From NCBI GenBank assembly GCA_017880775.1, contig JADGRQ010000015.1, positions 22,749-86,748 of the forward strand: a DNA stretch of 64,000 bases, given 5' to 3'. A program made the position numbers and the translations under genes. The DNA comes from Burkholderiales bacterium. Lineage in GTDB: Bacteria > Pseudomonadota > Gammaproteobacteria > Burkholderiales > SG8-39. The notes below the pieces were generated by a model. That model was given only the letters and a program-made list of their open reading frames with translations, was not told the origin of the DNA and did not search any database. Positions 1-64,000 of the stretch are shown one piece after another (position 1 is the stretch's first letter; each line of letters begins with the position of its first letter).

Positions 1-372
1 ATGGCGGCAGTTCCAGGTGAGTAGATAGTCCGCGCCATGCCAGGCGGCCACCGCGACATGGAGCGCGTCGAGCGTCGCTTGCGGCGGCATCGCCCCGGCG
101 GCCAGAATGTCGCGCGCCAATTTCTCGACCTCCTGGTTGATGTCGAGAACTGGAAACGATTCCAAGCGCGCAAGCCGTAGCGCGGCGGCCTGTTGGTCGC
201 CGGCGCCCGCTTCCCGGATCACCGCCTCAGAGATGTAGAGATCGTATTTCGCGCTCTCATTGCTCCACCACTGCCGGGTGATCTCCTGGTGCGCCGCCAC
301 CACCAAGTCCCGGCTCGGACGGGCGTGCAGATAGCTGATCACCGAAGTCTCAACGTAGACGCGCTTTTGCAT
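1..372 (-). CDS. PIN-domain (VapC-type) toxin, 3' truncated by window edge
   Basis: This frame is absent from the ORF track because it runs off the left edge. It reads 124 codons from an ATG without a stop. The start, YVETSVISYL, is the first acidic motif of PIN-domain ribonucleases, in the variant with Glu instead of Asp. A later TLDALHVAVA supplies the next acidic residue, and the visible end (LLTWNCRH) fits the usual C-terminal part of small VapC-like proteins. By family it would be an Mg-dependent RNase toxin acting in the cytoplasm. No antitoxin reading frame is visible directly upstream on the same strand. The closest candidate is the divergent ribbon-helix-helix gene. The true C-terminus is outside the window. 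Confidence 0.75.
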   Translation of the reverse strand, partial: MQKRVYVETSVISYLHARPSRDLVVAAHQEITRQWWSNESAKYDLYISEAVIREAGAGDQQAAALRLARLESFPVLDINQEVEKLARDILAAGAMPPQATLDALHVAVAAWHGADYLLTWNCRH

Positions 373-593
373 CGGAAAATGTTAGCGAGCGGGCCTGATT
401 GCAGCAGAACTCTTCATTGCTTCCCCGATCGGTGGAATGCAGCGCCATTCTAGCGCGCTCCAGTCCGGATTTCTCACACAGGGAACAAGGCGGGCGCCGC
501 GATCGCACCCAGGGAGATATCGCAGGACCGGTGACTGGCGCGCAAGGGTGACGGCACATTGACAGGAAATCATGAAGGCAGCAATGTGACGCT

Positions 594-830
594 ATGCGCA
601 CCACACTTGATTTGCCCGACGAACTCCTGAAGCGGGCCAAGATTGAAGCGGTCGAGCGCGGCACGAGCCTGCGCGATCTCGTGGGCGCGGCGCTCGAACG
701 CGAGCTCAATCGCCCGCCGGAGCCCAAGCCCATGCGCAAGCGCGCGCTGAAACAGGTCTTGCTCGACACTGCTGCGCCGACAGGGATTGCCGTACCCGCC
801 AGAGGTAACTTGAAGCTACGGCGCGTTTGA
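594..830 (+). CDS. Ribbon-helix-helix antitoxin-like protein, orphan
   Basis: This is a 78-residue protein whose first 40 residues (MRTTLDLPDELLKRAKIEAV) have the beta-strand plus two-helix pattern of VapB/CopG-type ribbon-helix-helix DNA-binding antitoxins. The second half is basic and unstructured-looking, as in toxin-wrapping tails. Such genes are normally followed by an overlapping vapC. Here the next frame is a Bug-type solute receptor whose ATG overlaps the stop codon (TGATG). It is therefore an orphan, or a partner of the divergent PIN gene. The fold is a confident call; the function as an antitoxin is inferred. Confidence 0.7.
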   Translation: MRTTLDLPDELLKRAKIEAVERGTSLRDLVGAALERELNRPPEPKPMRKRALKQVLLDTAAPTGIAVPARGNLKLRRV

Positions 831-1843
831 TGTTTTTTCCGGACGCGATAACCGCAAGCGTGCATCGCACAAGTAACCGTTCGCTCGCCGCACTTGCGAT
901 GGCGTGCATGCTGGCCTTAGCTGCGTTTCCGTCTTTTCCGCAGGGCTATCCCAACAAACCCATACGCCTGATCGTGCCGTGGCCTCCGACCGGTACGGTG
1001 GACATTCTCGGGCGTATGCTCGGACAGAAGCTCTCCGAGAACATGGGGCAGTCCGTGCTGGTCGACAACCGCGCAGGGGCCAACGGCATCATCGGATCCG
1101 AGGCGGCCGCCAAGGCGGCGCCGGATGGCTACACACTCCTCGTCGACAACATCACCGGCCACGCCATCAACGCCACGCTGCAAAGCAAAATGCCATTCGA
1201 CAGTCTGCGCGACTTCGCGCATGTCAGTCTGCTGGCGTGGGTTCCCGACGGCATCGTCAGCCTGCCGTCGCTTCCGGTGAAGAACATCCAGGAATTGATC
1301 GCGCTCGCCAAGGCGCGGCCGGGGCAATTGACCTACGCATCGTTTGGCATCGGCAGCAGCGCGCACCTCGCGGGAGAGTTGTTCAAGATCATGGCGGGCG
1401 TGGACATGCTGCACATCCCCTACAAGGGAGGCCAGCCGGCGATCACCGATCTGCTCGCCGGACAGGTGACGATCTATATCCCGGTCCTCCCCTCGGTGGT
1501 CCCGTTGTCCAAGGCGGATCGTCTGCGTCTGCTGGCCGTCACCGGGGCGCGGCGCTCCTCGGCGATGCCGGACGTTCCCACCGTCGCGGAATCGGGATTG
1601 CCCGGCTTCGAAGCCATCAACTGGTTCGGCCTCATGGCGCCTGCGGGCACGCCGCCCGAGATCGTCGGCCGCCTCAATGCGGAGACTGCGAAGGTGCTGC
1701 AGGCCCCGGATATGCGGGACAAACTCGCCTCGCTCGGCTTCGAGATCCAGTCGAGCACGCCGCAGGAATTCCACGCCCTGCTCAAGAGCGAAACCGAGAA
1801 ATGGGCCAAGGTCGTAAAGGCGTCGGGGGCGCGTGCCGAGTGA
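830..1843 (+). CDS. Bug/TctC-family periplasmic solute receptor
   Basis: This is a tripartite-tricarboxylate-transporter receptor of about 337 residues. After a hydrophobic signal segment (ALAMACMLALAAFPSF) comes the family hallmark YPNKPIRLIVPWPPTG, then the DNRAGANGIIGSEAAAKAAPDGYTL block and HIPYKGGQPAITDLLAGQV. By family it binds a carboxylate in the periplasm and delivers it to a TctAB permease. No permease gene is adjacent. The TTG at the ORF-track start is also possible, but the ATG three bases later overlaps the previous stop and suggests translational coupling. A later ATG just before the hydrophobic core would give a more typical signal peptide. The ligand cannot be predicted. Confidence 0.85.
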   Translation: MFFPDAITASVHRTSNRSLAALAMACMLALAAFPSFPQGYPNKPIRLIVPWPPTGTVDILGRMLGQKLSENMGQSVLVDNRAGANGIIGSEAAAKAAPDGYTLLVDNITGHAINATLQSKMPFDSLRDFAHVSLLAWVPDGIVSLPSLPVKNIQELIALAKARPGQLTYASFGIGSSAHLAGELFKIMAGVDMLHIPYKGGQPAITDLLAGQVTIYIPVLPSVVPLSKADRLRLLAVTGARRSSAMPDVPTVAESGLPGFEAINWFGLMAPAGTPPEIVGRLNAETAKVLQAPDMRDKLASLGFEIQSSTPQEFHALLKSETEKWAKVVKASGARAE

Positions 1844-1877
1844 CACCGCAACCTGGTTTCTGTCACGCCGCCCGCCC

Positions 1878-2579
1878 TTACGGGCTGCGCAGTATTTCGA
1901 GGATCGCGAGCGCCCGCGCCATGGAAAACTCGCGTGTTTTCGGATCGAATGCCTGGGAGTTGCCGGGCATCATGTAGCCGTGGAGCACGCCGGGGAAGAC
2001 GTGGAGATCGAGATTTTTCTTGCGCGCCGCTAGCGCGCGGTAGGCCTCCAGCACCTCGGGCGGCGCCATGCTGTCCTGGTCTCCCCAGAGGAGGCACACG
2101 GGCTTCTCGACACCTTCCAGCTCGCCGATGAAATCTTTCATCTGCGTCGAATGGCAGCCGATACCGGCGTCGTAGCCCAGGCGCGCGGGGCCGAGGATCG
2201 CGTAGGGCCCGCCGTAGCAGAATCCCATGGCCGCCGCGCGGCCGTTGCACAACGGATGCCGCCGCAGTTCGGCGAGCGTGTCGGCCATGTCGGCTTCGCC
2301 CGCACGGATCTTTTCCAGTCGCGGCTGCCCGCGCGGCGCCGAGCGCGGGTCGTCGCGTGCAAGCGGCCCGGGCGCGCTCGAGCGCCAGAAGAGGTCGGGC
2401 GCGGCGGCGATATAGCCGTGCGCGGCGAATGCGTCGGCGATTGCGCGGACGTCGCCATCCACACCGTGGATCGCGGAGGCGAGCACGACCGCGGGAACTT
2501 TCATCGCACTGTCGGGCACCGCAAGATAGCAATCGAATTCGCCACCGGCCGCGCGGATTGTGATGTCTTTGCCTGGCAT
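1878..2579 (-). CDS. Dienelactone hydrolase family protein
   Basis: This is a 233-residue alpha/beta hydrolase. It carries the dienelactone-hydrolase nucleophile elbow MGFCYGGPY with Cys121, a WGDQDSM segment with the acidic residue near 167-169, and the His in GVLHGYMM near residue 200. This is the Cys-Asp-His triad of the family rather than a Ser triad. It would act in the cytoplasm on carboxymethylene-lactone type or similar ester substrates. The ORF track merges it with upstream noise into a 697-residue frame. The real start is the ATG giving MPGKDITIRAAGGEFDCYLA. It follows the MFS exporter gene on the same strand with about 26 bases between. Confidence 0.85.
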   Translation of the reverse strand: MPGKDITIRAAGGEFDCYLAVPDSAMKVPAVVLASAIHGVDGDVRAIADAFAAHGYIAAAPDLFWRSSAPGPLARDDPRSAPRGQPRLEKIRAGEADMADTLAELRRHPLCNGRAAAMGFCYGGPYAILGPARLGYDAGIGCHSTQMKDFIGELEGVEKPVCLLWGDQDSMAPPEVLEAYRALAARKKNLDLHVFPGVLHGYMMPGNSQAFDPKTREFSMARALAILEILRSP

Positions 2580-2605
2580 GTGCGCTGCACTCTCCGTTAT
2601 GCCGC

Positions 2606-3862
2606 TCAGGCGGCAGGTTTCGGTTTTTCCAGATTCGGCAGCAGCCAGGCGACCAGGCCGATCGCCGGCAGGTACGAGCACAGCTGATAGACGAATGCTA
2701 TGCCGTGCGCGTCGGCGATCCACCCCATCGCCGCCGCGCCGAGGCCGCCCAGGCCGAAAGCAAAGCCGAAGAACACGCCCGAAACCAGGCCGACGCGCCC
2801 GGGCAGCAATTCGTGCGCGTAGACCAGGATCGCCGGGAATGCAGAAGCCATCAGCATGCCGATGATGATCGTCAGCACGGCGGTCCAGAACAGGTTCGCA
2901 TAAGGCAGCGCGAGCGTGAACGGCAGCGCACCGAGGATCGAGATCCAGATCATCGGCCGACGGCCGATCCTGTCCGAGAGGACGCCGCCCGCCAGCGTGC
3001 CGACAGCGATCGCGGCCATGAATATGAAGAGCTGCACCTGCGCGTCCTGCACCGACAGTTGAAACCGCTCGATCAGGTAGAACGTGAAGAACGACGTCAA
3101 GCTGGAGCTGTAGACGTTCTTCGAGAACACCAGCAGCATGAGCACGAAGACGAAGAAGATCGCGCGTGTCCCCGGCACGCCCGTCGCGCCGGCGGCTGCA
3201 CGCGCCGCGGTGTGCGAGGGACCCAGCCGCGCCGCGTACCACATGCCCACGCGCGTCAGCACGGCCATCGCCAGCAGCGCGGCGAGCGAAACCCACGCGA
3301 TCGCCCCCTGGCCTCGCGGCAGGACGATGAATGCGGCGAGCAACGGTCCGACCGCGCCGCCGAGGTTGCCCCCGACCTGGAACAGCGCCTGCGCGATCCC
3401 GTAACGCCCGCCCGAGGCCATGCGCGCGACCCGCGACGCTTCCGGGTGGAACACCGCCGATCCGGTGCCGACGAGCGCTGCGGCGAGCAGCACCGTCGCA
3501 TATTCGTCCGCCGTCGAAAGCAGAATGAGCCCGATCAGCGTCGAACCCATGCCGATCGCCAGCGAATAGGGCTGCGGCCGCCTGTCCGTGTAGATGCCGA
3601 TTGTCGGCTGCAGCAGCGACGCAGTGAGCTGGAACGCGAGCGTGATCATGCCCACTTGCGCGAAGTCCAGGTGGAGCTGCTGTTTCAGCATCGGGTACAG
3701 CGCCGGGATCAGCGACTGCATGAGGTCGTTCAGCAGGTGGCTGAAGCTGAGCGAAATCAGGATCGGGAATACCACTGCCTGCGCTGGGACAGGCGCCGCC
3801 GTCCCTGGAGGGTTTGCGGCAGGCATTGCGGCGTCGGCGGTCGCGGTCTTCTGCATCGGCAT
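2606..3862 (-). CDS. fsr: MFS transporter of the fosmidomycin-resistance (Fsr) type
   Basis: This is a 12-helix major facilitator protein of about 418 residues. The N-terminal helix HLLNDLMQSLIPALYPMLK, followed by TLAFQLTASLLQPTIGIYTD and VFHPEASRVAR, closely resembles the Escherichia coli fosmidomycin efflux protein as I remember it. The loop GGVLSDRIGRRPM is the MFS RxGRR signature. It would export a small drug or metabolite across the inner membrane. The start is uncertain. A GTG abutting the upstream TGA would add 22 residues, but the inner ATG gives a length closer to the family (about 400). The start region shows no strong Shine-Dalgarno sequence. The true substrate is unknown. Confidence 0.8.
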   Translation of the reverse strand: MPMQKTATADAAMPAANPPGTAAPVPAQAVVFPILISLSFSHLLNDLMQSLIPALYPMLKQQLHLDFAQVGMITLAFQLTASLLQPTIGIYTDRRPQPYSLAIGMGSTLIGLILLSTADEYATVLLAAALVGTGSAVFHPEASRVARMASGGRYGIAQALFQVGGNLGGAVGPLLAAFIVLPRGQGAIAWVSLAALLAMAVLTRVGMWYAARLGPSHTAARAAAGATGVPGTRAIFFVFVLMLLVFSKNVYSSSLTSFFTFYLIERFQLSVQDAQVQLFIFMAAIAVGTLAGGVLSDRIGRRPMIWISILGALPFTLALPYANLFWTAVLTIIIGMLMASAFPAILVYAHELLPGRVGLVSGVFFGFAFGLGGLGAAAMGWIADAHGIAFVYQLCSYLPAIGLVAWLLPNLEKPKPAA

Positions 3863-3928
3863 CCAGCCAGTGGTGCAATCGGGGACAGCCGCCATTGTCC
3901 GGCATGCCGGCGCACGCCGCCACTCCAC

Positions 3929-4138
3929 TCACATCACTCGCCGGAGCTTCTGCAGCGAGCGCATGCGCCAAGGTATTGGGCGGTCCGGAAACATCCGCGG
4001 GAACTCTACGTAGCTCACTTCGCCGACGTAGATGTCGCCCTTCGAATCGACCGCGAGGCCTTGCGGGGCGATGAATTTCCCCGTCTCCAGGCCGGGACCG
4101 TCCTCTCCGCCCAGCCGCGCGCCCAGAATGACGGACAT
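3929..4138 (-). pseudogene. C-terminal remnant of an NHL-repeat beta-propeller protein
   Basis: The last 70 codons of this frame read ARLGGEDGPGLETGKFIAPQ, then GLAVDSKGDIYVGEVSY, and end with RSLQKLRRVM. These are features of the terminal blade of NHL/6-bladed propeller proteins, which are normally about 300 residues or longer. Upstream in the same frame the sequence loses all resemblance and runs into the DsrE-like gene. Only the 3' end of the gene survives, so I read it as a deletion remnant. A short ATG-started ORF is still open and could be translated, but it would not make a propeller. The MFS gene may start directly after its stop codon. Confidence 0.6.
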
Positions 4139-4170
4139 CAAGGGTCCTTTGGCACCATCAGCCCGGACGC

Positions 4171-4674
4171 CTACGGCTGGATGTAGGCGTAGCCTTTGGA
4201 CTGGTACGCCATCAGCGAAATCCAGCTGTTGCCGATGACCTTGATCTCCGGGAGTACGTTCTCCGCCTTCGTTTCCTGCTGCCGGATTGCCACCGAGCAC
4301 TGTTCGATGCCGTTGACCCCCGGCGCCTTGCTCAACTCCCCGATCCTGGCGGCGATCTTGCCGGCGAGTTCGCGGTCCTCGGGCTTGACCTTGCTCATGT
4401 CGGTCTGCACCAGCTTGGTCGCCGGTCCGCGGAACGCGATCACGAACTGCGGCGTCACGCCCTGCTTGATCAGCGAGGCGCGAGTCTCGTCGATCACGTT
4501 GAGTCGGTTGAGCAGGCCCTTGGCGTCGCCTTCCACGATGTCGAAAGCCACCTTCAGTTCCTTGACGCCGGACAGCACCGTGCGATCGTCCGCCTGCGCC
4601 TGCGCTGCGCCGGGTGCGTTGAGCGCCGCGACGGCGATTACGGCAATCGCGGATACTGCGATTCTGCGGATCAT
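4171..4674 (-). CDS. Exported DsrE/DsrF-like family protein
   Basis: This is a 167-residue protein with a signal peptide (MIRRIAVSAIAVIAVAALNA, cleavage near AQA). The rest looks like the DsrE/F-like alpha/beta fold: KELKVAFDIVEGDAKGLLNRL, VIAFRGPATKLVQ, and a Cys in IEQCSVAIRQQ at the position where family members carry a conserved cysteine. Relatives are small sulfur-handling or unknown periplasmic proteins. The start was chosen because a GGAGG lies just upstream of the ATG. It follows the malic enzyme by 37 bases and is probably the last intact gene of the long operon. A sulfur role is suggested only by family name and neighbours. Confidence 0.65.
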   Translation of the reverse strand: MIRRIAVSAIAVIAVAALNAPGAAQAQADDRTVLSGVKELKVAFDIVEGDAKGLLNRLNVIDETRASLIKQGVTPQFVIAFRGPATKLVQTDMSKVKPEDRELAGKIAARIGELSKAPGVNGIEQCSVAIRQQETKAENVLPEIKVIGNSWISLMAYQSKGYAYIQP

Positions 4675-4711
4675 TTCATCTCCTCCAAAGGTTGTTGTCA
4701 TTTCCGCAGCC

Positions 4712-6361
4712 CTACACGTAGCTCGGATAGCGCGGGTCGTACATGTGCGACTTCACGTCGGCGAGAACGTCCTGCGGCCGCGGCTTGCCGGCAAGCCCGC
4801 TTGCGTATGCCGACTCGGCCACCGCGGTCGCGATTGCCGCCGAAACCTCGCGGATGCGCTCCAGCGCCGGGAAAAGGCTGCCCTGCTCGAGGTCGGCTTC
4901 GTCCACCCGTTCCGCAAGGCTGCGCGCCGCGGCCATGAACATGTCGTCGGTGACATGGCGCGCGCGGCTGACGATCACGCCGAGTCCGACGCCGGGAAAG
5001 ATATAAGAGTTGTTACCCTGCCGCGGCACGAACGTCCGTCCGTCGATCTTCACCGGATCGAACGGGCTGCCGCAGGCGAACAGCGCGCGGCCGCCCGTCC
5101 ACTGATAAGCCTGCTCCGCGGTGCACTCGGCTTTCGAAGTCGGGTTGGACAGCGCGAATACGATCGGCCGCTGGTTGACGCGTGCCATTTCCTCGAGCGC
5201 CTCGCGCGTGAACGTCCCTCCGACCGCGGCAACGCCGATGATGGCGGTCGGCTTGAGCGCTTTGACGGCTGAAAGGAAATCGCCGATCGGCGCGTGTTCG
5301 TGGGCGTAGGGCCGCTTGTGCTCTACGAGATCGGTTCGTCCTTTCACCACCAGGCCGCGGGAATCCATCAGCCAGCAGCGCTGGCGGGCCGCGGCCGGCT
5401 CGAGGCCCTGCGCGGCGATTGCCGCCACGGCAAGGTTGGCGATTCCGGTGGCGGCCTCCCCGGCGCCGAAGAACAGCAGCCTCTGGTCGGCGAGTTTCCC
5501 GCCGGTGACGCGCAGCGCGGAGAATATTCCGGCGAGGGCAACCGATGCGGTGCCCTGGATGTCGTCGTTGAAAGTGCAGATTCGGTCGCGGTACTTCGCC
5601 AGCAATCGGAACGCATTGTGATTGGCGAAGTCCTCGAACTGGATCACCACGCCGGGAAACACTTCCCGCGCGGCAGTGATCAGTTCGTCGATCAGCTCAT
5701 CGTAGGCGGCGCCGGTAATTCGGTGCTGGCGCAGGCCGATGTAGAACGGATCGGCAAGCAGCGTCTCGTTGTTGGTGCCGACATCGATCGTGACGGGCAG
5801 GCAAAGGCTGGGATGGATCCCGGCGCACGCGGTGTAGAGCGAGAGCTTGCCGACGGGGATGCCCATGCCCTGCGCGCCCTGGTCGCCCAGGCCGAGGATG
5901 CGCTCGCCGTCCGTGACGACGATAATGCCTGCCTGGTGCGGCCAGTTGCGCAGCACGCTCGCCACGCGGCCGCGGTCGTTGGCGCTGATGTAGATGCCGC
6001 GCGGGCGCTGGAAAATCTGGCCGAAGCGCTGGCAGGCGAGCCCTACGGTGGGCGTGTAGATGAGCGGCTGCATTTCGTCCACGTGATCGCAGATCACCCG
6101 GAAGAACAGCGCCTCGTTGCGGTCGTGCAATGCGTTCAGCGCGACGAACTTGTCGAGCGGATCGGCCATCGGCCGCAGGTACTGCAGCACGCGCGCCATT
6201 TGCACGTCCTGCGTGTGCACGTGCGGCGGAAGCAGGCCGCGCAGCCCCAGCGCGTCGCGTTCTTCCTCGGTGAAGGCGGTGCCCTTGTTGAGCAGGGGGT
6301 CCTGCAGCAGAGCCATTCCCTTTGGAATTTCCGGCGTTGGGCGTTGCGGAGGTGCAGCCAT
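4712..6361 (-). CDS. maeA: NAD-dependent malic enzyme
   Basis: This is a 549-residue malic enzyme converting malate to pyruvate, CO2 and NADH. The N-terminal half has the YTPTVGLACQRFGQIFQRPR motif and FEDFANHNAFRLL with metal-binding acids. The C-terminal Rossmann domain has LLFFGAGEAATGIANL and the conserved FALSNPTSKAECT. The length matches the long bacterial/eukaryotic NAD-malic enzyme class (about 550-560), with no phosphotransacetylase extension. The ATG chosen has AAGGA upstream. It sits 60 bases after the VOC gene at the end of the operon, where it could turn malate made by the fumarase into pyruvate. Confidence 0.93.
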   Translation of the reverse strand: MAAPPQRPTPEIPKGMALLQDPLLNKGTAFTEEERDALGLRGLLPPHVHTQDVQMARVLQYLRPMADPLDKFVALNALHDRNEALFFRVICDHVDEMQPLIYTPTVGLACQRFGQIFQRPRGIYISANDRGRVASVLRNWPHQAGIIVVTDGERILGLGDQGAQGMGIPVGKLSLYTACAGIHPSLCLPVTIDVGTNNETLLADPFYIGLRQHRITGAAYDELIDELITAAREVFPGVVIQFEDFANHNAFRLLAKYRDRICTFNDDIQGTASVALAGIFSALRVTGGKLADQRLLFFGAGEAATGIANLAVAAIAAQGLEPAAARQRCWLMDSRGLVVKGRTDLVEHKRPYAHEHAPIGDFLSAVKALKPTAIIGVAAVGGTFTREALEEMARVNQRPIVFALSNPTSKAECTAEQAYQWTGGRALFACGSPFDPVKIDGRTFVPRQGNNSYIFPGVGLGVIVSRARHVTDDMFMAAARSLAERVDEADLEQGSLFPALERIREVSAAIATAVAESAYASGLAGKPRPQDVLADVKSHMYDPRYPSYV

Positions 6362-6421
6362 GGTGTGGATCCTTGTTGAACAAAACACGGCCCTGGATTG
6401 GGGGTCACGCGATCGCGCAGC

Positions 6422-6913
6422 TTACTCCCGCGAACGGCGCCCGCTTTGATTCATTTCAATCAGGTCCGAGGCCATCAGCTCGGGCTCGATCCCCTCGGCC
6501 TCGGAGGCCGCGAAGTTCAGCTCGACCTTGATGCCGTTCGGATCGAAGAGAAACAACTGGAACAGCGCCTGATCGTTGGCTCGCCGCTGCGTGAACGCGA
6601 CGCCGCGCGAGCGCAGGTGAGCGAGCATCTCGCGCAGGCCGGCGGCGCGAAACGCGATGTGATCGAGCGCGCCGGTGCCGGCCCCCGCGTCCTGCGAGGT
6701 GCGGCCGAGGAATTTCTTCTGGACCTCGCCGGCCTTCGCGGCGCTCGGCCCGATGTGCACCACGTCGCGCCCATCGAGGTACATCCAGTACACGGGAAAG
6801 CCGAACTCCGGGTGTGGGCCTTCTTCCATGCCGAGCACCGCACGGTACCAGTCGCGCGTCGCCTCCTGGTCGTCGGTGGCGACGAGAAAGTGCTCGATGT
6901 GCGACAGCGGCAT
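6422..6913 (-). CDS. VOC (glyoxalase/dioxygenase superfamily) protein
   Basis: This 163-residue protein has two VOC half-repeats. The first begins LSHIEHFLVATDDQEATRDWY with a candidate metal His, and the second begins TGALDHIAFRAAGLREMLAHL and ends NGIKVELNF with a Glu. These fit a divalent-metal site of vicinal-oxygen-chelate enzymes. The family includes lyases, isomerases, epimerases and dioxygenases, so the reaction is not predictable. It is 10 bases downstream of the flavoprotein gene and is probably co-transcribed. An epimerase acting on a CoA or hydroxy-acid intermediate would suit the setting but is a guess. Confidence 0.8.
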   Translation of the reverse strand: MPLSHIEHFLVATDDQEATRDWYRAVLGMEEGPHPEFGFPVYWMYLDGRDVVHIGPSAAKAGEVQKKFLGRTSQDAGAGTGALDHIAFRAAGLREMLAHLRSRGVAFTQRRANDQALFQLFLFDPNGIKVELNFAASEAEGIEPELMASDLIEMNQSGRRSRE

Positions 6914-6923
6914 GCGGTCGATC

Positions 6924-8645
6924 TTATTTCAGCAGTGTCTCACCCGGCCTCACGCGGCTGAACGCGACCGCCTTCATCGCGATCTCCAGCCCACCGCCGC
7001 CTGCGCGAACGCTGGTGTAGGCCGACTGCTCGAGCGGACCGGTCTCGGGGAAATCGCTCCGGAAATGCGCTCCGCGCGAGTCTTGCCGCGCCAGCGCTGC
7101 CGCGGCGATCGCCTGGCTGGTTTCGACCAGGCTCTTCAGGTTCATCCAGTCGTGCCACGAAAGATTGAACGCACGGTCGGCGTTCACGCCGAGCGCGTGC
7201 GCATCGAGCGCGGCATCGATGTCGCGCAACTCGCGCGCGGCTGTTTCGAGCTCGCCGCCCTCCCGGATGATCCCGACCTTGTCCCACATCAGTCCGTAGA
7301 GGCGCTCGCGCACTTCTTCCAGCGCACCATGCGAACCCGGTGTACCACGCAACGGCCGCTCGCACGCGGCGACGGCCGCCTCGATCACGTCACGATCCGC
7401 ATCGCGCAACTTTCCTCCGTCCGTCACCCACGCCGACATCGCATCGCCCGCCACACCGCCGAACACCGTGGAATTGGCAACGCCGTTGCCGCCGAGCCGG
7501 TTCGCGCCATGCACGCCGCCCGCGTCCTCGCCCGCCACGAACAGGCCCGGCAGCGTGGTGCTGCAATCGGGGTTGAACTCGACTCCGCCCATCATGTAGT
7601 GCGCGGTGGGCACCACTTCGACCAGGCCGCCGGCGAGATCGAAGCCGCAGTCGGCGCAGCGCTCGACCATACCCTTGAACTCCTTGCGCACGCGCTCCGG
7701 CCCGAGATGCGCCATCGCGATGTACAAGCCGCCGTTGGGGGTGACGCGCCCGGCGCGCATTTCGGACATCATCGAGCGCGAGACGACGTCGCGCGTCGCG
7801 CGCTCGAGTTTCGGGTCGTAGTTCTGCATGAAGCGTTGATTGACGCCATTCAGCAGGTAGCCGCCCGAGCCGCGCAGACCCTCTTCCAGCACCGTGCCGG
7901 TCATGCGCGTATGCGTCCCGGCGAGCAATCCGGTCGGGTGAAACTGCACCATCTCCATATCGCGCAGGGGCAGGCCCGCGCGCAGCGCCATCGCCAGCCC
8001 GTCGCAGCTCTTGTCGCCCGAGGGCGTGTGGTATTTGTACATCGTCGGCCCCCCGCCGGTGGCGAGCAGCACGGCCTTCGCGCGCACCAGCACGTACTCG
8101 CCGGTGCGCATGTCGATCATCAGCACGCCGGCGAGCGCGTCGCCCGCTTTCGTTTTCACCAACTCCACCGCGCGATGCTCTTCCAGGCGCCCGATGTCGC
8201 GCGCCCACACCTGTTCGGCGAGCCGGTTGATGATCTCGATGCCGGTCAGGTCGCCCTTGTGCACCGTGCGGTCGAAGGTCTGCCCGGCAAAGGCCTTCTG
8301 GTGGATGCTGCCGTCGGGATTGCGGTCGAAGAAGCAGCCGAGTTCGTTCTCGAGTTCATGGATGCGCTCGACCGCGAGCGTCACCAGCTTCCAGGCGAGG
8401 TCCTGGTCAGGCAGCCACTTGCCGCCCTCGATGGTGTCCATGAAATGGCGCTCAATCGAGTCGCCGGCCGCGAGCGCGACGTTGTAGCCGCCCTGCACCA
8501 TGCGCGTGCAGCCGCATTTGCCGAGCAGGCCCTTCACCGCGACGGTGATCGAGAGTTCCGGCGCCCCCTGGTGGGCGTGCAGCGCGGCGAACAGCCCGGC
8601 GCCGCCCGAGCCGAGGATCAGGATGTCGGTGGAAAGCTCGCGCAT
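6924..8645 (-). CDS. Fumarate reductase/succinate dehydrogenase-like flavoprotein subunit
   Basis: This is a 573-residue FAD enzyme of the SdhA/FrdA/NadB superfamily. The N-terminal dinucleotide fold is DILILGSGGAGLFAALHAH. The active-site signatures are MEMVQFHPTGL, EEGLRGSGGYLLN and the C-terminal HGANRLGGNGVANSTVFGG. The stretch that holds the covalent-FAD histidine in classical SdhA reads LGKCGCTRMVQGG here, with no His, so FAD is probably non-covalent. No SdhA homologue other than this one is in the window, and Fe-S and membrane subunits lie upstream in the same operon. I infer they assemble into one complex. It would oxidise a saturated dicarboxylate-like substrate to an enoate, or the reverse. 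Confidence 0.85.
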   Translation of the reverse strand: MRELSTDILILGSGGAGLFAALHAHQGAPELSITVAVKGLLGKCGCTRMVQGGYNVALAAGDSIERHFMDTIEGGKWLPDQDLAWKLVTLAVERIHELENELGCFFDRNPDGSIHQKAFAGQTFDRTVHKGDLTGIEIINRLAEQVWARDIGRLEEHRAVELVKTKAGDALAGVLMIDMRTGEYVLVRAKAVLLATGGGPTMYKYHTPSGDKSCDGLAMALRAGLPLRDMEMVQFHPTGLLAGTHTRMTGTVLEEGLRGSGGYLLNGVNQRFMQNYDPKLERATRDVVSRSMMSEMRAGRVTPNGGLYIAMAHLGPERVRKEFKGMVERCADCGFDLAGGLVEVVPTAHYMMGGVEFNPDCSTTLPGLFVAGEDAGGVHGANRLGGNGVANSTVFGGVAGDAMSAWVTDGGKLRDADRDVIEAAVAACERPLRGTPGSHGALEEVRERLYGLMWDKVGIIREGGELETAARELRDIDAALDAHALGVNADRAFNLSWHDWMNLKSLVETSQAIAAAALARQDSRGAHFRSDFPETGPLEQSAYTSVRAGGGGLEIAMKAVAFSRVRPGETLLK

Positions 8646-8649
8646 CCCG

Positions 8650-9438
8650 TCACTTGCCTGCCGGCACCACGGCGCGCATTCCGCCCAGATGCATACCCGA
8701 ATCGAGATCGATCAGCTCGCCCGTGATCGTGCGCGCGCCGATCAGCCACACCACCGCCTCTGCGACGTCCTCGGCGGAACAGGCGCGGCCAAGCGGCGTG
8801 GTCTGCTCGTAGCCGGCTTTCAGCTTCTCGTAGGCCTCCTGCCCGATGCCGTCGGTGAACCAGCGCGTCGTGATCATGCCGGGGCAGACCGCGTTCACGC
8901 GCACCTGCGGCGCAAGCGCGCGCGCAAAATGCAGGGTCATCGCATTCACGCCGCCTTTCGATGCGACGTAGGGAACCGACGATCCGATGCCCTGCGACCC
9001 CGCGATCGACGAGACATTGACGATCGCGCCGTCGCCGCTTGCCTTCAGATGCGGCGCGGCGGCGCGCAGCATCTGGAAGCTGCCGACAACGTTGACACCG
9101 AGGATGCGGGCGAAGGCGGCCGCATCGAGCGCGTCCCAGTTGGCTGAGCCAGCAAAGGTGGTGACGCCGGCGTTGTTGACCAGCGCATCGAGCCGGCCCC
9201 AGCGCTCGAGCGTCGATTGCACGATACGGCGGCACGCGGCGTCGTCCGAGACGTCGCCCTGGCAGAGCAGTGCTTCGGCGCCAGTTGCCCGGCAGTGCGC
9301 CTCCGATTCGCGCGCCTCGCGTTCGCTCTTCGCGTAGTTGATGGTCACGTTCCAGCCGCGCCCGGCGAGCATCAGCGCCACCGCGGCGCCGACGCCGGTT
9401 GCTGAGCCGGTGACGATTGCCGTCTTGCTTGGCTTCAT
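8650..9438 (-). CDS. Short-chain dehydrogenase/reductase (SDR)
   Basis: This is a 262-residue classical SDR with the cofactor motif VTGSATGVGAAVAL, NNAG in ALVNNAGVTTF, a catalytic Ser in NVSSIAGSQGIG, YVASKGG as the YxxxK pair, and the usual VNAVCPGMITT. It would interconvert an alcohol and a ketone with NAD(P)H in the cytoplasm. The start follows the ATG of MKPSKTAIV rather than the longer ORF-track start. It lies four bases before the flavoprotein gene and 13 after the TRAP permease gene, so it belongs to the operon. In the proposed sulfonate pathway it could interconvert sulfolactate and sulfopyruvate, but nothing in the sequence proves this. Confidence 0.88.
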   Translation of the reverse strand: MKPSKTAIVTGSATGVGAAVALMLAGRGWNVTINYAKSEREARESEAHCRATGAEALLCQGDVSDDAACRRIVQSTLERWGRLDALVNNAGVTTFAGSANWDALDAAAFARILGVNVVGSFQMLRAAAPHLKASGDGAIVNVSSIAGSQGIGSSVPYVASKGGVNAMTLHFARALAPQVRVNAVCPGMITTRWFTDGIGQEAYEKLKAGYEQTTPLGRACSAEDVAEAVVWLIGARTITGELIDLDSGMHLGGMRAVVPAGK

Positions 9439-9451
9439 GATCGACTCCCCT

Positions 9452-11554
9452 TCACGCGCTCTGTGGCGCGGCACGGCCGCGCAGCGACTGCGATACGACA
9501 ACGACCGCGAGCAGACCGAGCCCGATCCAGTCGAACAGTGCCTTCGGATAGACCAGCATCAGGCCCGCGATGATCAGCAACCAGCGCTCGATCCAATTGG
9601 TCCGCCGGAACAGCCAGTTCTGCATGCCCGCGGCGAGCGCGGCGATGCCGATTGCGGCGGTGACCGTGACCAGCGCGATCGATCCCCAGTCGGCGCCACC
9701 GAGCGTCTTGATCGAACCGGTGAGCAGCAGGCCCGTTCCTGAAGGATCAAGCACGAACATGAACGGCACCAGGAAGGCGGGCATGGTGTACTTCCAGGAT
9801 TGCATCGTCGTCCTGTACGGATCGCCTCCGGTGATGGCCGCGGCCGCGAACGGCGACAGCGCCGTCGGCGGCGACACCTCCGAGAGCACCGCGTAATAGA
9901 AGATGAACATATGCGCGGCGAAATCAGGCACGCCGAGCTGGATCAGCGCCGGCGCTGCGATTACCGCGCAGATGATATACGAGGCAGTGACGGGCACCGC
10001 GAGCCCGACGATCCAGACGATCGCGCAGGTGAAGAACGCGGTGAGCAGCAGCTTCATGTCGTGCAGCAGCGCCGCAGTCTGCTCGACGCCGAACAGGGCC
10101 ACGCCGCCCGCGAGCAGGCGGGCGCCGGAATCGGCGTAGGACAGCACGATCGAACTGAATTTCAGTCCCAGCCCGGTCAGGGTCACCACTCCTACGATGA
10201 CGCCGGCAGCGGCGCAGGTGGCGGCGACGCTGATCACGCCGATGGAACCGTTCTCCAGTGCCTTTACCAGCCCGGAGTTCCACAGCCCCTTCACGACCGG
10301 GATCTTCCCGCGGAACCAGTCGTAGGGAATCAGCGCGCAATCGCGGTTGAGGAACGAAACCACAAACGAGACTACGGTGGCCCAGAACACCGACAGAACC
10401 GGCGAGTAGCCGAGCAGCATGAAGAAGATGATCGCCACCAGCGACAGGAAGTGAAAGCCGAGGCGTTTGCTGAGCTGCCAGGCGGTGGCATGCCGTTCGA
10501 TCGGCACGTTGTGCATGCCGAACTTGCGCGCATCGATCTCGACCATCAGGAATATTCCCAGGTAGTACAGCAGCGTCGGGATGGTTGCCATCAGGATCAC
10601 GTCGAGATACGAGATCTTGAGGAACTCCGCAATCAGGAATGCCGCCGCGCCGAGCACCGGTGGCGAGAGGATCGCACCCAGCCCGCCCGCGGCAAGCAGC
10701 CCGCCCGCGGCATCCTTGCCGTAGCCGGCTTTCGCCAGCATCGGGTAGGCGACCGATCCGATCGTCACCGTGGTGGCCACGCCGGAACCGGACGGCCCGC
10801 CGAGCAGGAATGACGCCAGCACCACCGTGCGCCCGGCGCCCGAGGGCTTGCCGCCCATCGCCGCGAACGAAAAGTCGAGAAAGAATTTGCCGGCGCCGGA
10901 GAACTGCAGGAACGCGCCGTAGATCGTGAACAGGATGATGAGCGACGAGGAAACATCCACCGCCACGCCGAAAATTCCTTCCAGCGTCATGTACATGTGC
11001 CCGACCAGGCGCGCGATGTCGTAGGACTTGTGCGTCCACGGCGGAGGCAGCAGCTCCCCGCCGATCGCATACAGCAGGAACGCGACGCAGACCGCGGGCA
11101 TGATCCAGCCCGAGGTGCGGCGCGCCACTTCCAGCACCAGCACGATGAAGGTGGCGCCGAAGACGATGTCCCAGTTGTCGGGCGTGATGTTGCGGTCGGT
11201 GAACTCGTCGCCGCCGACCAGCATGTACACGACCGCGGCGACGCCGGCGAGCGCGAGCACAACGTCCCACCACGTAATCCTGGCGCGGTAGCGCGGCAAC
11301 GCGGGAAACAGCAGAAACCCGAGGAACAGCACGAACCCGACGTGGATCGGGCGCAGCGCCTGTGTCGGCACGATGCTGTAGGCCGCGTAGAGGTGGAACA
11401 CCGACATCACCAGCGCCACCAACGTGATGAACACGCCGACCGCGCCGCTCGGCTTGCGCGACGCGCCCTCTTCGGCTTCGATGAACTCCTCGGCCTTCTT
11501 CAGCGATTCCTCGCTGACGACGACCTCGTCCGCCGGTTTCTTCTCGTCCGCCAT
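9452..11554 (-). CDS. TRAP transporter fused permease (4TM/12TM)
   Basis: This is a 700-residue polytopic membrane protein that matches the fused small-plus-large permease of TAXI-type TRAP transporters. After a charged N-terminal tail rich in Glu and Lys come about 16-18 hydrophobic segments. They include the conserved GGPSGSGVATTVTIGSVAYPM and AAGGLGAILSPPVLGAAAFLIAEF regions, and SEVSPPTALSPFAAAAITGG. It would import an organic acid using the sodium gradient, together with the TAXI receptor encoded just upstream with 16 bases between. It sits centrally in the catabolic operon, so its substrate is probably the operon's growth substrate. Confidence 0.92.
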   Translation of the reverse strand: MADEKKPADEVVVSEESLKKAEEFIEAEEGASRKPSGAVGVFITLVALVMSVFHLYAAYSIVPTQALRPIHVGFVLFLGFLLFPALPRYRARITWWDVVLALAGVAAVVYMLVGGDEFTDRNITPDNWDIVFGATFIVLVLEVARRTSGWIMPAVCVAFLLYAIGGELLPPPWTHKSYDIARLVGHMYMTLEGIFGVAVDVSSSLIILFTIYGAFLQFSGAGKFFLDFSFAAMGGKPSGAGRTVVLASFLLGGPSGSGVATTVTIGSVAYPMLAKAGYGKDAAGGLLAAGGLGAILSPPVLGAAAFLIAEFLKISYLDVILMATIPTLLYYLGIFLMVEIDARKFGMHNVPIERHATAWQLSKRLGFHFLSLVAIIFFMLLGYSPVLSVFWATVVSFVVSFLNRDCALIPYDWFRGKIPVVKGLWNSGLVKALENGSIGVISVAATCAAAGVIVGVVTLTGLGLKFSSIVLSYADSGARLLAGGVALFGVEQTAALLHDMKLLLTAFFTCAIVWIVGLAVPVTASYIICAVIAAPALIQLGVPDFAAHMFIFYYAVLSEVSPPTALSPFAAAAITGGDPYRTTMQSWKYTMPAFLVPFMFVLDPSGTGLLLTGSIKTLGGADWGSIALVTVTAAIGIAALAAGMQNWLFRRTNWIERWLLIIAGLMLVYPKALFDWIGLGLLAVVVVSQSLRGRAAPQSA

Positions 11555-11570
11555 GCCCCGGCCCGCGGCC

Positions 11571-12536
11571 CTATTTCAGCTTGATGCCCTTCTCCGCGAA
11601 ATACTTGATCGCGCCGGGATGGAACGGGATCACCGCCGCGTCGTTGCTCTGGTACTTCAGATCGAAGTTCTCGGCTTCCTTGTGCACCGTAACCAGCTCG
11701 GCCTTCTTGTCGAAAATGGTCTTGACGATGTCGTAGGCAGCCTTGTCGCTCATGCTGGCATTCGTCACCAAGGTGTTCCACACGGTGGCGTTCTTGTTGT
11801 CGGCGTCCATGCCGGAGTAGGTGGACTTCGGAATCACATCCTCGATGTAGAGATTCCCGTACTTCTTGTTCATTCCCTTCACTGCTTCCGCGTGATCGAT
11901 CATCTTGATCTTCACGCCCGGCGTGGCGGCGAGGTCGGTGATGGATGCGGTGGGCAGCCCACCGACCCAGAAGAAGGCATCGATCTTGCGGTCCTTGATC
12001 GCGTTCACCGATTCGGCTACACCGAGGCGCTCGCGCTTCATGTCCTTGTCCTTGTCGAGGCCGGAGGCCTCGATCACGCGAAACGCCATCACTTCCGTAG
12101 CGCTCCCCGGCGAACCGGTCGAGACGCGCTTGCCCTTCAGGTCGGCCATCTTGCTGATCCCGGCACCCTCGATCGAAACCACGTGCATGCGGTTCGGATA
12201 TAGGACCATCAGCGTGCGCACCGGCACCTTGCCGCTCTTGAATTTGTCCACGCCGTTGTAGGCGTCGAGTCCGGCATCGACCATCGAAAAAGCAATATAG
12301 GGCTTGCCGCTCGCGATCAGCTGCAGGTTCGCAACCGAGCCGCCAGTGACTTCCGCCGTGGCCTGCATGCCGGGCACATACTTGGAGAGCACTGCGGCCA
12401 CGCCGCCGCCGAGCGGATAGTAGACGCCGCCCGTCCCACCCGTCGCGATCGACAGATTGATCTTCTCCTGACCGCCGGCAACGCCCGCAATGGCGACGCC
12501 GGCAGCAACGGCTGCGAATCGAATCAAGCTTTGCAT
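11571..12536 (-). CDS. TAXI-family TRAP transporter solute receptor
   Basis: This 321-residue protein has a signal peptide (MQSLIRFAAVAAGVAIAGVA). It then has the TAXI-family signature LSIATGGTGGVYYPLGGGVA and ATAEVTGGSVANLQLIASGK. Later family features include KGKRVSTGSPGSATEVMAF and DAFFWVGGLPTASITDL. It is the periplasmic binding protein of the adjacent fused TRAP permease. A strong AGGAGG precedes the ATG, which suggests high expression, as expected for a receptor. Known TAXI ligands include glutamate, 2-oxoglutarate and other carboxylates. The ligand here is unknown, and a sulfonated carboxylate would be chemically plausible. Confidence 0.92.
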   Translation of the reverse strand: MQSLIRFAAVAAGVAIAGVAGGQEKINLSIATGGTGGVYYPLGGGVAAVLSKYVPGMQATAEVTGGSVANLQLIASGKPYIAFSMVDAGLDAYNGVDKFKSGKVPVRTLMVLYPNRMHVVSIEGAGISKMADLKGKRVSTGSPGSATEVMAFRVIEASGLDKDKDMKRERLGVAESVNAIKDRKIDAFFWVGGLPTASITDLAATPGVKIKMIDHAEAVKGMNKKYGNLYIEDVIPKSTYSGMDADNKNATVWNTLVTNASMSDKAAYDIVKTIFDKKAELVTVHKEAENFDLKYQSNDAAVIPFHPGAIKYFAEKGIKLK

Positions 12537-12611
12537 TGAAACCTCCTGGATTGGTGGGCGCTCTGGGATCGGCGCCTCGATGAACCGCTGGAGCGCGATG
12601 TTACTTGATTT

Positions 12612-13220
12612 TTACTTCACCCCGAGCCGCGCAAGCACTTCCGCTCGCCGCGCCTGGGCGCTGCGTTTCACCTCGGTATAGAGGCTGCCGCCGTGGCTGT
12701 CCATCGCGACCAGCAGCGGCCCGAAACCCTTCACGCGGAACTTCCACAGCGACTCCGGATTGAGGTCGTCGAGATCGACGTCCTCGATCGCTTCGACCCA
12801 GGTGGTCTCGAGCGCCGCGGTGCCGCCGATGATCGCCAGATAGACACCGCCCAGATCGGTGAACGCGGCAGCTGAAGCCTCGCGCAGACCGCCCTTGCCG
12901 ATGATGATGCGCACCCCGCACTGCAGCATCAGCGGCCGCGTGAAGCGCTCCATGCGGTCGCTGGTGGTGGTGCCGACGCAGACCGGAGCGTAGCCGGAAG
13001 GATGCTCGTCGCTTGCGTCCACCCGCTTGACGTTCGGCGCGGTGTGGATCACCGCGTGGCCGCGCAGGTCGAAGCGCGTCTTGCGGCCGCGGTCGAACAT
13101 GTGAATCTGCGTCGCGTCGCGGATGCCGTACAGCGTGCCGTTCAGGGTGACGGTGTCGTTCACGCGCAGCGCGCGCACCTGGTGCTCGCTGACCGGTGCG
13201 GTGAAATCGTGGTGCGCCAT
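12612..13220 (-). CDS. Class I fumarase / L-tartrate dehydratase-type beta subunit
   Basis: This is a 202-residue protein matching the C-terminal (beta) domain of two-subunit Fe-S hydro-lyases. It has DTVTLNGTLYGIRDATQIHM, then VGTTTSDRMERFTRPLM, GVRIIIGKGGLREASAAAF, AIIGGTAALETTWVEAIEDV and a terminal LLVAMDSHGGSLYTEV. With the alpha subunit seven bases upstream it would add water to an enoate such as fumarate, or dehydrate tartrate. Heterodimeric enzymes of this type include fumarase, mesaconase and tartrate dehydratase. Sequence alone does not separate them. Confidence 0.9.
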   Translation of the reverse strand: MAHHDFTAPVSEHQVRALRVNDTVTLNGTLYGIRDATQIHMFDRGRKTRFDLRGHAVIHTAPNVKRVDASDEHPSGYAPVCVGTTTSDRMERFTRPLMLQCGVRIIIGKGGLREASAAAFTDLGGVYLAIIGGTAALETTWVEAIEDVDLDDLNPESLWKFRVKGFGPLLVAMDSHGGSLYTEVKRSAQARRAEVLARLGVK

Positions 13221-13227
13221 CGTGTGC

Positions 13228-14103
13228 TTAAAAACCGTACTCGATCCCGCCTGCGCGAAACGTCGCGCGCGCGCGCCGCGCCGAATGGCATTGCATGTTG
13301 ACCGCCACCGGGTTCATCGTGATATGGGTCGCCGCGGTTTCCACGTGCACCGCGAATGCGGTCGAATCCCCGCCCAGCCCCTGCGGGCCGACGCCCAGGC
13401 CGTTCACCGCGGCGCTCAATTCCGCTTCGAGCTTCGCGCCCTCGGGATCGGCGCACTGCGAGCCGAGCGCTCGCGTCGCCGCGACCTTGGCCAGATGCAC
13501 GCACAGGTCGGCGGTGCCGCCCACGCCCACGCCGACGATGGTCGGCGGGCAGGTCTTGCCGCCCGCCTCGAGCACGCAATCGACGACGAAGGTCTTGATC
13601 GCGTCCACGCCCTCGGCCGGGATCGCCATCTTCAGCCAGGAGTTGTTTTCCGAACCCGAGCCCTTCGGCACCATCTCGATCTCGAGCGTCTCGGGCGTAT
13701 CGGTGAAATCGATATGGATCACCGGCACGTGCCGTCCGCTCGAATCGTGCTCGTTCACGCGCGTGGTCGGATGCACGATCGACGACCGGAACGAATACTC
13801 GCGCGTCGCGCGCTGGCAGCCGCGCCGTATCGCTTCCTTCATCTCCACGCCGTTCATTTCCACGCCACGGCCGATCCACACGTTGTAGATCGGGATGCCG
13901 GTGTCCTGGCACAGCAGGTTGTCGGTGTGCTCGGCCACACTGATGTTGGTGATCATCGTGCCGAGCACGCGCTTCGCGGTCGCATCGGTCTCGCGCGCAT
14001 TGAGCGCCGCCATCCCGGTCTTGATGTCCGGCGGCAGCAGCTTGAGGGCGCGGATGTAGAGTTCCTTGGCCGCTTCCTCGACCTCGCGCGGATCGATGCG
14101 CAT
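13228..14103 (-). CDS. Class I fumarase / L-tartrate dehydratase-type alpha subunit
   Basis: This is a 291-residue Fe-S hydro-lyase alpha subunit. Conserved features are CQDTGIPIYNVWIGRGVEMN (first cluster Cys), a Cys in GGKTCPPTIVGVGVGGTADL, GLGVGPQGLGGDSTAFAVHV and VAVNMQCHSARRARA with the last Cys. Together these supply the three ligands of the [4Fe-4S] cluster. It pairs with the beta subunit encoded immediately downstream. The gene starts four bases after the Bug receptor stop codon, well inside the operon. The substrate could be fumarate or a fumarate analogue. The Arg-rich C-terminus is ordinary for the family. Confidence 0.92.
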   Translation of the reverse strand: MRIDPREVEEAAKELYIRALKLLPPDIKTGMAALNARETDATAKRVLGTMITNISVAEHTDNLLCQDTGIPIYNVWIGRGVEMNGVEMKEAIRRGCQRATREYSFRSSIVHPTTRVNEHDSSGRHVPVIHIDFTDTPETLEIEMVPKGSGSENNSWLKMAIPAEGVDAIKTFVVDCVLEAGGKTCPPTIVGVGVGGTADLCVHLAKVAATRALGSQCADPEGAKLEAELSAAVNGLGVGPQGLGGDSTAFAVHVETAATHITMNPVAVNMQCHSARRARATFRAGGIEYGF

Positions 14104-14107
14104 CGAA

Positions 14108-15070
14108 TTACCTGACCGAGATCTTCCGCTCGCGCACGACGCGCGCCCAGAGCTGCGTCTCTTCCTTCATCGCCTTGCCGAAAGCCTCGGGCGAGTTGCC
14201 GACCGGTGCCAGGCCCTGCACGTAGAAGCGCGCCTTGAACTCGGTGCTCTCGAGCGCTTTCTTCGTATCCAGGTAGACCTTCTGGATGATGTTTTTCGGC
14301 GTGCCGGCCGGCGCGACGATGCCGAACCACCCCGAGTTCTCGAATCCGGGCAGCGTCTGCGCGACGGGCGGCACGCCCGGCAGCTGTGGCGCCTCGGTCT
14401 TGCTGGTGACACCGAGCGCGCGCAGCCGCCCGCCGGTGATATGGCTGATTGCGGCGGCGAGATTGGTCACTGCGAACGTGGTCTCCCCGCCGATCAACCC
14501 GACCAGCGCGGGACCTTCGCCTTTGTAGGGAATCGCAAGCGCGTCGATCTTCGCGGAATTGACGAAGTTTTCCGCCGCGAGATGCGTCTGCGACCCAATT
14601 CCCGCATGCCCAAAGGTTAATTTTCCGGGCTGGTCCTTCGCCGCCTCGACCAGTTCTTTCACCGACTTGTAGGGGGAGTTGGCCGGCACGACAACGACCT
14701 GGGGGCCGCTGACCACGTTGGTCACCGGTACGAAGTCCTTTTCCGGGTCATAGTTCATTTTCGCGTAGATGTGCTGGTTCGCCGTCATCACCGATCCGGA
14801 CGGAAAGAACAGCGTGTAGCCGTCGGGCGAGGCGCGCGCGGCTTCCGCCGCGCCGACGCCGCCGCCCGCGCCGCCGCGATTCTCGATCACCACCGATTGC
14901 CCCCACATTTCGGAGAGCTTCTGCCCGATCATGCGCGCGGAAATGTCGGTCGCGCCGCCCGGCGGGAACGGAACGATGAATTTCACCGGTTTCGACGGCC
15001 AGCCCTGCGCGCCTGCGGCAGCCGCCCACGCGAACGCGATGATCGCGACGATCGACTTGAACGACCTCAT
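14108..15070 (-). CDS. Bug/TctC-family periplasmic solute receptor
   Basis: This is a 320-residue receptor with signal peptide (MRSFKSIVAIIAFAWAAAAG). It has the core WPSKPVKFIVPFPPGGATDIS, ENRGGAGGGVGAAEAARASPDGYTL and ALAIPYKGEGPALVGLIGGE. It lacks adjacent tctA/tctB genes but lies inside the operon between the membrane subunits of the dehydrogenase-like complex and the fumarase genes. In other bacteria a Bug-type receptor and TctAB-type permease (slc genes) serve 3-sulfolactate uptake, so a receptor beside SuyAB-like genes is suggestive. Here a permease would have to be encoded elsewhere. A GTG one codon upstream is an alternative start. Confidence 0.88.
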   Translation of the reverse strand: MRSFKSIVAIIAFAWAAAAGAQGWPSKPVKFIVPFPPGGATDISARMIGQKLSEMWGQSVVIENRGGAGGGVGAAEAARASPDGYTLFFPSGSVMTANQHIYAKMNYDPEKDFVPVTNVVSGPQVVVVPANSPYKSVKELVEAAKDQPGKLTFGHAGIGSQTHLAAENFVNSAKIDALAIPYKGEGPALVGLIGGETTFAVTNLAAAISHITGGRLRALGVTSKTEAPQLPGVPPVAQTLPGFENSGWFGIVAPAGTPKNIIQKVYLDTKKALESTEFKARFYVQGLAPVGNSPEAFGKAMKEETQLWARVVRERKISVR

Positions 15071-15106
15071 CACCGCCTCCTTGTAGTTATGGGTCGCATT
15101 CTATCC

Positions 15107-15439
15107 TCACAACGCGAGGGCAAACGCGAGTCCTGCGGCAAGCGCAAACGCAGCGGCGACGGCAGCGAGGGTCTTGTGCCAGTCCCGCCAGGGCAGGAAT
15201 TCGAGCGCCAGCACGCGCAGGCCCCCGGCGAGGTGCGCGGCGAGCAACACCACCAGTCCCCACATGCCGATATGAAATAGCGGCTGATCGGTCCAGCGCA
15301 GGAACGCTTCGAGCTTCGCCGCAGCTTCCAGCGCCTGGCCAAGCGCCCAGAAATGCAGCGGCAGGAACAGCGCGAGCGCAATGCCCGAAATCCGATGCAC
15401 GAGGAACGCCCACCATCCCGGATGGTTGCGCCCGCGCAT
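15107..15439 (-). CDS. Succinate dehydrogenase-like membrane anchor subunit (second)
   Basis: This 110-residue membrane protein has three hydrophobic helices. HRISGIALALFLPLHFWALG contains the HRxSG motif of SdhC/FrdC anchors. HIGMWGLVVLLAAHLAGGLR contains a His spaced as a heme-b ligand. A final Ala/Leu-rich helix closes the protein. It would anchor the Fe-S and flavoprotein subunits to the inner membrane and pass electrons to or from quinone. The ATG overlaps the stop of the preceding anchor gene by one base (TGATG). The first half of the longer ORF-track frame is shadow of the neighbour. Confidence 0.8.
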   Translation of the reverse strand: MRGRNHPGWWAFLVHRISGIALALFLPLHFWALGQALEAAAKLEAFLRWTDQPLFHIGMWGLVVLLAAHLAGGLRVLALEFLPWRDWHKTLAAVAAAFALAAGLAFALAL

Positions 15440-15786
15440 CAGGTCAACGCGCCCGTCACCGCCAGCACCGCGCGCATGCCGGCCCACGCGAGGAGCGCAG
15501 CGAACAGCCACATCGCGGCATCGCAGCCGCGGCCGCGCCAGGCAGCCCATTCACGCAGGACGGTGCGCAAGCCGATCGGCGCATGCACCGCGCAGGCGAG
15601 CACGAACAGCGAATAAAACGCGAGCCAACCAGGGTTGCCCCTCGTACGACCGAGAATCTCGGCCGCGGAGATTCCGCCGCGCATCGCGTAGATTATGGTC
15701 GCGAGGTGCACCACTACGCACAGCGCAAGCACCACCGCGCTCGCGCGCTGCGCGACCCACAGCAACGTCTGCGAGCGTGGGCTCAT
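15439..15786 (-). CDS. Succinate dehydrogenase-like membrane anchor subunit (first)
   Basis: This is a 115-residue membrane protein with three hydrophobic segments (VAQRASAVVLALCVVVHLAT, LAFYSLFVLACAVHAPIGLR, AAMWLFAALLAWAGMRAVLA). The QRxS...H and HAPIGLR patterns match SdhC/SdhD anchors with possible heme ligands. Its ATG overlaps the Fe-S subunit stop as ATGA, so the three genes are translationally coupled and almost surely form one complex. It is short for the family but complete. Which of the two anchors corresponds to SdhC or SdhD cannot be decided here. Confidence 0.78.
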   Translation of the reverse strand: MSPRSQTLLWVAQRASAVVLALCVVVHLATIIYAMRGGISAAEILGRTRGNPGWLAFYSLFVLACAVHAPIGLRTVLREWAAWRGRGCDAAMWLFAALLAWAGMRAVLAVTGALT

Positions 15787-16535
15787 AGCGTACCCTTCAG
15801 CGCAGCCAGCGCCACAGCGCGCTTCAAGCCCGCGATGCCGGCAGTCGGGGACAGCTGCTTCGGGCAGCGCTCGGTGCAGGACAAGTGCGTGTGGCACGAG
15901 GCACAGCCGGCGTCGCCCGATACCGCGCGCAGCCGCTCGAGGCCGGCGGTGTCGCGCACGTCGTTCACCAGCGTCCAGGCGCGCAGCAGCGCGGCAGGGC
16001 CGAGGTAGTCCGGGTTCCACGCCACGCTATCGCAGGCGCTGTAGCACACGCCGCAGCCGATGCACTCGATGCCGGATTCAACCTGTTGCCGCTCGGTGCT
16101 CGCCGGCGCGACCCGCGCGAACTCGTCGTGCCGCGTATTTCCACCGTCAAAACGCCCCCTGGAACGCGCCCATTTGTCGAAAAACTCGCGCATGTCGGCA
16201 ACCAGATCGCGGATCACCGGCAGGTTGGAGAGCGGCGCGATCTCGAGCCGCCCGTCGCCAGCGACCTTGTCCACATGGGTGCGGCAGGTCCAGCGCGGAA
16301 CGCCGTTCACGGTCATCGCGCACGAGCCGCACATGCCGACGCGGCAGGCGTAGCGGTAGGCAAGCGTCGCGTCCAGGCTGCGCTGGATATGCATGACCAC
16401 GTCGAGCACCGTCTGGGTGGCGTGGCGGGGAACTTCGAACGGCTGGAATTCGCCGTCCGCGTGTCCACGCCAGACCCGGACCAGGAGCTGCGGGGGGTCT
16501 GAGGGGGGCGCAGCCCCCTTCTCACGCCGGCTCAC
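15783..16535 (-). CDS. Succinate dehydrogenase/fumarate reductase-like iron-sulfur subunit
   Basis: This is a 250-residue SdhB-type electron-transfer protein. The plant-ferredoxin-like domain has CRVGMCGSC plus a later Cys84 for the [2Fe-2S] cluster. The C-terminal domain has [11 protein letters not shown] (158-168) and [15 protein letters not shown] (211-224) for the other two clusters. The [16 protein letters not shown] block is close to the SdhB consensus. The GTG start overlaps the SuyB-like stop (GTGA). The first 15 residues lie over a GC hairpin and look unlike SdhB, so the true start could be slightly later. The matching flavoprotein is encoded about 7 kb further along the operon rather than next door, which is unusual. 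Confidence 0.85.
16504..16518. repeat. GC-rich REP-like hairpin at the SuyB/Fe-S gene junction
   Basis: The sequence GGGGGC-GCA-GCCCCC forms a perfect six-pair hairpin with a three-base loop. It is followed by another C-rich run on the coding strand. It lies a few codons inside the GTG-started Fe-S subunit gene, just after the upstream stop codon. Short palindromes of this kind are common between genes in Burkholderiales genomes, from memory. It may dampen or couple translation of the Fe-S subunit, but that is a guess. Confidence 0.5.
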
Positions 16536-17707
16536 GCGCTCTCGTACAACCTCGTCAATACGAACTCGCGGTGGCCAAGCGCTTCGGCCGCGGTGAATCG
16601 GCCGTTGGCAGTCCGGAACATGCATTCGAGCAGCTTGTCTCCCGCCTCGTCCGGCGACATCTCCCGTCGCAGCAGGCCGGAGACGTCTACGTCGATATGC
16701 TCGCTCATCGTGCGCACGGTGCGCGGATTTGCGGACAGCTTGATCACCGGGAGGATCGGGTTGCCGATCACGTTGCCCTGGCCGGTGGGAAACAAGTGCA
16801 CAACAAATCCGGCTGCGGCCAACAGCGTCACCATCTCGGCCGCGGCGGAAGAGGAATCCATGAACCACAGACCCGGGCCGGTCGGCACCTCCGCCTTGTC
16901 GATCACGCCGTCGACCAGGCATTTGCGCCCGATCTTCTGGATGTTGCCGAGCGCCTTTTCCTCGATCGTGGTGAGCCCGCCGAGGATGTTTCCCTTGGTC
17001 GGCTGCGAATCCATCAGGTCGGTGGTCCGGTGGTGGTTGATGATGTCCTGGTAGCGGTCGAACATGAACTGGAACTTTTTGCGCACCTCATCCGTGCGGC
17101 AGCGCGCCGCAACCAGATGTTCCCCGCCCGTCAATTCGGTGGTCTCGCCGAACACCAGCGTCACGCCGTGCGGATAGAGCTTGTCGAAAGCATTGCCGAC
17201 GGTGGGATTCGAACCGCACCCCGAAGTCGTGTCGGACTCACCGCACTTGGTGGACACCCAGAGGTCCTTCAGCGGGCGTTCCTCGCGGCGCAGTTCGGAT
17301 GCCCACTGCACGTATTCCTTCGCCGCTTTCGACGCGCGCATGATGGTGTCATGATCGCCGTGCTGCTCGATGCCGAACCAGGACACCGGCTTGCCGGTCG
17401 CGCTGATGCCGTCGGCGACTTTCTTCGCCCAGCCGTCCTCGATGCAGATCACCACGACGGCGGCGACGTTCGGGTTGCAGCCGGTGCCGATCAGGGTGCG
17501 GAAATGCAGATCCAGGTCGGCGCCGAACTGCAGCCGTCCGTAGGGGTGCGGCAGCGCCAGAGCGCCCTTGATGTTGTTCGCGACCGCCTCGGCGGCTGCG
17601 TTCGACAGGTCGTCGACCGGCAGGATAATGACGTGGTTGCGCACGCCGACGCGGCCGTTCTCGCGCTTGTAGCCCCAGAAAGTTGCTTTTGAAAGATCCA
17701 TCGCCAT
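16532..17707 (-). CDS. suyB: SuyB-like UxaA-family lyase, large subunit
   Basis: This is a 391-residue protein of the UxaA/GarD dehydratase-lyase family without the N-terminal SAF domain, which is supplied by the separate small gene upstream. Landmarks are [80 protein letters not shown] and [17 protein letters not shown]. The split into small and large genes and these motifs fit (2R)-3-sulfolactate sulfo-lyase SuyB (pyruvate plus sulfite from sulfolactate) as I recall it. Altronate or galactarate dehydratases are usually single long proteins. The exact substrate is unproven. The ATG with GGTGA upstream was preferred over the longer ORF-track start. Confidence 0.7.
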
Positions 17708-17712
17708 GGGAT

Positions 17713-17994
17713 TCACCAACGCTTGGTCTTGATGTTGTGGACATGGGCGTGCTCGCCCGGCTTGATCGCCGCAACCGTGCGGCCAATATCGACGCCGTAC
17801 TTGATCACGGTGTCGTCGTTCTTCAGCTCCTTGATCGCCAACTTGTGGCCGATGGGGATGTCGCTCCTCGCCTGGAAGCGGATCTCCTTGTCCTGGTCCA
17901 TGATCCAGCCGGTCAGTTCCTGCCCGGCCTTCACGCCCTCGACCACGACGACGCCGACCGAATCGCTCTCGTCGTGCACCACGAAATGAATCAT
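17713..17994 (-). CDS. suyA: SuyA-like UxaA-family lyase, small (SAF-domain) subunit
   Basis: This is a 93-residue SAF-domain protein. After [20 protein letters not shown] it has [20 protein letters not shown] and [20 protein letters not shown], and it ends [10 protein letters not shown], the pattern of the N-terminal part of UxaA-type dehydratases. As a free small subunit it resembles SuyA of 3-sulfolactate sulfo-lyase. The ATG has a good AAGGAG and lies about 22 bases after the expected start of transcription from a sigma70-like promoter. It is the first gene of the long operon and is five bases from the large subunit gene. Confidence 0.7.
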
Positions 17995-18022
17995 TGCCGT
18001 TCTCCTTGCGCGGGGAGAAGCG

Positions 18023-18051
18023 AGTCTAGTCCCGCGACCGGCGAATGTCAG
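18023..18051 (-). promoter_or_regulatory. Sigma70-like promoter of the suyAB/sdh-like/fum operon
   Basis: Read on the minus strand, CTGACA (five of six to the -35 consensus) is followed after exactly 17 bases by TAGACT (four of six to the -10). It lies in the 92-base gap between the SuyA-like gene and the divergent phoD. The predicted transcript starts about 22 bases before the SuyA-like ATG. No obvious operator palindrome was seen here. Confidence 0.55.
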
Positions 18052-18086
18052 CAATCCGTGACCCGGATGCGCTACAGTTTCGATAC

Positions 18087-19631
18087 ATGCAGAATCGACG
18101 CAGTTTCCTGAGGGCACTCGCTGCGCTGGGCGCCGCAGCCGCGACGCCCGTGCGCGCGCAACCCCGTCCGCGCTTCGCCAAAGACCCCTTCTCGCTCGGC
18201 GTCGCCTCGGGCTACCCGCGGCCTGACGGGGCGGTCATCTGGACGCGGCTCGCGCCCGACCCGACCCGCGGCGACGGCGGCCTCGATCCGGCGGTGATTC
18301 CGGTGCGCTGGGAAGTCGCGCGCGACGAGCGCTTCTCCTCGATCGCCGCAGAGGGCACGGTACAGGCAGCGCCGGAGTGGGCACACTCGGTACACGTGGA
18401 GTTGAACGGCCTCGATCCGGACCACGGGTACTCGTACCGCTTTTTATCCGGCGAAGCGGCGAGCCCCGCCGGCCGCCTGCGCACCGCGCCCGCGTTCGAT
18501 TCTGCGCCTGCGCGCCTGCGCTTCGCGTTCGCCTCCTGCCAGCAGTACGAGCAAGGGTATTTCGCCGCCTATCGCCACATGGCCGCCACCGACCTCGACC
18601 TGGTCGTATTCCTCGGCGACTACATCTACGAATCCTCGTGGGGGCGCGAGCACGTGCGCAAGCACAACGCTCCCGAGCCTTACACGCTGGAGGACTATCG
18701 AGCGCGCTACGCGCTATACAAGGGCGACACGGACCTGCAGGCGGCGCACCAGGCGTTCCCGTGGATTGTCACCTGGGACGACCACGAGGTCGACAACGAT
18801 TACGCGAACGACCGGCCCGAAGACGGCATGCCGCGCGAGCAGTTTCTGGCGCGCCGCGCCGCTGCGTACAAGGCGTATTACGAGCACATGCCGCTGCCCG
18901 GGGCCATGCGCCCCGACGGGCCGGACATGCGCATTTACACGAAACTTGCATGGGGGAGACTCGCGAACTTCTACCTCCTCGACGACCGGCAATACCGCGC
19001 GCACCAGGTCTGCCCGAAGTATGCCGGCGGGTCGACCGTGGTCGATCCGGCCCAGTGCGCCGAGATCGGCGCCCCGCAGCGCAGCATGCTCGGTTCCGCA
19101 CAGGAAGCGTGGCTCGATCGCGAGTTCGCCGCCACTCGCGCAGCATGGAACATCCTTGCGCAGCAGACGCTGATGGCGCAACTCGACCGCAAGCCGGGTG
19201 AAGGCCAGCAGTTCTGGACCGACGGCTGGGACGGCTACCCCGCGGCGCGGCGCAAGCTGCTCGAATCGATCGCGGCTAAAAAGGTCGCAAATCCGGTGGT
19301 GATCGGCGGCGACGTGCACATGCACTGGGTGGCCGACCTGATGCCCGACTTCGATGACCCGAAATCACCGGTCGTGGCGAGCGAATTCGTCGGCACCTCG
19401 ATCACGTCGCAGGCCGCGACCCAGAAAAGCGTCGATGCGATCCTGCCGGAAAACCCGCATATCAGATACGGGCGCAGCGACAAACGCGGCTACGTGCGCG
19501 CGGAGATCGGCGGCGGGCGTTTCAGTGCCGAGCTGATTGGAATGGAAACCGTGAAGCGCCCGGAATCCGGCGCAAGCGTGCTTGCGCGCTTCGTGGTGGA
19601 GGACGGCAAGCCCGGCGCGCAGCGCGGCTAG
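18087..19631 (+). CDS. phoD: PhoD-family alkaline phosphatase/phosphodiesterase
   Basis: This is a 514-residue metallophosphatase. The twin-arginine signal MQNRRSFLRALAALGAAAAT precedes the PhoD N-terminal fibronectin-like domain (DPFSLGVASGYPRPDGAVIW). The catalytic domain follows, with FAFASCQQYEQGYFAAYRHM, FLGDYIYESSW, TWDDHEVDNDYAND and VIGGDVHMHWV, which supply the Asp/Asn/His metal ligands. It is exported folded through the Tat system and releases phosphate from phosphodiesters. The ATG directly before the RR motif was chosen over the upstream ORF-track start. It is divergent from the large operon and followed 47 bases later by the GGT-family gene. Confidence 0.93.
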   Translation: MQNRRSFLRALAALGAAAATPVRAQPRPRFAKDPFSLGVASGYPRPDGAVIWTRLAPDPTRGDGGLDPAVIPVRWEVARDERFSSIAAEGTVQAAPEWAHSVHVELNGLDPDHGYSYRFLSGEAASPAGRLRTAPAFDSAPARLRFAFASCQQYEQGYFAAYRHMAATDLDLVVFLGDYIYESSWGREHVRKHNAPEPYTLEDYRARYALYKGDTDLQAAHQAFPWIVTWDDHEVDNDYANDRPEDGMPREQFLARRAAAYKAYYEHMPLPGAMRPDGPDMRIYTKLAWGRLANFYLLDDRQYRAHQVCPKYAGGSTVVDPAQCAEIGAPQRSMLGSAQEAWLDREFAATRAAWNILAQQTLMAQLDRKPGEGQQFWTDGWDGYPAARRKLLESIAAKKVANPVVIGGDVHMHWVADLMPDFDDPKSPVVASEFVGTSITSQAATQKSVDAILPENPHIRYGRSDKRGYVRAEIGGGRFSAELIGMETVKRPESGASVLARFVVEDGKPGAQRG

Positions 19632-19678
19632 ATCGGGATTCGTAGAATCCCTACGGTCTGCGCATGGAGGCCGACTGA

Positions 19679-21268
19679 ATGAGACAGACACTGAGCGCGC
19701 CGCGCGGCATGGTGAGCGCGCCGCACCACCTCGCGGCCCAAGCAGGGCTAGCAGTGCTGCGCGAGGGCGGCAATGCCATCGAGGCGATGGTGGCGGCGGC
19801 TTCGACCATCGCTGTGGTTTATCCGCACATGAACAGCATCGGCGGCGACGGCTTCTGGCTGGTGAGCGAGCAGGGGAAGCCGCCACTCGCAATCGATGCG
19901 GGCGGGCGTTCGGCGGCGCTCGCCTCGATCGGCTTCTACCGCGCGCGCGACTGCAGCGCCATCCCGTCGCGCGGGCCGCTTGCCGCGAACACGGTGGCGG
20001 GCGCGATATCAGGTTGGCAGTCGGCGCTCGAGTTGAGCAGCCGCTGGGGCGGGCGTCTGCCGCTCGCGCGGCTGCTCGCCGATGCTCGGTGGTATGCGAG
20101 GAACGGCGCGCCGGTCACCCGCAGCCAGCATGTGTTTACTGCCAGGTTTCTGGAAGAACTCGCGCCCCAGCCGGGTTTTTCCGCCCAGTATCTGGACCAC
20201 GGATCGGTGCCGCAGCCGGAAAGCCTGCGGCGCTATCCGGCCCTCGCAAACACCCTGGAGCGGCTGTCCGCCGCCGGACTGGACGATTTTTACCGCGGCG
20301 AACTCGCCGCTTCGATGGCGGTGGAACTGGAGCGCGTGGGGAGCCCGTTGCGCCGCGATGACCTCGCGCGGCATCGCGCACTTCAGGTGCAACCGCTCTC
20401 GGTCGATCTGGAATGCGGCACGCTGTACAACATGACGCCGCCCACCCAGGGCCTGGCTTCGCTGATGATCCTAGGCATTTTCGAGCGACTTGGCTGCGAG
20501 TACGCCGATGGCTTCGAGCACCTCCACGGAATCGTGGAGTCCACCAAACAGGCGTTTCTGGTGCGCAACCGCTACTTGTGCGACCCGGACTCGATGAAAG
20601 TGAATCCGGTCGAATTCCTTGCCCCCGCCGCGCTGGATCGGATGGCGGCTGCCATCGATCGCAACCGGGCGCGGCCATGGCCGGAGCCGGCGGCCAGGGG
20701 TGACACGGTCTGGATGGGCGTATGCGACAGCGAGGGACGCATGGCCAGCTACATCCAGAGCGTCTACTGGGAATTCGGCTCGGGCGTAGTGTTGTCCGAT
20801 ACCGGCGTGACATGGCAAAACCGCGGCTCGAGTTTCCTGCTCGATGCGAGCTCGCACATCGGGCTCGCACCGGGTCGCAAACCGTTTCACACCTTGAGCC
20901 CGGCCCACGCCAGGCTGCGGGACGGTCGCATGATGGTGTACGGGACCATGGGAGGCGATGGACAGCCGCAGACCCAGGCCGCGGTATTCTCGCGCTACGC
21001 GCTGTTCGGCAAGCCGCTGCAGCAGGCGGTCTCGGCGCCGCGCTGGCTGCTGGGGCGTACCTGGGGACAGGAAAGCGTCACGCTCAAGCTGGAGGGGCGT
21101 ATCGATCCGCAGGTGGTGGAAGCGCTGCGCAGGGCCGGGCACGATATTGAAGTGCTCGAGGACTGGTCCGACAGCATGGGCCATGCCGGCGCGATCGTGC
21201 TGCATCCCAACGGGCTGATCACTGGCGCCGCCGACCCGCGCTCCGACGGCTCGGTGGCGGGCTGTTGA
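19679..21268 (+). CDS. Gamma-glutamyltransferase-family N-terminal nucleophile hydrolase
   Basis: This is a 529-residue Ntn-hydrolase of the GGT superfamily. The N-terminal region APHHLAAQAGLAVLREGGNA and IGGDGFWLV are typical. The predicted autocleavage site precedes Thr343 in ARGDTVWMGVCDSEG, splitting the chain into large and small subunits. There is no signal peptide, unlike classical periplasmic GGT. This fits cytoplasmic relatives such as acylases or oxamate amidohydrolase. The substrate is therefore open: a gamma-glutamyl or other amide. It is followed by the HAD gene 36 bases later, probably in one unit. Confidence 0.87.
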   Translation: MRQTLSAPRGMVSAPHHLAAQAGLAVLREGGNAIEAMVAAASTIAVVYPHMNSIGGDGFWLVSEQGKPPLAIDAGGRSAALASIGFYRARDCSAIPSRGPLAANTVAGAISGWQSALELSSRWGGRLPLARLLADARWYARNGAPVTRSQHVFTARFLEELAPQPGFSAQYLDHGSVPQPESLRRYPALANTLERLSAAGLDDFYRGELAASMAVELERVGSPLRRDDLARHRALQVQPLSVDLECGTLYNMTPPTQGLASLMILGIFERLGCEYADGFEHLHGIVESTKQAFLVRNRYLCDPDSMKVNPVEFLAPAALDRMAAAIDRNRARPWPEPAARGDTVWMGVCDSEGRMASYIQSVYWEFGSGVVLSDTGVTWQNRGSSFLLDASSHIGLAPGRKPFHTLSPAHARLRDGRMMVYGTMGGDGQPQTQAAVFSRYALFGKPLQQAVSAPRWLLGRTWGQESVTLKLEGRIDPQVVEALRRAGHDIEVLEDWSDSMGHAGAIVLHPNGLITGAADPRSDGSVAGC

Positions 21269-21304
21269 AGCTCAGGCAAGCGCAAGATGCGTTCCCCGCG
21301 CTGA

Positions 21305-21982
21305 ATGAACGTGCCACTCGCAGTAACGCGCCAAGCCTGCACGGCGGCCATCTTCGACTTCGAGGGTACGCTGGTCGATTTTCAGTGGCAGCTCGAGCCG
21401 GCCGAAGCCGAGCTGCGCCGTGCGTTCGCCGAACTCGGCTTCGACGGCGGCGAATTCACCCACGGCAATTACGCGAGCATGTGGAACGCCGCCGCCGATC
21501 TGCTCGCGCGGCAGGGGCGCATGGCCGAGCTGCGTCAGGCGCTGTGTCCTGTCTACGACCGCTGGGATTTCGACGCGCTGACCCGATGGGCGCCGCGACC
21601 GGGGGCGGCGGAGCTGCTGCGCGGGCTCGTGGCCGGGGGTTCGCGCGTGGGTATGGTCAGCAACGTGGGACGCCGGGCGCTCACCGAAGCTCTGAACCGT
21701 TTCGACTTTACCCGCTGGCTGTCGCCGGTCGTAACCCGCGACGAGGTGACCTGCATGAAGCCCAGAGCGGAGGGTATCTTGCGGGTGCTCGCGGATTGGC
21801 AGGTCGCGCCCGGTGACGTGCTGTTCATCGGTGACAGTCGAGCCGACGTGTTTGGCGCGCGGGCGGCCGGAATGCCGGTGGCCATCATTCGGGGAGGGGA
21901 GTGTGACGAAGCCGCCTTCGCCGACGCCCCGCCCAACCACATGATTTCGCGGCTGGACGAGCTCGCCGGGCTGATTCGCTGA
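21305..21982 (+). CDS. HAD-superfamily hydrolase (phosphoglycolate phosphatase-like)
   Basis: This 225-residue protein has the HAD Rossmann fold with an alpha-helical cap. Motif I reads FDFEGTLVD, with Asp18 as nucleophile but Glu20 where the usual general acid Asp sits. Motif II is GMVSNVGR, motif III is the Lys in CMKPRAEG, and motif IV is FIGDSRADVFGARAAGMP. It would dephosphorylate a small phosphometabolite in the cytoplasm, if active. The D-to-E change is rare and could reduce or alter activity. It is the last plus-strand gene before the convergent toxin-antitoxin pair. Confidence 0.85.
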   Translation: MNVPLAVTRQACTAAIFDFEGTLVDFQWQLEPAEAELRRAFAELGFDGGEFTHGNYASMWNAAADLLARQGRMAELRQALCPVYDRWDFDALTRWAPRPGAAELLRGLVAGGSRVGMVSNVGRRALTEALNRFDFTRWLSPVVTRDEVTCMKPRAEGILRVLADWQVAPGDVLFIGDSRADVFGARAAGMPVAIIRGGECDEAAFADAPPNHMISRLDELAGLIR

Positions 21983-22023
21983 TCGCGCGTACTTCGAGCA
22001 ACCCGGGCGCAGCGCGCCCAGAC

Positions 22024-22485
22024 TCAAGACTGCCAGGACTCGCGGCTCTTGCACAACAGCGCCTCAATCCCGTCGGGCACCTCGCCCCGCGCGAGCATTC
22101 GCCTGAAGGTCTCGTAGACATCGCTCTTTGAGCCCGCCTTGCGCAACGTGTCCTCGTCGTTGAACCAGACGTAAATGACGATCTTCACCGGTCGCGACGC
22201 GAAGCGGAAGAACAGGCGGTACCGCTCCGGCATGCCCTTCTTCACCCGCCGCCAGTTGGCGTACCCGGCGCCGAGCGACTTCCCGAGGCGGAAATCCGGA
22301 TGGTCCGGATTGGCGGGAACCGCCTGAGTGATCACCTTGTAAACGGAGGCGAGCAGGCGGGCCTTGGGGTGGGACTTGTAGCCGCCCGGGTTACGCCGCG
22401 CGAGCGCAGCGACGTGCGCTTCTAGTTCGTCGAGGGCGACCGCAAACGGGCGGAAGTAGTAGAGCCTCCAGCCGTTGACGACCAT
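22024..22485 (-). CDS. yhaV: YhaV-family toxin
   Basis: This is a 153-residue ribonuclease toxin of the YhaV/RelE-like fold. Family marks are NGWRLYYFRPFAVALDELEA, YKSHPKARLLASVYKVI, FRLGKSLGAGYANWRRVKKG and RYRLFFRFASRPVKIVIYVW followed by NDEDTLRKAGSKSDVYETF. It would cleave mRNA at the ribosome unless bound by PrlF. The ATG lies 10 bases downstream of the antitoxin stop, the normal order for prlF-yhaV. It is complete with no missing conserved region. Confidence 0.93.
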   Translation of the reverse strand: MVVNGWRLYYFRPFAVALDELEAHVAALARRNPGGYKSHPKARLLASVYKVITQAVPANPDHPDFRLGKSLGAGYANWRRVKKGMPERYRLFFRFASRPVKIVIYVWFNDEDTLRKAGSKSDVYETFRRMLARGEVPDGIEALLCKSRESWQS

Positions 22486-22495
22486 TGCCGCGCGC

Positions 22496-22822
22496 TCAGT
22501 CGGTCTTCACGCCCGCGACGAGTTTGCCGATGCGTTTGAGCTGACCAGCATCGGCCGCGACGATGTCCCCGGGTTTCGCCTGCATCTCACGCTCGAGGAA
22601 GCGCAGGAAGCCCAGCACGACCGGATCTTCGCCTGCGCGGGCGCGGGCGCTGGCGGCCCCGGACTTCGCCGAGAGCAGCACCTGTCCGTCGGCGAGCACT
22701 GTCGCGCGCACCTCGCCGCTGAACTCCGGGTGCGCCTTGAAAAAGGCCGCGTCCAGCCGGATTCCCTTGGAGTTCCCGACCGGGGTGACTTTGCCTGCGT
22801 AGTTTTCGGTGATCTCGGACAT
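22496..22822 (-). CDS. prlF: PrlF-family antitoxin
   Basis: This is a 108-residue antitoxin with an N-terminal AbrB-like swapped-hairpin DNA-binding domain (ENYAGKVTPVGNSKGIRL, then FFKAHPEFSG). The C-terminal toxin-binding region is LGFLRFLEREMQAKPGDIVA. The ORF-track frame is longer, but the family begins at MSEITENYAGK. It neutralises YhaV and represses its own operon. A pair of direct repeats sits just upstream of its start and overlaps a likely -10 element, giving a possible binding site. Confidence 0.9.
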   Translation of the reverse strand: MSEITENYAGKVTPVGNSKGIRLDAAFFKAHPEFSGEVRATVLADGQVLLSAKSGAASARARAGEDPVVLGFLRFLEREMQAKPGDIVAADAGQLKRIGKLVAGVKTD

Positions 22823-22832
22823 GGCGCCTCGC

Positions 22833-22859
22833 TGTAAGCACATCTGTAACCACATTCTA
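22833..22859 (-). promoter_or_regulatory. Direct-repeat operator and -10 element before prlF-yhaV
   Basis: Two back-to-back 12-base copies, TGTAAGCACATC and TGTAACCACATT, agree at 10 of 12 positions. They overlap ATTCTA, which reads TAGAAT on the minus strand (five of six to the -10 consensus). The site is about 10 bases before the antitoxin ATG. A clear -35 was not found. Binding by PrlF or the PrlF-YhaV complex is inferred from autoregulation of this family. Confidence 0.5.
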
Positions 22860-23020
22860 CCCGATCCGGACAGTGAAGAAAAATCAGCCGCGCTTGACCT
22901 GGTTCCATAGTCTGCGGGCTCCCGGCAAAAGGCGCTCACCGCGCCCGTCGGGTCAGGCAAATGGATATGGGGCAGGCACAGTGCGGGTACCGTGCGGCGA
23001 CTGCGCGACCAATGGAGCCG

Positions 23021-23449
23021 CTAGACCGCCGGTTCGACGGAGTACGTCTTGAACTTCGCCGGTGAAACGACCTCGATCATCTGAACATCCTTCGAGTGCG
23101 CGAGCTCGCGGTGGCGAATGCGCGGCGGCTGGTAGAAGCAGGTGCCGCTCTTCATCAGCACTTCGCCGATGCCATCGTACTCGAACCTCACCCACCCCTT
23201 CAGCACGTACACGAACTGGACGTCGCAATCGTGCCAGTGCCATTCGCCGCGCGGCGCTTTGCCCGGTCGCGCGCGGATCACGTGGGTGACCACCCTGCCG
23301 CGCGTAGCGCGTGCGATGCCGAGATCGCGGTACTCGAAGTAGCTGCGCAGCCCGCGTTTGACAAACTTGGAGGCTGACGCATGGCTTGCCGAAAATCTCT
23401 TCGCCCGTTGTTTCGCGGCGGCGCCCATTTTGACACCCGTTTTCTTCAT
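23021..23449 (-). CDS. Cupin-domain protein
   Basis: This is a 142-residue single-domain cupin. A basic N-terminal tail (MKKTGVKMGAAAKQRAKRFS) precedes a beta-barrel. Metal-binding motif 1 is EWHWHDCDVQFVYVLKGWVR, with two His and a later Glu-like position filled by Gln. Motif 2 is MKSGTCFYQPPRIRHRE with the distal His. The function could be enzymatic or sensory. The 198-base gap on its 3' side contains the promoter of the toxin-antitoxin pair and nothing else I can identify. Confidence 0.75.
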   Translation of the reverse strand: MKKTGVKMGAAAKQRAKRFSASHASASKFVKRGLRSYFEYRDLGIARATRGRVVTHVIRARPGKAPRGEWHWHDCDVQFVYVLKGWVRFEYDGIGEVLMKSGTCFYQPPRIRHRELAHSKDVQMIEVVSPAKFKTYSVEPAV

Positions 23450-23465
23450 CGCTCCGCTCCTCCGC

Positions 23466-23777
23466 CTACTTGCATTTCAGGTTCTTCGACCAATCCGGGA
23501 TCGGCTGCGTGCAATCGACTTCGCTGATTGCGCGGCCTTCGAGCATCCCGGGCTCGGCAAGCTGCGCTGGAGAATCCCGCCATGTTCCGATCAGCGCCGC
23601 CATCGTCGCGACCCCGAGCACCACGCCGGCAGCCGTGCCGCCCTGGATATTGACCCCGACCGAGCCTCCGCTCGCGCCGGTCGCGGAAAAGCGGCCGCCC
23701 TGCCCGGAAACGCTCGCCGTCGAGCAACCCGCGAGCGCGAGGGCAAACGCCAAGGACGGAATGAGCAAGACCTTCAC
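23466..23777 (-). CDS. Small lipoprotein, unknown function
   Basis: This is a 103-residue lipoprotein starting at GTG. Its signal peptide MKVLLIPSLAFALALAGC ends in a lipobox Cys. The mature part has a Gly/Ser-rich stretch, a hydrophobic glycine-zipper-like segment (GGTAAGVVLGVATMAALIGT) and two further Cys residues near the C-terminus that could form a disulfide. I do not recognise a family. It lies between the cupin and tsaC on the same strand with short gaps. Confidence 0.65.
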   Translation of the reverse strand: MKVLLIPSLAFALALAGCSTASVSGQGGRFSATGASGGSVGVNIQGGTAAGVVLGVATMAALIGTWRDSPAQLAEPGMLEGRAISEVDCTQPIPDWSKNLKCK

Positions 23778-23804
23778 GGCGAAATCCTACTCCCGCGAGC
23801 TCAG

Positions 23805-24740
23805 TCACGCGCGGGCTGCGCGCCGTAGCCGGTCGAGCACGGCGCTCCATTCCGGCGATTCCGGCGGCATTTCGATGAGAATCGCTTCGCATTCAGCCCG
23901 GTCGAGTTCACGCAGCGCGGCGTAGAGGCGGTGCGCGTAGCCTTCCGGATCGCGCGGTATGCGCAGCCAGTAATCCACGCGCTGGTCCGGAACGCCGAAC
24001 GCGAGCACCGCGGCACGGCTGCCGCGCGTTGCGATCTCCCGGTCCAGCTCACCGGATCCAACCAGCCGGACCGGCGTCTTCGGCGCATAGTGGGCGGGGA
24101 GAGCGCCGGGCACGCGTGGCGCGCCCGCATCCGGCATCGTCAACATCGCGCCCAACGCGTTTTCGAGATTCGCGACGGAAACGCCGCCCGGCCGGAGCAA
24201 TGCCGGTGCGCCGCGCGACAGATCCACGATCGTGGACTCGATACCGATCCCGCAGGCGCCGCCGTCGAGTATGAAATCCACGTCCGCGCCGAGATCGTCC
24301 CGCACGTGCTGCGCGGTGGTCGGCGAAACACGACCGTGGCGGTTGGCCGACGGCGCCGCAAGCGCTCCGCCAAAATTCACGAGCAACGCATGTGCGACCG
24401 GATGCGCGGGCACCCGCACGCCGACCGTGTCCTGCCCGCCGGTGACGAACTGTCCGACATGCGCGGCGCGTTTGAGGATCAGCGTGAGCGGCCCGGGCCA
24501 GAACTTCGCGGCCAGCGTGCGCGCCGATTCCGGAACCTCGCGCACCCAGGCAAATGCCCGCTCTGCATCGCCGGAATGCACGATCACCGGGTGGTCGATC
24601 GGGCGGCCCTTGACTCGGTACAGGCGCTCGACCGCGGCGCAATTGGATGCATCCGCCCCCAGCCCATAGACCGTCTCGGTCGGAAATGCGACCAGCCCGC
24701 CGCGTTTGAGGATTTCGGCAGCGCGCCGTATGTCGCTCAA
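23805..24740 (-). CDS. tsaC: L-threonylcarbamoyladenylate synthase (Sua5 type)
   Basis: This is a 311-residue enzyme that makes threonylcarbamoyl-AMP for the t6A modification of ANN-decoding tRNAs. The catalytic YrdC domain has [47 protein letters not shown] and [13 protein letters not shown] linker ending [13 protein letters not shown] leads to the Sua5 C-terminal domain, so it is the long form. No ATG fits. A TTG overlapping the purE stop (TTGA) gives [11 protein letters not shown], as expected for translational coupling. The ORF track extends it wrongly into purE. Confidence 0.9.
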
Positions 24741-25222
24741 AGCTTCGGCAGAACGGCCTTGGCCACGGCTTCGGCCTGCTTCTTGCGGAACGCGGTGAGC
24801 TTGCTCGCCAGCGCCTTGTCCTCGAGCGCCAGCATCGCAATCGCAAACAGCGCGGCGTTGGCCGCGCCGGCTTCGCCGATCGCGAAGGTCGCGACCGGGA
24901 TGCCCTTGGGCATCTGCACGGTCGAGAGCAACGAATCCAGGCCGTCGAGCTTCGAGCTCATCGGCACGCCGAGCACGGGTAAGGTCGTGAACGACGCGCA
25001 CACGCCGGCAAGGTGCGCCGCGCCGCCCGCGCCGGCGATGATGCATTTAATGCCGCGGCCCGCGGCGCCGCTCACGTATTTCTCGACCAGCGCCGGCGTG
25101 CGATGCGCCGACATGATCTTCGCCTCGTAGGGCACGCCAAAGTTTTCGAACTGCCGGGCGGCCTGCTTCATCGCCTCCCAGTCGCTCGTGGAGCCCATCA
25201 CGATGCCCACCAATGCGTTCAT
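24737..25222 (-). CDS. purE: N5-carboxyaminoimidazole ribonucleotide mutase
   Basis: This is a 161-residue class I PurE. Signature segments are [33 protein letters not shown] with the catalytic His, [18 protein letters not shown] and [16 protein letters not shown]. It converts N5-CAIR to CAIR in purine synthesis. The ATG overlaps the purC stop (ATGA), and its own stop overlaps the tsaC start. The usual partner purK, often next to purE in related bacteria, is not in this window. Class I PurE requires PurK, so it should be elsewhere. Confidence 0.96.
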
Positions 25223-26115
25223 GCGATTGCCTTCCCCGTCAGTCGCTCGAGCGCCTCACGGTACTTGGCGCTGGTCTTCTGGATCACGTCCGCGGGCAGT
25301 TTCGGCGGAGGGGGCGTCTTGTTCCAACCGAGGGTCTCGAGGTAATCGCGCACGAATTGCTTGTCGTACGAAGGCGGGCTGGTGCCTACGCGGTACTCGG
25401 CCGCCGGCCACAAGCGCGAGGAGTCCGCGGTGAGTGCCTCGTCGATCAGCACCAAATTGCCCTGCGCATCCGTGCCGAATTCAAATTTGGTGTCGGCGAT
25501 GATGATGCCGCGCGTCGCTGCATATTCGGATGCCTCCTTGTACAGACGCAGGCTGACCTCGCGCACCGCGCGCGCCAGATCCTCACCGATCAGCTTCGCC
25601 GCCTGCTCGAAGGAGATGTTCTCGTCGTGGCCTTCGACCGCCTTGGTCGCGGGCGTGAAGATCGCGCCCGGCAGCTTCTGCGCCTGCTGCAGGCCTTTCG
25701 GCAACCGGATGCCGCACACCGCACCCGTCTTCTGGTAGTCCTTCCATCCCGAGCCGATGATGTAGCCGCGCACCACCGCCTCGATCGGCAGCGGATTGAG
25801 TTTCTTTACCACCATCGAGCGGCCGCGCACCTGCGCCTTTTCCTCCTCGCCATCCACCACCGACTCCGGATCGACGCCGGTGAGGTGATTGGGCACGATG
25901 TGGCCGAGCTTCGCGAACCAGAAATTCGACATCTCGGTGAGCACGCGGCCCTTGTCGGGAATCGGCTCGGACATCACCACGTCGAACGCGGAAAGGCGAT
26001 CGCTGGTGACGATCAGCATGCGCTCGTCGTCCACCGCGTAGATTTCGCGCACCTTGCCGCGGCCGATGCGCTGCAGGCTCTTCAGCTTCGGTTCGTAAAT
26101 GGGAACGGACCCCAT
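25219..26115 (-). CDS. purC: SAICAR synthetase
   Basis: This is a 298-residue ATP-grasp-like ligase that joins aspartate to CAIR. Motifs include [20 protein letters not shown] and [20 protein letters not shown]. They continue with [40 protein letters not shown] and [20 protein letters not shown]. The length is typical of the long bacterial type. It starts two bases after the aldolase stop and overlaps purE, forming an aldolase-purC-purE-tsaC unit. The ORF track adds upstream shadow residues. The ATG giving [14 protein letters not shown] is the likely start. Confidence 0.96.
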
Positions 26116-26117
26116 TG

Positions 26118-27140
26118 TCAGGCCGCTTGTTTCTCGAGCTCGGGTTTCCATTTGCCCTGGGCGGCGAGCCCGTTCATCTGCGCGCGGTGATGGAACGCGC
26201 TTTGAGCCGCGCCGACGTTGCCGGGCTGCCCGCGCCAGGCGGCGAGCGCGGGATTCTGCAGCGCGCGCGAATACGAGAACGTCAGCGGCCAAGGCAGGTT
26301 CTTCATCGCCGCCATGGCGTTCAGGTGCGCGGTGGCCGCCACGTCAGACTGCCCACCTGAGAGGAACACCACGCCGGGTTGCGCCGCCGGCACCGTGCGC
26401 TTGAGCGCGCGCACCGTGCGCTCGGCCACCTCATCCACGCCTGCCTGGCGCGGACATTCTTTGCCCGAAACCACCATGCTGGTCTTGAGGATCAGGTGCT
26501 CGAAGGACACGTTGTGCGCGGCCAGCGCCGCGTACGTCGCGCGCAGGCAGGCTTCGGTCACCTCTTCGCAACGTTCAATCGTGTGGCTGCCGTTCAACAG
26601 CACTTCGGGCTCGATCATCGGCACGATCGAGGCCGCCTGGCACGCCGCCGCGTAACGCGCGAGTGCGTGCGCGTTTGCGTACAGGCAGGTGTGCGTGGGA
26701 ATGGCCTCGCCGATGGTAATCACCGCGCGCCACTTGGCAAAGCGCGCGCCCATCTGGAAATACTCCTCCAGCCGCTTCGAAAGACCATCCAGCCCTTCGG
26801 TGATTTTTTCGCCCGGCGAAAGCGGAATGTCCACCACGCCCTTGTCGACCTTGATGCCGGGGATGATGCCCTTCTTCGCCAGATACTGCGGAAACGGCGT
26901 GCCGTCATCGGATTTCTGGCGGATCGTCTCGTCGAACAGGATCACGCCGGACAGGAATTGCTCGACACCCGGCGTGCCGAACAGCAGCCCGCGATAGGCG
27001 CGGCGATTCTGTTCAGTGCAATCGGCCCTGACCGTCTTGAAGCGCGTCTCACAGGTGCCGCTCGATTCGTCGGCGGCGAGTATGCCTTTGCCGCGCGCGA
27101 CCATCGCGGCGGCCGTTCTGGAAAGGAGTTGCTTGTCCAT
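26118..27140 (-). CDS. Class I fructose-bisphosphate aldolase
   Basis: This is a 340-residue Schiff-base aldolase of glycolysis and gluconeogenesis. Class I landmarks are [38 protein letters not shown], the Lys in [14 protein letters not shown] and [20 protein letters not shown]. It is unlike the class II FbaA more often found next to pyk and purC in Burkholderiales, as I recall. It is the first gene of the purine unit. The ATG has GGAG upstream within AAAGGAGTTG. Confidence 0.95.
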
Positions 27141-27259
27141 TGCCGGAGTTGTCCTCGTTCAGTAAAGCCCGGTATCGGGGGCGTGATTTTACCGCCCCCG
27201 GCGCGGCAACGTCACGCGTTCGACGCCGGCGACCGGTCCGGCGCGTATCCGGATTGCGC

Positions 27260-27289
27260 AAAAGAAAAGCCCCGCAGTACGCGAGGCTT
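27260..27289 (-). terminator. Rho-independent terminator after the phasin gene
   Basis: On the minus strand, AAGCCTCGC-loop-GCGGGGCTT forms a stem of eight pairs with one mismatch and a five-base loop, followed by TTTTCTTTT. It is 50 bases downstream of the phasin stop and separates that gene from the aldolase unit. Confidence 0.75.
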
Positions 27290-27340
27290 GCCTTGACTTC
27301 ATTTCCGCAGCCCAGTCGTTCAGGCCGCGCGGCTTGGTGC

Positions 27341-27883
27341 CTAGGCGGCCTTTCTCGCCTTGGTGAGGCCTTTCACCGTCTCGGTCGCGGTCGCAACGTT
27401 CGCCTCCGCGATCTCGGTCGCCTGCTTCGTGACCTTGGTGAAGCTGTCGTACGCCGAGTTCGCGGCGGCAAGCATCTGCTTGACCGCTGTCACGCCGACG
27501 TCGGAGCCGGCAGGCGCGTTTTTCGCGGCCTTGTCGAGCAGCGACACGAAGTTCTCGGTCAACTCGGCAATGCGGCGCTCGGCGCCCTTCACCAGTTCCG
27601 CGTTGGTCTGCGTGGCGAATTCGTACACGCTCTTCGAATAGGCAATCGCCTTCTCGATCGCGGGCTGCGCGAAGCCGCTCTGCAGGTTCACGAACTCCTG
27701 CACGTCTCTCGCGCCAGCGAGCGCGCGGGCGTTGGCGATCGTGTCTTCGAATGCGGCCTTGACGGCATTCGCGTTGAGGCTCGCGAGCTTCTGGATCGCT
27801 TCGAACTGGGTCATCGCGGACGCAAGGGCGGCTTCGAGGCCGGCCTTGTTGCGGGCTTGCATTTGCTCAGGTGTCTCGTACAT
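27341..27883 (-). CDS. phaP: Phasin (polyhydroxyalkanoate granule protein)
   Basis: This is a 180-residue, almost wholly alpha-helical phasin. The start MYETPEQMQARNKAGLEAAL and the body (FEAIQKLASLNANAVKAAFE, then YEFATQTNAELVKGAERRIA) match the betaproteobacterial phasin family. The Ala-rich C-terminal helix also fits. It coats PHA granules and controls their size. GAGGAG lies before the ATG. A strong sigma70 promoter with an adjoining palindrome upstream, and a terminator downstream, make it a single-gene transcript. Confidence 0.92.
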   Translation of the reverse strand: MYETPEQMQARNKAGLEAALASAMTQFEAIQKLASLNANAVKAAFEDTIANARALAGARDVQEFVNLQSGFAQPAIEKAIAYSKSVYEFATQTNAELVKGAERRIAELTENFVSLLDKAAKNAPAGSDVGVTAVKQMLAAANSAYDSFTKVTKQATEIAEANVATATETVKGLTKARKAA

Positions 27884-27950
27884 TTTGAATCTCCTCTTGG
27901 GTCGAGCTAAGGATCTCTGGCGGCGGATTTGGTGCATCGCAGCAATTTAT

Positions 27951-27996
27951 ATTCTAATGTTTTACCGTTCAAAGTCAATGACTTTGTGCACTGCAC
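27951..27996 (-). promoter_or_regulatory. Phasin promoter with adjoining GTGCA palindrome
   Basis: On the minus strand, TTGACT (five of six) and TAGAAT (five of six) are separated by 16 bases, giving a leader of about 60 bases. Just upstream of the -35 is GTGCA-C-TGCAC, a perfect 11-base palindrome. PHA regulators (PhaR) bind TGC-rich repeats near phasin promoters in related bacteria, so this is a candidate PhaR site. The surrounding sequence is much more AT-rich than the rest of the window. Confidence 0.6.
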
Positions 27997-28074
27997 CATA
28001 AGCCACTGAAGAAAAAGACTTTCTTGGCGCCGAACTGGCGAGGATGCGGAACACGCAGCGGTTTTGGCATTGCG

Positions 28075-29046
28075 TCAGTCAACTTTGGCGCCGGAATCGC
28101 GGACCACCTTCGCCCACTTCGCCTGCTCCGACTTCAGCAACTCGGTGAATTGCGCGGGCGTGCCGCCGAGCACCTCGCCGCCTTCACGCGAGAGCGCCTC
28201 GCGCAGGTCAGGCTCCTTCAACGCCTTCACGATCGCGGCATTCAGCTGGTTGACTATGGCCGGTGGCGTATTCGCCGGCGCGAGGACCCCGTACCACGAA
28301 TTGCTCTCGGCGCCCTTGAAGCCGGCTTCGGACAGCGTCGGCACCTCCGGCAGCGCAGTCGTGCGCTTCGGAGAGGTCACGGCGAGCGCACGGATCGCGC
28401 CCGACTTGATGTGCCCGGCCGCCGCCTGCGGGGTTGAAAGATACAAATCGACCTGCCCGCCAATCAGGTCGGTGAGGGCCGGGCTCGCGCCCTTGTACGG
28501 AATATGAACCAGCTTGATGCCGGCGATTTGTTCGATCACTTCGCCGGCAAGATGACCGACCGTACCGCTGCCGGGCGAGGCATAGGTGATGCGATCCGGC
28601 GCAGCCTTCGCCGCCGCGATCACGTCTGCCATATTCCTGAACCCGGACCTTCCGCTGGTGACGATCACCAGCGGCACCGAGTTGACCAGCGCTACCGGGG
28701 CGAAATCCCTCAGCGGGTTGAACGGGGGCTTCGCGTACAGAAACGGGTTGATGGCGAGGTTGCTGGTCTGACCCATTACCAATGTGTAACCATCGGGCGC
28801 GGCCTTGGCGGCCGCCTCGGCGCCGATGTTGCCGCCCGCGCCGGGCTTGTTGTCCACTACAAACGTCCAGTGGTTCGCCTTGGCGAGACTCTGGGTCAGC
28901 GCCCGCGAAACCAGGTCGGTGCCGCCACCCGGCGGGAACGGAACGATGAAGCGTATCGGTTTCGACGGATAGGCCGCCTGGCCGAGCGCGGCGCTCGACA
29001 CGATCATCAATACGGCTGCGGTCATCCCAGCGTTCAGGAATTTCAT
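28075..29046 (-). CDS. Bug/TctC-family periplasmic solute receptor
   Basis: This is a 323-residue receptor with signal peptide (MKFLNAGMTAAVLMIVSSAA). It has the family core YPSKPIRFIVPFPPGGGTDL, VDNKPGAGGNIGAEAAAKAA and LVHIPYKGASPALTDLIGGQ, and the C-terminal EQAKWAKVVRDSGAKVD. It stands alone, divergent from the gliding-type ABC operon, without transporter membrane genes or catabolic neighbours. A TCAACG-ATA-CGTTGA palindrome 34 bases before its ATG might be an operator. The ligand is unknown. Confidence 0.88.
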   Translation of the reverse strand: MKFLNAGMTAAVLMIVSSAALGQAAYPSKPIRFIVPFPPGGGTDLVSRALTQSLAKANHWTFVVDNKPGAGGNIGAEAAAKAAPDGYTLVMGQTSNLAINPFLYAKPPFNPLRDFAPVALVNSVPLVIVTSGRSGFRNMADVIAAAKAAPDRITYASPGSGTVGHLAGEVIEQIAGIKLVHIPYKGASPALTDLIGGQVDLYLSTPQAAAGHIKSGAIRALAVTSPKRTTALPEVPTLSEAGFKGAESNSWYGVLAPANTPPAIVNQLNAAIVKALKEPDLREALSREGGEVLGGTPAQFTELLKSEQAKWAKVVRDSGAKVD

Positions 29047-29079
29047 GGGCTACTCCGGTTTCGCGCCTGCGGACTTGAT

Positions 29080-29094
29080 TCAACGATACGTTGA
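29080..29094. promoter_or_regulatory. 15-base palindrome upstream of Bug receptor gene
   Basis: TCAACG-ATA-CGTTGA is a perfect six-plus-six inverted repeat in the 214-base divergent gap between a Bug receptor and the GldA-like operon. Such palindromes can occur by chance in 64 kb. Only its position in a promoter region makes it a candidate operator. Confidence 0.3.
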
Positions 29095-29260
29095 GCGGGA
29101 ACTTCTGCCAACCGCGAACGCTCTGAACTCACGCTGCGTCGCATCAAGATCCCGCCACTCGGCGCGCAACCAGTCTTTTCAGGTGATAATGCGCCCCCTT
29201 GAAACCCGCCCCGGCCATGCTGATATTCGCCCCGGCCCTGGCGGTCTGCGCAGCAACACC

Positions 29261-30196
29261 ATGATCCGAATTGAAAACCTGACCAAGTCGTTCGGGGCGA
29301 AGAACGCCGTCGACAACGTGTCCTTCTCGGTGGAGCGCGGCGAAGTGCTCGGCTTCCTCGGCCCCAACGGCGCCGGCAAGTCGACCACCATGCGCATGAT
29401 CACCGGCTTTCTGCCGCCCACTGCGGGCAGCGTTTCGGTGGGCGGCTTCGACGTGGTCGAAGCACCGCTCGAGGCCAAGCGGCTGATCGGCTATCTGCCA
29501 GAGAGCGCGCCGTCGTACCCCGACATGTCGGTGCGCGGCTTTCTTGCGTTCGCCGCTGAAATGCGCGGCCTCCACGGCGACGCGGGGAAAAGGGCGGTCG
29601 CGCGCGTGGTCGATCTGTGCTTTCTGTCGTCGGTGCTGCACCAGTCGATCGACACGCTTTCGAAAGGCTACCGCCACCGCACCTGCCTCGCGCAGGCGCT
29701 GATCCACGATCCGGAGGTGCTGGTCCTCGATGAGCCGACCGACGGCCTCGACCCGAATCAGAAGCACGAAGTGCGCAACCTGATCCGCGACATGGGCAGG
29801 AGCAAGGCGGTGATCTTCTCGACGCACATTCTCGAGGAGGTCGATGCCGCGTGCACGCGCGCCATCATCATCGACCGCGGCCGTATCGTGGCCAACGGCA
29901 CCCCTGCGGAGTTGCGCGCGAAATCGGAAATCGCCGGCGCAATCACGCTGCAGCTCGCCGGCGCTCCCGATGCGGCCGCCAAGCTCGCGGCGCTCCCCTG
30001 CGCGCGCAAGGTGGAGACGCTCGGTGCGCAACTGCGCGCGTACCCGAAGGATGCGGCGGCCGCAGCCGAACTCGCACGCAGCGTGATCGAACTGGTCAGC
30101 CGCGAAGGCTGGAAGCTCGAGGCGCTGCACACCGAGGAAGGCCAGCTCGACGAGGTGTTCCGCCGCATCACGCTTCCGGACACGGTGAAGCGATGA
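29261..30196 (+). CDS. GldA-like ABC transporter ATP-binding protein
   Basis: This is a 311-residue ATPase. Walker A is GFLGPNGAGKSTTMRMITGF, the signature is the degenerate DTLSKGYRHRTCLAQALIHD, Walker B is VLVLDEPTDGLDPNQKHEV, and the H-loop is FSTHILEEVDA. After the nucleotide-binding domain there is about 90 residues of C-terminal domain typical of export-type ATPases. The GldA resemblance is strongest in the signature region. The following GldF-like and GldG-like genes support it. The internal ATG giving MIRIENLTKSFG is the start. The ORF-track extension reads through the divergent promoter region. Confidence 0.9.
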   Translation: MIRIENLTKSFGAKNAVDNVSFSVERGEVLGFLGPNGAGKSTTMRMITGFLPPTAGSVSVGGFDVVEAPLEAKRLIGYLPESAPSYPDMSVRGFLAFAAEMRGLHGDAGKRAVARVVDLCFLSSVLHQSIDTLSKGYRHRTCLAQALIHDPEVLVLDEPTDGLDPNQKHEVRNLIRDMGRSKAVIFSTHILEEVDAACTRAIIIDRGRIVANGTPAELRAKSEIAGAITLQLAGAPDAAAKLAALPCARKVETLGAQLRAYPKDAAAAAELARSVIELVSREGWKLEALHTEEGQLDEVFRRITLPDTVKR

Positions 30197-30939
30197 ATCG
30201 CGCCGCCTCGCACGTCAAGACCATCGCCAAGCGCGAGCTTTCCAGCTATTTCGCTTCGCCGGTGGCCTATGTATTCCTGGTCATCTTCCTACTGCTCAAC
30301 GGGTTTTTCACCTTCACCGCGGGCCAGTTCTTCGAACGCGGCGAGGCGAGCCTCGCGGCATTCTTCGGCTGGCATCCGTGGCTCTACCTGGTGCTGGTAC
30401 CCGCGGTCGGCATGCGGCTGTGGAGCGAGGAGCGGCGCTCGGGGACGCTGGAACTGCTGCTGACGCTGCCAATCAGCCCGTGGGAAGCGATCCTCGGGAA
30501 GTTTCTGGCCTCGTGGATCTTCCTTGCGCTGGCGCTCGCGCTGACCTTTCCGGTGGTGATCACGGTCAACTGGCTGGGCGAGCCCGACAATGGCCAGATC
30601 CTCGCCGGCTATTTCGGCAGCCTGATGCTCGCCGGCGTCTACCTCGCCATCACCTGCATGACCTCCGCCCTGACGCGCAACCAGGTGATCGCTTTCATCC
30701 TGTCCGTGGCGGCGTGCCTGTTCCTGATTCTCGCCGGCTTCAACCCGGTGACGGACCTGTTCACGCGCTGGGCGAGCCCGGCGGTGGTCGAGACGATTGC
30801 CGCGTTCTCGGTTGTGACCCACTACGACGGCTTCCAGAAAGGCGTGATCGACTCGCGCGACCTGCTTTTCTTCGCCTCGGTGATCGGCTTCGCGCTGTTC
30901 GCGACCGCGGTGATCCTGCGCAACCGGCGCTCAGCTTGA
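30193..30939 (+). CDS. GldF-like ABC transporter permease
   Basis: This is a 248-residue ABC-2 type permease with six hydrophobic segments. VAYVFLVIFLLLNGFFTFTA lies near the N-terminus, and RLWSEERRSGTLELLLTLPI is the conserved cytosolic motif of this permease class. The ATG overlaps the ATPase stop (ATGA). It should form the membrane part of a transporter with the ATPase and the GldG-like auxiliary protein. In Bacteroidetes the set is linked with gliding. In proteobacteria its cargo is unknown. Confidence 0.88.
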   Translation: MNRAASHVKTIAKRELSSYFASPVAYVFLVIFLLLNGFFTFTAGQFFERGEASLAAFFGWHPWLYLVLVPAVGMRLWSEERRSGTLELLLTLPISPWEAILGKFLASWIFLALALALTFPVVITVNWLGEPDNGQILAGYFGSLMLAGVYLAITCMTSALTRNQVIAFILSVAACLFLILAGFNPVTDLFTRWASPAVVETIAAFSVVTHYDGFQKGVIDSRDLLFFASVIGFALFATAVILRNRRSA

Positions 30940-30943
30940 CCCG

Positions 30944-32842
30944 ATGAACCCGGCGATGAAGAAGAACGAGGCCTTCGTCTACTCCGCGGCGGGACTCGCG
31001 GCGCTGGCGGTGCTGCTGGTGGCGTTCAATTTCCTCGCCTCCACGGTCGCGCTACGCGCCGACCTGACCGACGGCAAACTGTATACGCTCTCCGAGGGCG
31101 CCCGGAAGATCCTGAAAAGACTCGATGCGCCGGTGAAACTGCGGCTCTACATTTCGAAAGGCGAGAGCGCGATGCCGGTGCAATTGCGCAGTTTCGCGCA
31201 GCGTGTCGAAGACGTGGTGCGCGAGTTCAAATCGGTGGCCGGTGCGAACCTGACGATCGAGAAGTACAACCCCAAGCCGGACTCCGACGAAGAGGACGCC
31301 GCGCAACTCGACGGCGTCGAGCCGCAGCAACTCGTGTCGGGCGAGACCTTCTACCTCGGGCTGTCGGTGTCGCAACTCGACCGCAAGCAGGCGATACCGG
31401 CGATCTCGCCGCAGCGCGAGCAGCTGCTCGAATACGACCTGATCCGCGCGATCGCGCGCGTCGCGACCCCCGACAAACCGGTGCTCGGCCTGATGAGCGC
31501 GTTGCCGGTGCTCGGCGAGCAGTTCAACCCGTTCACCCGCCAGGGCTCGGAGGCGTGGGTGCTCGCCAACGAGCTGAAGCGCGACTTCAATGTCAAACCG
31601 GTCAACGTGACCGCCCAGGCGATCGATCCGGAGATCAAGGTCCTGCTGGTGATCCATCCGCGCGACATCGGCGAGAAGACCGAGTACGCGCTCGACCAGT
31701 TCGTGCTGCGCGGCGGCAAGCTGATCGCCTTCGTCGACCCGTTCATGTATTTCGACCAGCAGCCCAACCCGATGATGCCGATGCAGCAGCAGCCGGGCAC
31801 CTCGTCGTCGTTGCCTGCGCTGTTCAAGTCCTGGGGCGTCGAGATGGACCCGGGCAAGGTCATTGCCGACATCACCTTTGCATCCGGCGGCGGGCAGCGC
31901 TACACGCCCACGGTGCTCTCGCTCAACCGCACTGCACTCAACCGCGAGGACGTCACCACCAGCCAGATCGAATCCCTGCTTTACGCGTTCGGCGGCGCGT
32001 TCAAGGTCAAGCCCGTCGACGGGCTGAAGCTCACCGAGCTGATCAAGAGTTCGGCCACATCGATGCTGGTGGACAACATCGTCGCCACCGTGTCCGGGGA
32101 TGCCGCGACCAAGGGATTCGAGCCGAGCGGAAGATCCCTGCCGCTCGCGCTGCGGCTCACCGGAAAATATAAGACCGCCTTCCCCGACGGCCTGAAACCC
32201 GACGAACCGTCCAGGCCGGCCGCGAAGGACGCGAAGCCCGCCGGCCCGAAGCCGGCGGCGGCAGCGCAACTGAAGGAATCCGCCGCCGAGAACTCCGTCA
32301 TCCTGGTCGCCGATGCGGACATGCTCGCCGACGGAGCCGCGGTGGACATCCAGACGGTGTTCGGCCAGCGCGTGGTGGTACCTTCCAACGGCAACCTGAA
32401 CCTCGCGCAGAACATGGTCGAGCAGATGTTCGCGGGCGACGAGCTGATCGGCTTGCGCAGCCGCGCCTCGGGCTTCCGCCCGCTCACGGTGATCCGCGCG
32501 ATGGAAGCGCAGGCGCAGCAACAGTATTTCGGCAAGATCCAGGCGCTGGAGAAGGAGCTGCAGCAAGCGTCGGAAAAGATCCAGGCACTGCAGAAACCGC
32601 GCGCGGACGCGAAGAGCGCGCAGATCCTCTCGCCCGAGCAGCAGGCCGAACTCGAGAAGTTTCGCAAACGAGTAATCGAAACGCGCCGCGACCTGAAGGA
32701 ACTGCGCAAGAACCTGCGTCAGGACGCCGAGAGCCTGCAGTTCTGGACCAAGGTGGCGAACATCGCGCTGATGCCGCTACTGGTGGCGCTCCTCGGCCTC
32801 GCGTTTGCCGCCGCGCGCCGTAAGCGCGTCGCCGCCGCGTGA
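30944..32842 (+). CDS. GldG-like ABC transporter auxiliary protein
   Basis: This is a 632-residue protein. An N-terminal membrane helix (AGLAALAVLLVAFNFLA) leads to a large extracytoplasmic region with the GldG-type features DLTDGKLYTLSEGARKILKR and VEDVVREFKSVAGANLTIEK. YALDQFVLRGGKLIAFVDPF follows. Near the C-terminus is a coiled coil (KIQALEKELQQASEKIQALQ and the Arg/Lys-rich helix after it), then a final membrane helix. It is probably a periplasmic partner of the permease. It starts four bases after the permease stop. Confidence 0.88.
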   Translation: MNPAMKKNEAFVYSAAGLAALAVLLVAFNFLASTVALRADLTDGKLYTLSEGARKILKRLDAPVKLRLYISKGESAMPVQLRSFAQRVEDVVREFKSVAGANLTIEKYNPKPDSDEEDAAQLDGVEPQQLVSGETFYLGLSVSQLDRKQAIPAISPQREQLLEYDLIRAIARVATPDKPVLGLMSALPVLGEQFNPFTRQGSEAWVLANELKRDFNVKPVNVTAQAIDPEIKVLLVIHPRDIGEKTEYALDQFVLRGGKLIAFVDPFMYFDQQPNPMMPMQQQPGTSSSLPALFKSWGVEMDPGKVIADITFASGGGQRYTPTVLSLNRTALNREDVTTSQIESLLYAFGGAFKVKPVDGLKLTELIKSSATSMLVDNIVATVSGDAATKGFEPSGRSLPLALRLTGKYKTAFPDGLKPDEPSRPAAKDAKPAGPKPAAAAQLKESAAENSVILVADADMLADGAAVDIQTVFGQRVVVPSNGNLNLAQNMVEQMFAGDELIGLRSRASGFRPLTVIRAMEAQAQQQYFGKIQALEKELQQASEKIQALQKPRADAKSAQILSPEQQAELEKFRKRVIETRRDLKELRKNLRQDAESLQFWTKVANIALMPLLVALLGLAFAAARRKRVAAA

Positions 32843-32852
32843 TCCCGATGCC

Positions 32853-33932
32853 ATGAACCGGCGCTTCGTCGCGATCCTGGTGGTACTCGGTCTGGTCATG
32901 GCCGGCGCCGCGCTGGTGGTGCAGCAGCGCGAAAGCGCGACCACGCCCTCGGGCCAGCTCGGCCAGCCGCTGCTGAAGAATCTCAAGGCCGCGGACGTGA
33001 CGGCGATTTCGATCCGCGAGCCCAAAGCGACGATGACCCTCGAGCGCAAGGGCGAACGCTGGACCATCGCAGAGAAAAACGGCTTCCCCGCCGACCTCGA
33101 CAAGGTGAGCGAGCTCGTGATCAAGGCGATCGGGCTGCGCGTCGGCCAATCGGAACCGCTGGGCGAGAAGGACCGCGTCCGGCTGGAGCTCGCCGAGCCG
33201 GGCAAGGACGGCGCCGGCACGCTGGTGGAATACCGCGGTGCCGACGGCAAACCGCTGGCGCAGCTGCTGGTGGGCAAGAAATACTTCAAACGCGAGCCGG
33301 AAAATCCCGCCCGGGCGCTCGGCGACGGCCGCTTCGTGCTGCTGCCCGAAGACCCGAAAAACGTCTATACGATCTCCGACCCGCTGACACTGGCCACCGC
33401 GCAGACGGTGACGTGGATCTCGAAAGCGGGCGTCTCGGTCGAGCGCGTCAAGTCGCTGCAAGTGACGCTCGCCGACGGCGAGCCGTGGAAGATCGAGCGT
33501 GCGAGCGACAGCCCGGACTGGAAACTCGCCGGCGCCAAGCCAGCTGAGAAGCTCGATACGTCCAAGGCAAACGCGGCCTCGTACTCGTTGAACGGCCTGT
33601 CGATCGAAGATATTGCGGCAAGCGCCAAGCCCGAAGACAACGGCCTGGACAAGCCGGCCGTGGTGACCGCGACCACGTTCGATGGGCTCACCTACACGCT
33701 GCGCATCGGCAAGCTCGCGGATGAGAAATACGCGCTCCAGGTGCAGATCGAAGGCGCGCTCGCCAAGAGCGACAAGCCTGATGACAAGACGGCGGGCAAG
33801 AACGTGGAGCGCGTCGAGCACGAGCGCGCACTGAAGGACTACGTGCTGCTGGTGCAGAAATCGAAGCTCGCCGACACGCTCAAGAAACGCAGCGAACTGC
33901 TCGAGCAGAAAAAGGAAGACGGGAAGAAGTAG
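32853..33932 (+). CDS. DUF4340 domain protein, anchored in the inner membrane
   Basis: This is a 359-residue protein with an N-terminal signal-anchor (MNRRFVAILVVLGLVMAGAA). It is followed by beta-rich repeats such as TAISIREPKATMTLERKGER and RIGKLADEKYALQVQIEG, the DUF4340 pattern. It ends in a highly charged Lys-rich tail. DUF4340 genes commonly follow GldG-like genes, so it is probably a fourth component of the same transporter. Its biochemical role is unknown. It lies 10 bases after the GldG-like gene. Confidence 0.82.
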   Translation: MNRRFVAILVVLGLVMAGAALVVQQRESATTPSGQLGQPLLKNLKAADVTAISIREPKATMTLERKGERWTIAEKNGFPADLDKVSELVIKAIGLRVGQSEPLGEKDRVRLELAEPGKDGAGTLVEYRGADGKPLAQLLVGKKYFKREPENPARALGDGRFVLLPEDPKNVYTISDPLTLATAQTVTWISKAGVSVERVKSLQVTLADGEPWKIERASDSPDWKLAGAKPAEKLDTSKANAASYSLNGLSIEDIAASAKPEDNGLDKPAVVTATTFDGLTYTLRIGKLADEKYALQVQIEGALAKSDKPDDKTAGKNVERVEHERALKDYVLLVQKSKLADTLKKRSELLEQKKEDGKK

Positions 33933-33936
33933 CGGC

Positions 33937-35112
33937 ATGCACTTCGAGCGCCTTTCCGGCGGGGCGCCGCCGCTGGTCTTCGTCCACGGTTTTGCCTGCT
34001 CTCACAGCGACTGGCGGGAGCAGATCGGTCATTTCCGGTCGCGCAACGAGGTGGTTGCGGTTGATCTGCGCAGCCACGGCGCGACCCCCGGCGGCGCGGA
34101 CGATTGCTCGATCGAAACCTACGGCGCCGATATCGCCGCGCTGCTCGATGAACTGAAGCTCGAGCGCACGGTGCTGATCGGCCACAGCATGGGTTGCCGC
34201 GTGGTGCTCGAAGCGTACCGGCGCGCGCCGAAACGGGTCGTGGGCCTGGTTCTGGTGGATGGCAGCCGCACGGGTACCAGCGACCGCGCCGCCGCGGAGG
34301 AAGGCGGACGCGCAGCGTTCGCGGCAACCGGCTACATGGCGTTCGCGCGCAAATTCTTCGCCGACATGTTCGTCGCCGATTCGGACCCTGCGCTGAAAGC
34401 GCGCGCGATCGATCAGGCGCTGCGGCTGCCGGAGGCCATCGGCAAGGCGCTGTTTCCGCGCATTGCGGGCTGGGACGCCGGGGAAATGGACGCCGCGCTC
34501 GATGAGGTGCGCGTGCCGCTGCTGGCGATCCAGAGCACCTACCTCAACAGCGCGCGGGTGCGCGTCGCAATCGAACCCGGCGCGACCTCGCCGTGGATCG
34601 ACCTGCTGCGCGCCCGCGTCCAGGGCGCGCGTATCGAGGTCGTCGCCGGCGTCGGCCACTTTCCGCAACTTGAAGCGGCGGACAGGGTGAACGCGCTGCT
34701 GGAGGAATTCTGCGTCCGCCTCGGGGAAGGCAGGAACGGCCGCAAGGGATTTGCAGAATTGCTCGGCTTGCGCCACATCTCGCACGGCGCCGGCACCAGC
34801 CGCTACGAAGTGCAGACGGTCGAAGCGCACTCCAACCCGCAGGGCGTGGTGCACGGCGGGCTCGCGTTCGCGCTCGCCGATACCGGCACGGGCTCGGCGC
34901 TGTGGACCCTGCTCGAGCGCGGCGAGGGTTGCGCGACCGTCGAGATGAAAATAAGTTATTTGAAGCCACCGAAACCGGGCCGCCTGGTCTGCGACAGCCG
35001 CGTGCTGCACCGCGAAGGCAACATGGCGACCATCGAATCCGAGGTCAGGAGCGGCGACGACGTGATCGCGCGCGCATTGGCGGTGTACGCGATTTTCCCG
35101 TTGCGGCGCTAG
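33937..35112 (+). CDS. Alpha/beta hydrolase fused to hotdog (PaaI-type) thioesterase
   Basis: This is a 391-residue two-domain protein. Residues 1-260 are an alpha/beta hydrolase with PPLVFVHGFACSHSDWREQI, the nucleophile elbow IGHSMGCR (Ser84) and His241 in GVGHFPQ. The acidic triad member is not at the usual place. Residues 270-391 are a PaaI-like hotdog domain with QTVEAHSNPQGVVHGGLAFA and the ATVEMKISYLKPP strand. The two halves could hydrolyse an acyl-CoA or ester in succession. It starts four bases after the DUF4340 gene, and its 3' end overlaps the convergent epimerase gene by 68 bases. Confidence 0.85.
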   Translation: MHFERLSGGAPPLVFVHGFACSHSDWREQIGHFRSRNEVVAVDLRSHGATPGGADDCSIETYGADIAALLDELKLERTVLIGHSMGCRVVLEAYRRAPKRVVGLVLVDGSRTGTSDRAAAEEGGRAAFAATGYMAFARKFFADMFVADSDPALKARAIDQALRLPEAIGKALFPRIAGWDAGEMDAALDEVRVPLLAIQSTYLNSARVRVAIEPGATSPWIDLLRARVQGARIEVVAGVGHFPQLEAADRVNALLEEFCVRLGEGRNGRKGFAELLGLRHISHGAGTSRYEVQTVEAHSNPQGVVHGGLAFALADTGTGSALWTLLERGEGCATVEMKISYLKPPKPGRLVCDSRVLHREGNMATIESEVRSGDDVIARALAVYAIFPLRR

Positions 35113-35935
35113 CAGCCGGCTTCGCCTTCGGTGCGCGGCGCGGCAGCGGTGCCGGGTTCGGCACACCTTCGACCGCACAGAACACGCCGCCCTGGTGCAT
35201 CTCCGCGACCGGATCGCCCGGCTTCTCGCGCGCCAGCACCTCGGCTGCGAATTCTTCGGAGTCGTCCTCGGGCCGGTAGCCGAGCCGCGCGGCGTTCGAA
35301 TTGTCGTACCAGCTGCGCTTGTTGCCGGAGACACCGTAGACGATCTCGAAGCGTATGTCAGGGTGCTCGATGCCGATGGTCACCAGCTGCGCGAGGTCGC
35401 GCGGCGTGAGCAGGATAGAGAGGCGCCGCTTGTCGATCGGCAGCGCGTTGACGTTGCCGATGCGCATGCAGAACACCTGCATGCCGTACTTGTCGGCGTA
35501 CAGGCTGCCGAGCGCCTCGCCGAACACCTTGGATACGCCATACCGGCTGTCGGGCTTGATGTAGACGCGGTGGTCGATGGTCTGCGTGCGGGGGTAGAAG
35601 CCGACCGCGTGGTTCGAGGTCGGGAAGACGATCCGCTTGACGCCGTTGCGCCGCGCCGCCTCGAACACGTTGTAGCAGCCGACGATGTTGGCGCTCAGGA
35701 TCCCTTCCCACGGCCCCTCGACCGAGTAGCCGCCCAGATGCACGATCGCGTCCACGCCCCTGGTAATGCGCAGCGCGTCCGCCATTCGGGAAATGTCGGC
35801 GCGCATGAACGCTTCACTACTGATTTTCTTCAACGATCTCAGGTCGGAAGCCCGGATCCGGTACTTCCCCGCAAGCTCGCGTCGCAGGTGAGTGCCGACG
35901 TCGCCTGCGGCGCCAGTGATCAGGATGGTTTTCAT
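35045..35935 (-). CDS. NAD-dependent epimerase/dehydratase family protein, uronate-dehydrogenase-like
   Basis: This is a 296-residue extended SDR. It has MKTILITGAAGDVGTHLRRE for NAD binding, AIVHLGGYSVEGPWEGILSA, YGVSKVFGEALGSLYADKYG with the Tyr-Lys pair and MRIGNVNALPIDKRRLSILL. These resemble uronate dehydrogenase, which makes aldaric-acid lactones. The last 25-30 residues are Ala/Arg-rich (ending RARSRRRRS), unlike the family, and come from antisense overlap with the preceding gene. It follows the 2-hydroxyacid dehydrogenase with an ATGA overlap, so the two act together. Confidence 0.78.
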   Translation of the reverse strand: MKTILITGAAGDVGTHLRRELAGKYRIRASDLRSLKKISSEAFMRADISRMADALRITRGVDAIVHLGGYSVEGPWEGILSANIVGCYNVFEAARRNGVKRIVFPTSNHAVGFYPRTQTIDHRVYIKPDSRYGVSKVFGEALGSLYADKYGMQVFCMRIGNVNALPIDKRRLSILLTPRDLAQLVTIGIEHPDIRFEIVYGVSGNKRSWYDNSNAARLGYRPEDDSEEFAAEVLAREKPGDPVAEMHQGGVFCAVEGVPNPAPLPRRAPKAKPAASAATGKSRTPPMRARSRRRRS

Positions 35936-36924
35936 GTCTTCAGCAGCTCCTTTCGCTTCCAGTGTTCCGCATTCACTGCGCCTTTCGGCACAATTCCCTT
36001 GAGGATCTCGCCGGTCTGCGCGACCGTATCCATCGCCTGGTGTTCGATCGCCTGCGGCGTCAACCCGGCGGTGTGCGGCGTCGCGATCACGTCGGGCCGC
36101 GCGGCGAGTTGAGGCGTCGGCATCTGGTCGGGAGCGCGGCCGACATCGAGCGCGCATGCGGCGAGATGTCCTGAGTCGAGTGCCCGGACCAGCGCTGCCT
36201 CGTCGACCAGGTTGCCTCGCGATGCGTTGACGAAAAAGGCGCCCTTCTTCATGCGCGCGAACGCGGCATCGTCCATCAGGTTTTCGGTCTCGGCCGTCGC
36301 CACCGCGAGTGGCACGACGAAGTCCGACGCTTTCAGCAGCGCTTCAAACGAGGTTTGCTCGATCCCGGGCTCGGTCACCTTCGCGTAAGGATCGCTCACG
36401 AGCACCCGCATGCCGAACGCGCGGCCGATTTCGGCGACGCGGCGGCCGACGGCGCCGTAGCCGATCACGCCCAGCGTGCTGCCCGCGAGTTGCCGGCCCA
36501 TGCGCGGCTCCGGGACGCGGCCGGCGCGGTATGCGGCCGCCGAGCGCGACACGCCGCGCGCGAGGTCCACCATCATGCCGAACGCCAGTTCGGTCACGGC
36601 GGGCACGAACCCGGCGCTCGCCTGGGTGACCAGCACGCCTGCCCGGCTCGCCGCGGGAACGTCGATGTTGCGGATGTCGATCGCGCAGCGCACAAACGCG
36701 ACCATTCGGGGCAAGCGCTCGAACAGCGCCGCGAGCCCCGGCGATTGCCGGTATGAAACGATGACATCGCAATCGGCGGCGGCTGCGACGAGCGCCTCGC
36801 CTTCGAGCGGCGCGCTGCCGCGATGCAGCCTGACTTCGCCGAGCGCCTGGAGGCCGGCCAGCGCGCGCTCGCCGTAGTAGTTGGCCAGCGCGTCGGGAGA
36901 ATGGGTGAGCAGGATACGGGCCAT
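35932..36924 (-). CDS. D-2-hydroxyacid dehydrogenase family protein
   Basis: This is a 330-residue NAD(P) oxidoreductase of the phosphoglycerate/glyoxylate dehydrogenase family. The nucleotide site is TLGVIGYGAVGRRVAEIGRA. The catalytic Arg is in FFVNASRGNLVDEAALVRAL, the acid is in ALDVGRAPDQMPTPQLA, and the His is in VIATPHTAGLTPQAIEHQ. Substrates would be a 2-hydroxy or 2-keto acid. It lies 24 bases after the solute-binding protein gene and overlaps the uronate-dehydrogenase-like gene. This suggests a small sugar-acid unit of three genes. Confidence 0.88.
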   Translation of the reverse strand: MARILLTHSPDALANYYGERALAGLQALGEVRLHRGSAPLEGEALVAAAADCDVIVSYRQSPGLAALFERLPRMVAFVRCAIDIRNIDVPAASRAGVLVTQASAGFVPAVTELAFGMMVDLARGVSRSAAAYRAGRVPEPRMGRQLAGSTLGVIGYGAVGRRVAEIGRAFGMRVLVSDPYAKVTEPGIEQTSFEALLKASDFVVPLAVATAETENLMDDAAFARMKKGAFFVNASRGNLVDEAALVRALDSGHLAACALDVGRAPDQMPTPQLAARPDVIATPHTAGLTPQAIEHQAMDTVAQTGEILKGIVPKGAVNAEHWKRKELLKT

Positions 36925-36948
36925 CTTCGATCCGCCGCGCGTGGTGAT

Positions 36949-37839
36949 CTAGTCCGACGGCGGCGGTGCGATCACATCTTCGTAGCGGTGCCGCTTCGTA
37001 ATCAGCCCCGCGTGCAGGAAAATGTCCACCGTGGCCTCCCACGCCGGCCGCGTGATCTCCACATGCGGCGACCAGTTGCCGAGCTTCTGGTAGCTGCCGA
37101 TGGTCGCGGCCAGTACCTCGCGGTCGATGCCGGGGAAAAACGACGCCTCGGCCCGCGCGACCTCTGCCGCCGGCGTCGCGATCAGCCAGGCGCGTGCCTT
37201 GCGGTAGGCGCACATGAAGCGCTTCGCCATGTCCCCTGCGAGCCATTCGCGCGTGGCCGCCAGGCTCGAGAACGCGCAGGGCCCGATCGCATCGCCCAGC
37301 GTTGCCACGATGTGCCCCGCGCCGTCGTGTTCGAGCTGCTGCGGGGCCGGTCCCTGCAAGTGGATGTAGTCGCCCGCGCCCCGGCAAAAGGCCTCGATCA
37401 TTTTTTCCGTCGAACCGGCGTCGACGGCCTGGACCGACTTGAACTCCAGGCCGCGCTTGAAGCACGCGTACCTGAACATCGCCATCGGCTGCGCGCCGTG
37501 ATCGACGAGGACCTTCCGGCCCGCGAGCCGCTGCCAGTTGAACTGCGGCTCAGGCTGGCGCCCGACGAGAAAGAAGCCGTCCTTCTCGTTGATTTGCGCG
37601 AAGTGCAGCGCCGGCGGCTGCTTGCCCTGCTCGAGCGACGCAAAGCCTTGCGAGGGCGCGGACTGTGCCACGTCCACCGAACCGTCGAGCAGCCCCGCGA
37701 TCGCCGATTTTCCGGGCGGCGAGACCGAATGCCGCGGCTTGAGTCCTTCCTGTTCCAGGAAGCCGCCGGCCATGGTGGCGATCAACGGCGAATAGAACGC
37801 GGAAAAGCGCGTGAACTGGATGTGGATGGCGTCGCTCAT
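36949..37839 (-). CDS. NMT1/THI5-like solute-binding-fold protein without signal peptide
   Basis: This is a 296-residue protein of the periplasmic-binding-protein-like II fold. It has FSAFYSPLIATMAGGFLEQE, LLDGSVDVAQSAPSQGFASL and LAGRKVLVDHGAQPMAMFRY. The start with GGAGGGAAC upstream gives MSDAIHIQFTRF, with no signal peptide. The longer ORF-track frame does not add one either. It may thus be cytoplasmic, as for THI5-like enzymes and some sensors, or it may have lost its export signal. No ABC permease is adjacent. It is divergent from the SMP-30 gene with 64 bases between. Confidence 0.75.
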   Translation of the reverse strand: MSDAIHIQFTRFSAFYSPLIATMAGGFLEQEGLKPRHSVSPPGKSAIAGLLDGSVDVAQSAPSQGFASLEQGKQPPALHFAQINEKDGFFLVGRQPEPQFNWQRLAGRKVLVDHGAQPMAMFRYACFKRGLEFKSVQAVDAGSTEKMIEAFCRGAGDYIHLQGPAPQQLEHDGAGHIVATLGDAIGPCAFSSLAATREWLAGDMAKRFMCAYRKARAWLIATPAAEVARAEASFFPGIDREVLAATIGSYQKLGNWSPHVEITRPAWEATVDIFLHAGLITKRHRYEDVIAPPPSD

Positions 37840-37903
37840 TGTTCCCTCCGTTCCTCCAGGTGATTGCTGGATGCATGATGGCATGCCTGATACAGTTCTG
37901 ACC

Positions 37904-38842
37904 ATGTCAGACTGGCAACCGAGCCCACGTTACCCCGATCCGGCAGTAAAAGACGTAGACGCCTCGTTCGCGCGTTACCGCCTGCCGCTCGCCAAGATCG
38001 AGCGCCTCGCCACCGGCTGCCGCTGGGCCGAAGGCCCGGTGTGGTTCGGCGATGCGCGCTGCCTGGTGTGGAGCGACATTCCCAACAACCGCATGCTGCG
38101 CTGGGATGAAGAGCGCGGCGCGGTCGTCGAGTACCGCAAGCCCTCCGGCTACGCCAACGGCGGCACGCGCGACCGGCAGGGACGACTGCTCAGCTGCGAA
38201 CATGGCGCTCGGCGCGTATCGCGTACCGAGCACGACGGGCGCGTGGTCACGGTGGCCGAGCGCTTCGAGGGCAAGCGGCTCAATTCGCCCAACGACATCG
38301 TATGCAAGTCCGATGGCTCGATCTGGTTCACCGACCCGACCTTCGGCATCCTCGGCTGGTACGAGGGCGGGAAAGCCGAACCCGAGCTGCCGATGAACGT
38401 TTACCGCATCGATCCACTGGGTGCGCTGAGTGTCGTCGCCGAAGGCATCAACCAGCCCAACGGTCTCGCGTTCTCGCCCGACGAATCGATCCTCTACATC
38501 GTCGAGTCGCGCTCGGTGCCAAAGAAGATCCTCGCTTACGACGTGGTGGCAGGGACCGGCCTCGCCAACCGACGCGTGCTGATCGACGCAGGCCCCGGCA
38601 CGCCCGATGGCTTTCGCTGCGACATGGATGGCAACCTCTGGTGCGGCTGGGGCATGGGCCAGGAGGGGCTGGACGGCGTGCACGTGTTCAATCCGGAGGG
38701 CGTGTTGATCGGCCGCATCGACCTGCCCGAGCGTTGCGCGAACCTATGCTTCGGCGGCGAGCACCGCAACCGCCTCTTCATGGCGGCCAGCACGTCGGTC
38801 TATGCGCTGTACGTCAACACGCAGGGCGTGCCGTACTTCTGA
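37904..38842 (+). CDS. SMP-30/gluconolactonase family lactonase
   Basis: This is a 312-residue six-bladed propeller. The family signs are RWAEGPVWFGDARCLVWSDI, the metal-binding region RLNSPNDIVCKSDGSIWFTD, EGINQPNGLAFSPDESILYI and GTPDGFRCDMDGNLWCGWGM. These include the Glu, Asn and Asp expected to hold the divalent ion. It would open a sugar-acid lactone, which fits a uronate-dehydrogenase-like enzyme encoded in the neighbourhood. The last ATG before DWQPSPRYPDPAVK is the preferred start. It converges with the zinc dehydrogenase gene. Confidence 0.9.
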   Translation: MSDWQPSPRYPDPAVKDVDASFARYRLPLAKIERLATGCRWAEGPVWFGDARCLVWSDIPNNRMLRWDEERGAVVEYRKPSGYANGGTRDRQGRLLSCEHGARRVSRTEHDGRVVTVAERFEGKRLNSPNDIVCKSDGSIWFTDPTFGILGWYEGGKAEPELPMNVYRIDPLGALSVVAEGINQPNGLAFSPDESILYIVESRSVPKKILAYDVVAGTGLANRRVLIDAGPGTPDGFRCDMDGNLWCGWGMGQEGLDGVHVFNPEGVLIGRIDLPERCANLCFGGEHRNRLFMAASTSVYALYVNTQGVPYF

Positions 38843-38857
38843 ATTTCGGGACTGCGC

Positions 38858-39907
38858 TCAGAACTCGATCACGCCCTTGCCGGTAGACTGCGTGTCGAAC
38901 ACCCGGTAGGCCTCGTCCACCTGGTCTAGCGTCCAGCGATGCGTGAAGATGCTCTCCAGGTCGATCCGGTTATCCGCCACGAAGCGCGCGCATTCGGCTT
39001 GGCCCATCGCGCTGAAGGTCCAGGAGCCGATCAATGTGAGCTGCTTGCGCAGCAGGTCGCGCGAGACGTCCAGCGTGACGTCGTTGCCTTCGCCCACAAA
39101 ACACACCGTGCCCCAGGTCTTCGCCGAGCGCACCGCCGCGAGCCGCGCCGCGGGGATGCCGGTGCAGTCGAGCGCGAGATCGACGCCCTCGCCACGCGTC
39201 AGGTCCCTGAGGGCCTCCAGCGGATCCTCGCGCGAGGCATCGATGGCGAAATCGGCGCCGAACTGCGTCGCGAGCGCGAGCCGCTCGGCATTGGTCTCCA
39301 CCGCGATCACCCGCGCGCCCATCGTCGCACCGAGCAGCGTCGCCGACAGGCCCACCGGTCCCTGCCCGAACACCGCAAGCGTGGCGCCGCCCGCGAGGTG
39401 CATGCGCCTGAGCGCGCCATACGCGGTGCCGGTGCCGCACGCGACCGCTGCGCCTTCGACGAAACTCAACTCCTCGGGCAGCGGCACCAGCGTGCGCGCC
39501 GGGACCTTGAGGTATTCGGCGTGGCCGCCGTTCGCGGTCACCCCGTAAACCACGATTCCTTCGCGGCACAGCTGCGACCAGCCCACGCGGCAGTGGCCGC
39601 ACACGCCGCAGCCCGCGTAGTGGTGGTCCATCACGCGCTGCCCGATCGGCGCCTCGCGCTCGCTGACGCCCGGACCGCGCGCCACCACCACCCCGCAGGG
39701 TTCGTGGCCGGCGATGACGGGCTCGGCGTCGCCGCCCAAGCCGAGCGCGGCCTGCGCCGCGCCCGGCGGGGAGCGGTAGAACTTCAGATCCGAACCGCAC
39801 ATGCCGGAGGCCTTCATCTGGACCACGACTTCTCCCGGTCCCGGGGTGGGGTCGGGGATGGTGCGGATCTCGATGTTGCGATTGCCGAGGAAGACTGCGC
39901 CGCGCAT
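38858..39907 (-). CDS. Zinc-binding alcohol dehydrogenase family protein
   Basis: This is a 349-residue medium-chain dehydrogenase. Catalytic zinc ligands lie in SGMCGSDLKF and IAGHEPCG. The structural zinc is held by CGVCGHCRVGWSQLC. The nucleotide fold is TLAVFGQGPVGLSATLLGAT. It would oxidise a secondary alcohol or polyol with NAD(P). The ORF track extends it through the DoxX gene, but the ATG giving MRGAVFLGNRNIEIR is the natural start. It follows DoxX by 17 bases and may be at the tail of the Gfo/Idh transcript. Confidence 0.92.
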   Translation of the reverse strand: MRGAVFLGNRNIEIRTIPDPTPGPGEVVVQMKASGMCGSDLKFYRSPPGAAQAALGLGGDAEPVIAGHEPCGVVVARGPGVSEREAPIGQRVMDHHYAGCGVCGHCRVGWSQLCREGIVVYGVTANGGHAEYLKVPARTLVPLPEELSFVEGAAVACGTGTAYGALRRMHLAGGATLAVFGQGPVGLSATLLGATMGARVIAVETNAERLALATQFGADFAIDASREDPLEALRDLTRGEGVDLALDCTGIPAARLAAVRSAKTWGTVCFVGEGNDVTLDVSRDLLRKQLTLIGSWTFSAMGQAECARFVADNRIDLESIFTHRWTLDQVDEAYRVFDTQSTGKGVIEF

Positions 39908-39924
39908 CGCCGGCCCCTTGAGAT

Positions 39925-40329
39925 TCAGTCGGGTTTGACCGCTATTTTTCCGCTGCCAAGGAAGAATATGGCGAGGCCGCAGAACAAATAGAAACCCTGC
40001 AGTTCGAGCGCCCACCCGCCGGTTTTCGACAGCGTAAGCAACTGACCGGTGTGAACCAGCACAATCGCGAAGATCATGTTGACCGTGACGACCAATCCGC
40101 CAACGCGCGAAAAAATTCCAAAAATAATCATCAGCGGTGCAATCACTTCGCCGAAATAAACGCCATAGGCGATGAACGTGGGCCATCCAATGTTTGCGAG
40201 TTGCTTGCCGATCGGTTCTAGATTTCCCGGGTTGAGGACCTTCGATACGCCATGAAACAGGATCAGAATCCCGACGGTAAGACGCAAAATAAACTTGCCT
40301 GCTGCATCGCCTTGAAATGAGAAGTTCAT
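39925..40329 (-). CDS. DoxX-family membrane protein
   Basis: This is a 134-residue protein with four hydrophobic helices. The DoxX signature is RLTVGILILFHGVSKVLNPG in helix 1, with YGVYFGEVIAPLMIIFGIFS in helix 2. The function of this family is mostly unknown, although some are linked to oxidoreductases. The gene has lower GC than its neighbours in places (for example a run rich in AAAAATTCC). It lies between the sugar-isomerase-like gene (39 bases) and the zinc dehydrogenase gene. Confidence 0.85.
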   Translation of the reverse strand: MNFSFQGDAAGKFILRLTVGILILFHGVSKVLNPGNLEPIGKQLANIGWPTFIAYGVYFGEVIAPLMIIFGIFSRVGGLVVTVNMIFAIVLVHTGQLLTLSKTGGWALELQGFYLFCGLAIFFLGSGKIAVKPD

Positions 40330-40368
40330 GCGTTGCCTCCCTGGTTCAGCATGTTGCCGAGGAGATGA

Positions 40369-41202
40369 TCAAGTGCATTCAGCGTGCCGCTGCTTGATCA
40401 CCTCGAGCACCTCATCCGGATCACGCTTCCACCAATTCCCGGCAGAAAAAATCTCCACCTCATGAAACCCGGCATATCCCGCCGCCTCCACCCAACCCCG
40501 GATCTTCGGCAGATCGATCACCCCATCCCCCATCATCCCACGATCGAGCAACAAATCGGTCGTCGGCACCAGCCAGTCGCAGATGTGATACGCGAACAGC
40601 CGCTTCTCCTCACCGGCGCGCGCGATCTGCACTCGAAGTTTCGGATCCCACCAGACGTGGTACACGTCGAGCGCGACGCCGACGCCGTCCCCGAGCGCGT
40701 CGCACAGGTCCAGCGCCTGCTGCAGCGTGTTCACACATGCGCGATCAGCGGCGTACATCGGGTGCAGCGGCTCGATTGCGAGCGGCACCATCGCCGCCTT
40801 CGCGGCGGGAAGGATCGCCGCAATTCCGTCGCGCACCTGTTCGCGCGCGCCGGCAATGTCCTTTGAGCCGGCGGGCAACCCGCCCGCGACCAGCACCAGG
40901 CACTGCGCGCCGATCGTCGCCGCATCGTCGATCGCCTTCAGGTTGTCCTGGATTGCCGCGTCGCGCCCCGCCCCGTCGACGGCGGTAAACATCCCGCCGC
41001 GGCACAACCCGGTCACCGTGAGGTCATGGGCGCGAATCATCCGCGCCGCCTGGTTCACGCCGAGCGCGTCGAGCTTGTCGCGCCACGGCGAAATGCCGCG
41101 GATGCCGCGGCGGGCGCAGCCCTCGATCATCTGCGCGAGGTTCCATTTCTCCCGCACGGTCGCGGTATTAAGAGACAGCAATTCTGGGCGCGGCGTCGCC
41201 AT
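40369..41202 (-). CDS. Sugar phosphate isomerase/epimerase family TIM barrel
   Basis: This is a 277-residue AP-endonuclease-2-like barrel. It has ISPWRDKLDALGVNQAARMI, LAIEPLHPMYAADRACVNTL with the first metal Glu, VALDVYHVWWDP with Asp and His, and AYHICDWLVPTTDLLLDRGM and GFHEVEIFSAG with further ligands. Such enzymes isomerise or epimerise keto-sugars. It is third in a Gfo/Idh - DUF993 - isomerase unit. The ORF track adds an upstream shadow part. Confidence 0.87.
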   Translation of the reverse strand: MATPRPELLSLNTATVREKWNLAQMIEGCARRGIRGISPWRDKLDALGVNQAARMIRAHDLTVTGLCRGGMFTAVDGAGRDAAIQDNLKAIDDAATIGAQCLVLVAGGLPAGSKDIAGAREQVRDGIAAILPAAKAAMVPLAIEPLHPMYAADRACVNTLQQALDLCDALGDGVGVALDVYHVWWDPKLRVQIARAGEEKRLFAYHICDWLVPTTDLLLDRGMMGDGVIDLPKIRGWVEAAGYAGFHEVEIFSAGNWWKRDPDEVLEVIKQRHAECT

Positions 41203-41231
41203 AAGGCCCGCTAGAGAGTCTGGATCCGATC

Positions 41232-42359
41232 TTACGCGGCGATGCCGTGCACCGCGAGCAGTTGCTTCATCCGCGCGCAGGCAAGCGGCGGGTCGGCAAG
41301 CAGCCCCGCGGCGTCTGCTAGGCGGAACAGCTCGGCCAGGTGCAGGATATTCCGGGCCGATTGCTGGCCGCCGAGCATTACAAAATGCTCCTGGTGTCCA
41401 TTCAGCCAGGCCATGAACACTACGCCGGTCTTGTAGAAGCGGGTCGGCGAGCAGAAGATGTGACGTGACAGCGGTACCGTCGGTGCGAGGATCGCGTGGT
41501 AAGCGGCGCGGTCGTCCGCAGCAAGCGCGGAGAGTGCCGCCGAGGCCGCCGGCGCGATCGAATCGAAGATGCCGAGCAGCGCCTCCGAATGGCTCTGCGC
41601 GTCGCCTTCGATCAATTCGGCGAAATTGAAATCGTCGCCGGTGTACATCGCCACGCCTTGGGGCAGGCGCCGGCGCATCGCGATCTCCTTGTCCTTGTCG
41701 AGCAGAGAGATCTTGATACCCTCGACCTTCGCTGCGTTGCGTCGCAGCATGTCGAGGCACACATCCATCGCCTTGTTGTGGTCCGTATATCCCCAGTAGC
41801 CTTCCAGCGCCGGGTCGAACATCTCGCCCAGCCAGTGGATGAACACCGGCTGCTTCACCTGCGAGAGGATGCGATCGTAGACCCGCGCGTAGTCGTCGGG
41901 CGACTTTGCGCAGGCCGCGAGCGCGCGGCTCGCCATCAGGATGATGCGCCCGCCGAGCTTTTCGATCGCCGCGCACTGCATCTCATAGGCCGCGATGACC
42001 TGCTCGAACTTCAGGTCCTGCGTCGGCGCAAGATGGTCGGTGCCGGCGCCGGAGGCGACGAAGGCCCCCGGCACGTCCTTCGCGGCATCGAGCGTGCGGC
42101 GCACCAGTTCGAGCGAGTTGGTCCAGTCGAGGCCCATGCCGCGCTGCGCCGTATCCATCGCCTCGGCGATGCCGAGGCCCCAGGACCAGAGATGCTTCCG
42201 GTAGGCGATCGTCGCGTCCCAGTCGATCGCCGCCTCGAGCCAGGGATCCCTGGTCGACAACGGGTCGGCGACGACGTGGGCCGCACCGAGCGCGCGCCGC
42301 GTGAAGGGCTTCGACGGCCGCTCGAACACGCGCGGCGCGCGCACCGAGAAATTCTCCAT
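41232..42359 (-). CDS. DUF993 family protein (DHDPS-like aldolase fold)
   Basis: This is a 375-residue member of the DUF993 group of the dihydrodipicolinate synthase superfamily. It has the conserved WSWGLGIAEAMDTAQRGMGL, RTLDAAKDVPGAFVASGAGT and HWLGEMFDPALEGYWGY. VEGIKISLLDKDKEIAMRRR contains a candidate Schiff-base Lys. The activity is unknown, and an aldol cleavage or dehydration of a keto-sugar would suit the fold. The frame is open upstream to a CTG directly after the Gfo/Idh stop and would add LTIKLPKADGR, which looks like a real first strand. The true start may therefore be that CTG. Confidence 0.82.
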   Translation of the reverse strand: MENFSVRAPRVFERPSKPFTRRALGAAHVVADPLSTRDPWLEAAIDWDATIAYRKHLWSWGLGIAEAMDTAQRGMGLDWTNSLELVRRTLDAAKDVPGAFVASGAGTDHLAPTQDLKFEQVIAAYEMQCAAIEKLGGRIILMASRALAACAKSPDDYARVYDRILSQVKQPVFIHWLGEMFDPALEGYWGYTDHNKAMDVCLDMLRRNAAKVEGIKISLLDKDKEIAMRRRLPQGVAMYTGDDFNFAELIEGDAQSHSEALLGIFDSIAPAASAALSALAADDRAAYHAILAPTVPLSRHIFCSPTRFYKTGVVFMAWLNGHQEHFVMLGGQQSARNILHLAELFRLADAAGLLADPPLACARMKQLLAVHGIAA

Positions 42360-42411
42360 GCGGCCGTCGGCCTTCGGCAGCTTGATCGTCAGGATTGCGT
42401 CGCGTTTCAGG

Positions 42412-43563
42412 TCACACCTTCAATGCGGGCACATCCAGCCACTTGCGTTCTTTCCAGCTCTTCAACCCGAGTTCCGCGAGCTGCACGCCCTTGGCGCCTT
42501 CGAGCAGTCCCCAGCGGAACTCGCCCTCACCCGCGACGTGCTTCAGGAACAGCTCCCATTGCACCTTGAAAGCGTTGTCGTAGTAGGCGTTGTCCGGCAC
42601 TTCCTGCCAGCCCGCGTAGAAGTCGATCGGTTGCGGGATGTCCGGGTTCCATACCGGCTTGGGCGTGTTGACGCGCGACTGCGTGCGGCAGCCGCGCAGG
42701 CCCGCGACCGCCGAGCCATGCGTGCCGTCCACCTGCAACGTGAGCAGGTCGTCGCGCCTCACCCGCACGCACCACGAAGAGTTGAAGTGCGCGATCACGT
42801 CGCCGGCGAGTTCGAAGGTCGCGTAGGCCGCGTCGTCCGACGTGGCCTTGTATTTCTTCCCGTTTTCGTCCCAGCGCGTGGGGATGTGCGTCGCGCCGAG
42901 GCAGGACACCGCCTTTACGTCCCCGAACAGGTTGTCCAGCACGTAGCGCCAGTGGCACAGCATGTCGAGGATGATGCCGCCGCCGTCCTCCGTGCGGTAG
43001 TTCCACGACGGGCGCTGCGCCGGCTGCCAGTCGCCCTCGAACACCCAGTAGCCGAACTCCCCGCGCACCGACAGGATCCTGCCGAAAAAGCCCGTATCGC
43101 GCAGCATCGCCAGCTTGAGCAGTCCGGGCAGCCAGAGCTTGTCCTGCACCACGCCGTGCTTGACGCCCGCCTTGTTTGCCGCGCGCACCAGCTCCATGGC
43201 CTGCGCGAGGCTGGTAGCCACCGGCTTTTCGCAATAGACGTGTTTGCCGGCGGCGATCGCTTTGTGCAGCAGCTTCGGGCGCAGTTGCGTCGAGGCGGCA
43301 TCGAAGAACACCGTGTCGCCCCGCTTGCCGAGCGCCTGATCGAGGTCGGTGCTCCAGCGCGCGACGCCGTGCGCCTTCGCCAGACGCTCGAGCTTGTCGG
43401 CGTTTCGCCCGATCAGCAGCGGGTCGGGCATCAGGCGCGTGCCGTCGGCGAGCGCCACGCCGCCCGCGTCGCGGATCGCGAGGATCGAGCGCACCAGATG
43501 CTGGTTGGTGCCCATGCGGCCGGTCACGCCGTTCATGATGATGCCGATGCGCTTTTCCGCCAT
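42412..43563 (-). CDS. Gfo/Idh/MocA-family oxidoreductase
   Basis: This is a 383-residue NAD(P)-dependent sugar or cyclitol dehydrogenase. The Rossmann start is KRIGIIMNGVTGRMGTNQHL, and the family motif is AGKHVYCEKPVATSLAQAME with the catalytic Lys. GGGIILDMLCHWRYVLDNLF carries the downstream acid and His. It leads the unit with DUF993 and the TIM-barrel isomerase, in which it would oxidise a sugar to a keto form. A TetR-type operator lies 37 bases before its ATG. Confidence 0.9.
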   Translation of the reverse strand: MAEKRIGIIMNGVTGRMGTNQHLVRSILAIRDAGGVALADGTRLMPDPLLIGRNADKLERLAKAHGVARWSTDLDQALGKRGDTVFFDAASTQLRPKLLHKAIAAGKHVYCEKPVATSLAQAMELVRAANKAGVKHGVVQDKLWLPGLLKLAMLRDTGFFGRILSVRGEFGYWVFEGDWQPAQRPSWNYRTEDGGGIILDMLCHWRYVLDNLFGDVKAVSCLGATHIPTRWDENGKKYKATSDDAAYATFELAGDVIAHFNSSWCVRVRRDDLLTLQVDGTHGSAVAGLRGCRTQSRVNTPKPVWNPDIPQPIDFYAGWQEVPDNAYYDNAFKVQWELFLKHVAGEGEFRWGLLEGAKGVQLAELGLKSWKERKWLDVPALKV

Positions 43564-43599
43564 GCACGCCCCGTTCGCAACATGCGAGTTGCTGGAAGT

Positions 43600-43613
43600 T
43601 AACCGGATGGTTA
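43600..43613. promoter_or_regulatory. TetR-type operator, copy 1 (TAACC-N4-GGTTA)
   Basis: TAACC-GGAT-GGTTA is a perfect five-plus-five inverted repeat between the Gfo/Idh gene and the divergent ring-dioxygenase-beta gene. The same pattern recurs at two further divergent promoter regions in this window. Copy 3 read on the opposite strand shares ACCGGATGGTTA with this copy. Confidence 0.7.
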
Positions 43614-43644
43614 CTCGCGCGAGTGTCGCGCCTCCGCGCCGCGC

Positions 43645-43675
43645 CTGTCAAGGCGCCGGGCTGCTCTGCTAGAAT
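43645..43675 (+). promoter_or_regulatory. Possible promoter of the dioxygenase-beta-like gene
   Basis: TAGAAT (five of six to the -10) is preceded by CTGTCA at a wide spacing of 19 bases. It lies downstream of operator copy 1 and about 30 bases before the ATG. The -35 is weak, so this is tentative. Confidence 0.35.
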
Positions 43676-43706
43676 CGCGAGTACCCCGACCGGCCTGGAG
43701 CACGCG

Positions 43707-44180
43707 ATGCTGACCTCCGAGGAGCGCCTGGACCTGCAGGAGTTCTATTTTCGCTACACCGAGTGCCTCGACGGCGGCCGTCTGCAGCACTGGCCCGAGT
43801 TCTTCACCGACCCGTGCGTGTACCGTGTGACCACCCTGCGCGGCATGCGCATGGGGCCCGATGAAGACCTGGTGAGCTTCGACAGCAAGTCGATCATGCT
43901 CGATCGCATCGTGGCGCTCGACCAGTCGGAGGACTTCGAGCCGCACCATCAGCGACATTTCATCACCAACGTGCGCGCCCAGACCACCGAGGACCACGAG
44001 TTGCGCGTGTTCGCCAACCTGCTGGTGATCCGCACCTTCCCGGGGAAGCGTTCGGAATTGTTCGTCTCGGGTTGCTACCAGGACCGCGTGGTGAGCCTCG
44101 GCGGGCGCCTCAAGTTCCAGGAAAAGCTGGTGATCCTCGACTCGGAAGAGGCGCCCGACGAGCTGATCTACCCGGTCTAA
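43707..44180 (+). CDS. Ring-hydroxylating dioxygenase beta-subunit-like (NTF2 fold) protein
   Basis: This is a 157-residue protein resembling small subunits of aromatic-ring dioxygenases. It has RLDLQEFYFRYTECLDGGRL, WPEFFTDPCVYRV, RHFITNVRAQTTEDHELRVF and a C-terminal LKFQEKLVILDSEE. No alpha (Rieske) subunit or reductase is in the window, so it either partners a distant alpha subunit or has a separate enzymatic role, as other NTF2-fold proteins do. It is divergent from the Gfo/Idh unit across the TetR-type operator. The 136-base gap after it contains nothing recognised. Confidence 0.75.
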   Translation: MLTSEERLDLQEFYFRYTECLDGGRLQHWPEFFTDPCVYRVTTLRGMRMGPDEDLVSFDSKSIMLDRIVALDQSEDFEPHHQRHFITNVRAQTTEDHELRVFANLLVIRTFPGKRSELFVSGCYQDRVVSLGGRLKFQEKLVILDSEEAPDELIYPV

Positions 44181-44316
44181 CGCGCCACATCGCCGCCCGA
44201 AAATCGGGGGCAGACGAGTTCACCCACCATCGACGTCAGTGCTCCGGCCGTGCCGCAGCCAGCCGATCGCCGCACGATCCATCCCGCGATAAAGATTCAC
44301 CCCCATTCTCCTCGCG

Positions 44317-45192
44317 TCAAAATCGATACAGCTGCACCGCGTTCTTCGCAAACAGCGGCGCGCGCACGGAGTCATCCGGCAACCAGGATTCGAGCAGTTC
44401 GAGCAGGTCGGCGTCGTTGGGCATGTCGCGCGCGAGCCCCGGGTGCGGCCAGTTGGTCCCCCACACGCAGCGGTCCGGACGCTCGGCGAGCAGCGTCCGC
44501 ACGATGGGCCGCATGTCCTCAAAATGCGGCGGACCCGAGTCCGAGAGACGGTAGAAGCTCGAAATCTTGGTCCAGCAGTCATCGCGCTCCGCGAGCAGCC
44601 GTCGGACCACAGTGAAGCCCGGCGCGTTGACTCCTTCGCCGCCGCGCACGCGGCCCATGTGATCGAACACCAGCGTCACCGGGCAGCGGCGCAGGCGCGG
44701 CTCAAGCCCGACCCAGTCGCTCGAGCGGGCGATGTTGATCTCGATGTGCCAGCCGAGCGGCGCGACGCGGCGCGCGATGGCTTCCAGATTGGCCGTCGTC
44801 GCGCCAGTGGCAAACTGGTCCATCAGCCGCGCGGCGCGGAAACCCGCTGCATCGAGGCTTTTCAACTCAGCATCGGTCACGTCCGGCCGAACGACCGCAA
44901 CCCCGACGAAACGTCCAGGATGCTCCTGCAGAAAGTCCGCGGTAATCGAATTGTCGAATCCGTACGGGCTGCCGTGCACCTGCACTCCGCGCGCGATGCC
45001 GAGCGAGGCGTGCAGCGCGAGCCAGGCTTCGCGCGTGCAGAGCGGCGGCGAATACTTGCGCCCGCCGGCCAGACGATAGCGCTCGAAACGGTCGAAGATA
45101 TGCGCGTGGCAATCAACCGTTCCCGAGGGAAGCGGCCGTTGCGGCGCGCGCAGCCGCGCATCCGGCGCCAGAACGTCGGGAGACTCGGCCAT
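44317..45192 (-). CDS. Amidohydrolase-family TIM barrel (PDC-hydrolase-like)
   Basis: This is a 291-residue amidohydrolase-2 type protein. TVDCHAHIFDRFERYRLAGG carries the first metal His pair. VQVHGSPYGFDN, VTLVFDHMGRVRGGEGVN and CVWGTNWPHPGLARDMPNDA match 2-pyrone-4,6-dicarboxylate lactonase relatives. It would hydrolyse a lactone or decarboxylate an aromatic acid. It starts three bases after the Bug receptor stop and is the last gene of the operon that begins with the 353-residue DHDPS-like gene. Confidence 0.85.
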   Translation of the reverse strand: MAESPDVLAPDARLRAPQRPLPSGTVDCHAHIFDRFERYRLAGGRKYSPPLCTREAWLALHASLGIARGVQVHGSPYGFDNSITADFLQEHPGRFVGVAVVRPDVTDAELKSLDAAGFRAARLMDQFATGATTANLEAIARRVAPLGWHIEINIARSSDWVGLEPRLRRCPVTLVFDHMGRVRGGEGVNAPGFTVVRRLLAERDDCWTKISSFYRLSDSGPPHFEDMRPIVRTLLAERPDRCVWGTNWPHPGLARDMPNDADLLELLESWLPDDSVRAPLFAKNAVQLYRF

Positions 45193-45194
45193 GC

Positions 45195-46163
45195 TCAATC
45201 AATCACGATGTTGGCTTCGCGCGCGAGGCTGCGCCACTTTTCATAATCGGCGCGCACGTAGGCGGCAAACTCGGGCTGGCCCATGTCCATGATCTCCACG
45301 CCCATCGAGCGGTAGCGCTCACGCACCGCCTCATTCGCCATCGCTTTCTTCAGCGCCACGTGCAGTTTCTCGGCCACCGCCGGCGGCACGCCCGCCGGCG
45401 CGAAAATACCGGTAAAAGTAGCCGCTTCGTAGCCCCTGACCCCGAGTTCGTCGAATGTCGGTACGTTCGGCAGCTGCGCGGAGCGCTGCTTCGAAGATAT
45501 CGCCAGCGCCTTGAGCCGCCCGTTGCGAATGTGCTCGATCGAGGCGGTGAGCTGATCCATCATGCTCTCCACCTGGCTGCCGAGCAGGTCCGTGATCGCC
45601 GGGCCGCTGCCCTTGTACGGCACGTGAAGCAGGCGCAGATTTGCCTGGCGCATCAGCAGTTCGATCGCGAGGTGGTTGGACGAACCGTTGCCGGCGGATG
45701 CCACGCTCACCTGCCCGGGGTTGGCCCGTGCGCGGGCCGCGTACTCGGCGTAATTCTGTGCCGGCGCCTTCGGCGCCGCGGTGAGCACGATCGCGACCGA
45801 CTGGATCGGGCCGATCGCCACGAAGTCCTTGAGCGGATCGTAGGGCAGATTCTTGAACACCGCGGGGCCCGAGGTCACGGTGCCGCTCGATCCGAGCAGA
45901 AGGGTGTAGCCATCGGGCGCGGACTTCGCCACCGCGGCCGTGCCGATGGTGCCGCCGGCGCCGGCGCGGTTGTCCACGATCACCTGCTGGCCGAGCGCCT
46001 CGCCGAGCGCCGGCGCGAGCGTGCGCGCGGTGATATCCACATTGCCGCCGGGCGGCCACGGCACGATGATCCTTACTGGACGGTTGGGGAACTCCTGAGC
46101 CTGAGTGGCGGCGCCGCATGCGGCGAACAACAGAAATCCGATGAATCGTGCAAACCTGCTCAT
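45195..46163 (-). CDS. Bug/TctC-family periplasmic solute receptor
   Basis: This is a 322-residue receptor with signal peptide (MSRFARFIGFLLFAACGAAT). It has FPNRPVRIIVPWPPGGNVDI, VDNRAGAGGTIGTAAVAKSA and LLHVPYKGSGPAITDLLGSQ. The ATG overlaps the GDPD stop (ATGA). It sits in a TetR-controlled operon with an ABC permease and ATPase, but Bug receptors do not normally work with ABC systems. Its permease is presumably elsewhere. Confidence 0.88.
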   Translation of the reverse strand: MSRFARFIGFLLFAACGAATQAQEFPNRPVRIIVPWPPGGNVDITARTLAPALGEALGQQVIVDNRAGAGGTIGTAAVAKSAPDGYTLLLGSSGTVTSGPAVFKNLPYDPLKDFVAIGPIQSVAIVLTAAPKAPAQNYAEYAARARANPGQVSVASAGNGSSNHLAIELLMRQANLRLLHVPYKGSGPAITDLLGSQVESMMDQLTASIEHIRNGRLKALAISSKQRSAQLPNVPTFDELGVRGYEAATFTGIFAPAGVPPAVAEKLHVALKKAMANEAVRERYRSMGVEIMDMGQPEFAAYVRADYEKWRSLAREANIVID

Positions 46164-47119
46164 GGTAGTTGCCTCCGCTTGCGTTCTTCAACCAGCTTCT
46201 TCATCAGGTCCGGCCGGTCGGTGATGATTCCGTCCACGCCGAGATCGAGCATGCGGCCGCCGGCCTCGGCATCGTTTACCGTCCAGACCACGACCTTGAG
46301 TCCGAGCCGTTTCGCGATTTTCATCTTTTCCGCGTCGAGGTCACCATAATAGGGCGACCACGCGGCGCCACCCGCAGCCTTCACCATTGCCGGAACCGAA
46401 CCATGCTCGCCGAGATGAAATCCCGCGGTCCAGCGCGAAGCTTCCGGCCCGGCGGCCCCGACGTTGTCGAACCAAGATTGTTGTGCGGAGAGATAGACAG
46501 TCGGAATTTCCGGCGCGATGCGCTGCGCCGCCTGCAGCGCACGCCAGTCGAACGACTGGATGGTCGCGCGCCCGCCCATTCCCGCCCTGCGGATCTCCGC
46601 GATCAGCGCCTGCGCGAACGGCTCGGGCGCGAGCGTCTCGTCCGGGAACGCGGGATGGGTCTTGATCTCGATGTTGAAGCGCACGCGTTGGTCGCCCTTG
46701 TCCCGCACCATCGCAAACAGGTCCGCAAGCCGCGGAATGCGTGTGCCGTCCACCGGCTGTTGGTCCGGATTGCGCTCGGCGTAGTTCGTGCCGGGCTTCA
46801 GGCGTCCGACGTCGTACTGCTGGAGTTCCGCGAACGTCAGCGCATGGATCGGCGGGCCTTTCTTCTCCAGCCGTTTTCCGTCCCGGTCGCGCGCGATATC
46901 GGGGTTGAGCGCCAGATCGTGATGAATCACGACGACGCCGTCGCGGGTCACACCGGTATCGAGTTCGAGCGTGTCGACACCGAGCGCCAGCGCGCGCGCA
47001 AAGGCCGGGAGCGTATTCTCCGGCGCCAGGCCCCGCGCCCCTCGGTGACCCTGCAGGTCGACCGCGGTTGCGACCGACGCGAACAGCGTGAACGCCACGC
47101 CGAACATAGTGTGAATCAT
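46160..47119 (-). CDS. glpQ: Exported glycerophosphodiester phosphodiesterase
   Basis: This is a 319-residue GDPD-family enzyme with a signal peptide (MIHTMFGVAFTLFASVATAV). The catalytic start is QGHRGARGLAPENTLPAFAR. The metal and acid residues lie in ELDTGVTRDGVVVIHHDLAL. VRFNIEIKTHP, IQSFDWRAL and VVVWTVNDAEAGGRMLDLGV complete the barrel. It would release an alcohol and glycerol phosphate from deacylated phospholipids in the periplasm. It lies 25 bases after the tetR stop, inside the operon. Confidence 0.9.
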   Translation of the reverse strand: MIHTMFGVAFTLFASVATAVDLQGHRGARGLAPENTLPAFARALALGVDTLELDTGVTRDGVVVIHHDLALNPDIARDRDGKRLEKKGPPIHALTFAELQQYDVGRLKPGTNYAERNPDQQPVDGTRIPRLADLFAMVRDKGDQRVRFNIEIKTHPAFPDETLAPEPFAQALIAEIRRAGMGGRATIQSFDWRALQAAQRIAPEIPTVYLSAQQSWFDNVGAAGPEASRWTAGFHLGEHGSVPAMVKAAGGAAWSPYYGDLDAEKMKIAKRLGLKVVVWTVNDAEAGGRMLDLGVDGIITDRPDLMKKLVEERKRRQLP

Positions 47120-47144
47120 CGCGATGCGTCGTTCGATGCGCACG

Positions 47145-47798
47145 TCACGGCCGCAGATAGCCAAGCACCACCTCCACCATGTGCGCCGCGCGCCGCTCCA
47201 GTTCGCGCTTCGCGGTCAGATTGCGCCCGAAGATCGCCGACAGCGTGTGGGCATTGCCCAGATAGAAGTAGCCGAGCGCCGCAATGGTGATGTAGAGCTG
47301 CACCGGGTCCACCCCGCGGCGAAACAGCTTTTCCCGCCCCCCGCGCTCGAGGATCGTCCCGATCAGCGCGATCAGCGGCGAGTTGAGCGCGCGCGCGCGC
47401 TTCGAACCCTTGATGTGGCGCGCACGGTGCAAATTGGCGCTGTTCAGCAGCGTGACGAATTCCGGGTGCTCGATGTAGTAGCGAAACGTGAAGCGCACCA
47501 GCGCATCGATGGCTTCCTCGGGCGGCACGTCGAGCAGCTTCAACGCCTGCTCCGCCTCGCGGATTTCGGCATACGCGGCCTCGAGCACCGCGCGGAACAG
47601 CGCGTCCTTGTCGCCGAAATAGTAGTACAGCATGCGCTTGTTGGCCGCGGCGCGCACGGCGATGCGGTCGACGCGCGCACCGCCGAGGCCGTGGCGCGCG
47701 AATTCGGCGGTCGCCGCGTCGAGGATCGCGGCGCGCGAGCGCTCGGGGTCGCGGGCGCCATTGGTTCTTCGAACGGTCCTGCGCAGCGCCCCGGCCAT
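47145..47798 (-). CDS. TetR/AcrR-family transcriptional regulator
   Basis: This is a 217-residue repressor. The N-terminal helix-turn-helix spans SRAAILDAATAEFARHGLGG and ARVDRIAVRAAANKRMLYYYF, followed by GDKDALFRAVLEAAYAEIRE. The C-terminal domain (AAIDALVRF-like helices, YITIAALGYFYLGNAHTLSA) is the ligand and dimer domain. It is fourth in a seven-gene minus-strand operon whose promoter region contains a TAACC-N4-GGTTA palindrome. Two further copies stand before nearby divergent genes. I infer that this protein binds all three and is autoregulated. Confidence 0.9.
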   Translation of the reverse strand: MAGALRRTVRRTNGARDPERSRAAILDAATAEFARHGLGGARVDRIAVRAAANKRMLYYYFGDKDALFRAVLEAAYAEIREAEQALKLLDVPPEEAIDALVRFTFRYYIEHPEFVTLLNSANLHRARHIKGSKRARALNSPLIALIGTILERGGREKLFRRGVDPVQLYITIAALGYFYLGNAHTLSAIFGRNLTAKRELERRAAHMVEVVLGYLRP

Positions 47799-47800
47799 GC

Positions 47801-48565
47801 TCACTCCATGCCAAGCAGCTTGTAGATGCGCCGCGTGTAGTCGCCGAAGCGCTCCTGCGTCTTCATTTCGAGCGTGCGCGGGTAGGGCAGCACGATTTCG
47901 AAATTGTCGGCCATCCTCGCGGGGCCCGCGGTTAGCACCACCACTCGCGTGCCGAGGAACACCGCCTCCGAGATGCCGTGGGTGACGAACACGATGGTCT
48001 TGCCCGACTCCTTCCAGATCCTCAGCAGTTCGAGGTTCATCTTCTCGCGCGTCAACGCATCGAGCGCACCGAATGGTTCGTCCATCAGCACCAGCTTCGG
48101 ATCGTGGACCAACGCGCGCGCGATGGCCGCGCGCTGCTGCATGCCGCCCGAGAGTTCATAGGGATATTTGTCTTCGAATCCGCTCAGGCCCACCAGCGCG
48201 AGCAAGCCGTTTGCCCGCTCGCGCGCCGCGGCCATCGGCAGCCCGAGGATCTCGGCGGGCAGCAGCACGTTATCGAGAATGCGCCGCCATTTCAGCAGCA
48301 GCGGCGCCTGAAACACCATGCCGACGTCGCGCGACGGATCGAAGGCGTGCGCGGACGAGCCGATTCTCACCTCGCCACCGTCGTGGCCGTGAAGCCCGGC
48401 CAGGATCTTGAGCAGCGTGGATTTGCCGCAGCCCGAAGGACCGACCAGCGACACCAGCTCGCCGGGCATCACGTCGAAGGTCGCATCCGATATGGCGAGG
48501 AACTCCTCGTGCCCCTTGCGATAGACCTTCCTGACGTTGCGCAGATGAATGAACGGTTCGGTCAT
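47801..48565 (-). CDS. ABC transporter ATP-binding protein (SsuB/TauB type)
   Basis: This is a 254-residue importer ATPase. Walker A is LVGPSGCGKSTLLKILAGLH, the signature is YELSGGMQQRAAIARALVHD, Walker B is LVLMDEPFGALDALTREKMN, and the H-loop is IVFVTHGISEAVFLGTRVVV. It belongs to the nitrate/sulfonate/taurine importer class with the adjacent permease. The ORF track gives a longer frame whose first half is shadow of the permease. The ATG giving MTEPFIHLRNVRKVYR is the start. Confidence 0.93.
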   Translation of the reverse strand: MTEPFIHLRNVRKVYRKGHEEFLAISDATFDVMPGELVSLVGPSGCGKSTLLKILAGLHGHDGGEVRIGSSAHAFDPSRDVGMVFQAPLLLKWRRILDNVLLPAEILGLPMAAARERANGLLALVGLSGFEDKYPYELSGGMQQRAAIARALVHDPKLVLMDEPFGALDALTREKMNLELLRIWKESGKTIVFVTHGISEAVFLGTRVVVLTAGPARMADNFEIVLPYPRTLEMKTQERFGDYTRRIYKLLGME

Positions 48566-48576
48566 CGGTTCATCTC

Positions 48577-49344
48577 TCAGTCGAGCCTCGCATCCTTGAC
48601 CACCAGCAGCCGCTCGAGCGCGAGCACCATGCCGTAAAGTGCCACCCCGATCATGGTGATCAGGATCACCGCCATGAACATCGCCGGGGTATCCAGCGTG
48701 ACCTGCACCTGCAGCATTAGGTAGCCGAGGCCCTTGTCCGAGCCGAGGAACTCGCCGACGATCGCCCCCGCCACCGCCAGGATCGCCGCGACCTTCATGC
48801 CAGAAAAAATGTACGGCAGCGCGCCGGGAAGCTGGATCTTGGTGAACAGCTGCCAGCGCGAGCCGCGCAGCCCGCGCACCAGGTCGAGCAGTTCGGGCTC
48901 GATCTCGCGCAGGCCGCGCGCAGTGGTGAGCAGGATGGGAAACAGCGCGATCGAGAAGGCGATCAGGGTATTGGGCAGCACGCCGTATTTGAACCAGACG
49001 ATGATCAGCGGACCGAGCGCCACCTTGGGGATCATGTTGAGCGAGATCAGCAGCGGCATGAAGAACGTTTCCAGCACCTTCGACCAGGTGAACGCGAGGG
49101 CCAGCGCCACCCCGACGGCCAGCGCGAGGAAATAGCCGCCGAAGATCTCGGTCGCGGTGACCGCGATATTCGCCCACCAGCCGTAGTTCGGCGAGAGCAG
49201 CGCATCGAGCGTCTCGACCGGCGAAGGCATGACGAATTTCGGCACGTTGCCGAGCTTGACGAACAAATACCAGACCACCACCAGCGCGATGTGCGACAGC
49301 ACCGCAAGCGCGTAGCGCGGCAGGGTTTCGTTCAGGCGGTCCAT
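48577..49344 (-). CDS. ABC transporter permease (SsuC/TauC type)
   Basis: This is a 255-residue permease with about six helices. The cytoplasmic EAA-like loop is REIEPELLDLVRGLRGSRWQ with PGALPYIFSGMKVAAILAVA. It pairs with the ATPase gene 11 bases downstream and probably with the NMT1/THI5-like binding protein encoded divergently at about 50.6 kb. Substrates of this class include sulfonates, nitrate, pyrimidine precursors and aromatics. Confidence 0.92.
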   Translation of the reverse strand: MDRLNETLPRYALAVLSHIALVVVWYLFVKLGNVPKFVMPSPVETLDALLSPNYGWWANIAVTATEIFGGYFLALAVGVALALAFTWSKVLETFFMPLLISLNMIPKVALGPLIIVWFKYGVLPNTLIAFSIALFPILLTTARGLREIEPELLDLVRGLRGSRWQLFTKIQLPGALPYIFSGMKVAAILAVAGAIVGEFLGSDKGLGYLMLQVQVTLDTPAMFMAVILITMIGVALYGMVLALERLLVVKDARLD

Positions 49345-49399
49345 AGCGGATCCTCAGGTAATGCGCAGAAACGCGAGCCTCATGCTACGGCATCGAGCT

Positions 49400-50461
49400 T
49401 CATGCCAGCCAGCGCGCAAGGTTCGCGCGCACGAAATCGTCGTCGCAGAGGTCGGCGTGCTCGCGGCAGACGCGGTCGATCTCCCCGAGTTGCCCGGGCG
49501 AGAGCGTTTCGTTCGGATCTAGGCACCAGATGCCCTCGAGCAGGCCCTGCCGCCGCAGGATCTCGTGGCAGCCGGGAATGCAGCCCGCGAAATCGTGCGC
49601 CACGTCGAATAGCGCGCTGTTGCAGTCGGTCACGCGCGCATCGAGCGCCAGCAGGTTTTCGTCCGCGCCGCCTGCGGCGACGGCAGCCTGGACGCGCGCG
49701 TGCAATTCGACCGCGCGCCGGGTCCAGACGCTCCAATGCCCGAGCAGCCCGCCCTTGATACGCACGCGCACCAGCTCGGCGTCGCGCATCACGTCGAACG
49801 GCACGGCGAGATCGAGCACGATATGATCGTCGTTGCCCGTGTAGAGCGTGACGCGCTCTTCGGCGCGAGCCGCGACCACGCCGCGCACCACATCGAGTGT
49901 GCGGTAACGGTTGAAGGGCGCCATCTTGATCGCCACCACGTTTTCGATGGCGGCGAAGCGCCGCCAGAAATCCGCCGGGAGGGCGATGCCGCCAACGGCA
50001 GTCTGAAGGTAGAAACCCACCAGAGGGATCTCGCCGGCCACGGCGGCGCAGTGGGTGACCAGTTCGCCGACCGACGCTCCCTTCATCGCGCCGAGCGAGA
50101 GCATTCCCGCGTGATAGCCCAGTCCGCGCGCGAGCTGGGCCTCGCTTCTAGCTTGGGCGGTGTTGCCCGACAGGCCGGCGATCATGACCGCCGGCGTCTT
50201 GGTCCAGTCGCGCGCCGTCTCGATCGCGAGGCGCAGCACCGGCTCGTACAACCCGGCTTCGCGGATCGCAAACTGCGTGGCATGCACGCCCACCGCAAGG
50301 CCGCCCGCGCCGGCATCGAGGTAATAGCGCGTGAGCGCACGCTGGCGGCGCGGATCGAACCTGCGCGCGGCGTCGAGCGCGAGCGGATGGGCGGGAATCA
50401 CGCTGCCGCGCCGCAATTCTGCGAGCACCGCTGCGGGCAAATCAGACCAATGCAGGGACAT
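49400..50461 (-). CDS. DHDPS-like (class I aldolase superfamily) protein
   Basis: This is a 353-residue member of the dihydrodipicolinate synthase/N-acetylneuraminate lyase superfamily. It has YYLDAGAGGLAVGVHATQFA, PLVGFYLQTAVGGIALPADF with the Tyr, ENVVAIKMAPFNRYRTLDVV with the Schiff-base Lys, and VTLYTGNDDHIVLDLAVPFD. The C-terminal part is longer than in DHDPS. It probably cleaves or forms a keto-acid. It is the first gene of the operon leading to permease, ATPase, TetR, GDPD, Bug receptor and amidohydrolase, with operator copy 2 just upstream. Confidence 0.85.
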   Translation of the reverse strand: MSLHWSDLPAAVLAELRRGSVIPAHPLALDAARRFDPRRQRALTRYYLDAGAGGLAVGVHATQFAIREAGLYEPVLRLAIETARDWTKTPAVMIAGLSGNTAQARSEAQLARGLGYHAGMLSLGAMKGASVGELVTHCAAVAGEIPLVGFYLQTAVGGIALPADFWRRFAAIENVVAIKMAPFNRYRTLDVVRGVVAARAEERVTLYTGNDDHIVLDLAVPFDVMRDAELVRVRIKGGLLGHWSVWTRRAVELHARVQAAVAAGGADENLLALDARVTDCNSALFDVAHDFAGCIPGCHEILRRQGLLEGIWCLDPNETLSPGQLGEIDRVCREHADLCDDDFVRANLARWLA

Positions 50462-50476
50462 GGCTGGCGGAAATGT

Positions 50477-50490
50477 TAACCGAACGGTTA
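50477..50490. promoter_or_regulatory. TetR-type operator, copy 2 (TAACC-N4-GGTTA)
   Basis: TAACCGAACGGTTA is a perfect inverted repeat, extended here to six-plus-six bases around AA. It lies 15 bases before the DHDPS-like gene and 24 bases upstream of the -35 of the divergent binding-protein gene. It could therefore repress the operon containing the TetR gene. Confidence 0.75.
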
Positions 50491-50513
50491 CCGCCGGTCA
50501 CGCGGCAACGCCA

Positions 50514-50542
50514 TTGACACCCCTCGATGCCGGAAATACCAT
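50514..50542 (+). promoter_or_regulatory. Sigma70-like promoter of the solute-binding protein gene
   Basis: A perfect TTGACA is followed after 17 bases by TACCAT (four of six to the -10). The transcript would begin about 22 bases before the ATG, and a GGAG ribosome site lies in that leader. Confidence 0.55.
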
Positions 50543-50570
50543 CGGCGCCTGCCTCACGGAGAAAGCCACC

Positions 50571-51551
50571 ATGCGCCACATCATCGTCGCGGCCCTTGCC
50601 GCACTTGTCGCGTTACCCGCCGCCGCCCAACAGAAGCTCGATTTCGTCCTCAACTGGGTGCCCGGCGGCGATCATGCGCCGTATTACTACGCGAAGAAAC
50701 TGGGCTGGTACGCGAAGGAGGGCATCGAACTCAACCTCGAGCCGGGCAAGGGCTCGGCGGTCGCGGTGCAACGGGTCGCTGCCGGGCAGGACCCGATCGG
50801 TCTCGCAGACATGGGCAACGTGCTCACACTGCGCGGCAAGGGCGCCGACACGGTCGGAGTGTTCAACGTCTACGCCAACTCGCCGCAGGGAATGTACTGG
50901 CTCAAGAGCTCAGGCATCAAGGGAATCAAGGACTTCGCCGGCAAGAAAATCGGCAACCCGGCGGGCGACGGGGCGCGCACCATGTGGCCGGCGCTCGCGA
51001 AGGCCAACGGGCTCGATCCGAAGTCGGTGACGTGGGTAAACGTGGACGCCAACTCGAAGCTCGCCTCGCTCAAGTCCAAGGCCGTCGACGTCACGACGTC
51101 CTTCTACAACATTCACCACATCTTCCAGCGCGAACTGGGTGACGACATGGGCTTTCTCGCCTGGCGCGATGTCGGGCTCAATCCCTATGGCAATTCGGTG
51201 ATCGTGAACGCCGCCTTCCTCGCCAAGAACAGGCCGCTGATCGACAAGTTCGTGAAGGTCACGCAAAAGGCGTTTGCCGCCTGTGTCGCCGACCCCAAGC
51301 CCTGCGTGCAGGCGCTGATCGACGCGAACGGCGCGCTCCAGTTCGACAATGAGATGACGAACTGGACCCTGGTCGAGGTGCTGATGAGCGACCAGTATTC
51401 GAAGACCATCGCGCTCGGCATCCACGACGACGCGCGCATGCAGGCCGACTATGCATTGGTGCGCGACTACATCGGTCTCGACAAACCCTTCGACGTGAAG
51501 ACCGCGTACACCAACGAGTTCCTCGACCGCTCGATCAAGATGACTAAGTAG
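50571..51551 (+). CDS. NMT1/THI5-like ABC transporter substrate-binding protein
   Basis: This is a 326-residue periplasmic binding protein with signal peptide (MRHIIVAALAALVALPAAAQ). The mature start KLDFVLNWVPGGDHAPYYYA and KKLGWYAKEGIELNLEPGKG is the THI5/NMT1 pattern, with IGLADMGNVLTLRGKGADTV following. It is the natural receptor for the SsuC/SsuB-like permease and ATPase encoded divergently. The ligand is a small planar or amphipathic molecule by family analogy, not determined. It has its own good promoter. Confidence 0.9.
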   Translation: MRHIIVAALAALVALPAAAQQKLDFVLNWVPGGDHAPYYYAKKLGWYAKEGIELNLEPGKGSAVAVQRVAAGQDPIGLADMGNVLTLRGKGADTVGVFNVYANSPQGMYWLKSSGIKGIKDFAGKKIGNPAGDGARTMWPALAKANGLDPKSVTWVNVDANSKLASLKSKAVDVTTSFYNIHHIFQRELGDDMGFLAWRDVGLNPYGNSVIVNAAFLAKNRPLIDKFVKVTQKAFAACVADPKPCVQALIDANGALQFDNEMTNWTLVEVLMSDQYSKTIALGIHDDARMQADYALVRDYIGLDKPFDVKTAYTNEFLDRSIKMTK

Positions 51552-52418
51552 TCAGCCAAGCTCCGGGCCCGCGACGAGCATGATTTTCCGCTCGTCGCCC
51601 GGAGCGCGGTCGGCGCCGTGCACCATGCGCGTGTACGGGCGCTGGAACGCAAACCCGCGCGCTTCCAGCCAACCACGCAACTGCGGTTCGCGATCGACGA
51701 TGTCGGTGTAGATCGGTGGTGCAATGTGCTCCAGCGCCGCAGCCAGCAGTGCCGGCGCGGCGAGAGGCTCGGTGGCAACCAGCGGTCCGATTTGAGACGC
51801 CTCGCGGCCCTCCCGCCCGAGCAGAAAGCCGACGATCCTGCCGCGAACCTCGGCAACCAAAGCGCTTCCGGGAAGCCGGCTCGCAAGCGCGCGCAACAGC
51901 GCATCGCGGCTCGCGCCGAACGCGGGTTCATCAAGCGCAAGGATCTGCGGCCAATCGGAATCGCGTATCGTCCGTACGCTGGGCCACGCGGGATCGCGCA
52001 GCACCCGTGCATCGTCTGACCCCAACGCGTAGCGCTTGAAGCCCCAGGTGTCGCGAAAACCTTCCTGCACGTACACCTCGCGGCCCGCCGGCGTCGCATC
52101 GAGAATCGGCGTCAGACCGCGTGTTTTCAGATCGGCGATCGCCGTGCGGAGCAGGCGCGAGGCATAGCCCTTGCGCCGGTGCGCGGGCGACACCAGCACC
52201 ATGCTGATCCAGGCGAAGCGACTGCCATACGGAATGACCAGCGTAGAAGCGGCGAGCGTGCCATCGGCGAGCGTGATGCCCCACCCGTGCCCGATCTCGA
52301 GCATTATCCGCCAATCGGCCTCGTTCTGGTTCCAGTTTGCTGCTCTCGACAGCTCCAGGCACCCAGCCAGGTGCTTCACACCGAGCGGATGATCGAGTTC
52401 GCGTTCAGTACTTCCCAT
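51552..52418 (-). CDS. GNAT-family acetyltransferase, two-domain
   Basis: This is a 288-residue protein. The first half is a GNAT domain with the acetyl-CoA-binding motif VLVSPAHRRKGYASRLLRTA. The second half (from about IRDSDWPQILALDEPAFGAS) resembles a degenerate second acetyltransferase domain. It would acetylate an amine, target unknown. Its start overlaps the 3' end of the epimerase gene by 14 bases, so it is the second gene of that unit. Its stop touches the end of the binding-protein gene. Confidence 0.85.
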   Translation of the reverse strand: MGSTERELDHPLGVKHLAGCLELSRAANWNQNEADWRIMLEIGHGWGITLADGTLAASTLVIPYGSRFAWISMVLVSPAHRRKGYASRLLRTAIADLKTRGLTPILDATPAGREVYVQEGFRDTWGFKRYALGSDDARVLRDPAWPSVRTIRDSDWPQILALDEPAFGASRDALLRALASRLPGSALVAEVRGRIVGFLLGREGREASQIGPLVATEPLAAPALLAAALEHIAPPIYTDIVDREPQLRGWLEARGFAFQRPYTRMVHGADRAPGDERKIMLVAGPELG

Positions 52419-53439
52419 CGCGTGTCGAGAAATGGGTCTCCTTGCCCAGGCTCGGCATGTCGCGCGACACCCAGTCGGCGACCCAGTCGATCATCTTCGC
52501 GAGCGGCACGCGTGGCTTGCCGAACAGGGTTTGCGCGCGCGCCGTGTCCACCAGCCAGGCGGTCGCCGCTTCGGTGCCGGTGATCTGCGCGCGCCGGTCG
52601 AAACGCTTGCCGAACTCGTTCGCGAGCCAACGCACGCTCACCACTTCCGGTCCGGAGACGTTGACCGGCAGCGCTGGAGCAGCGCAATGCGCGAGCAGGC
52701 GCAAGGCCTGCTCGTTGGCATCGCCCTGCCAGACCACGTTCACGTGGCCCATGGTCACGTCCACCGGCTTGCCGGCGAACACTTTGGTCGCGACGTCGTG
52801 CAGCACGCCGTAGCGCATGTCGATCGCGTACTCCAGGCGCGCGAGGACCACGCGCGTGCCGTGCCGGCGCGAGCCGTGCCCGAACATCTTCTCGCGTCCG
52901 ACGCACGAGTTGGCATAGTCTCCCGGCGGGGGCGTGGTCGGCACGTCTTCGGTCGCGCCGGAAGTGTTCACGGGCGCGTAGGGGTAGACGCACGCGGTCG
53001 AGAACGCAACGATGCGCGCCGCGCGGAAGCGCTCTGCCACGCCGTAGGGCACGCCGACGTTCATCGCCCAGGTGAGTTCGCTCTGCCCGGTCGCGCCGAA
53101 CTTGTGCCCGGCCATGAACACCACGTTGGGCGCGCGGGGAAGGCGTTCGATTGCAGCGGGCTCGAGGAGATCGCAGGCAATGCATTCGATGCCCTGCGCC
53201 TGGAGCTTTTCGCGCAAGCCCCGTTCCGAGAAACGCGCGACGCCGATCACGCGCCGCGCCGCGTCGGCGCGTTTCGCAAGGCGCGCGAGCGTCGGGCCCA
53301 TCTTGCCGCCCACGCCGAGTACCATCAGGTCGCCCGGCACGCGTGCGAGGTCCGCGGCGAGCTCCCCGCTCGGCCGGGTCATGTATTCCTCGAGTGCCTC
53401 TACATCTTCGAAGCCCTGCGGCGATTCGGCGTCGACCAT
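52405..53439 (-). CDS. NAD-dependent epimerase/dehydratase family protein
   Basis: This is a 344-residue extended SDR. It has DLMVLGVGGKMGPTLARLAK for NAD binding, NVVFMAGHKFGATGQSELTW, AFSTACVYPYAPVNTSGATE and DYANSCVGREKMFGHGSRRH. In the last, the usual YxxxK Tyr is replaced by Cys (CVGREK). The catalytic Tyr may thus be missing and the role non-standard. The start chosen is MVDAESPQG. An ATG four codons earlier lies within operator copy 3. It is divergent from the core-MetE-like gene. Confidence 0.8.
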   Translation of the reverse strand: MVDAESPQGFEDVEALEEYMTRPSGELAADLARVPGDLMVLGVGGKMGPTLARLAKRADAARRVIGVARFSERGLREKLQAQGIECIACDLLEPAAIERLPRAPNVVFMAGHKFGATGQSELTWAMNVGVPYGVAERFRAARIVAFSTACVYPYAPVNTSGATEDVPTTPPPGDYANSCVGREKMFGHGSRRHGTRVVLARLEYAIDMRYGVLHDVATKVFAGKPVDVTMGHVNVVWQGDANEQALRLLAHCAAPALPVNVSGPEVVSVRWLANEFGKRFDRRAQITGTEAATAWLVDTARAQTLFGKPRVPLAKMIDWVADWVSRDMPSLGKETHFSTRDGKY

Positions 53440-53444
53440 AGTAT

Positions 53445-53458
53445 TAACCATCCGGTGA
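53445..53458. promoter_or_regulatory. TetR-type operator, copy 3 (one mismatch)
   Basis: TAACC-ATCC-GGTGA has one mismatch to the inverted repeat. Read on the opposite strand, it agrees with copy 1 at 15 of 18 positions including the core ACCGGATGGTTA. It is immediately followed by TATAAT, so a bound repressor would block the plus-strand promoter. Confidence 0.65.
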
Positions 53459-53460
53459 AT

Positions 53461-53466
53461 TATAAT
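53461..53466 (+). promoter_or_regulatory. -10 element (TATAAT) before core-MetE-like gene
   Basis: A perfect TATAAT stands only eight bases before the ATG, so the transcript may be leaderless or nearly so. No good -35 is visible at 17 bases. The operator fills the spacer. Confidence 0.45.
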
Positions 53467-53474
53467 GGGACGCG

Positions 53475-54506
53475 ATGAAAGCCCCAATGATCAGGACTAC
53501 CGTCGTCGGCTCCTATCCCGTCCCGGACTGGCTCGCGGCCGCGCCCTCCGAGCAGGCCCTTGTCGATGCAACGCGCGTCGTGCTCGCGATCCAGGAGCAG
53601 GCCGGCATCGATCTGGTGTGCGACGGCGAACTCTACCGCTTCGATCTGAACCACCCCGAGACCAACGGCATGATCGAGTACTTCATGCGCCCGATGTCCG
53701 GGATCCGCGGCGATATCGGCTTTTCGGAGTGGCTCGCGTACTCGAAAGGCGCCGGGATGCGTTTCCGCACCCGGCCGCCGGGCGTGGTCGAGGGGCCGGT
53801 CGGCGCGGGCACGCTGAACCTGCCGATCCCTTGCGCGCGCGCGAAGGCGCTCGCATCCCGGCCGCTCAAGTTCACCATTACCGGGCCGCACATGCTGGCG
53901 AAAACGATGCACGACCGGCATTACCGCGATCCCGAAAAGCTCGCGCATGCGATCGCGGCAGTTCTCGCCGAACAGGTGAAGCACCTCAATGCCGACGTGG
54001 TGCAACTGGACGAGGCGAACCTCCCCGGGCACCCGGATGAGTGGAAGTGGGCGGCAGCGGCGATCAACCGCGTGCTCGGCGCGGTGCCGAAGACCGCCAG
54101 GGCCGCCGTGCACCTGTGCTTCGGCAACTACGGCGGGCAGAGCATCCAGCGCGGCAGCTGGGCCAAGCTGATGAACTACCTCAACGCGCTGAACGTCGAC
54201 CACATCGTGTTGGAAAACGCGCACCGGCCGCCTGCGGACCTCGCGGTGTTCAAGGACCTGAGGAAGGACATCGGCATGGGCCTCGGCGTGGTCGACATCA
54301 AGAGCACCGTGGTGGAAACCGCGGATGACGTCGCGCGCGCGATCGAGCGCGCCGAAAAAATGATCGGCCGCGGCCGCGTGAAGTACATTCATCCCGACTG
54401 CGGCTTCTGGATGCTCAAGCGCAACGTGGCCGACGGCAAGATCCGCGCGCTGGTCGCGGGACGCGACCTGTACGAAGGCCGCGCGATGCGCAAGAAAATG
54501 GCCTAG
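53475..54506 (+). CDS. Core-MetE-like zinc methyltransferase family protein
   Basis: This is a 343-residue protein similar to the C-terminal catalytic half of cobalamin-independent methionine synthase. It has MIRTTVVGSYPVPDWL, VVQLDEANLPGHPDEWKWAA, HLCFGNYGG and HIVLENAHRPP. The four zinc ligands expected for the family are all present: His213, Cys215, Glu247 and Cys309 in YIHPDCGFWML. The N-terminal MetE domain is absent. Related proteins in catabolic clusters may move a methyl group or cleave a thioether. The role here is unknown. It is in the TetR regulon. Confidence 0.85.
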   Translation: MKAPMIRTTVVGSYPVPDWLAAAPSEQALVDATRVVLAIQEQAGIDLVCDGELYRFDLNHPETNGMIEYFMRPMSGIRGDIGFSEWLAYSKGAGMRFRTRPPGVVEGPVGAGTLNLPIPCARAKALASRPLKFTITGPHMLAKTMHDRHYRDPEKLAHAIAAVLAEQVKHLNADVVQLDEANLPGHPDEWKWAAAAINRVLGAVPKTARAAVHLCFGNYGGQSIQRGSWAKLMNYLNALNVDHIVLENAHRPPADLAVFKDLRKDIGMGLGVVDIKSTVVETADDVARAIERAEKMIGRGRVKYIHPDCGFWMLKRNVADGKIRALVAGRDLYEGRAMRKKMA

Positions 54507-54543
54507 CCGTTCTTCAATCCGGCGCGGACCGGCCGGCCAGCAG

Positions 54544-55110
54544 CTATTTGTCGAATCGCACCAGGTCGCTTTCCACGACACGCACCCGCGCCAGGCACTG
54601 ACCCTTCACTTCGGCGAACTTTTCCAGTTCGCCCATATCGCAACGGTCCCCTCCGCCGACCTGCACCCGGGCGATATCCTGACAGCCGATTCCCCTGAAC
54701 TGAATTTCCCGGCTCTGGTTGTCGCCGGACTTAATGAACGCAAATCCGGAGAACACGGTGTCGTAGATCGCGCCGTTGGCGCGATATGCCGAGAACTCCG
54801 GCACAAAACTCCGGATCTGATAGGGCAGGTTGTTGACCAGACGAAGCACGAAGCGGCAAGTGCCGGCGCGCTCCGCCTTGGCTTCCAACCGCAGAGTCGC
54901 CTCGCCCGCCTCCTTGACTTTGTCCTTGGCCTGGTCCTTGTCCTCGGCTTTGTCCTTTGCCTCCACGTACCGCCAGGTGCCGTCGTCCTTCAACAGGATG
55001 CGACGGCCGTCCGGACCGGTGAGCTCGAAATCCGCCTGCGCTGCGTGCGAGAGCGCCAACCCTGCGGCCAGAAGGATTTTGCGGGCGATTGACCAGCCAG
55101 TTTGTTCCAT
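54544..55110 (-). CDS. Exported hypothetical protein
   Basis: This is a 188-residue protein with a signal peptide (MEQTGWSIARKILLAAGLAL, cleavage near HAAQA). After FELTGPDGRRILLKDDGTWR, a pattern seen in small exported proteins of unknown function, comes a Lys/Glu/Asp-rich linker. The rest is a beta-rich domain (CRFVLRLVNNLPYQIRSFVP) with four Cys residues. I do not recognise a function. It is transcribed towards the core-MetE-like gene and stands alone. Confidence 0.7.
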   Translation of the reverse strand: MEQTGWSIARKILLAAGLALSHAAQADFELTGPDGRRILLKDDGTWRYVEAKDKAEDKDQAKDKVKEAGEATLRLEAKAERAGTCRFVLRLVNNLPYQIRSFVPEFSAYRANGAIYDTVFSGFAFIKSGDNQSREIQFRGIGCQDIARVQVGGGDRCDMGELEKFAEVKGQCLARVRVVESDLVRFDK

Positions 55111-55160
55111 TCTCTTAGTCCATTCTCAATTGGTGGCAATACTGTACCCGCTCGTGCGGT

Positions 55161-57260
55161 TCAGGCAAGTGTGGGCGCGTGCGCCCGCTCGACCATCGCG
55201 TCGACCACCACGGCGCCCTCGCCGACGGCCCCCACCGTCACCGGGTTCAGGTCGATCGACGCAATCCGGCCTTCTGCAGCGTGGATCAGACGGCCGACGG
55301 CGATGGCGGCCTCCGCCATCGCATCGATATCCAGCGGCGGATCGCCGCGCACACCATCGAGCAGCGGCGCGATGCGCAGGCCCCGCAGCAGTTGCCTGAC
55401 GTCGTCTGCATCGAATGGCGGCACGAGCACGTCGAAATCCTTCAGAACTTCTACATACTTGCCGCCGTCGCCGACGATGACCACCGGTCCAAATATCGGG
55501 TCGACCCGGGCACCGATCATGAATTCCCGGCGTCCTTTGCGCATCGCCGCGACGATCACGCCGTCGCGGGCCGCGCCGAGGTCGGCAAGTTTCTTCCACT
55601 GCACCGCGAAGACTTCTGCGGCTGCGTCAGCCGAGTTGACGTTGAGCGCCACCAGGCCGTGTTCGGACTTGTGCGGAACGTCGGCCGAGCAGGCTTTGAT
55701 CGCCACCGGCGCGCCCAGCGCCTGGAACGCCGCGCGTACCTCTGCAGCGCTGCTGCAAAGCCTGTGCGCAACGACTGGCAGACCGTGACGCTCGAGCAGT
55801 GCAAGACTTTCGGCTTCGTTGAGAAAGGTGCCCATGCCGGCGGGCACCTCGGGCGCTGCACCCCGGGGCCAAGTGACGAATTTCTTGCGCAACAACTCCG
55901 TATGCGAGGCGAGTTGCGACAGGGCGCCCAGCGCCTCGGTCTCGTTGGCGTAGACCGGCACGCCCGCCGCGCGAAACGGCGCGGCGACCGGTTCCTGCCA
56001 AGCCGCCACTGCGACCGGCTTGCCGGTCGCTGCGGCAAACTTCGCCGTATCGCTGGCGAAGGCCTGCACGTCGTAGCCTGCGCCGGCGACCGGGATGTTG
56101 ATGAACACCAGGTCGACCGCCGGGTCCCTGGCGACCGCCGGCAGCACCTCCCCGAAAAGATGACTGTTGGAAAGGAGCGCGGCGGTGATATCGATCGGAT
56201 TGGCGGTGCTGGCGAAGGCGGGCAATTTCTCCCCCAGGGCGCGGCGCGTATCGGCCGCGAGTTCGGCCAGCGGCAGGCCGAATTCCTCGGATGCGTCGGC
56301 CGCCATCACGCAGCTCGCGCCGGAATTGCTGATTACGACCAGGCGGCGAGCTTGCGGCCGCCAGCCTTTCAGGTACATCTCGGCGGCTTGCGCTTGCGCA
56401 TGCGCGTCGCGCGCGCGCCAGATGCCGTGACGGCGGAAGAACGCGCCGACCACGCGGTCCTCGTTGGCGAGCGACCCGGTATGCGAGGAGGCCGCCTTCT
56501 GGCCGCTCGCCGAGCGGCCCGCCTTCACCGCCACGATCGGCAGATCGCGCGCGCGCGCATACGCGGCCGCCTGTGCCAGCAACTTCGGATCGGCAACGCT
56601 TTCCAGATAGAGCAGAAGCAGCTTCACCTGCGGGTCATGCGCGACCGCCCAGGCGAGATCGGATACGGTGACGTCGGCCTCGTTGCCCGTGGCATGCACG
56701 TGGCGCACGCCGATGCCGCGGCCGCGCAGCAGCCCGTAGATCACCGCGCTCATGCCGCCGCTCTGGCTGACGACCGCGACCGGCCCGTCCTGCGGCGGGA
56801 CCTCGATGAATATGGTCGAGAAGCTGGCAACCGCGCCGGTGCCGAAATTGGCGAGTCCCTGGCTGTTCGGCCCGACCACGCGCATTCCCGCGGCCCGCGC
56901 CCGCTCCACCATTGCCTGCTGGACTTTGCAGCCCGCTTCCCCGGTTTCACCGAAGCCGGAGGCAATGACGATCGCGGCCTTGACCCCGCGCGCCGCACAT
57001 TCGTCGACTGCCGCGACCGCTGCGTCGCCGCTGACGATGATGATGGCGAGTTCGGGAACCACCGGCAGCGAATCGAGCGACGCGTAGCTCTTGAGCCCCT
57101 GAATCTCGCTGCGATTGGGATTGATCGGGTAGATCGCGCCCTTGTAGCCGTCGCGCTTCATGTAAAAAATCGGACGGCCGCCGATTTTGTTCGGGTTTTC
57201 GGAGGCGCCGATGATGGCGATCGATTTCGGATCGAGCGCGGATCGGAGCAGATCAGGCAT
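55161..57260 (-). CDS. NDP-forming acyl-CoA synthetase (acetate-CoA ligase family)
   Basis: This is a 699-residue single-chain ligase. It has a CoA-binding domain (residues 1-130: SIAIIGASENPNKIGGRPIF), two ligase domains with the phospho-His in KAASSHTGSLANEDRVVGAF, and a C-terminal ATP-grasp domain (APVAIKACSADVPHKSEHGL, MRKGRREFMIGARVDPIFGP). It would activate a carboxylic acid to its CoA thioester with ATP, giving ADP and phosphate. It follows the Bug receptor by 14 bases. With the thiolase-like and DUF35 genes it makes a small acid-catabolism unit. Confidence 0.92.
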   Translation of the reverse strand: MPDLLRSALDPKSIAIIGASENPNKIGGRPIFYMKRDGYKGAIYPINPNRSEIQGLKSYASLDSLPVVPELAIIIVSGDAAVAAVDECAARGVKAAIVIASGFGETGEAGCKVQQAMVERARAAGMRVVGPNSQGLANFGTGAVASFSTIFIEVPPQDGPVAVVSQSGGMSAVIYGLLRGRGIGVRHVHATGNEADVTVSDLAWAVAHDPQVKLLLLYLESVADPKLLAQAAAYARARDLPIVAVKAGRSASGQKAASSHTGSLANEDRVVGAFFRRHGIWRARDAHAQAQAAEMYLKGWRPQARRLVVISNSGASCVMAADASEEFGLPLAELAADTRRALGEKLPAFASTANPIDITAALLSNSHLFGEVLPAVARDPAVDLVFINIPVAGAGYDVQAFASDTAKFAAATGKPVAVAAWQEPVAAPFRAAGVPVYANETEALGALSQLASHTELLRKKFVTWPRGAAPEVPAGMGTFLNEAESLALLERHGLPVVAHRLCSSAAEVRAAFQALGAPVAIKACSADVPHKSEHGLVALNVNSADAAAEVFAVQWKKLADLGAARDGVIVAAMRKGRREFMIGARVDPIFGPVVIVGDGGKYVEVLKDFDVLVPPFDADDVRQLLRGLRIAPLLDGVRGDPPLDIDAMAEAAIAVGRLIHAAEGRIASIDLNPVTVGAVGEGAVVVDAMVERAHAPTLA

Positions 57261-57274
57261 GATCGATCGCAGGC

Positions 57275-58255
57275 TCAGTCGAGCGTGGCACCGGAGGCCT
57301 TAACGACTTTTGCCCACTTGTCGACCTCCGATTGCAGGAACACGCCGAACCTGTCCGGCGCGCTCCAGGCAGCGGTGAATCCCTGCGCGGCAAAGCGGTC
57401 CTTGATCTCGGGCAGATCGAGGGTTCTCTTCAGTTCGGCGCTCAGTTTCGCCACCACGTCCTTCGGGGTGCCGGCCGGCGCGAGCAGTCCGTTCCACGCG
57501 ATGGCTTCGTAACCCGGCAACCCCGATTCGGCCACGGTCGGCAGATCCGGCGCGGCCGGTGACCGGGTTGCGCTGGTGACGGCGAATGCCTTCAGCTTGC
57601 CGGTTTTCACGAATGGCATCGCCGAGAGCATCGTGTCGAACATCACCGACGCCTGCCCGCCCATCACGTCGGTCAGCGCGGGCGCGCTGCCCTTGTAGGG
57701 GACGTGGGTCATCTTGATCCCGGCCATGGTGTTGAACAGTTCGGCGGAAAGATGCGTCGACTGGCCGTTGCCGGACGACGCAAAGCTCAGCTCGCCGGGC
57801 TTCGCTTTCGCCAGCGCGATCAGTTCCTTCAGGTTCCTCGCGGGCAGCGATGGATTCGCGACCACCACCAGGGGTCCCGCGGTGAGCTGCGACACCGGCG
57901 CGAAGTCCTTCAGTACGTTGTAGGTCATCGCCTTGAACAGAGACGGGTTGATCGCATGCGCCGTCGTCGCGACCACCAGCGTGTAGCCGTCGGCAGGCGC
58001 GCGAGCGACTGCTTCGGCGCCGATGTTCCCGCCGGCGCCGGGGCGGTTGTCGATCACGAACTGCTGCCCGGTATGTTCCGACAACTTGTTCGCCACCAGG
58101 CGCGCGACGATATCAGTCGGTCCCCCGGGTGGATAGGGAACGACCATCCGTACCGGCTTCGTCGGAAAGCCCTGCGCGATGGCGCCTGTGGCTGCGGCGA
58201 GCGCCATGGCGATGGCCGCGAGCGCAGGTTTGAGAACATGTTGAAAGCTTTGCAT
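57275..58255 (-). CDS. Bug/TctC-family periplasmic solute receptor
   Basis: This is a 326-residue receptor with a signal peptide ending near AIAQG. Core motifs are FPTKPVRMVVPYPPGGPTDI, IDNRPGAGGNIGAEAVARAP and MTHVPYKGSAPALTDVMGGQ. It lies between the DUF35 gene (12 bases) and the acyl-CoA ligase gene. It probably captures the acid that the ligase activates. No TctAB genes are adjacent. Confidence 0.88.
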   Translation of the reverse strand: MQSFQHVLKPALAAIAMALAAATGAIAQGFPTKPVRMVVPYPPGGPTDIVARLVANKLSEHTGQQFVIDNRPGAGGNIGAEAVARAPADGYTLVVATTAHAINPSLFKAMTYNVLKDFAPVSQLTAGPLVVVANPSLPARNLKELIALAKAKPGELSFASSGNGQSTHLSAELFNTMAGIKMTHVPYKGSAPALTDVMGGQASVMFDTMLSAMPFVKTGKLKAFAVTSATRSPAAPDLPTVAESGLPGYEAIAWNGLLAPAGTPKDVVAKLSAELKRTLDLPEIKDRFAAQGFTAAWSAPDRFGVFLQSEVDKWAKVVKASGATLD

Positions 58256-58267
58256 GGTGTCTCCGGG

Positions 58268-58621
58268 CTAAGGACGAAAGCGGATCAAGGTCCGCTCGCC
58301 GTGAATGAAGTAATCCGCGACCACGCGATCGCCGATCGCGACCCCGGGCACGGCGTGGCCCATCAGCCGAAACCCCTCGTCCAGATCGACCAGCACGAGC
58401 GCGTAAGGGGCAAGCGCGCGGAACTCTTCCGACGGTGCGCGGGCAACCACGGTGACCGCGAACACCGTGCCCTCACCGCGCGACACGCGCCAGTCGAACC
58501 GATTGCCGTCGCAACTCCGGCATGCATAGCGTGTCAGGGTCTGGACGGCTCCACACGCGACGCAGCACTGGTACCTCAATTCGCGGTGTGCGAGCCCTTC
58601 GATGAACGGCGATGTGCTCAT
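58268..58621 (-). CDS. DUF35 OB-fold zinc-ribbon protein
   Basis: This is a 117-residue protein. The N-terminal rubredoxin-like zinc ribbon has CVACG and CRSC in RYQCCVACGAVQTLTRYACR. The OB-fold half contains VVARAPSEEFRALAPYALVL and LDEGFRLMGHAVPGVAIGDR. It belongs to the family that binds Cys-less thiolase-like proteins, often to build a retro-aldolase acting on CoA esters. It is 12 bases downstream of the thiolase gene. Confidence 0.88.
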   Translation of the reverse strand: MSTSPFIEGLAHRELRYQCCVACGAVQTLTRYACRSCDGNRFDWRVSRGEGTVFAVTVVARAPSEEFRALAPYALVLVDLDEGFRLMGHAVPGVAIGDRVVADYFIHGERTLIRFRP

Positions 58622-58633
58622 GACGTTCTCGCG

Positions 58634-59788
58634 TCAATCCTCGCGGCCGAGGATCAGACTGACGTGCGAAGACAGCACGCCGCCGTCGGCGTGGACGAAA
58701 GCGCACCTGCGCTCGGCGATCTGCCGTTCGCCCGCTAGCCCAGCAAGTTGGCGGTAGGCCTCGACCGCGTGCCCCATGCCGCCCGCCACCCCGGAGTGAC
58801 CGAAAGACAACAACCCGCCATGGGTGTTGAGCGGCAAGGCGCCACCGGCCGAAAAGTCGCCCCTGCGAACGCGTGCAGCCGAGCCGCCGCGCGGCGCGAA
58901 GCCCGTCTCCTCGATCAGGATGGCCAGCGTAATGGTGAACGAGTCGTAAATCGCGAGGTAATCGATGTCGCCTGGCTGCAATCCGGCTTCGGCGAACGCG
59001 CGGCCGGCCGCATCGCGCGCGCCGAGATTGAACGTATCGGCAATGGCAGACAGATGTTGGTGCCGGTGCGCCTGGCCTGCGCCGAGTATCGCCACCGCCG
59101 GCGAGCGCCGCGACTCGGCCGAAACAACCAGCGCCATCGCGCCGTCGGAGATCGGACAGCAATCCAGCAGCTTGAGGGGCGATGCGATTGGTTTCGACGC
59201 GAGCACCTGCTCGCGCGTGATCGGCTCCCGCAAATGCGCATCGGGGTGATGCATGGCGTGGCTGCGCATCAGCACCGCCAGCTCGGCCAGGTCGGCCTCG
59301 GTAAGGCCGGTTTCGTGCATGTAGCGCGACGCGAGCAACGCGTAATACGCGGGCACGGATGCGCCATTGGGAACCTCGAAATCCGCGTCTCCGACCTGCG
59401 CCAGGGTCTGGATCGCGCTGTCGCGCGCCTGGCCGCTGAGCCGGTTTTCCCCGCCGACGACGAGCACGTTGCGGCAACGGCCGGAACGCACCAGTTCGCG
59501 CGCGAGCATCAGCATCGCACCCCCGGTGGCACCGCCGAGCTGGACGCTGTGCGCGTAAGCCGGCTGCAGCGAAAAACGCTCGCAGAAGAGAGTCGACAGC
59601 ATCAGGTGCGGCAGGGTGGTCGCATAGCCGCACAGCACGCCGTCCACGGCGGCCGGGCTCATGCAGGCGTCATCGAGCGCGCGCTGCGCCGCCTGCGCCA
59701 TCAGTTCGAGCGCACCGTAGCCCTCGAGCCGGCCGAAGCGGGTGTTGCCGGTGCCGACGATGTAGGCGGGATTGAGTGCAGGAATCAC
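58634..59788 (-). CDS. Thiolase-like protein lacking the nucleophilic Cys
   Basis: This is a 384-residue protein of the SCP2/lipid-transfer thiolase group, starting at GTG. It has AAVDGVLCGYATTLPHLMLS, then AHSVQLGGATGGAMLML where the catalytic Cys would normally stand (SVQLGG, no Cys). LKLLDCCPISDGAMALVVSA, LAIYDSFTITLAILIEETGF and LNTHGGLLSFGHSGVAGGMG with the conserved His residues follow. Loss of Cys together with a DUF35 partner is typical of retro-aldolase complexes such as Ltp2-ChsH2 of steroid side-chain breakdown. I infer C-C cleavage of a beta-hydroxyacyl-CoA. Confidence 0.85.
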   Translation of the reverse strand: MIPALNPAYIVGTGNTRFGRLEGYGALELMAQAAQRALDDACMSPAAVDGVLCGYATTLPHLMLSTLFCERFSLQPAYAHSVQLGGATGGAMLMLARELVRSGRCRNVLVVGGENRLSGQARDSAIQTLAQVGDADFEVPNGASVPAYYALLASRYMHETGLTEADLAELAVLMRSHAMHHPDAHLREPITREQVLASKPIASPLKLLDCCPISDGAMALVVSAESRRSPAVAILGAGQAHRHQHLSAIADTFNLGARDAAGRAFAEAGLQPGDIDYLAIYDSFTITLAILIEETGFAPRGGSAARVRRGDFSAGGALPLNTHGGLLSFGHSGVAGGMGHAVEAYRQLAGLAGERQIAERRCAFVHADGGVLSSHVSLILGRED

Positions 59789-59959
59789 GGTGCGCGATCG
59801 GTCAGATTCAGGCTTTGAAAAGTCACCCGCAGATGCAGGTTACATTTTTCTGCCCGAAAATCGAAATCGCCAATCGAACAATCAAATAGTGGCGATTGTA
59901 AGAGATTGTGTGTGGGCTAGCGTACCGACCAGCATGCTGGAAACGGAAACAATTCCTAT

Positions 59960-61339
59960 ATGAGCCGCACCTCCCTTCTGCGCTGGACATCGGCCGCAAC
60001 TCTTCTCGTGGGGGGAGTCGTTCTCGGCACGGTTTTGGTCGGACAGGCCGGTAGCATTCTCAACGTTTTTTCCACCAGGAGCGCCGCCCCGCCGAGCGCC
60101 GATCTCACAAGCGACGCGGACAACCAGAATCTGGGGTTTTCGACGGCTGCGTACTCTGGCCGCAACGATTTCGCTCAGCGCGCGAGCAGCGACGCAGCCA
60201 TTTCGAGCCCGGCCGCGCCGAGCAGCCGATTCATCGGGACCCCGGAGTCGCGTTCGGACAACGTCCGGCAAACGTTGCTTGCGGATTCTGAGGCGGTCGG
60301 TCCGGCAACCGGCTTGCGCGCGAGCGGCGATCCGACAGGCGGGACCGGGTTCGCCGCGCCGTCCACTTCGACAAGCAGTTCGACCAGCACCATTGGCGGC
60401 AGCGCACTAACAGGGACGGCGGCAAACTTCGCGCAGCTGGGACCCTGGGGATGGGCCACGTCCGGCTTTTTCAGCGCGGGTGGCGTTGGCGCTTATCCGG
60501 CAAGCACCCCCGCGAGCAGCACGCCTGCGACCTCCACGCCAGCCATTCCGGCCACCACCCCTGCAGCCGTGGCTGCGGTCGGACCGAGCACCCCTGCGGC
60601 CGTGATTGCGGCCGGAACCACGGCGCCGGCATCAGCCGCAACCTCGTCGCCTGTCAACGCTGGCGAGCCGGCGATCATCGCCGCCGCGCCGATACCGCCC
60701 GTCGCCACCGCAACGAGTTTCATTCAGACCGAGGGCAAGACGGTCGTCAACGACGAGCTCGTGCGCGACTCGGTGGACATTCTCGGCGGCCGGCTCGGCG
60801 GAAGCGGCACGATACAGAGCGCGTCAGTCACGATTGGCGCCGGCGCAATACTGGGCCCCGGCAACTCGCCGGGCGTTCTGACGATCAACGGAAACCTGTT
60901 GCAGCTAGGCGAGCTGGAGATCGAGATCGCGGGCAAGAGCACAGTTCCCGTCGAGTACGACGTCCTGCACGTGACCGGCGACGTCACGTTCGCACCGGGT
61001 AGCCTGTTGAAGTTCGTGCTGTACCCCATCTACAGCCCTTCGAGCGGCGACGATTTCGAGTTTCTCTCCGCCAACTCGATCTCAGGGATCGAGAACCTCG
61101 CGTTTGCGATTGCCGGCCTCCCCGCGGATTTCGGCTACCAGGTCTACGAGGAGACTCATGACGGGGAATCAGACCTCTACGTGCGCTTCTACTCCCGTGC
61201 GCAGGGTACCCCATCAGTGGAGGTTGATCAGGAGGTTCTATACCGGGGCACTGCGACTGCGCCTGAACCGTCCACAATGGCGCTCGCTGTTCTGGGACTG
61301 GCCCTCCTCGGGTGGCGTCTGCGCAGGCGGGCCGCCTAA
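59960..61339 (+). CDS. PEP-CTERM-anchored surface or exopolysaccharide-associated protein
   Basis: This is a 459-residue protein. An N-terminal membrane/signal segment (SAATLLVGGVVLGTVLVGQA) precedes a long Ala/Ser/Thr/Pro-rich low-complexity region (about residues 100-250). A short region then resembles autotransporter passenger repeats (GGRLGGSGTIQSASVTIGAG, ILGPGNSPGVLTINGNL). A C-terminal PEP-CTERM signal, APEPSTMALAVLGLALLGWR followed by LRRRAA, completes it. PEP-CTERM proteins are processed by exosortase and linked with exopolysaccharide. No exosortase gene is in the window. The 170 bases before it hold no clear promoter. Confidence 0.85.
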   Translation: MSRTSLLRWTSAATLLVGGVVLGTVLVGQAGSILNVFSTRSAAPPSADLTSDADNQNLGFSTAAYSGRNDFAQRASSDAAISSPAAPSSRFIGTPESRSDNVRQTLLADSEAVGPATGLRASGDPTGGTGFAAPSTSTSSSTSTIGGSALTGTAANFAQLGPWGWATSGFFSAGGVGAYPASTPASSTPATSTPAIPATTPAAVAAVGPSTPAAVIAAGTTAPASAATSSPVNAGEPAIIAAAPIPPVATATSFIQTEGKTVVNDELVRDSVDILGGRLGGSGTIQSASVTIGAGAILGPGNSPGVLTINGNLLQLGELEIEIAGKSTVPVEYDVLHVTGDVTFAPGSLLKFVLYPIYSPSSGDDFEFLSANSISGIENLAFAIAGLPADFGYQVYEETHDGESDLYVRFYSRAQGTPSVEVDQEVLYRGTATAPEPSTMALAVLGLALLGWRLRRRAA

Positions 61340-61800
61340 CCGGTCTTCACGCCGGCGTGAGTGGCGGCGACGCCCCACGCGCTGTCCCAGTCCGCGCCCA
61401 GCGCGTCGGTCTCTCGGCCGTCCTTCTCGTAGAACTTGTTGGGGACCTGGAACATCGCAAGCATCAGGCCGCCCTGCGGCCCGCCCCAGGCTTCGTGGCG
61501 GCTGCCGGCCGGGCGCCAGACGTATTGGCCGGCTTTGCATTCGCCCTCGCCGCACACCAAGCTGCCCTCGATGACCCAGGTCTGCTCGATCATCACATGC
61601 GCATGGACTGGCAGCCGCGCGCCGGGCGCGAACCTCATCAGCGCCGTCATCACCCCGCTCGCATGGTCCACGAGCAGCACCTTCGATTCGATTCCCGGAA
61701 AGCGCGTCGTTTCCCACGGCAGCTTCTCGACATCGACAAAGCGCGACGCAAGCGGCGGAAGCTGCGCGTGATCGGAAGCTTTCGGTGTGATTGCGCTCAT
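61336..61800 (-). CDS. Cupin-domain protein (ChrR-like)
   Basis: This is a 154-residue cupin. Metal-binding motif 1 is RLPVHAHVMIEQTWVIEGSL with two His and a Glu/Gln position. Motif 2 is GQYVWRPAGSRHEAW with the last His. The sequence is similar to the cupin half of ChrR-type anti-sigma factors but has no zinc-binding helical domain. The ATG overlaps the pyk stop (ATGA). It interlocks with the PEP-CTERM gene: its TAG and the plus-strand TAA share the bases CTAA. Confidence 0.82.
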   Translation of the reverse strand: MSAITPKASDHAQLPPLASRFVDVEKLPWETTRFPGIESKVLLVDHASGVMTALMRFAPGARLPVHAHVMIEQTWVIEGSLVCGEGECKAGQYVWRPAGSRHEAWGGPQGGLMLAMFQVPNKFYEKDGRETDALGADWDSAWGVAATHAGVKTG

Positions 61801-63236
61801 TTTTTGCGGTGCTCCCCGACGCGGACAATCTTCATGGTGTTGGTGCCGCCGGCCTTGCCGATCGGCTCGCCGATGGTAAGCACGATCAGGTCGCCGTCCT
61901 TCACCAAGCCATTGGACACTAGCACGTTCTCCGCCTCCTGCAGCAGCTCTTCGCGGTCGTGGCCGACGTATTTCACCGCCAGCGGATAGGTGTCGCGCAG
62001 CAGCGCGCAGCGAAAGCGCGTCGAAGTCTGCGTGGTGAGCGCGTAGATCGGCACGCCGCAGTTCAAGCGCGACATCCACAGCGCGGTCGAGCCCGACTCG
62101 GTGAGCGCGGCAATCGCCTTGATCTTGAGATGGAAGGCGGTGAACAGCGCGCCCATCGCGATCGACTGGTCGACGCGCGTGAACACGCGATTGAGGAAGT
62201 CCTGGTCGAGGCTGAGCGGCTGGGATTGCTCCGCCTGGATGCAGATGCGGTCCATCGCCATGATGGCTTCCACCGGATACATGCCGCTCGCGGATTCGGC
62301 CGACAGCATCACCGCATCGGTGCCGTCGAGCACCGCATTGGCGACATCGGACACCTCGGCGCGGGTAGGCACCGGGCTCGCCACCATTGATTCCAGCATC
62401 TGTGTGGCGGTAATGGTGAGCTTGTTGGCCTCGCGCGCCATGCGGATCATGCGCTTTTGCAGCGCCGGAACCGCTGCATCGCCCACTTCGACCGCGAGGT
62501 CGCCGCGCGCCACCATGATCCCGTCCGAGCCGTTCATGATATCCATCAGGATCTTCGGTTCGACTGCCTCGGCGCGCTCGATCTTGGCGATCAGGAAGGC
62601 CTTGCCGCCCGCGGCCCGCATCAACTCGCGCGCCATGTACATGTCGGCCCCCGACTTCGGAAAGGACACCGCCAGGTAGTCCGCGTCCGTCTTCACCGCA
62701 GTCCTGATGTCCTCCATGTCCTTCGCGGTGAGCGCAGGCGCGGTGAGGCCGCCGCCCTGCTTGTTGATGCCCTTGTTGTTGGATAGCACGCCGCCGTGGC
62801 GCACCACGGTGTGCACCTCGTCACCGCGCACCGAGGTGACCTCGAGCATGATGCGGCCGTCGTCGAGCAGCAGCACCGCGCCCTCGGCAACGTCGCGCGG
62901 CAGATCCGGGTAATCGAGGCCGACGCGCTCGTCGTTACCCAGCTCGCAGGCGGCGTCAAGGATGAAATGCTTGCCCTTCTGCAGCACGGTCTTGCCGTTG
63001 GCGAACCTGCCGACGCGGATCTTCGGTCCCTGCAGGTCGCACATGATCGCCACGGTACGGCCGACCTTGCGACCGATCTCCTTCACCATCTCGGCGCGCC
63101 TGAGGTGATCTTCGGCGGTGCCATGCGAGAAGTTGAGCCGCACGACGTCCACGCCGGCACGCATCATGCGCTCCAGCACGACCGGATCGCTCGAGGCGGG
63201 ACCGAGAGTGGCGACGATCTTGGTGCTGCGGAGCAT
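61797..63236 (-). CDS. pyk: Pyruvate kinase
   Basis: This is a 479-residue glycolytic enzyme making pyruvate and ATP from phosphoenolpyruvate. It has RSTKIVATLGPASSDPVVLE and VVRLNFSHGTAEDHLRRAEM for the substrate site. It also has AIMCDLQGPKIRVGRFANGK, FLIAKIERAEAVEPKILMDI with the catalytic Lys, GIMVARGDLAVEVGDAAVPA and a complete C-terminal effector domain. In related bacteria pyk often stands next to fba and the pur genes. Here 34 kb of other genes lies between. Confidence 0.97.
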   Translation of the reverse strand: MLRSTKIVATLGPASSDPVVLERMMRAGVDVVRLNFSHGTAEDHLRRAEMVKEIGRKVGRTVAIMCDLQGPKIRVGRFANGKTVLQKGKHFILDAACELGNDERVGLDYPDLPRDVAEGAVLLLDDGRIMLEVTSVRGDEVHTVVRHGGVLSNNKGINKQGGGLTAPALTAKDMEDIRTAVKTDADYLAVSFPKSGADMYMARELMRAAGGKAFLIAKIERAEAVEPKILMDIMNGSDGIMVARGDLAVEVGDAAVPALQKRMIRMAREANKLTITATQMLESMVASPVPTRAEVSDVANAVLDGTDAVMLSAESASGMYPVEAIMAMDRICIQAEQSQPLSLDQDFLNRVFTRVDQSIAMGALFTAFHLKIKAIAALTESGSTALWMSRLNCGVPIYALTTQTSTRFRCALLRDTYPLAVKYVGHDREELLQEAENVLVSNGLVKDGDLIVLTIGEPIGKAGGTNTMKIVRVGEHRKK

Positions 63237-63306
63237 GCGATGGGCCTGTTGAAATCGAAACCAAGTCTATCATTACGATTTGCAAGTCCATTGCGTGGAT
63301 ACACCG

Positions 63307-63978
63307 ATGAAAAAGGGCCGACGTGCCGCGCTCCGCGCCGCTCTGGCGCTCTCTGCCATTGCGCCGGTCGCGCTCGCTCAGGGACGGCGCGGCCGCGCCT
63401 CGGAGGGCGCGGTGCGAGCAAACTCGCCGGAGGAGCGCCGCATCCTTGACGTGCTCGCTGACGTCTATCGCAATCATCGCTACCTGAGCGTGCCCGAGGA
63501 CGACGGCAGGCTGCTGCGGGTGCTTGCGGAGTCCATTGGTGCGAACCATGCGGTAGAACTCGGCACCTCCACGGGCTACTCGGGCCTATGGCTGCTTCTT
63601 GCGCTGTCAAAGACCGGTGGTCGGCTTACGACGTTCGAGATCGACCGCGAGCGGCACGCGATGGCGCGCTCCAACTTCGAGCGCGCGGGCGTCGCGCAAT
63701 TTGCAACGGCAGTGCTCGGCGACGCGCACGTCGAAGTTACGAAGCTGAAGGATTCGATCGACCTGGTGTTCATCGACGCCGACAAGGAAGGCTACCTCGA
63801 CTACCTGAGGAAACTGCTGCCGCTGGTGCGCGCTGGCGGGCTGGTCGTGGCGCACAACATGGCCTCGCCGCCGCCCGATCCGGCTTATGTGAGCGCGATC
63901 ACCACCGATCCCGCGCTTGAGACCGTGTTCCTCAACATGCATGACGCGGGCGTCGGCGTGACGCTCAAGAAACACTAG
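63307..63978 (+). CDS. Class I SAM-dependent O-methyltransferase-like protein, exported-looking
   Basis: This is a 223-residue protein of the CCoAOMT/catechol-O-methyltransferase family. It has AVELGTSTGYSGLWLLLALS for SAM binding, TTFEIDRERHAMARSNFERA and LVFIDADKEGYLDYLRKLLP with the metal-binding Asp. Its N-terminus, KKGRRAALRAALALSAIAPV, is an unusual Arg-rich hydrophobic segment resembling a Tat or Sec signal. The family is cytoplasmic, so export would be odd. The ATG giving MKKGRR was chosen over the upstream ORF-track start. It is divergent from pyk. Confidence 0.82.
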   Translation: MKKGRRAALRAALALSAIAPVALAQGRRGRASEGAVRANSPEERRILDVLADVYRNHRYLSVPEDDGRLLRVLAESIGANHAVELGTSTGYSGLWLLLALSKTGGRLTTFEIDRERHAMARSNFERAGVAQFATAVLGDAHVEVTKLKDSIDLVFIDADKEGYLDYLRKLLPLVRAGGLVVAHNMASPPPDPAYVSAITTDPALETVFLNMHDAGVGVTLKKH

Positions 63979-64000
63979 CGGCGCGCGCCTCGAGCGCGGC

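Follow-up and report, generated by a model that had tools for sequence, protein, structure and literature searches.

We found that a minus-strand operon in the window (the whole 64,000-nt stretch of Burkholderiales DNA analyzed here) probably encodes a catabolic route for 3-sulfopropanoate, a substrate that we infer from the gene content. In the proposed route, the TRAP-TAXI and/or Bug proteins would import 3-sulfopropanoate, which a quinone-linked membrane complex (an SdhA-like flavoprotein together with an SdhB-like subunit and its anchors) would dehydrogenate (−2H) to 3-sulfoacrylate, an analogue of fumarate. FumAB would then add water to sulfoacrylate; with an L-malate-like geometry of hydration, the product would be (2R)-3-sulfolactate, i.e., the substrate of SuyAB. 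SuyAB, assigned here by family and with an activity known for that family, would split (2R)-sulfolactate into pyruvate and sulfite, with the sulfite exported or oxidized by proteins encoded elsewhere in the genome. No homotaurine or 3-sulfopropanal genes were recognized within the operon. This sequence of reactions had been put forward in an earlier note on the same DNA and is supported by the SuyB tree and the conserved gene order described below.

The genes run along the minus strand with short gaps or overlaps throughout, and every gene named in the earlier note could be located (Table 1), with families assigned via Pfam and NCBIfam profile matches. Gene coordinates and profile matches thus bear out the compact operon described there, and the claimed overlap between the suyB stop codon and the GTG start of sdhB (GTGA) is seen in the sequence. 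The gene list itself (SuyAB, an SDH-like complex, fumarase, TRAP-TAXI, Bug, SDR, and malic enzyme) also held, except for the DsrE-like protein, for which the match is weak. The operon further contains a VOC gene that was absent from that list.

Table 1. Genes of the operon, with window positions and the profile or tree evidence for each assignment
Feature	Position	Strand	Evidence
suyA-like, small SAF-type subunit of (2R)-sulfolactate sulfo-lyase	17713..17994	-	weak SAF match; TIGR03248 N-terminal part
suyB-like, large subunit of (2R)-sulfolactate sulfo-lyase	16532..17707	-	GD_AH domains; SuyB clade
SdhB-like iron-sulfur subunit	15783..16535	-	TIGR00384 over cut-off; 11/11 cluster cysteines
Sdh membrane anchor (Sdh_cyt)	15439..15786	-	PF01127
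Sdh cytochrome b-type anchor (Sdh_cyt)	15107..15439	-	PF01127, TIGR02970
Bug/TctC periplasmic receptor, candidate substrate uptake	14108..15070	-	PF03401
Class I fumarase-like alpha (fumA), proposed sulfoacrylate hydratase	13228..14103	-	TIGR00722
Class I fumarase-like beta (fumB), proposed sulfoacrylate hydratase	12612..13220	-	TtdB/FumB family
TAXI-type TRAP receptor, candidate importer	11571..12536	-	PF16868
Fused TRAP permease (DctM)	9452..11554	-	PF06808
SDR oxidoreductase	8650..9438	-	PF13561
SdhA-like flavoprotein, proposed 3-sulfopropanoate dehydrogenase	6924..8645	-	Succ_DH_flav_C
VOC/glyoxalase-fold protein	6422..6913	-	PF00903
Malic enzyme, start codon uncertain (~6361-6388)	4712..6388	-	NF010052 over cut-off
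DsrE-like exported protein, weak assignment	4171..4701	-	PF02635 E=0.05, below cut-off

By family, the UxaA-family pair is a genuine SuyAB, with an activity that is known for the family. The tree placed SuyB, which the earlier note had called SuyAB-like, among the sulfolactate lyases and outside the sugar-acid dehydratases. Specifically, it falls in a 100/100 clade of 37 sequences that includes copies from C. pinatubonensis HN-2 and Paracoccus and takes in HpsN-, SlcC-, and ComC-linked SuyB, with altronate and galactarate dehydratases outside. Its closest relatives belong to clusters for DHPS and sulfolactate (hpsNOP, slcC, comC), to whose copies it is 80–92% identical; with the Cupriavidus pinatubonensis copy linked to HpsN, it shares 79.6% identity. 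In the window, suyA lies directly upstream of suyB, an order that the relatives keep. The HN-2 copy stands in the order hpsN-hpsO-MFS-ADH-uxaA-uxaA, which is the same as that of the characterized DHPS cluster, hpsRNOUPsuyAB (PMC11382572), and the substrate of SuyAB is R-sulfolactate (PMC12421959).

Judged by sequence, the SDH-like complex and the FumAB-like enzyme are specialized second copies: the genome has a canonical SDH and a class I fumarase in addition, and the window enzymes form clades apart from E. coli SDH and class I fumarase/TtdAB and are linked to SuyAB. The SdhA-like flavoproteins (41 sequences) are separated from canonical SdhA by 100/100 branches, whereas the ordinary SdhA of the same genome groups with that of E. 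coli. The complex shares with E. coli SdhCDAB a common family, the Fe-S cysteines, and the catalytic residues His242, Arg286, His354, and Arg399 (kept in 41/41), but differs in that the covalent FAD-attachment residue His45 is replaced by Gly-Cys and substrate-site Thr254 by Glu (both in 41/41), and in a loop insert with conserved Arg/Lys. Changing the FAD histidine in E. coli fumarate reductase impairs succinate oxidation; because the SdhA-like clade lacks this residue, it is uncertain in which direction the redox step runs. It is not obvious how a Glu at the position of Thr254 would bind a sulfonate, and this counts against the 3-sulfopropanoate reading. Window-type FumA also forms its own clade (support, 100/99); it belongs to the family of class I fumarase and L-tartrate dehydratase TtdAB and retains the Fe-S cysteines, with Cys65, Cys185, Cys272, and the DTG motif invariant in the FumA comparison.

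Over a comparison spanning >1,000 genomes, suyAB and the sdh-fum core co-occur almost obligately. Of 399 genomes from the order, 50 carried window-type FumA; 49 of these 50 also had SuyB, compared with 3 of 32 genomes lacking this FumA (Fisher p=1e-17), and the two genes lay ≤20 kb apart in 42 of the 50. In the class sample, the SdhA-like protein occurred in 9 genomes, 6 of which carried SuyB (expected 0.3, p=4e-8). The SuyB tree requires the sdh-fum linkage to have changed at least 6 times. Dozens of further genomes share the core suyAB-sdhBCD-fumAB-sdhA, so the gene set is not a product of chance, and the conserved suyAB-sdhB-fum order that the earlier note had suggested looking for is indeed kept. 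Gene conservation was counted over 40 order-level orthologous loci: sdhB orthologues were present in 39, the Bug/TctC receptor gene in 33, and ComC in the neighborhood of 25; in 5, suyB and sdhB are separated by a SorA-family gene. The TAXI receptor is kept in near relatives (L017, L018, L020, and L221-L223). An SDR match was seen at only one locus, and malic enzyme, VOC, and DsrE-like genes at none (0/40 each); these four genes are probably not core but accessory or unrelated, and the earlier note, which had listed malic enzyme, SDR, and DsrE, is corrected on this point. A role of the DsrE-like protein in sulfur relay was also rejected, its assignment being too weak and its conservation nil.

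Genes connected with sulfonates and sulfite surround the core in several lineages. Loci L112, L251, and L256 hold the sulfite exporter TauE, an SsuABC-like transporter, SlcC, and ComC inside the orthologous operons, and on a Methylobacterium plasmid, TauE, SlcC, ComC, SorA, and YeiH surround the operon. Genes of the proposed pathway also occur in Alphaproteobacteria and on a plasmid of an actinomycete. Haloarchaea have them in altered form: both clusters retain SdhAB-like, TauE, and UxaAB genes, one of the two has an Ldh-family gene, and the hydratase candidate is a fumarase/argininosuccinate-lyase superfamily protein, not a class I fumarase. Sulfite handling in the window's own genome was examined via SorA, TauE, and YeiH searches only: the SorA search found no copy, and TauE-family genes are present outside the operon.

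Several of these observations bear on other readings of the operon. We give almost no credence to a sugar-acid dehydratase function for the UxaA-family pair, with the operon serving a hydroxy-acid; the nearest NCBIfam model is galactarate dehydratase, but the match is far under the cut-off (137 of 731 bits), and the tree, which puts the pair with SuyB and outside the altronate, galactarate, and Priestia sugar-acid enzymes, rules this reading out. It is also unlikely that the substrates of the SDH- and fumarase-like enzymes are ordinary C4 acids (succinate, fumarate, and malate), with malic enzyme completing the conversion of succinate to pyruvate, and that co-regulation is their only connection with SuyAB. 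Malic enzyme does sit in the window operon, and the enzymes belong to TCA-cycle families; however, the genome already supplies housekeeping versions of SDH and fumarase, the window enzymes fall into separate clades with an altered substrate-site residue, SuyAB accompanies them almost without exception (49/50), and malic enzyme is missing from all 40 orthologous loci. A plain succinate-to-pyruvate operon is rejected on this last point together with the housekeeping copies.

Another sulfonate, e.g., sulfosuccinate, could be degraded by the identical three reaction types (dehydrogenation, hydration, and a SuyAB-type elimination yielding oxaloacetate and sulfite), and this malic enzyme family can decarboxylate oxaloacetate. 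We consider such a substrate improbable, in view of the close identity of SuyB to the DHPS/sulfolactate-cluster copies, the frequency of ComC, an enzyme of C3 sulfolactate, in the neighborhoods, and the lack of conservation of malic enzyme. Flow could also run in reverse, with FumAB dehydrating sulfolactate and the flavoprotein disposing of electrons by reducing the resulting sulfoacrylate to 3-sulfopropanoate, and loss of the covalent FAD histidine would seem typical of reduction-favoring family members. This direction is highly improbable, since SuyAB, TauE, and SorA in these operons show sulfite production and SuyAB would compete with FumAB for sulfolactate.

The preferred reading, degradation of 3-sulfopropanoate to pyruvate and sulfite, shares SuyAB as the terminal desulfonating enzyme with the DHPS cluster hpsRNOUPsuyAB of C. 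pinatubonensis JMP134 (~80% identity to the HN-2 copy), in which the upstream steps are carried out by NAD-dependent HpsNOP instead of an SDH-like complex and a fumarase-like hydratase. SuyAB is likewise common to the sulfolactate clusters of Chromohalobacter salexigens and Paracoccus, where SlcC/ComC racemize; both enzymes occur in many operons of the window type but neither in the window, where hydration with L-geometry would make racemization unnecessary. Homotaurine metabolism yields 3-sulfopropanoate, which is also an end product of one sulfoquinovose pathway. The bacterial degradation of 3-sulfopropanoate has recently been described as unreported apart from a thesis or as unclear in mechanism (PMC11489063, PMC12890257). 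That thesis, as cited in PMC11489063, proposes that Roseovarius nubinhibens metabolizes homotaurine by way of 3-sulfopropanoate, sulfoacrylate, and sulfolactate, i.e., through intermediates identical to those proposed here. The novelty claimed in the earlier note therefore does not extend to the chemistry; it stands for the genes, as a search of the open-access literature turned up no description of 3-sulfopropanoate degradation at the level of genes and no gene assignment for the Roseovarius route. If our reading is correct, the missing aerobic route for 3-sulfopropanoate would be a part of the TCA cycle copied and recruited for a sulfonate, present in ~1/8 of the sampled genomes of the order and currently annotated as succinate dehydrogenase and fumarase; a class of misannotation would be corrected, with genes and cultured strains named for direct test.

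In some genomes, the SdhA-like dehydrogenase is accompanied by a different fumarase-like pair, which forms a separate clade (variant II; support, 100/100). Alignment of the variant I (window-type) and variant II flavoproteins revealed zero fixed differences, so the dehydrogenase gives no hint of differing substrates. Among cultured strains, variant I is carried by Paraburkholderia diazotrophica LMG 26031 (L085), Thiomonas delicata DSM 16361 (L075), and Methylobacterium oryzae or M. radiotolerans (L128), and variant II by Methylobacterium nodulans ORS 2060 and Pseudomonas sp. MPC6. SuyB is absent from 9 of 14 variant II genomes; these systems probably still release sulfite, because TauE, YeiH, or SorA genes often adjoin their loci. 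Cluster 3 of Paracoccus wurundjeri Merri, which is sulfofucose-induced, carries fumarate/tartrate annotations and a TauE homologue, and was read by its authors as Krebs-cycle related (PMC12421959), is probably a variant II form. It is possible, though we lean slightly against it, that the variant II hydratase puts the hydroxyl group on the sulfonate-bearing carbon, in which case the resulting 3-hydroxy-3-sulfopropanoate would spontaneously yield malonate semialdehyde and sulfite. 3-Hydroxy-3-sulfopropanoate is a bisulfite adduct, and variant II, if this is true, would achieve desulfonation through the regiochemistry of a fumarase homologue. Three lineages (L144, L148, and L158) have a gene for a CoA-acylating MmsA-type dehydrogenase next to variant II.

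Phylogeny and gene neighbourhood identified the UxaA-family pair of the operon as SuyAB, the (2R)-sulfolactate sulfo-lyase. In a 48-row SuyB tree, some of whose outgroup branches are long, the window protein fell within a well-supported 37-row clade (100/100) together with sulfonate-linked SuyB copies, whereas altronate-type enzymes, E. coli UxaA and GarD, a Priestia sugar-acid pair and a UxaA-family paralogue from the window's own genome fell outside. This placement, suggested as a check in the earlier note, bore out the SuyAB-like lyase claimed there and ruled out a sugar-acid dehydratase, since altronate- and galactarate-type enzymes lie outside the clade. The own-genome paralogue (altronate-dehydratase type) adjoins genes resembling TRAP transporter subunits. 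We also fetched 80 genome loci with 79–91% identity to window SuyB, and at many of them genes of known C3-sulfonate metabolism adjoin the suyB homologue, namely an HpsN-like gene (histidinol-dehydrogenase family), an SDR (HpsO) and an alcohol dehydrogenase (HpsP), a TRAP transporter, an SlcC-like dehydrogenase, a YeiH-type exporter and an Ldh_2 protein whose best model, L-sulfolactate dehydrogenase (ComC), scored below its cut-off. On a Cupriavidus pinatubonensis plasmid (79.6% identity), the order hpsN, hpsO, MFS, ADH, UxaA, UxaA matches that of the hpsRNOUPsuyAB cluster characterised in strain JMP134 (PMC11382572).

Gene coordinates confirmed a single minus-strand run from suyA to the DsrE-like gene, with short gaps or overlaps throughout. 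The reported GTGA overlap of suyB and sdhB is present, an ATGA overlap joins sdhB to the first membrane anchor gene, and all 11 of 11 iron-sulfur cysteines were found in SdhB by eye. Families were assigned with Pfam and NCBIfam. The malic enzyme, SDR and DsrE-like genes that had been counted as operon members are indeed there, but the malic enzyme, VOC and DsrE-like genes occurred at 0 of 40 orthologous loci and the SDR at 1, and by this comparison none of the four is likely to be core. Transport genes vary by lineage (TRAP-TAXI, Bug, SsuABC-like, TctAB or DctA). The PhoD-type phosphatase gene adjoining suyA holds the same place in near relatives (L017, L020, L029, L221–L223); in relatives further away that place is taken by a GntR regulator.

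Features of the operon (window coordinates) and of other loci
Feature	Coordinates	Family or remark
suyA	17713-17994	
suyB	16532-17707	GD_AH domains
sdhB		Fer2_3 + 4Fe-4S
Membrane anchors (two)		Sdh_cyt
fumAB	13228-14103, 12612-13220	class I fumarase alpha and beta
Bug receptor		TctC
TAXI receptor		NMT1_3
TRAP permease		DctM
SdhA-like flavoprotein	6924-8645	Succ_DH_flav_C
SDR, VOC, malic enzyme		
DsrE-like	4171-4701	weak match, E=0.05
PhoD-type phosphatase	18045-19631	divergent
UxaA-family paralogue (L111)	G000:C80:38714-39886	window's own genome
Haloarchaeal cluster	L146:5488-12456	plasmid
Haloarchaeal cluster	L151:4425-12422	plasmid
Thiamine-diphosphate enzyme	L237:5426-7078	
Thiamine-diphosphate enzyme	L128:5577-7202	
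Sulfatase-like	L231:6167-7573	

Comparison across genomes marked the SDH and fumarase parts as a conserved partner of SuyAB. The earlier note had proposed a search for a conserved suyAB-sdhB-fum order, and suyAB-sdhBCD-(transport)-fumAB-sdhA does recur across many Betaproteobacteria and beyond. Window-type FumA occurred in 50 of 399 genomes of the same order, with SuyB in 49 of these 50 versus 3 of 32 without FumA (p = 1e-17, a value that overstates independence, as the genomes are related and the 32 negatives were taken in order of listing or number, not drawn at random). Kinship is less of a problem because the sdh-fum link changed repeatedly on the SuyB tree, requiring ~10 changes, at least 6 of them forced by well-supported branches. 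FumA and SuyB lay within 20 kb on one contig in 42 of 50 cases, and of 9 genomes encoding the SdhA-like protein in a class-wide sample, 6 had SuyB versus 0.3 expected. The window's genome also encodes an ordinary SDH in another operon and a class I fumarase of a single chain, so the set studied here is not that of its TCA cycle.

Sulfonate markers accompany the set elsewhere. Three loci (L112, L251 and L256) read suyAB-sdhBCD-TauE-SsuABC-like transporter-fumAB-sdhA-slcC-comC, with close variants at L117 and L118; a SorA-family molybdoenzyme gene lies between suyB and sdhB at 5 of 40 order-level loci; and a Methylobacterium oryzae plasmid adds to the set TauE, DctA, SlcC, ComC, a YeiH exporter and a SorA scoring above its curated cut-off. 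In Rhodococcus jostii RHA1, the two halves of the set stand ~20 kb apart on pRHL1. At 18 of 40 loci, among them L237, and also at L128, L143 and L158, a gene for a thiamine-diphosphate enzyme (acetolactate synthase/oxalyl-CoA decarboxylase type, under the cut-off of every model) stands either in the suyB–sdhB interval or close to sdhA; the window operon lacks it. In 8 of 40 operons (L231 and seven other order-level loci), a sulfatase-like gene separates the Sdh anchors from the Bug receptor.

In the proposed scheme, 3-sulfopropanoate (a succinate analogue) would be oxidised to sulfoacrylate (fumarate analogue) and hydrated to sulfolactate (malate analogue), from which SuyAB would release pyruvate and sulfite. 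The comparisons establish family membership, clade structure and linkage, and for the steps preceding SuyAB we infer substrate, direction and product. Under the priority rules, sulfolactate with L-malate geometry is labelled R, so a fumarase-type hydratase would form the required enantiomer directly, making SlcC and ComC unnecessary. R-sulfolactate is the SuyAB substrate (PMC12421959), and L-cysteate mimics it in the HpsN structure (PMC11382572). The window operon has neither SlcC nor ComC, consistent with direct formation of R-sulfolactate by the hydratase; many relatives keep both, perhaps for other sulfolactate sources. All 41 members of the SdhA-like clade keep SDH His242, Arg286, His354 and Arg399, and all 41 have Gly-Cys at the FAD-histidine position and Glu for Thr254; in a loop inserted between His242 and Thr254, one conserved position is Arg in 37 and Lys in 4. 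Such changes mark an altered substrate site and flavin, though residues alone do not name the substrate. At residues 44–50 of the window flavoprotein, a conserved GCTRM replaces the FAD-linking His motif; all 41 sequences have its Cys, so the FAD may be cysteinyl-linked or bound non-covalently.

The earlier note knew of no pathway built this way. A Konstanz thesis had already put forward the same intermediates for Roseovarius nubinhibens, as cited by PMC11489063, according to which 3-sulfopropanoate degradation had otherwise gone unreported. For Bilophila, a 2026 review describes the mechanism as unclear (PMC12890257). At gene level the claim held within the open-access papers searched, in which we found no such account. 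The terminal enzyme is known and the upstream module new, and this is probably its first gene-level description.

The SdhA-like clade also occurs with another fumarase-like pair (~25–35% identity to the window pair, own 100/100 clade), a second form found at L142, L143, L144, L145, L147, L148, L149, L157–L164, L113, L115 and L119–L121. SuyB was absent from 9 of 14 sampled genomes of this form and present in 5 of 5 of the window form (Fisher p = 0.03). TauE, YeiH or SorA is nonetheless often encoded in these clusters, as is MmsA in three lineages. Within the clade, the dehydrogenases of the window form and of the second form showed no fixed differences, which makes a common first step probable. 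If water were added at the carbon bearing the sulfonate, the product would be a bisulfite adduct decaying to malonate semialdehyde and sulfite, a possible SuyAB-independent desulfonation. In Paracoccus wurundjeri, sulfofucose induces both SuyAB and a fumarate/tartrate-annotated cluster that includes a TauE homologue (PMC12421959); because TauE and YeiH accompany the second form in Paracoccus versutus, that cluster may, by analogy, be the second form as well.

Two haloarchaeal plasmids carry SdhAB-like genes, TauE and a UxaAB pair, with a fumarase/argininosuccinate-lyase superfamily protein where FumAB would be. This protein matched NCBIfam argH above cut-off and XcbC of bacterial coenzyme M synthesis, an enzyme that makes sulfoacrylate, below cut-off (E=4e-76). 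As the UxaB of these clusters is no more than a distant relative of SuyB, they are suggestive of an altered form of the sulfonate route.
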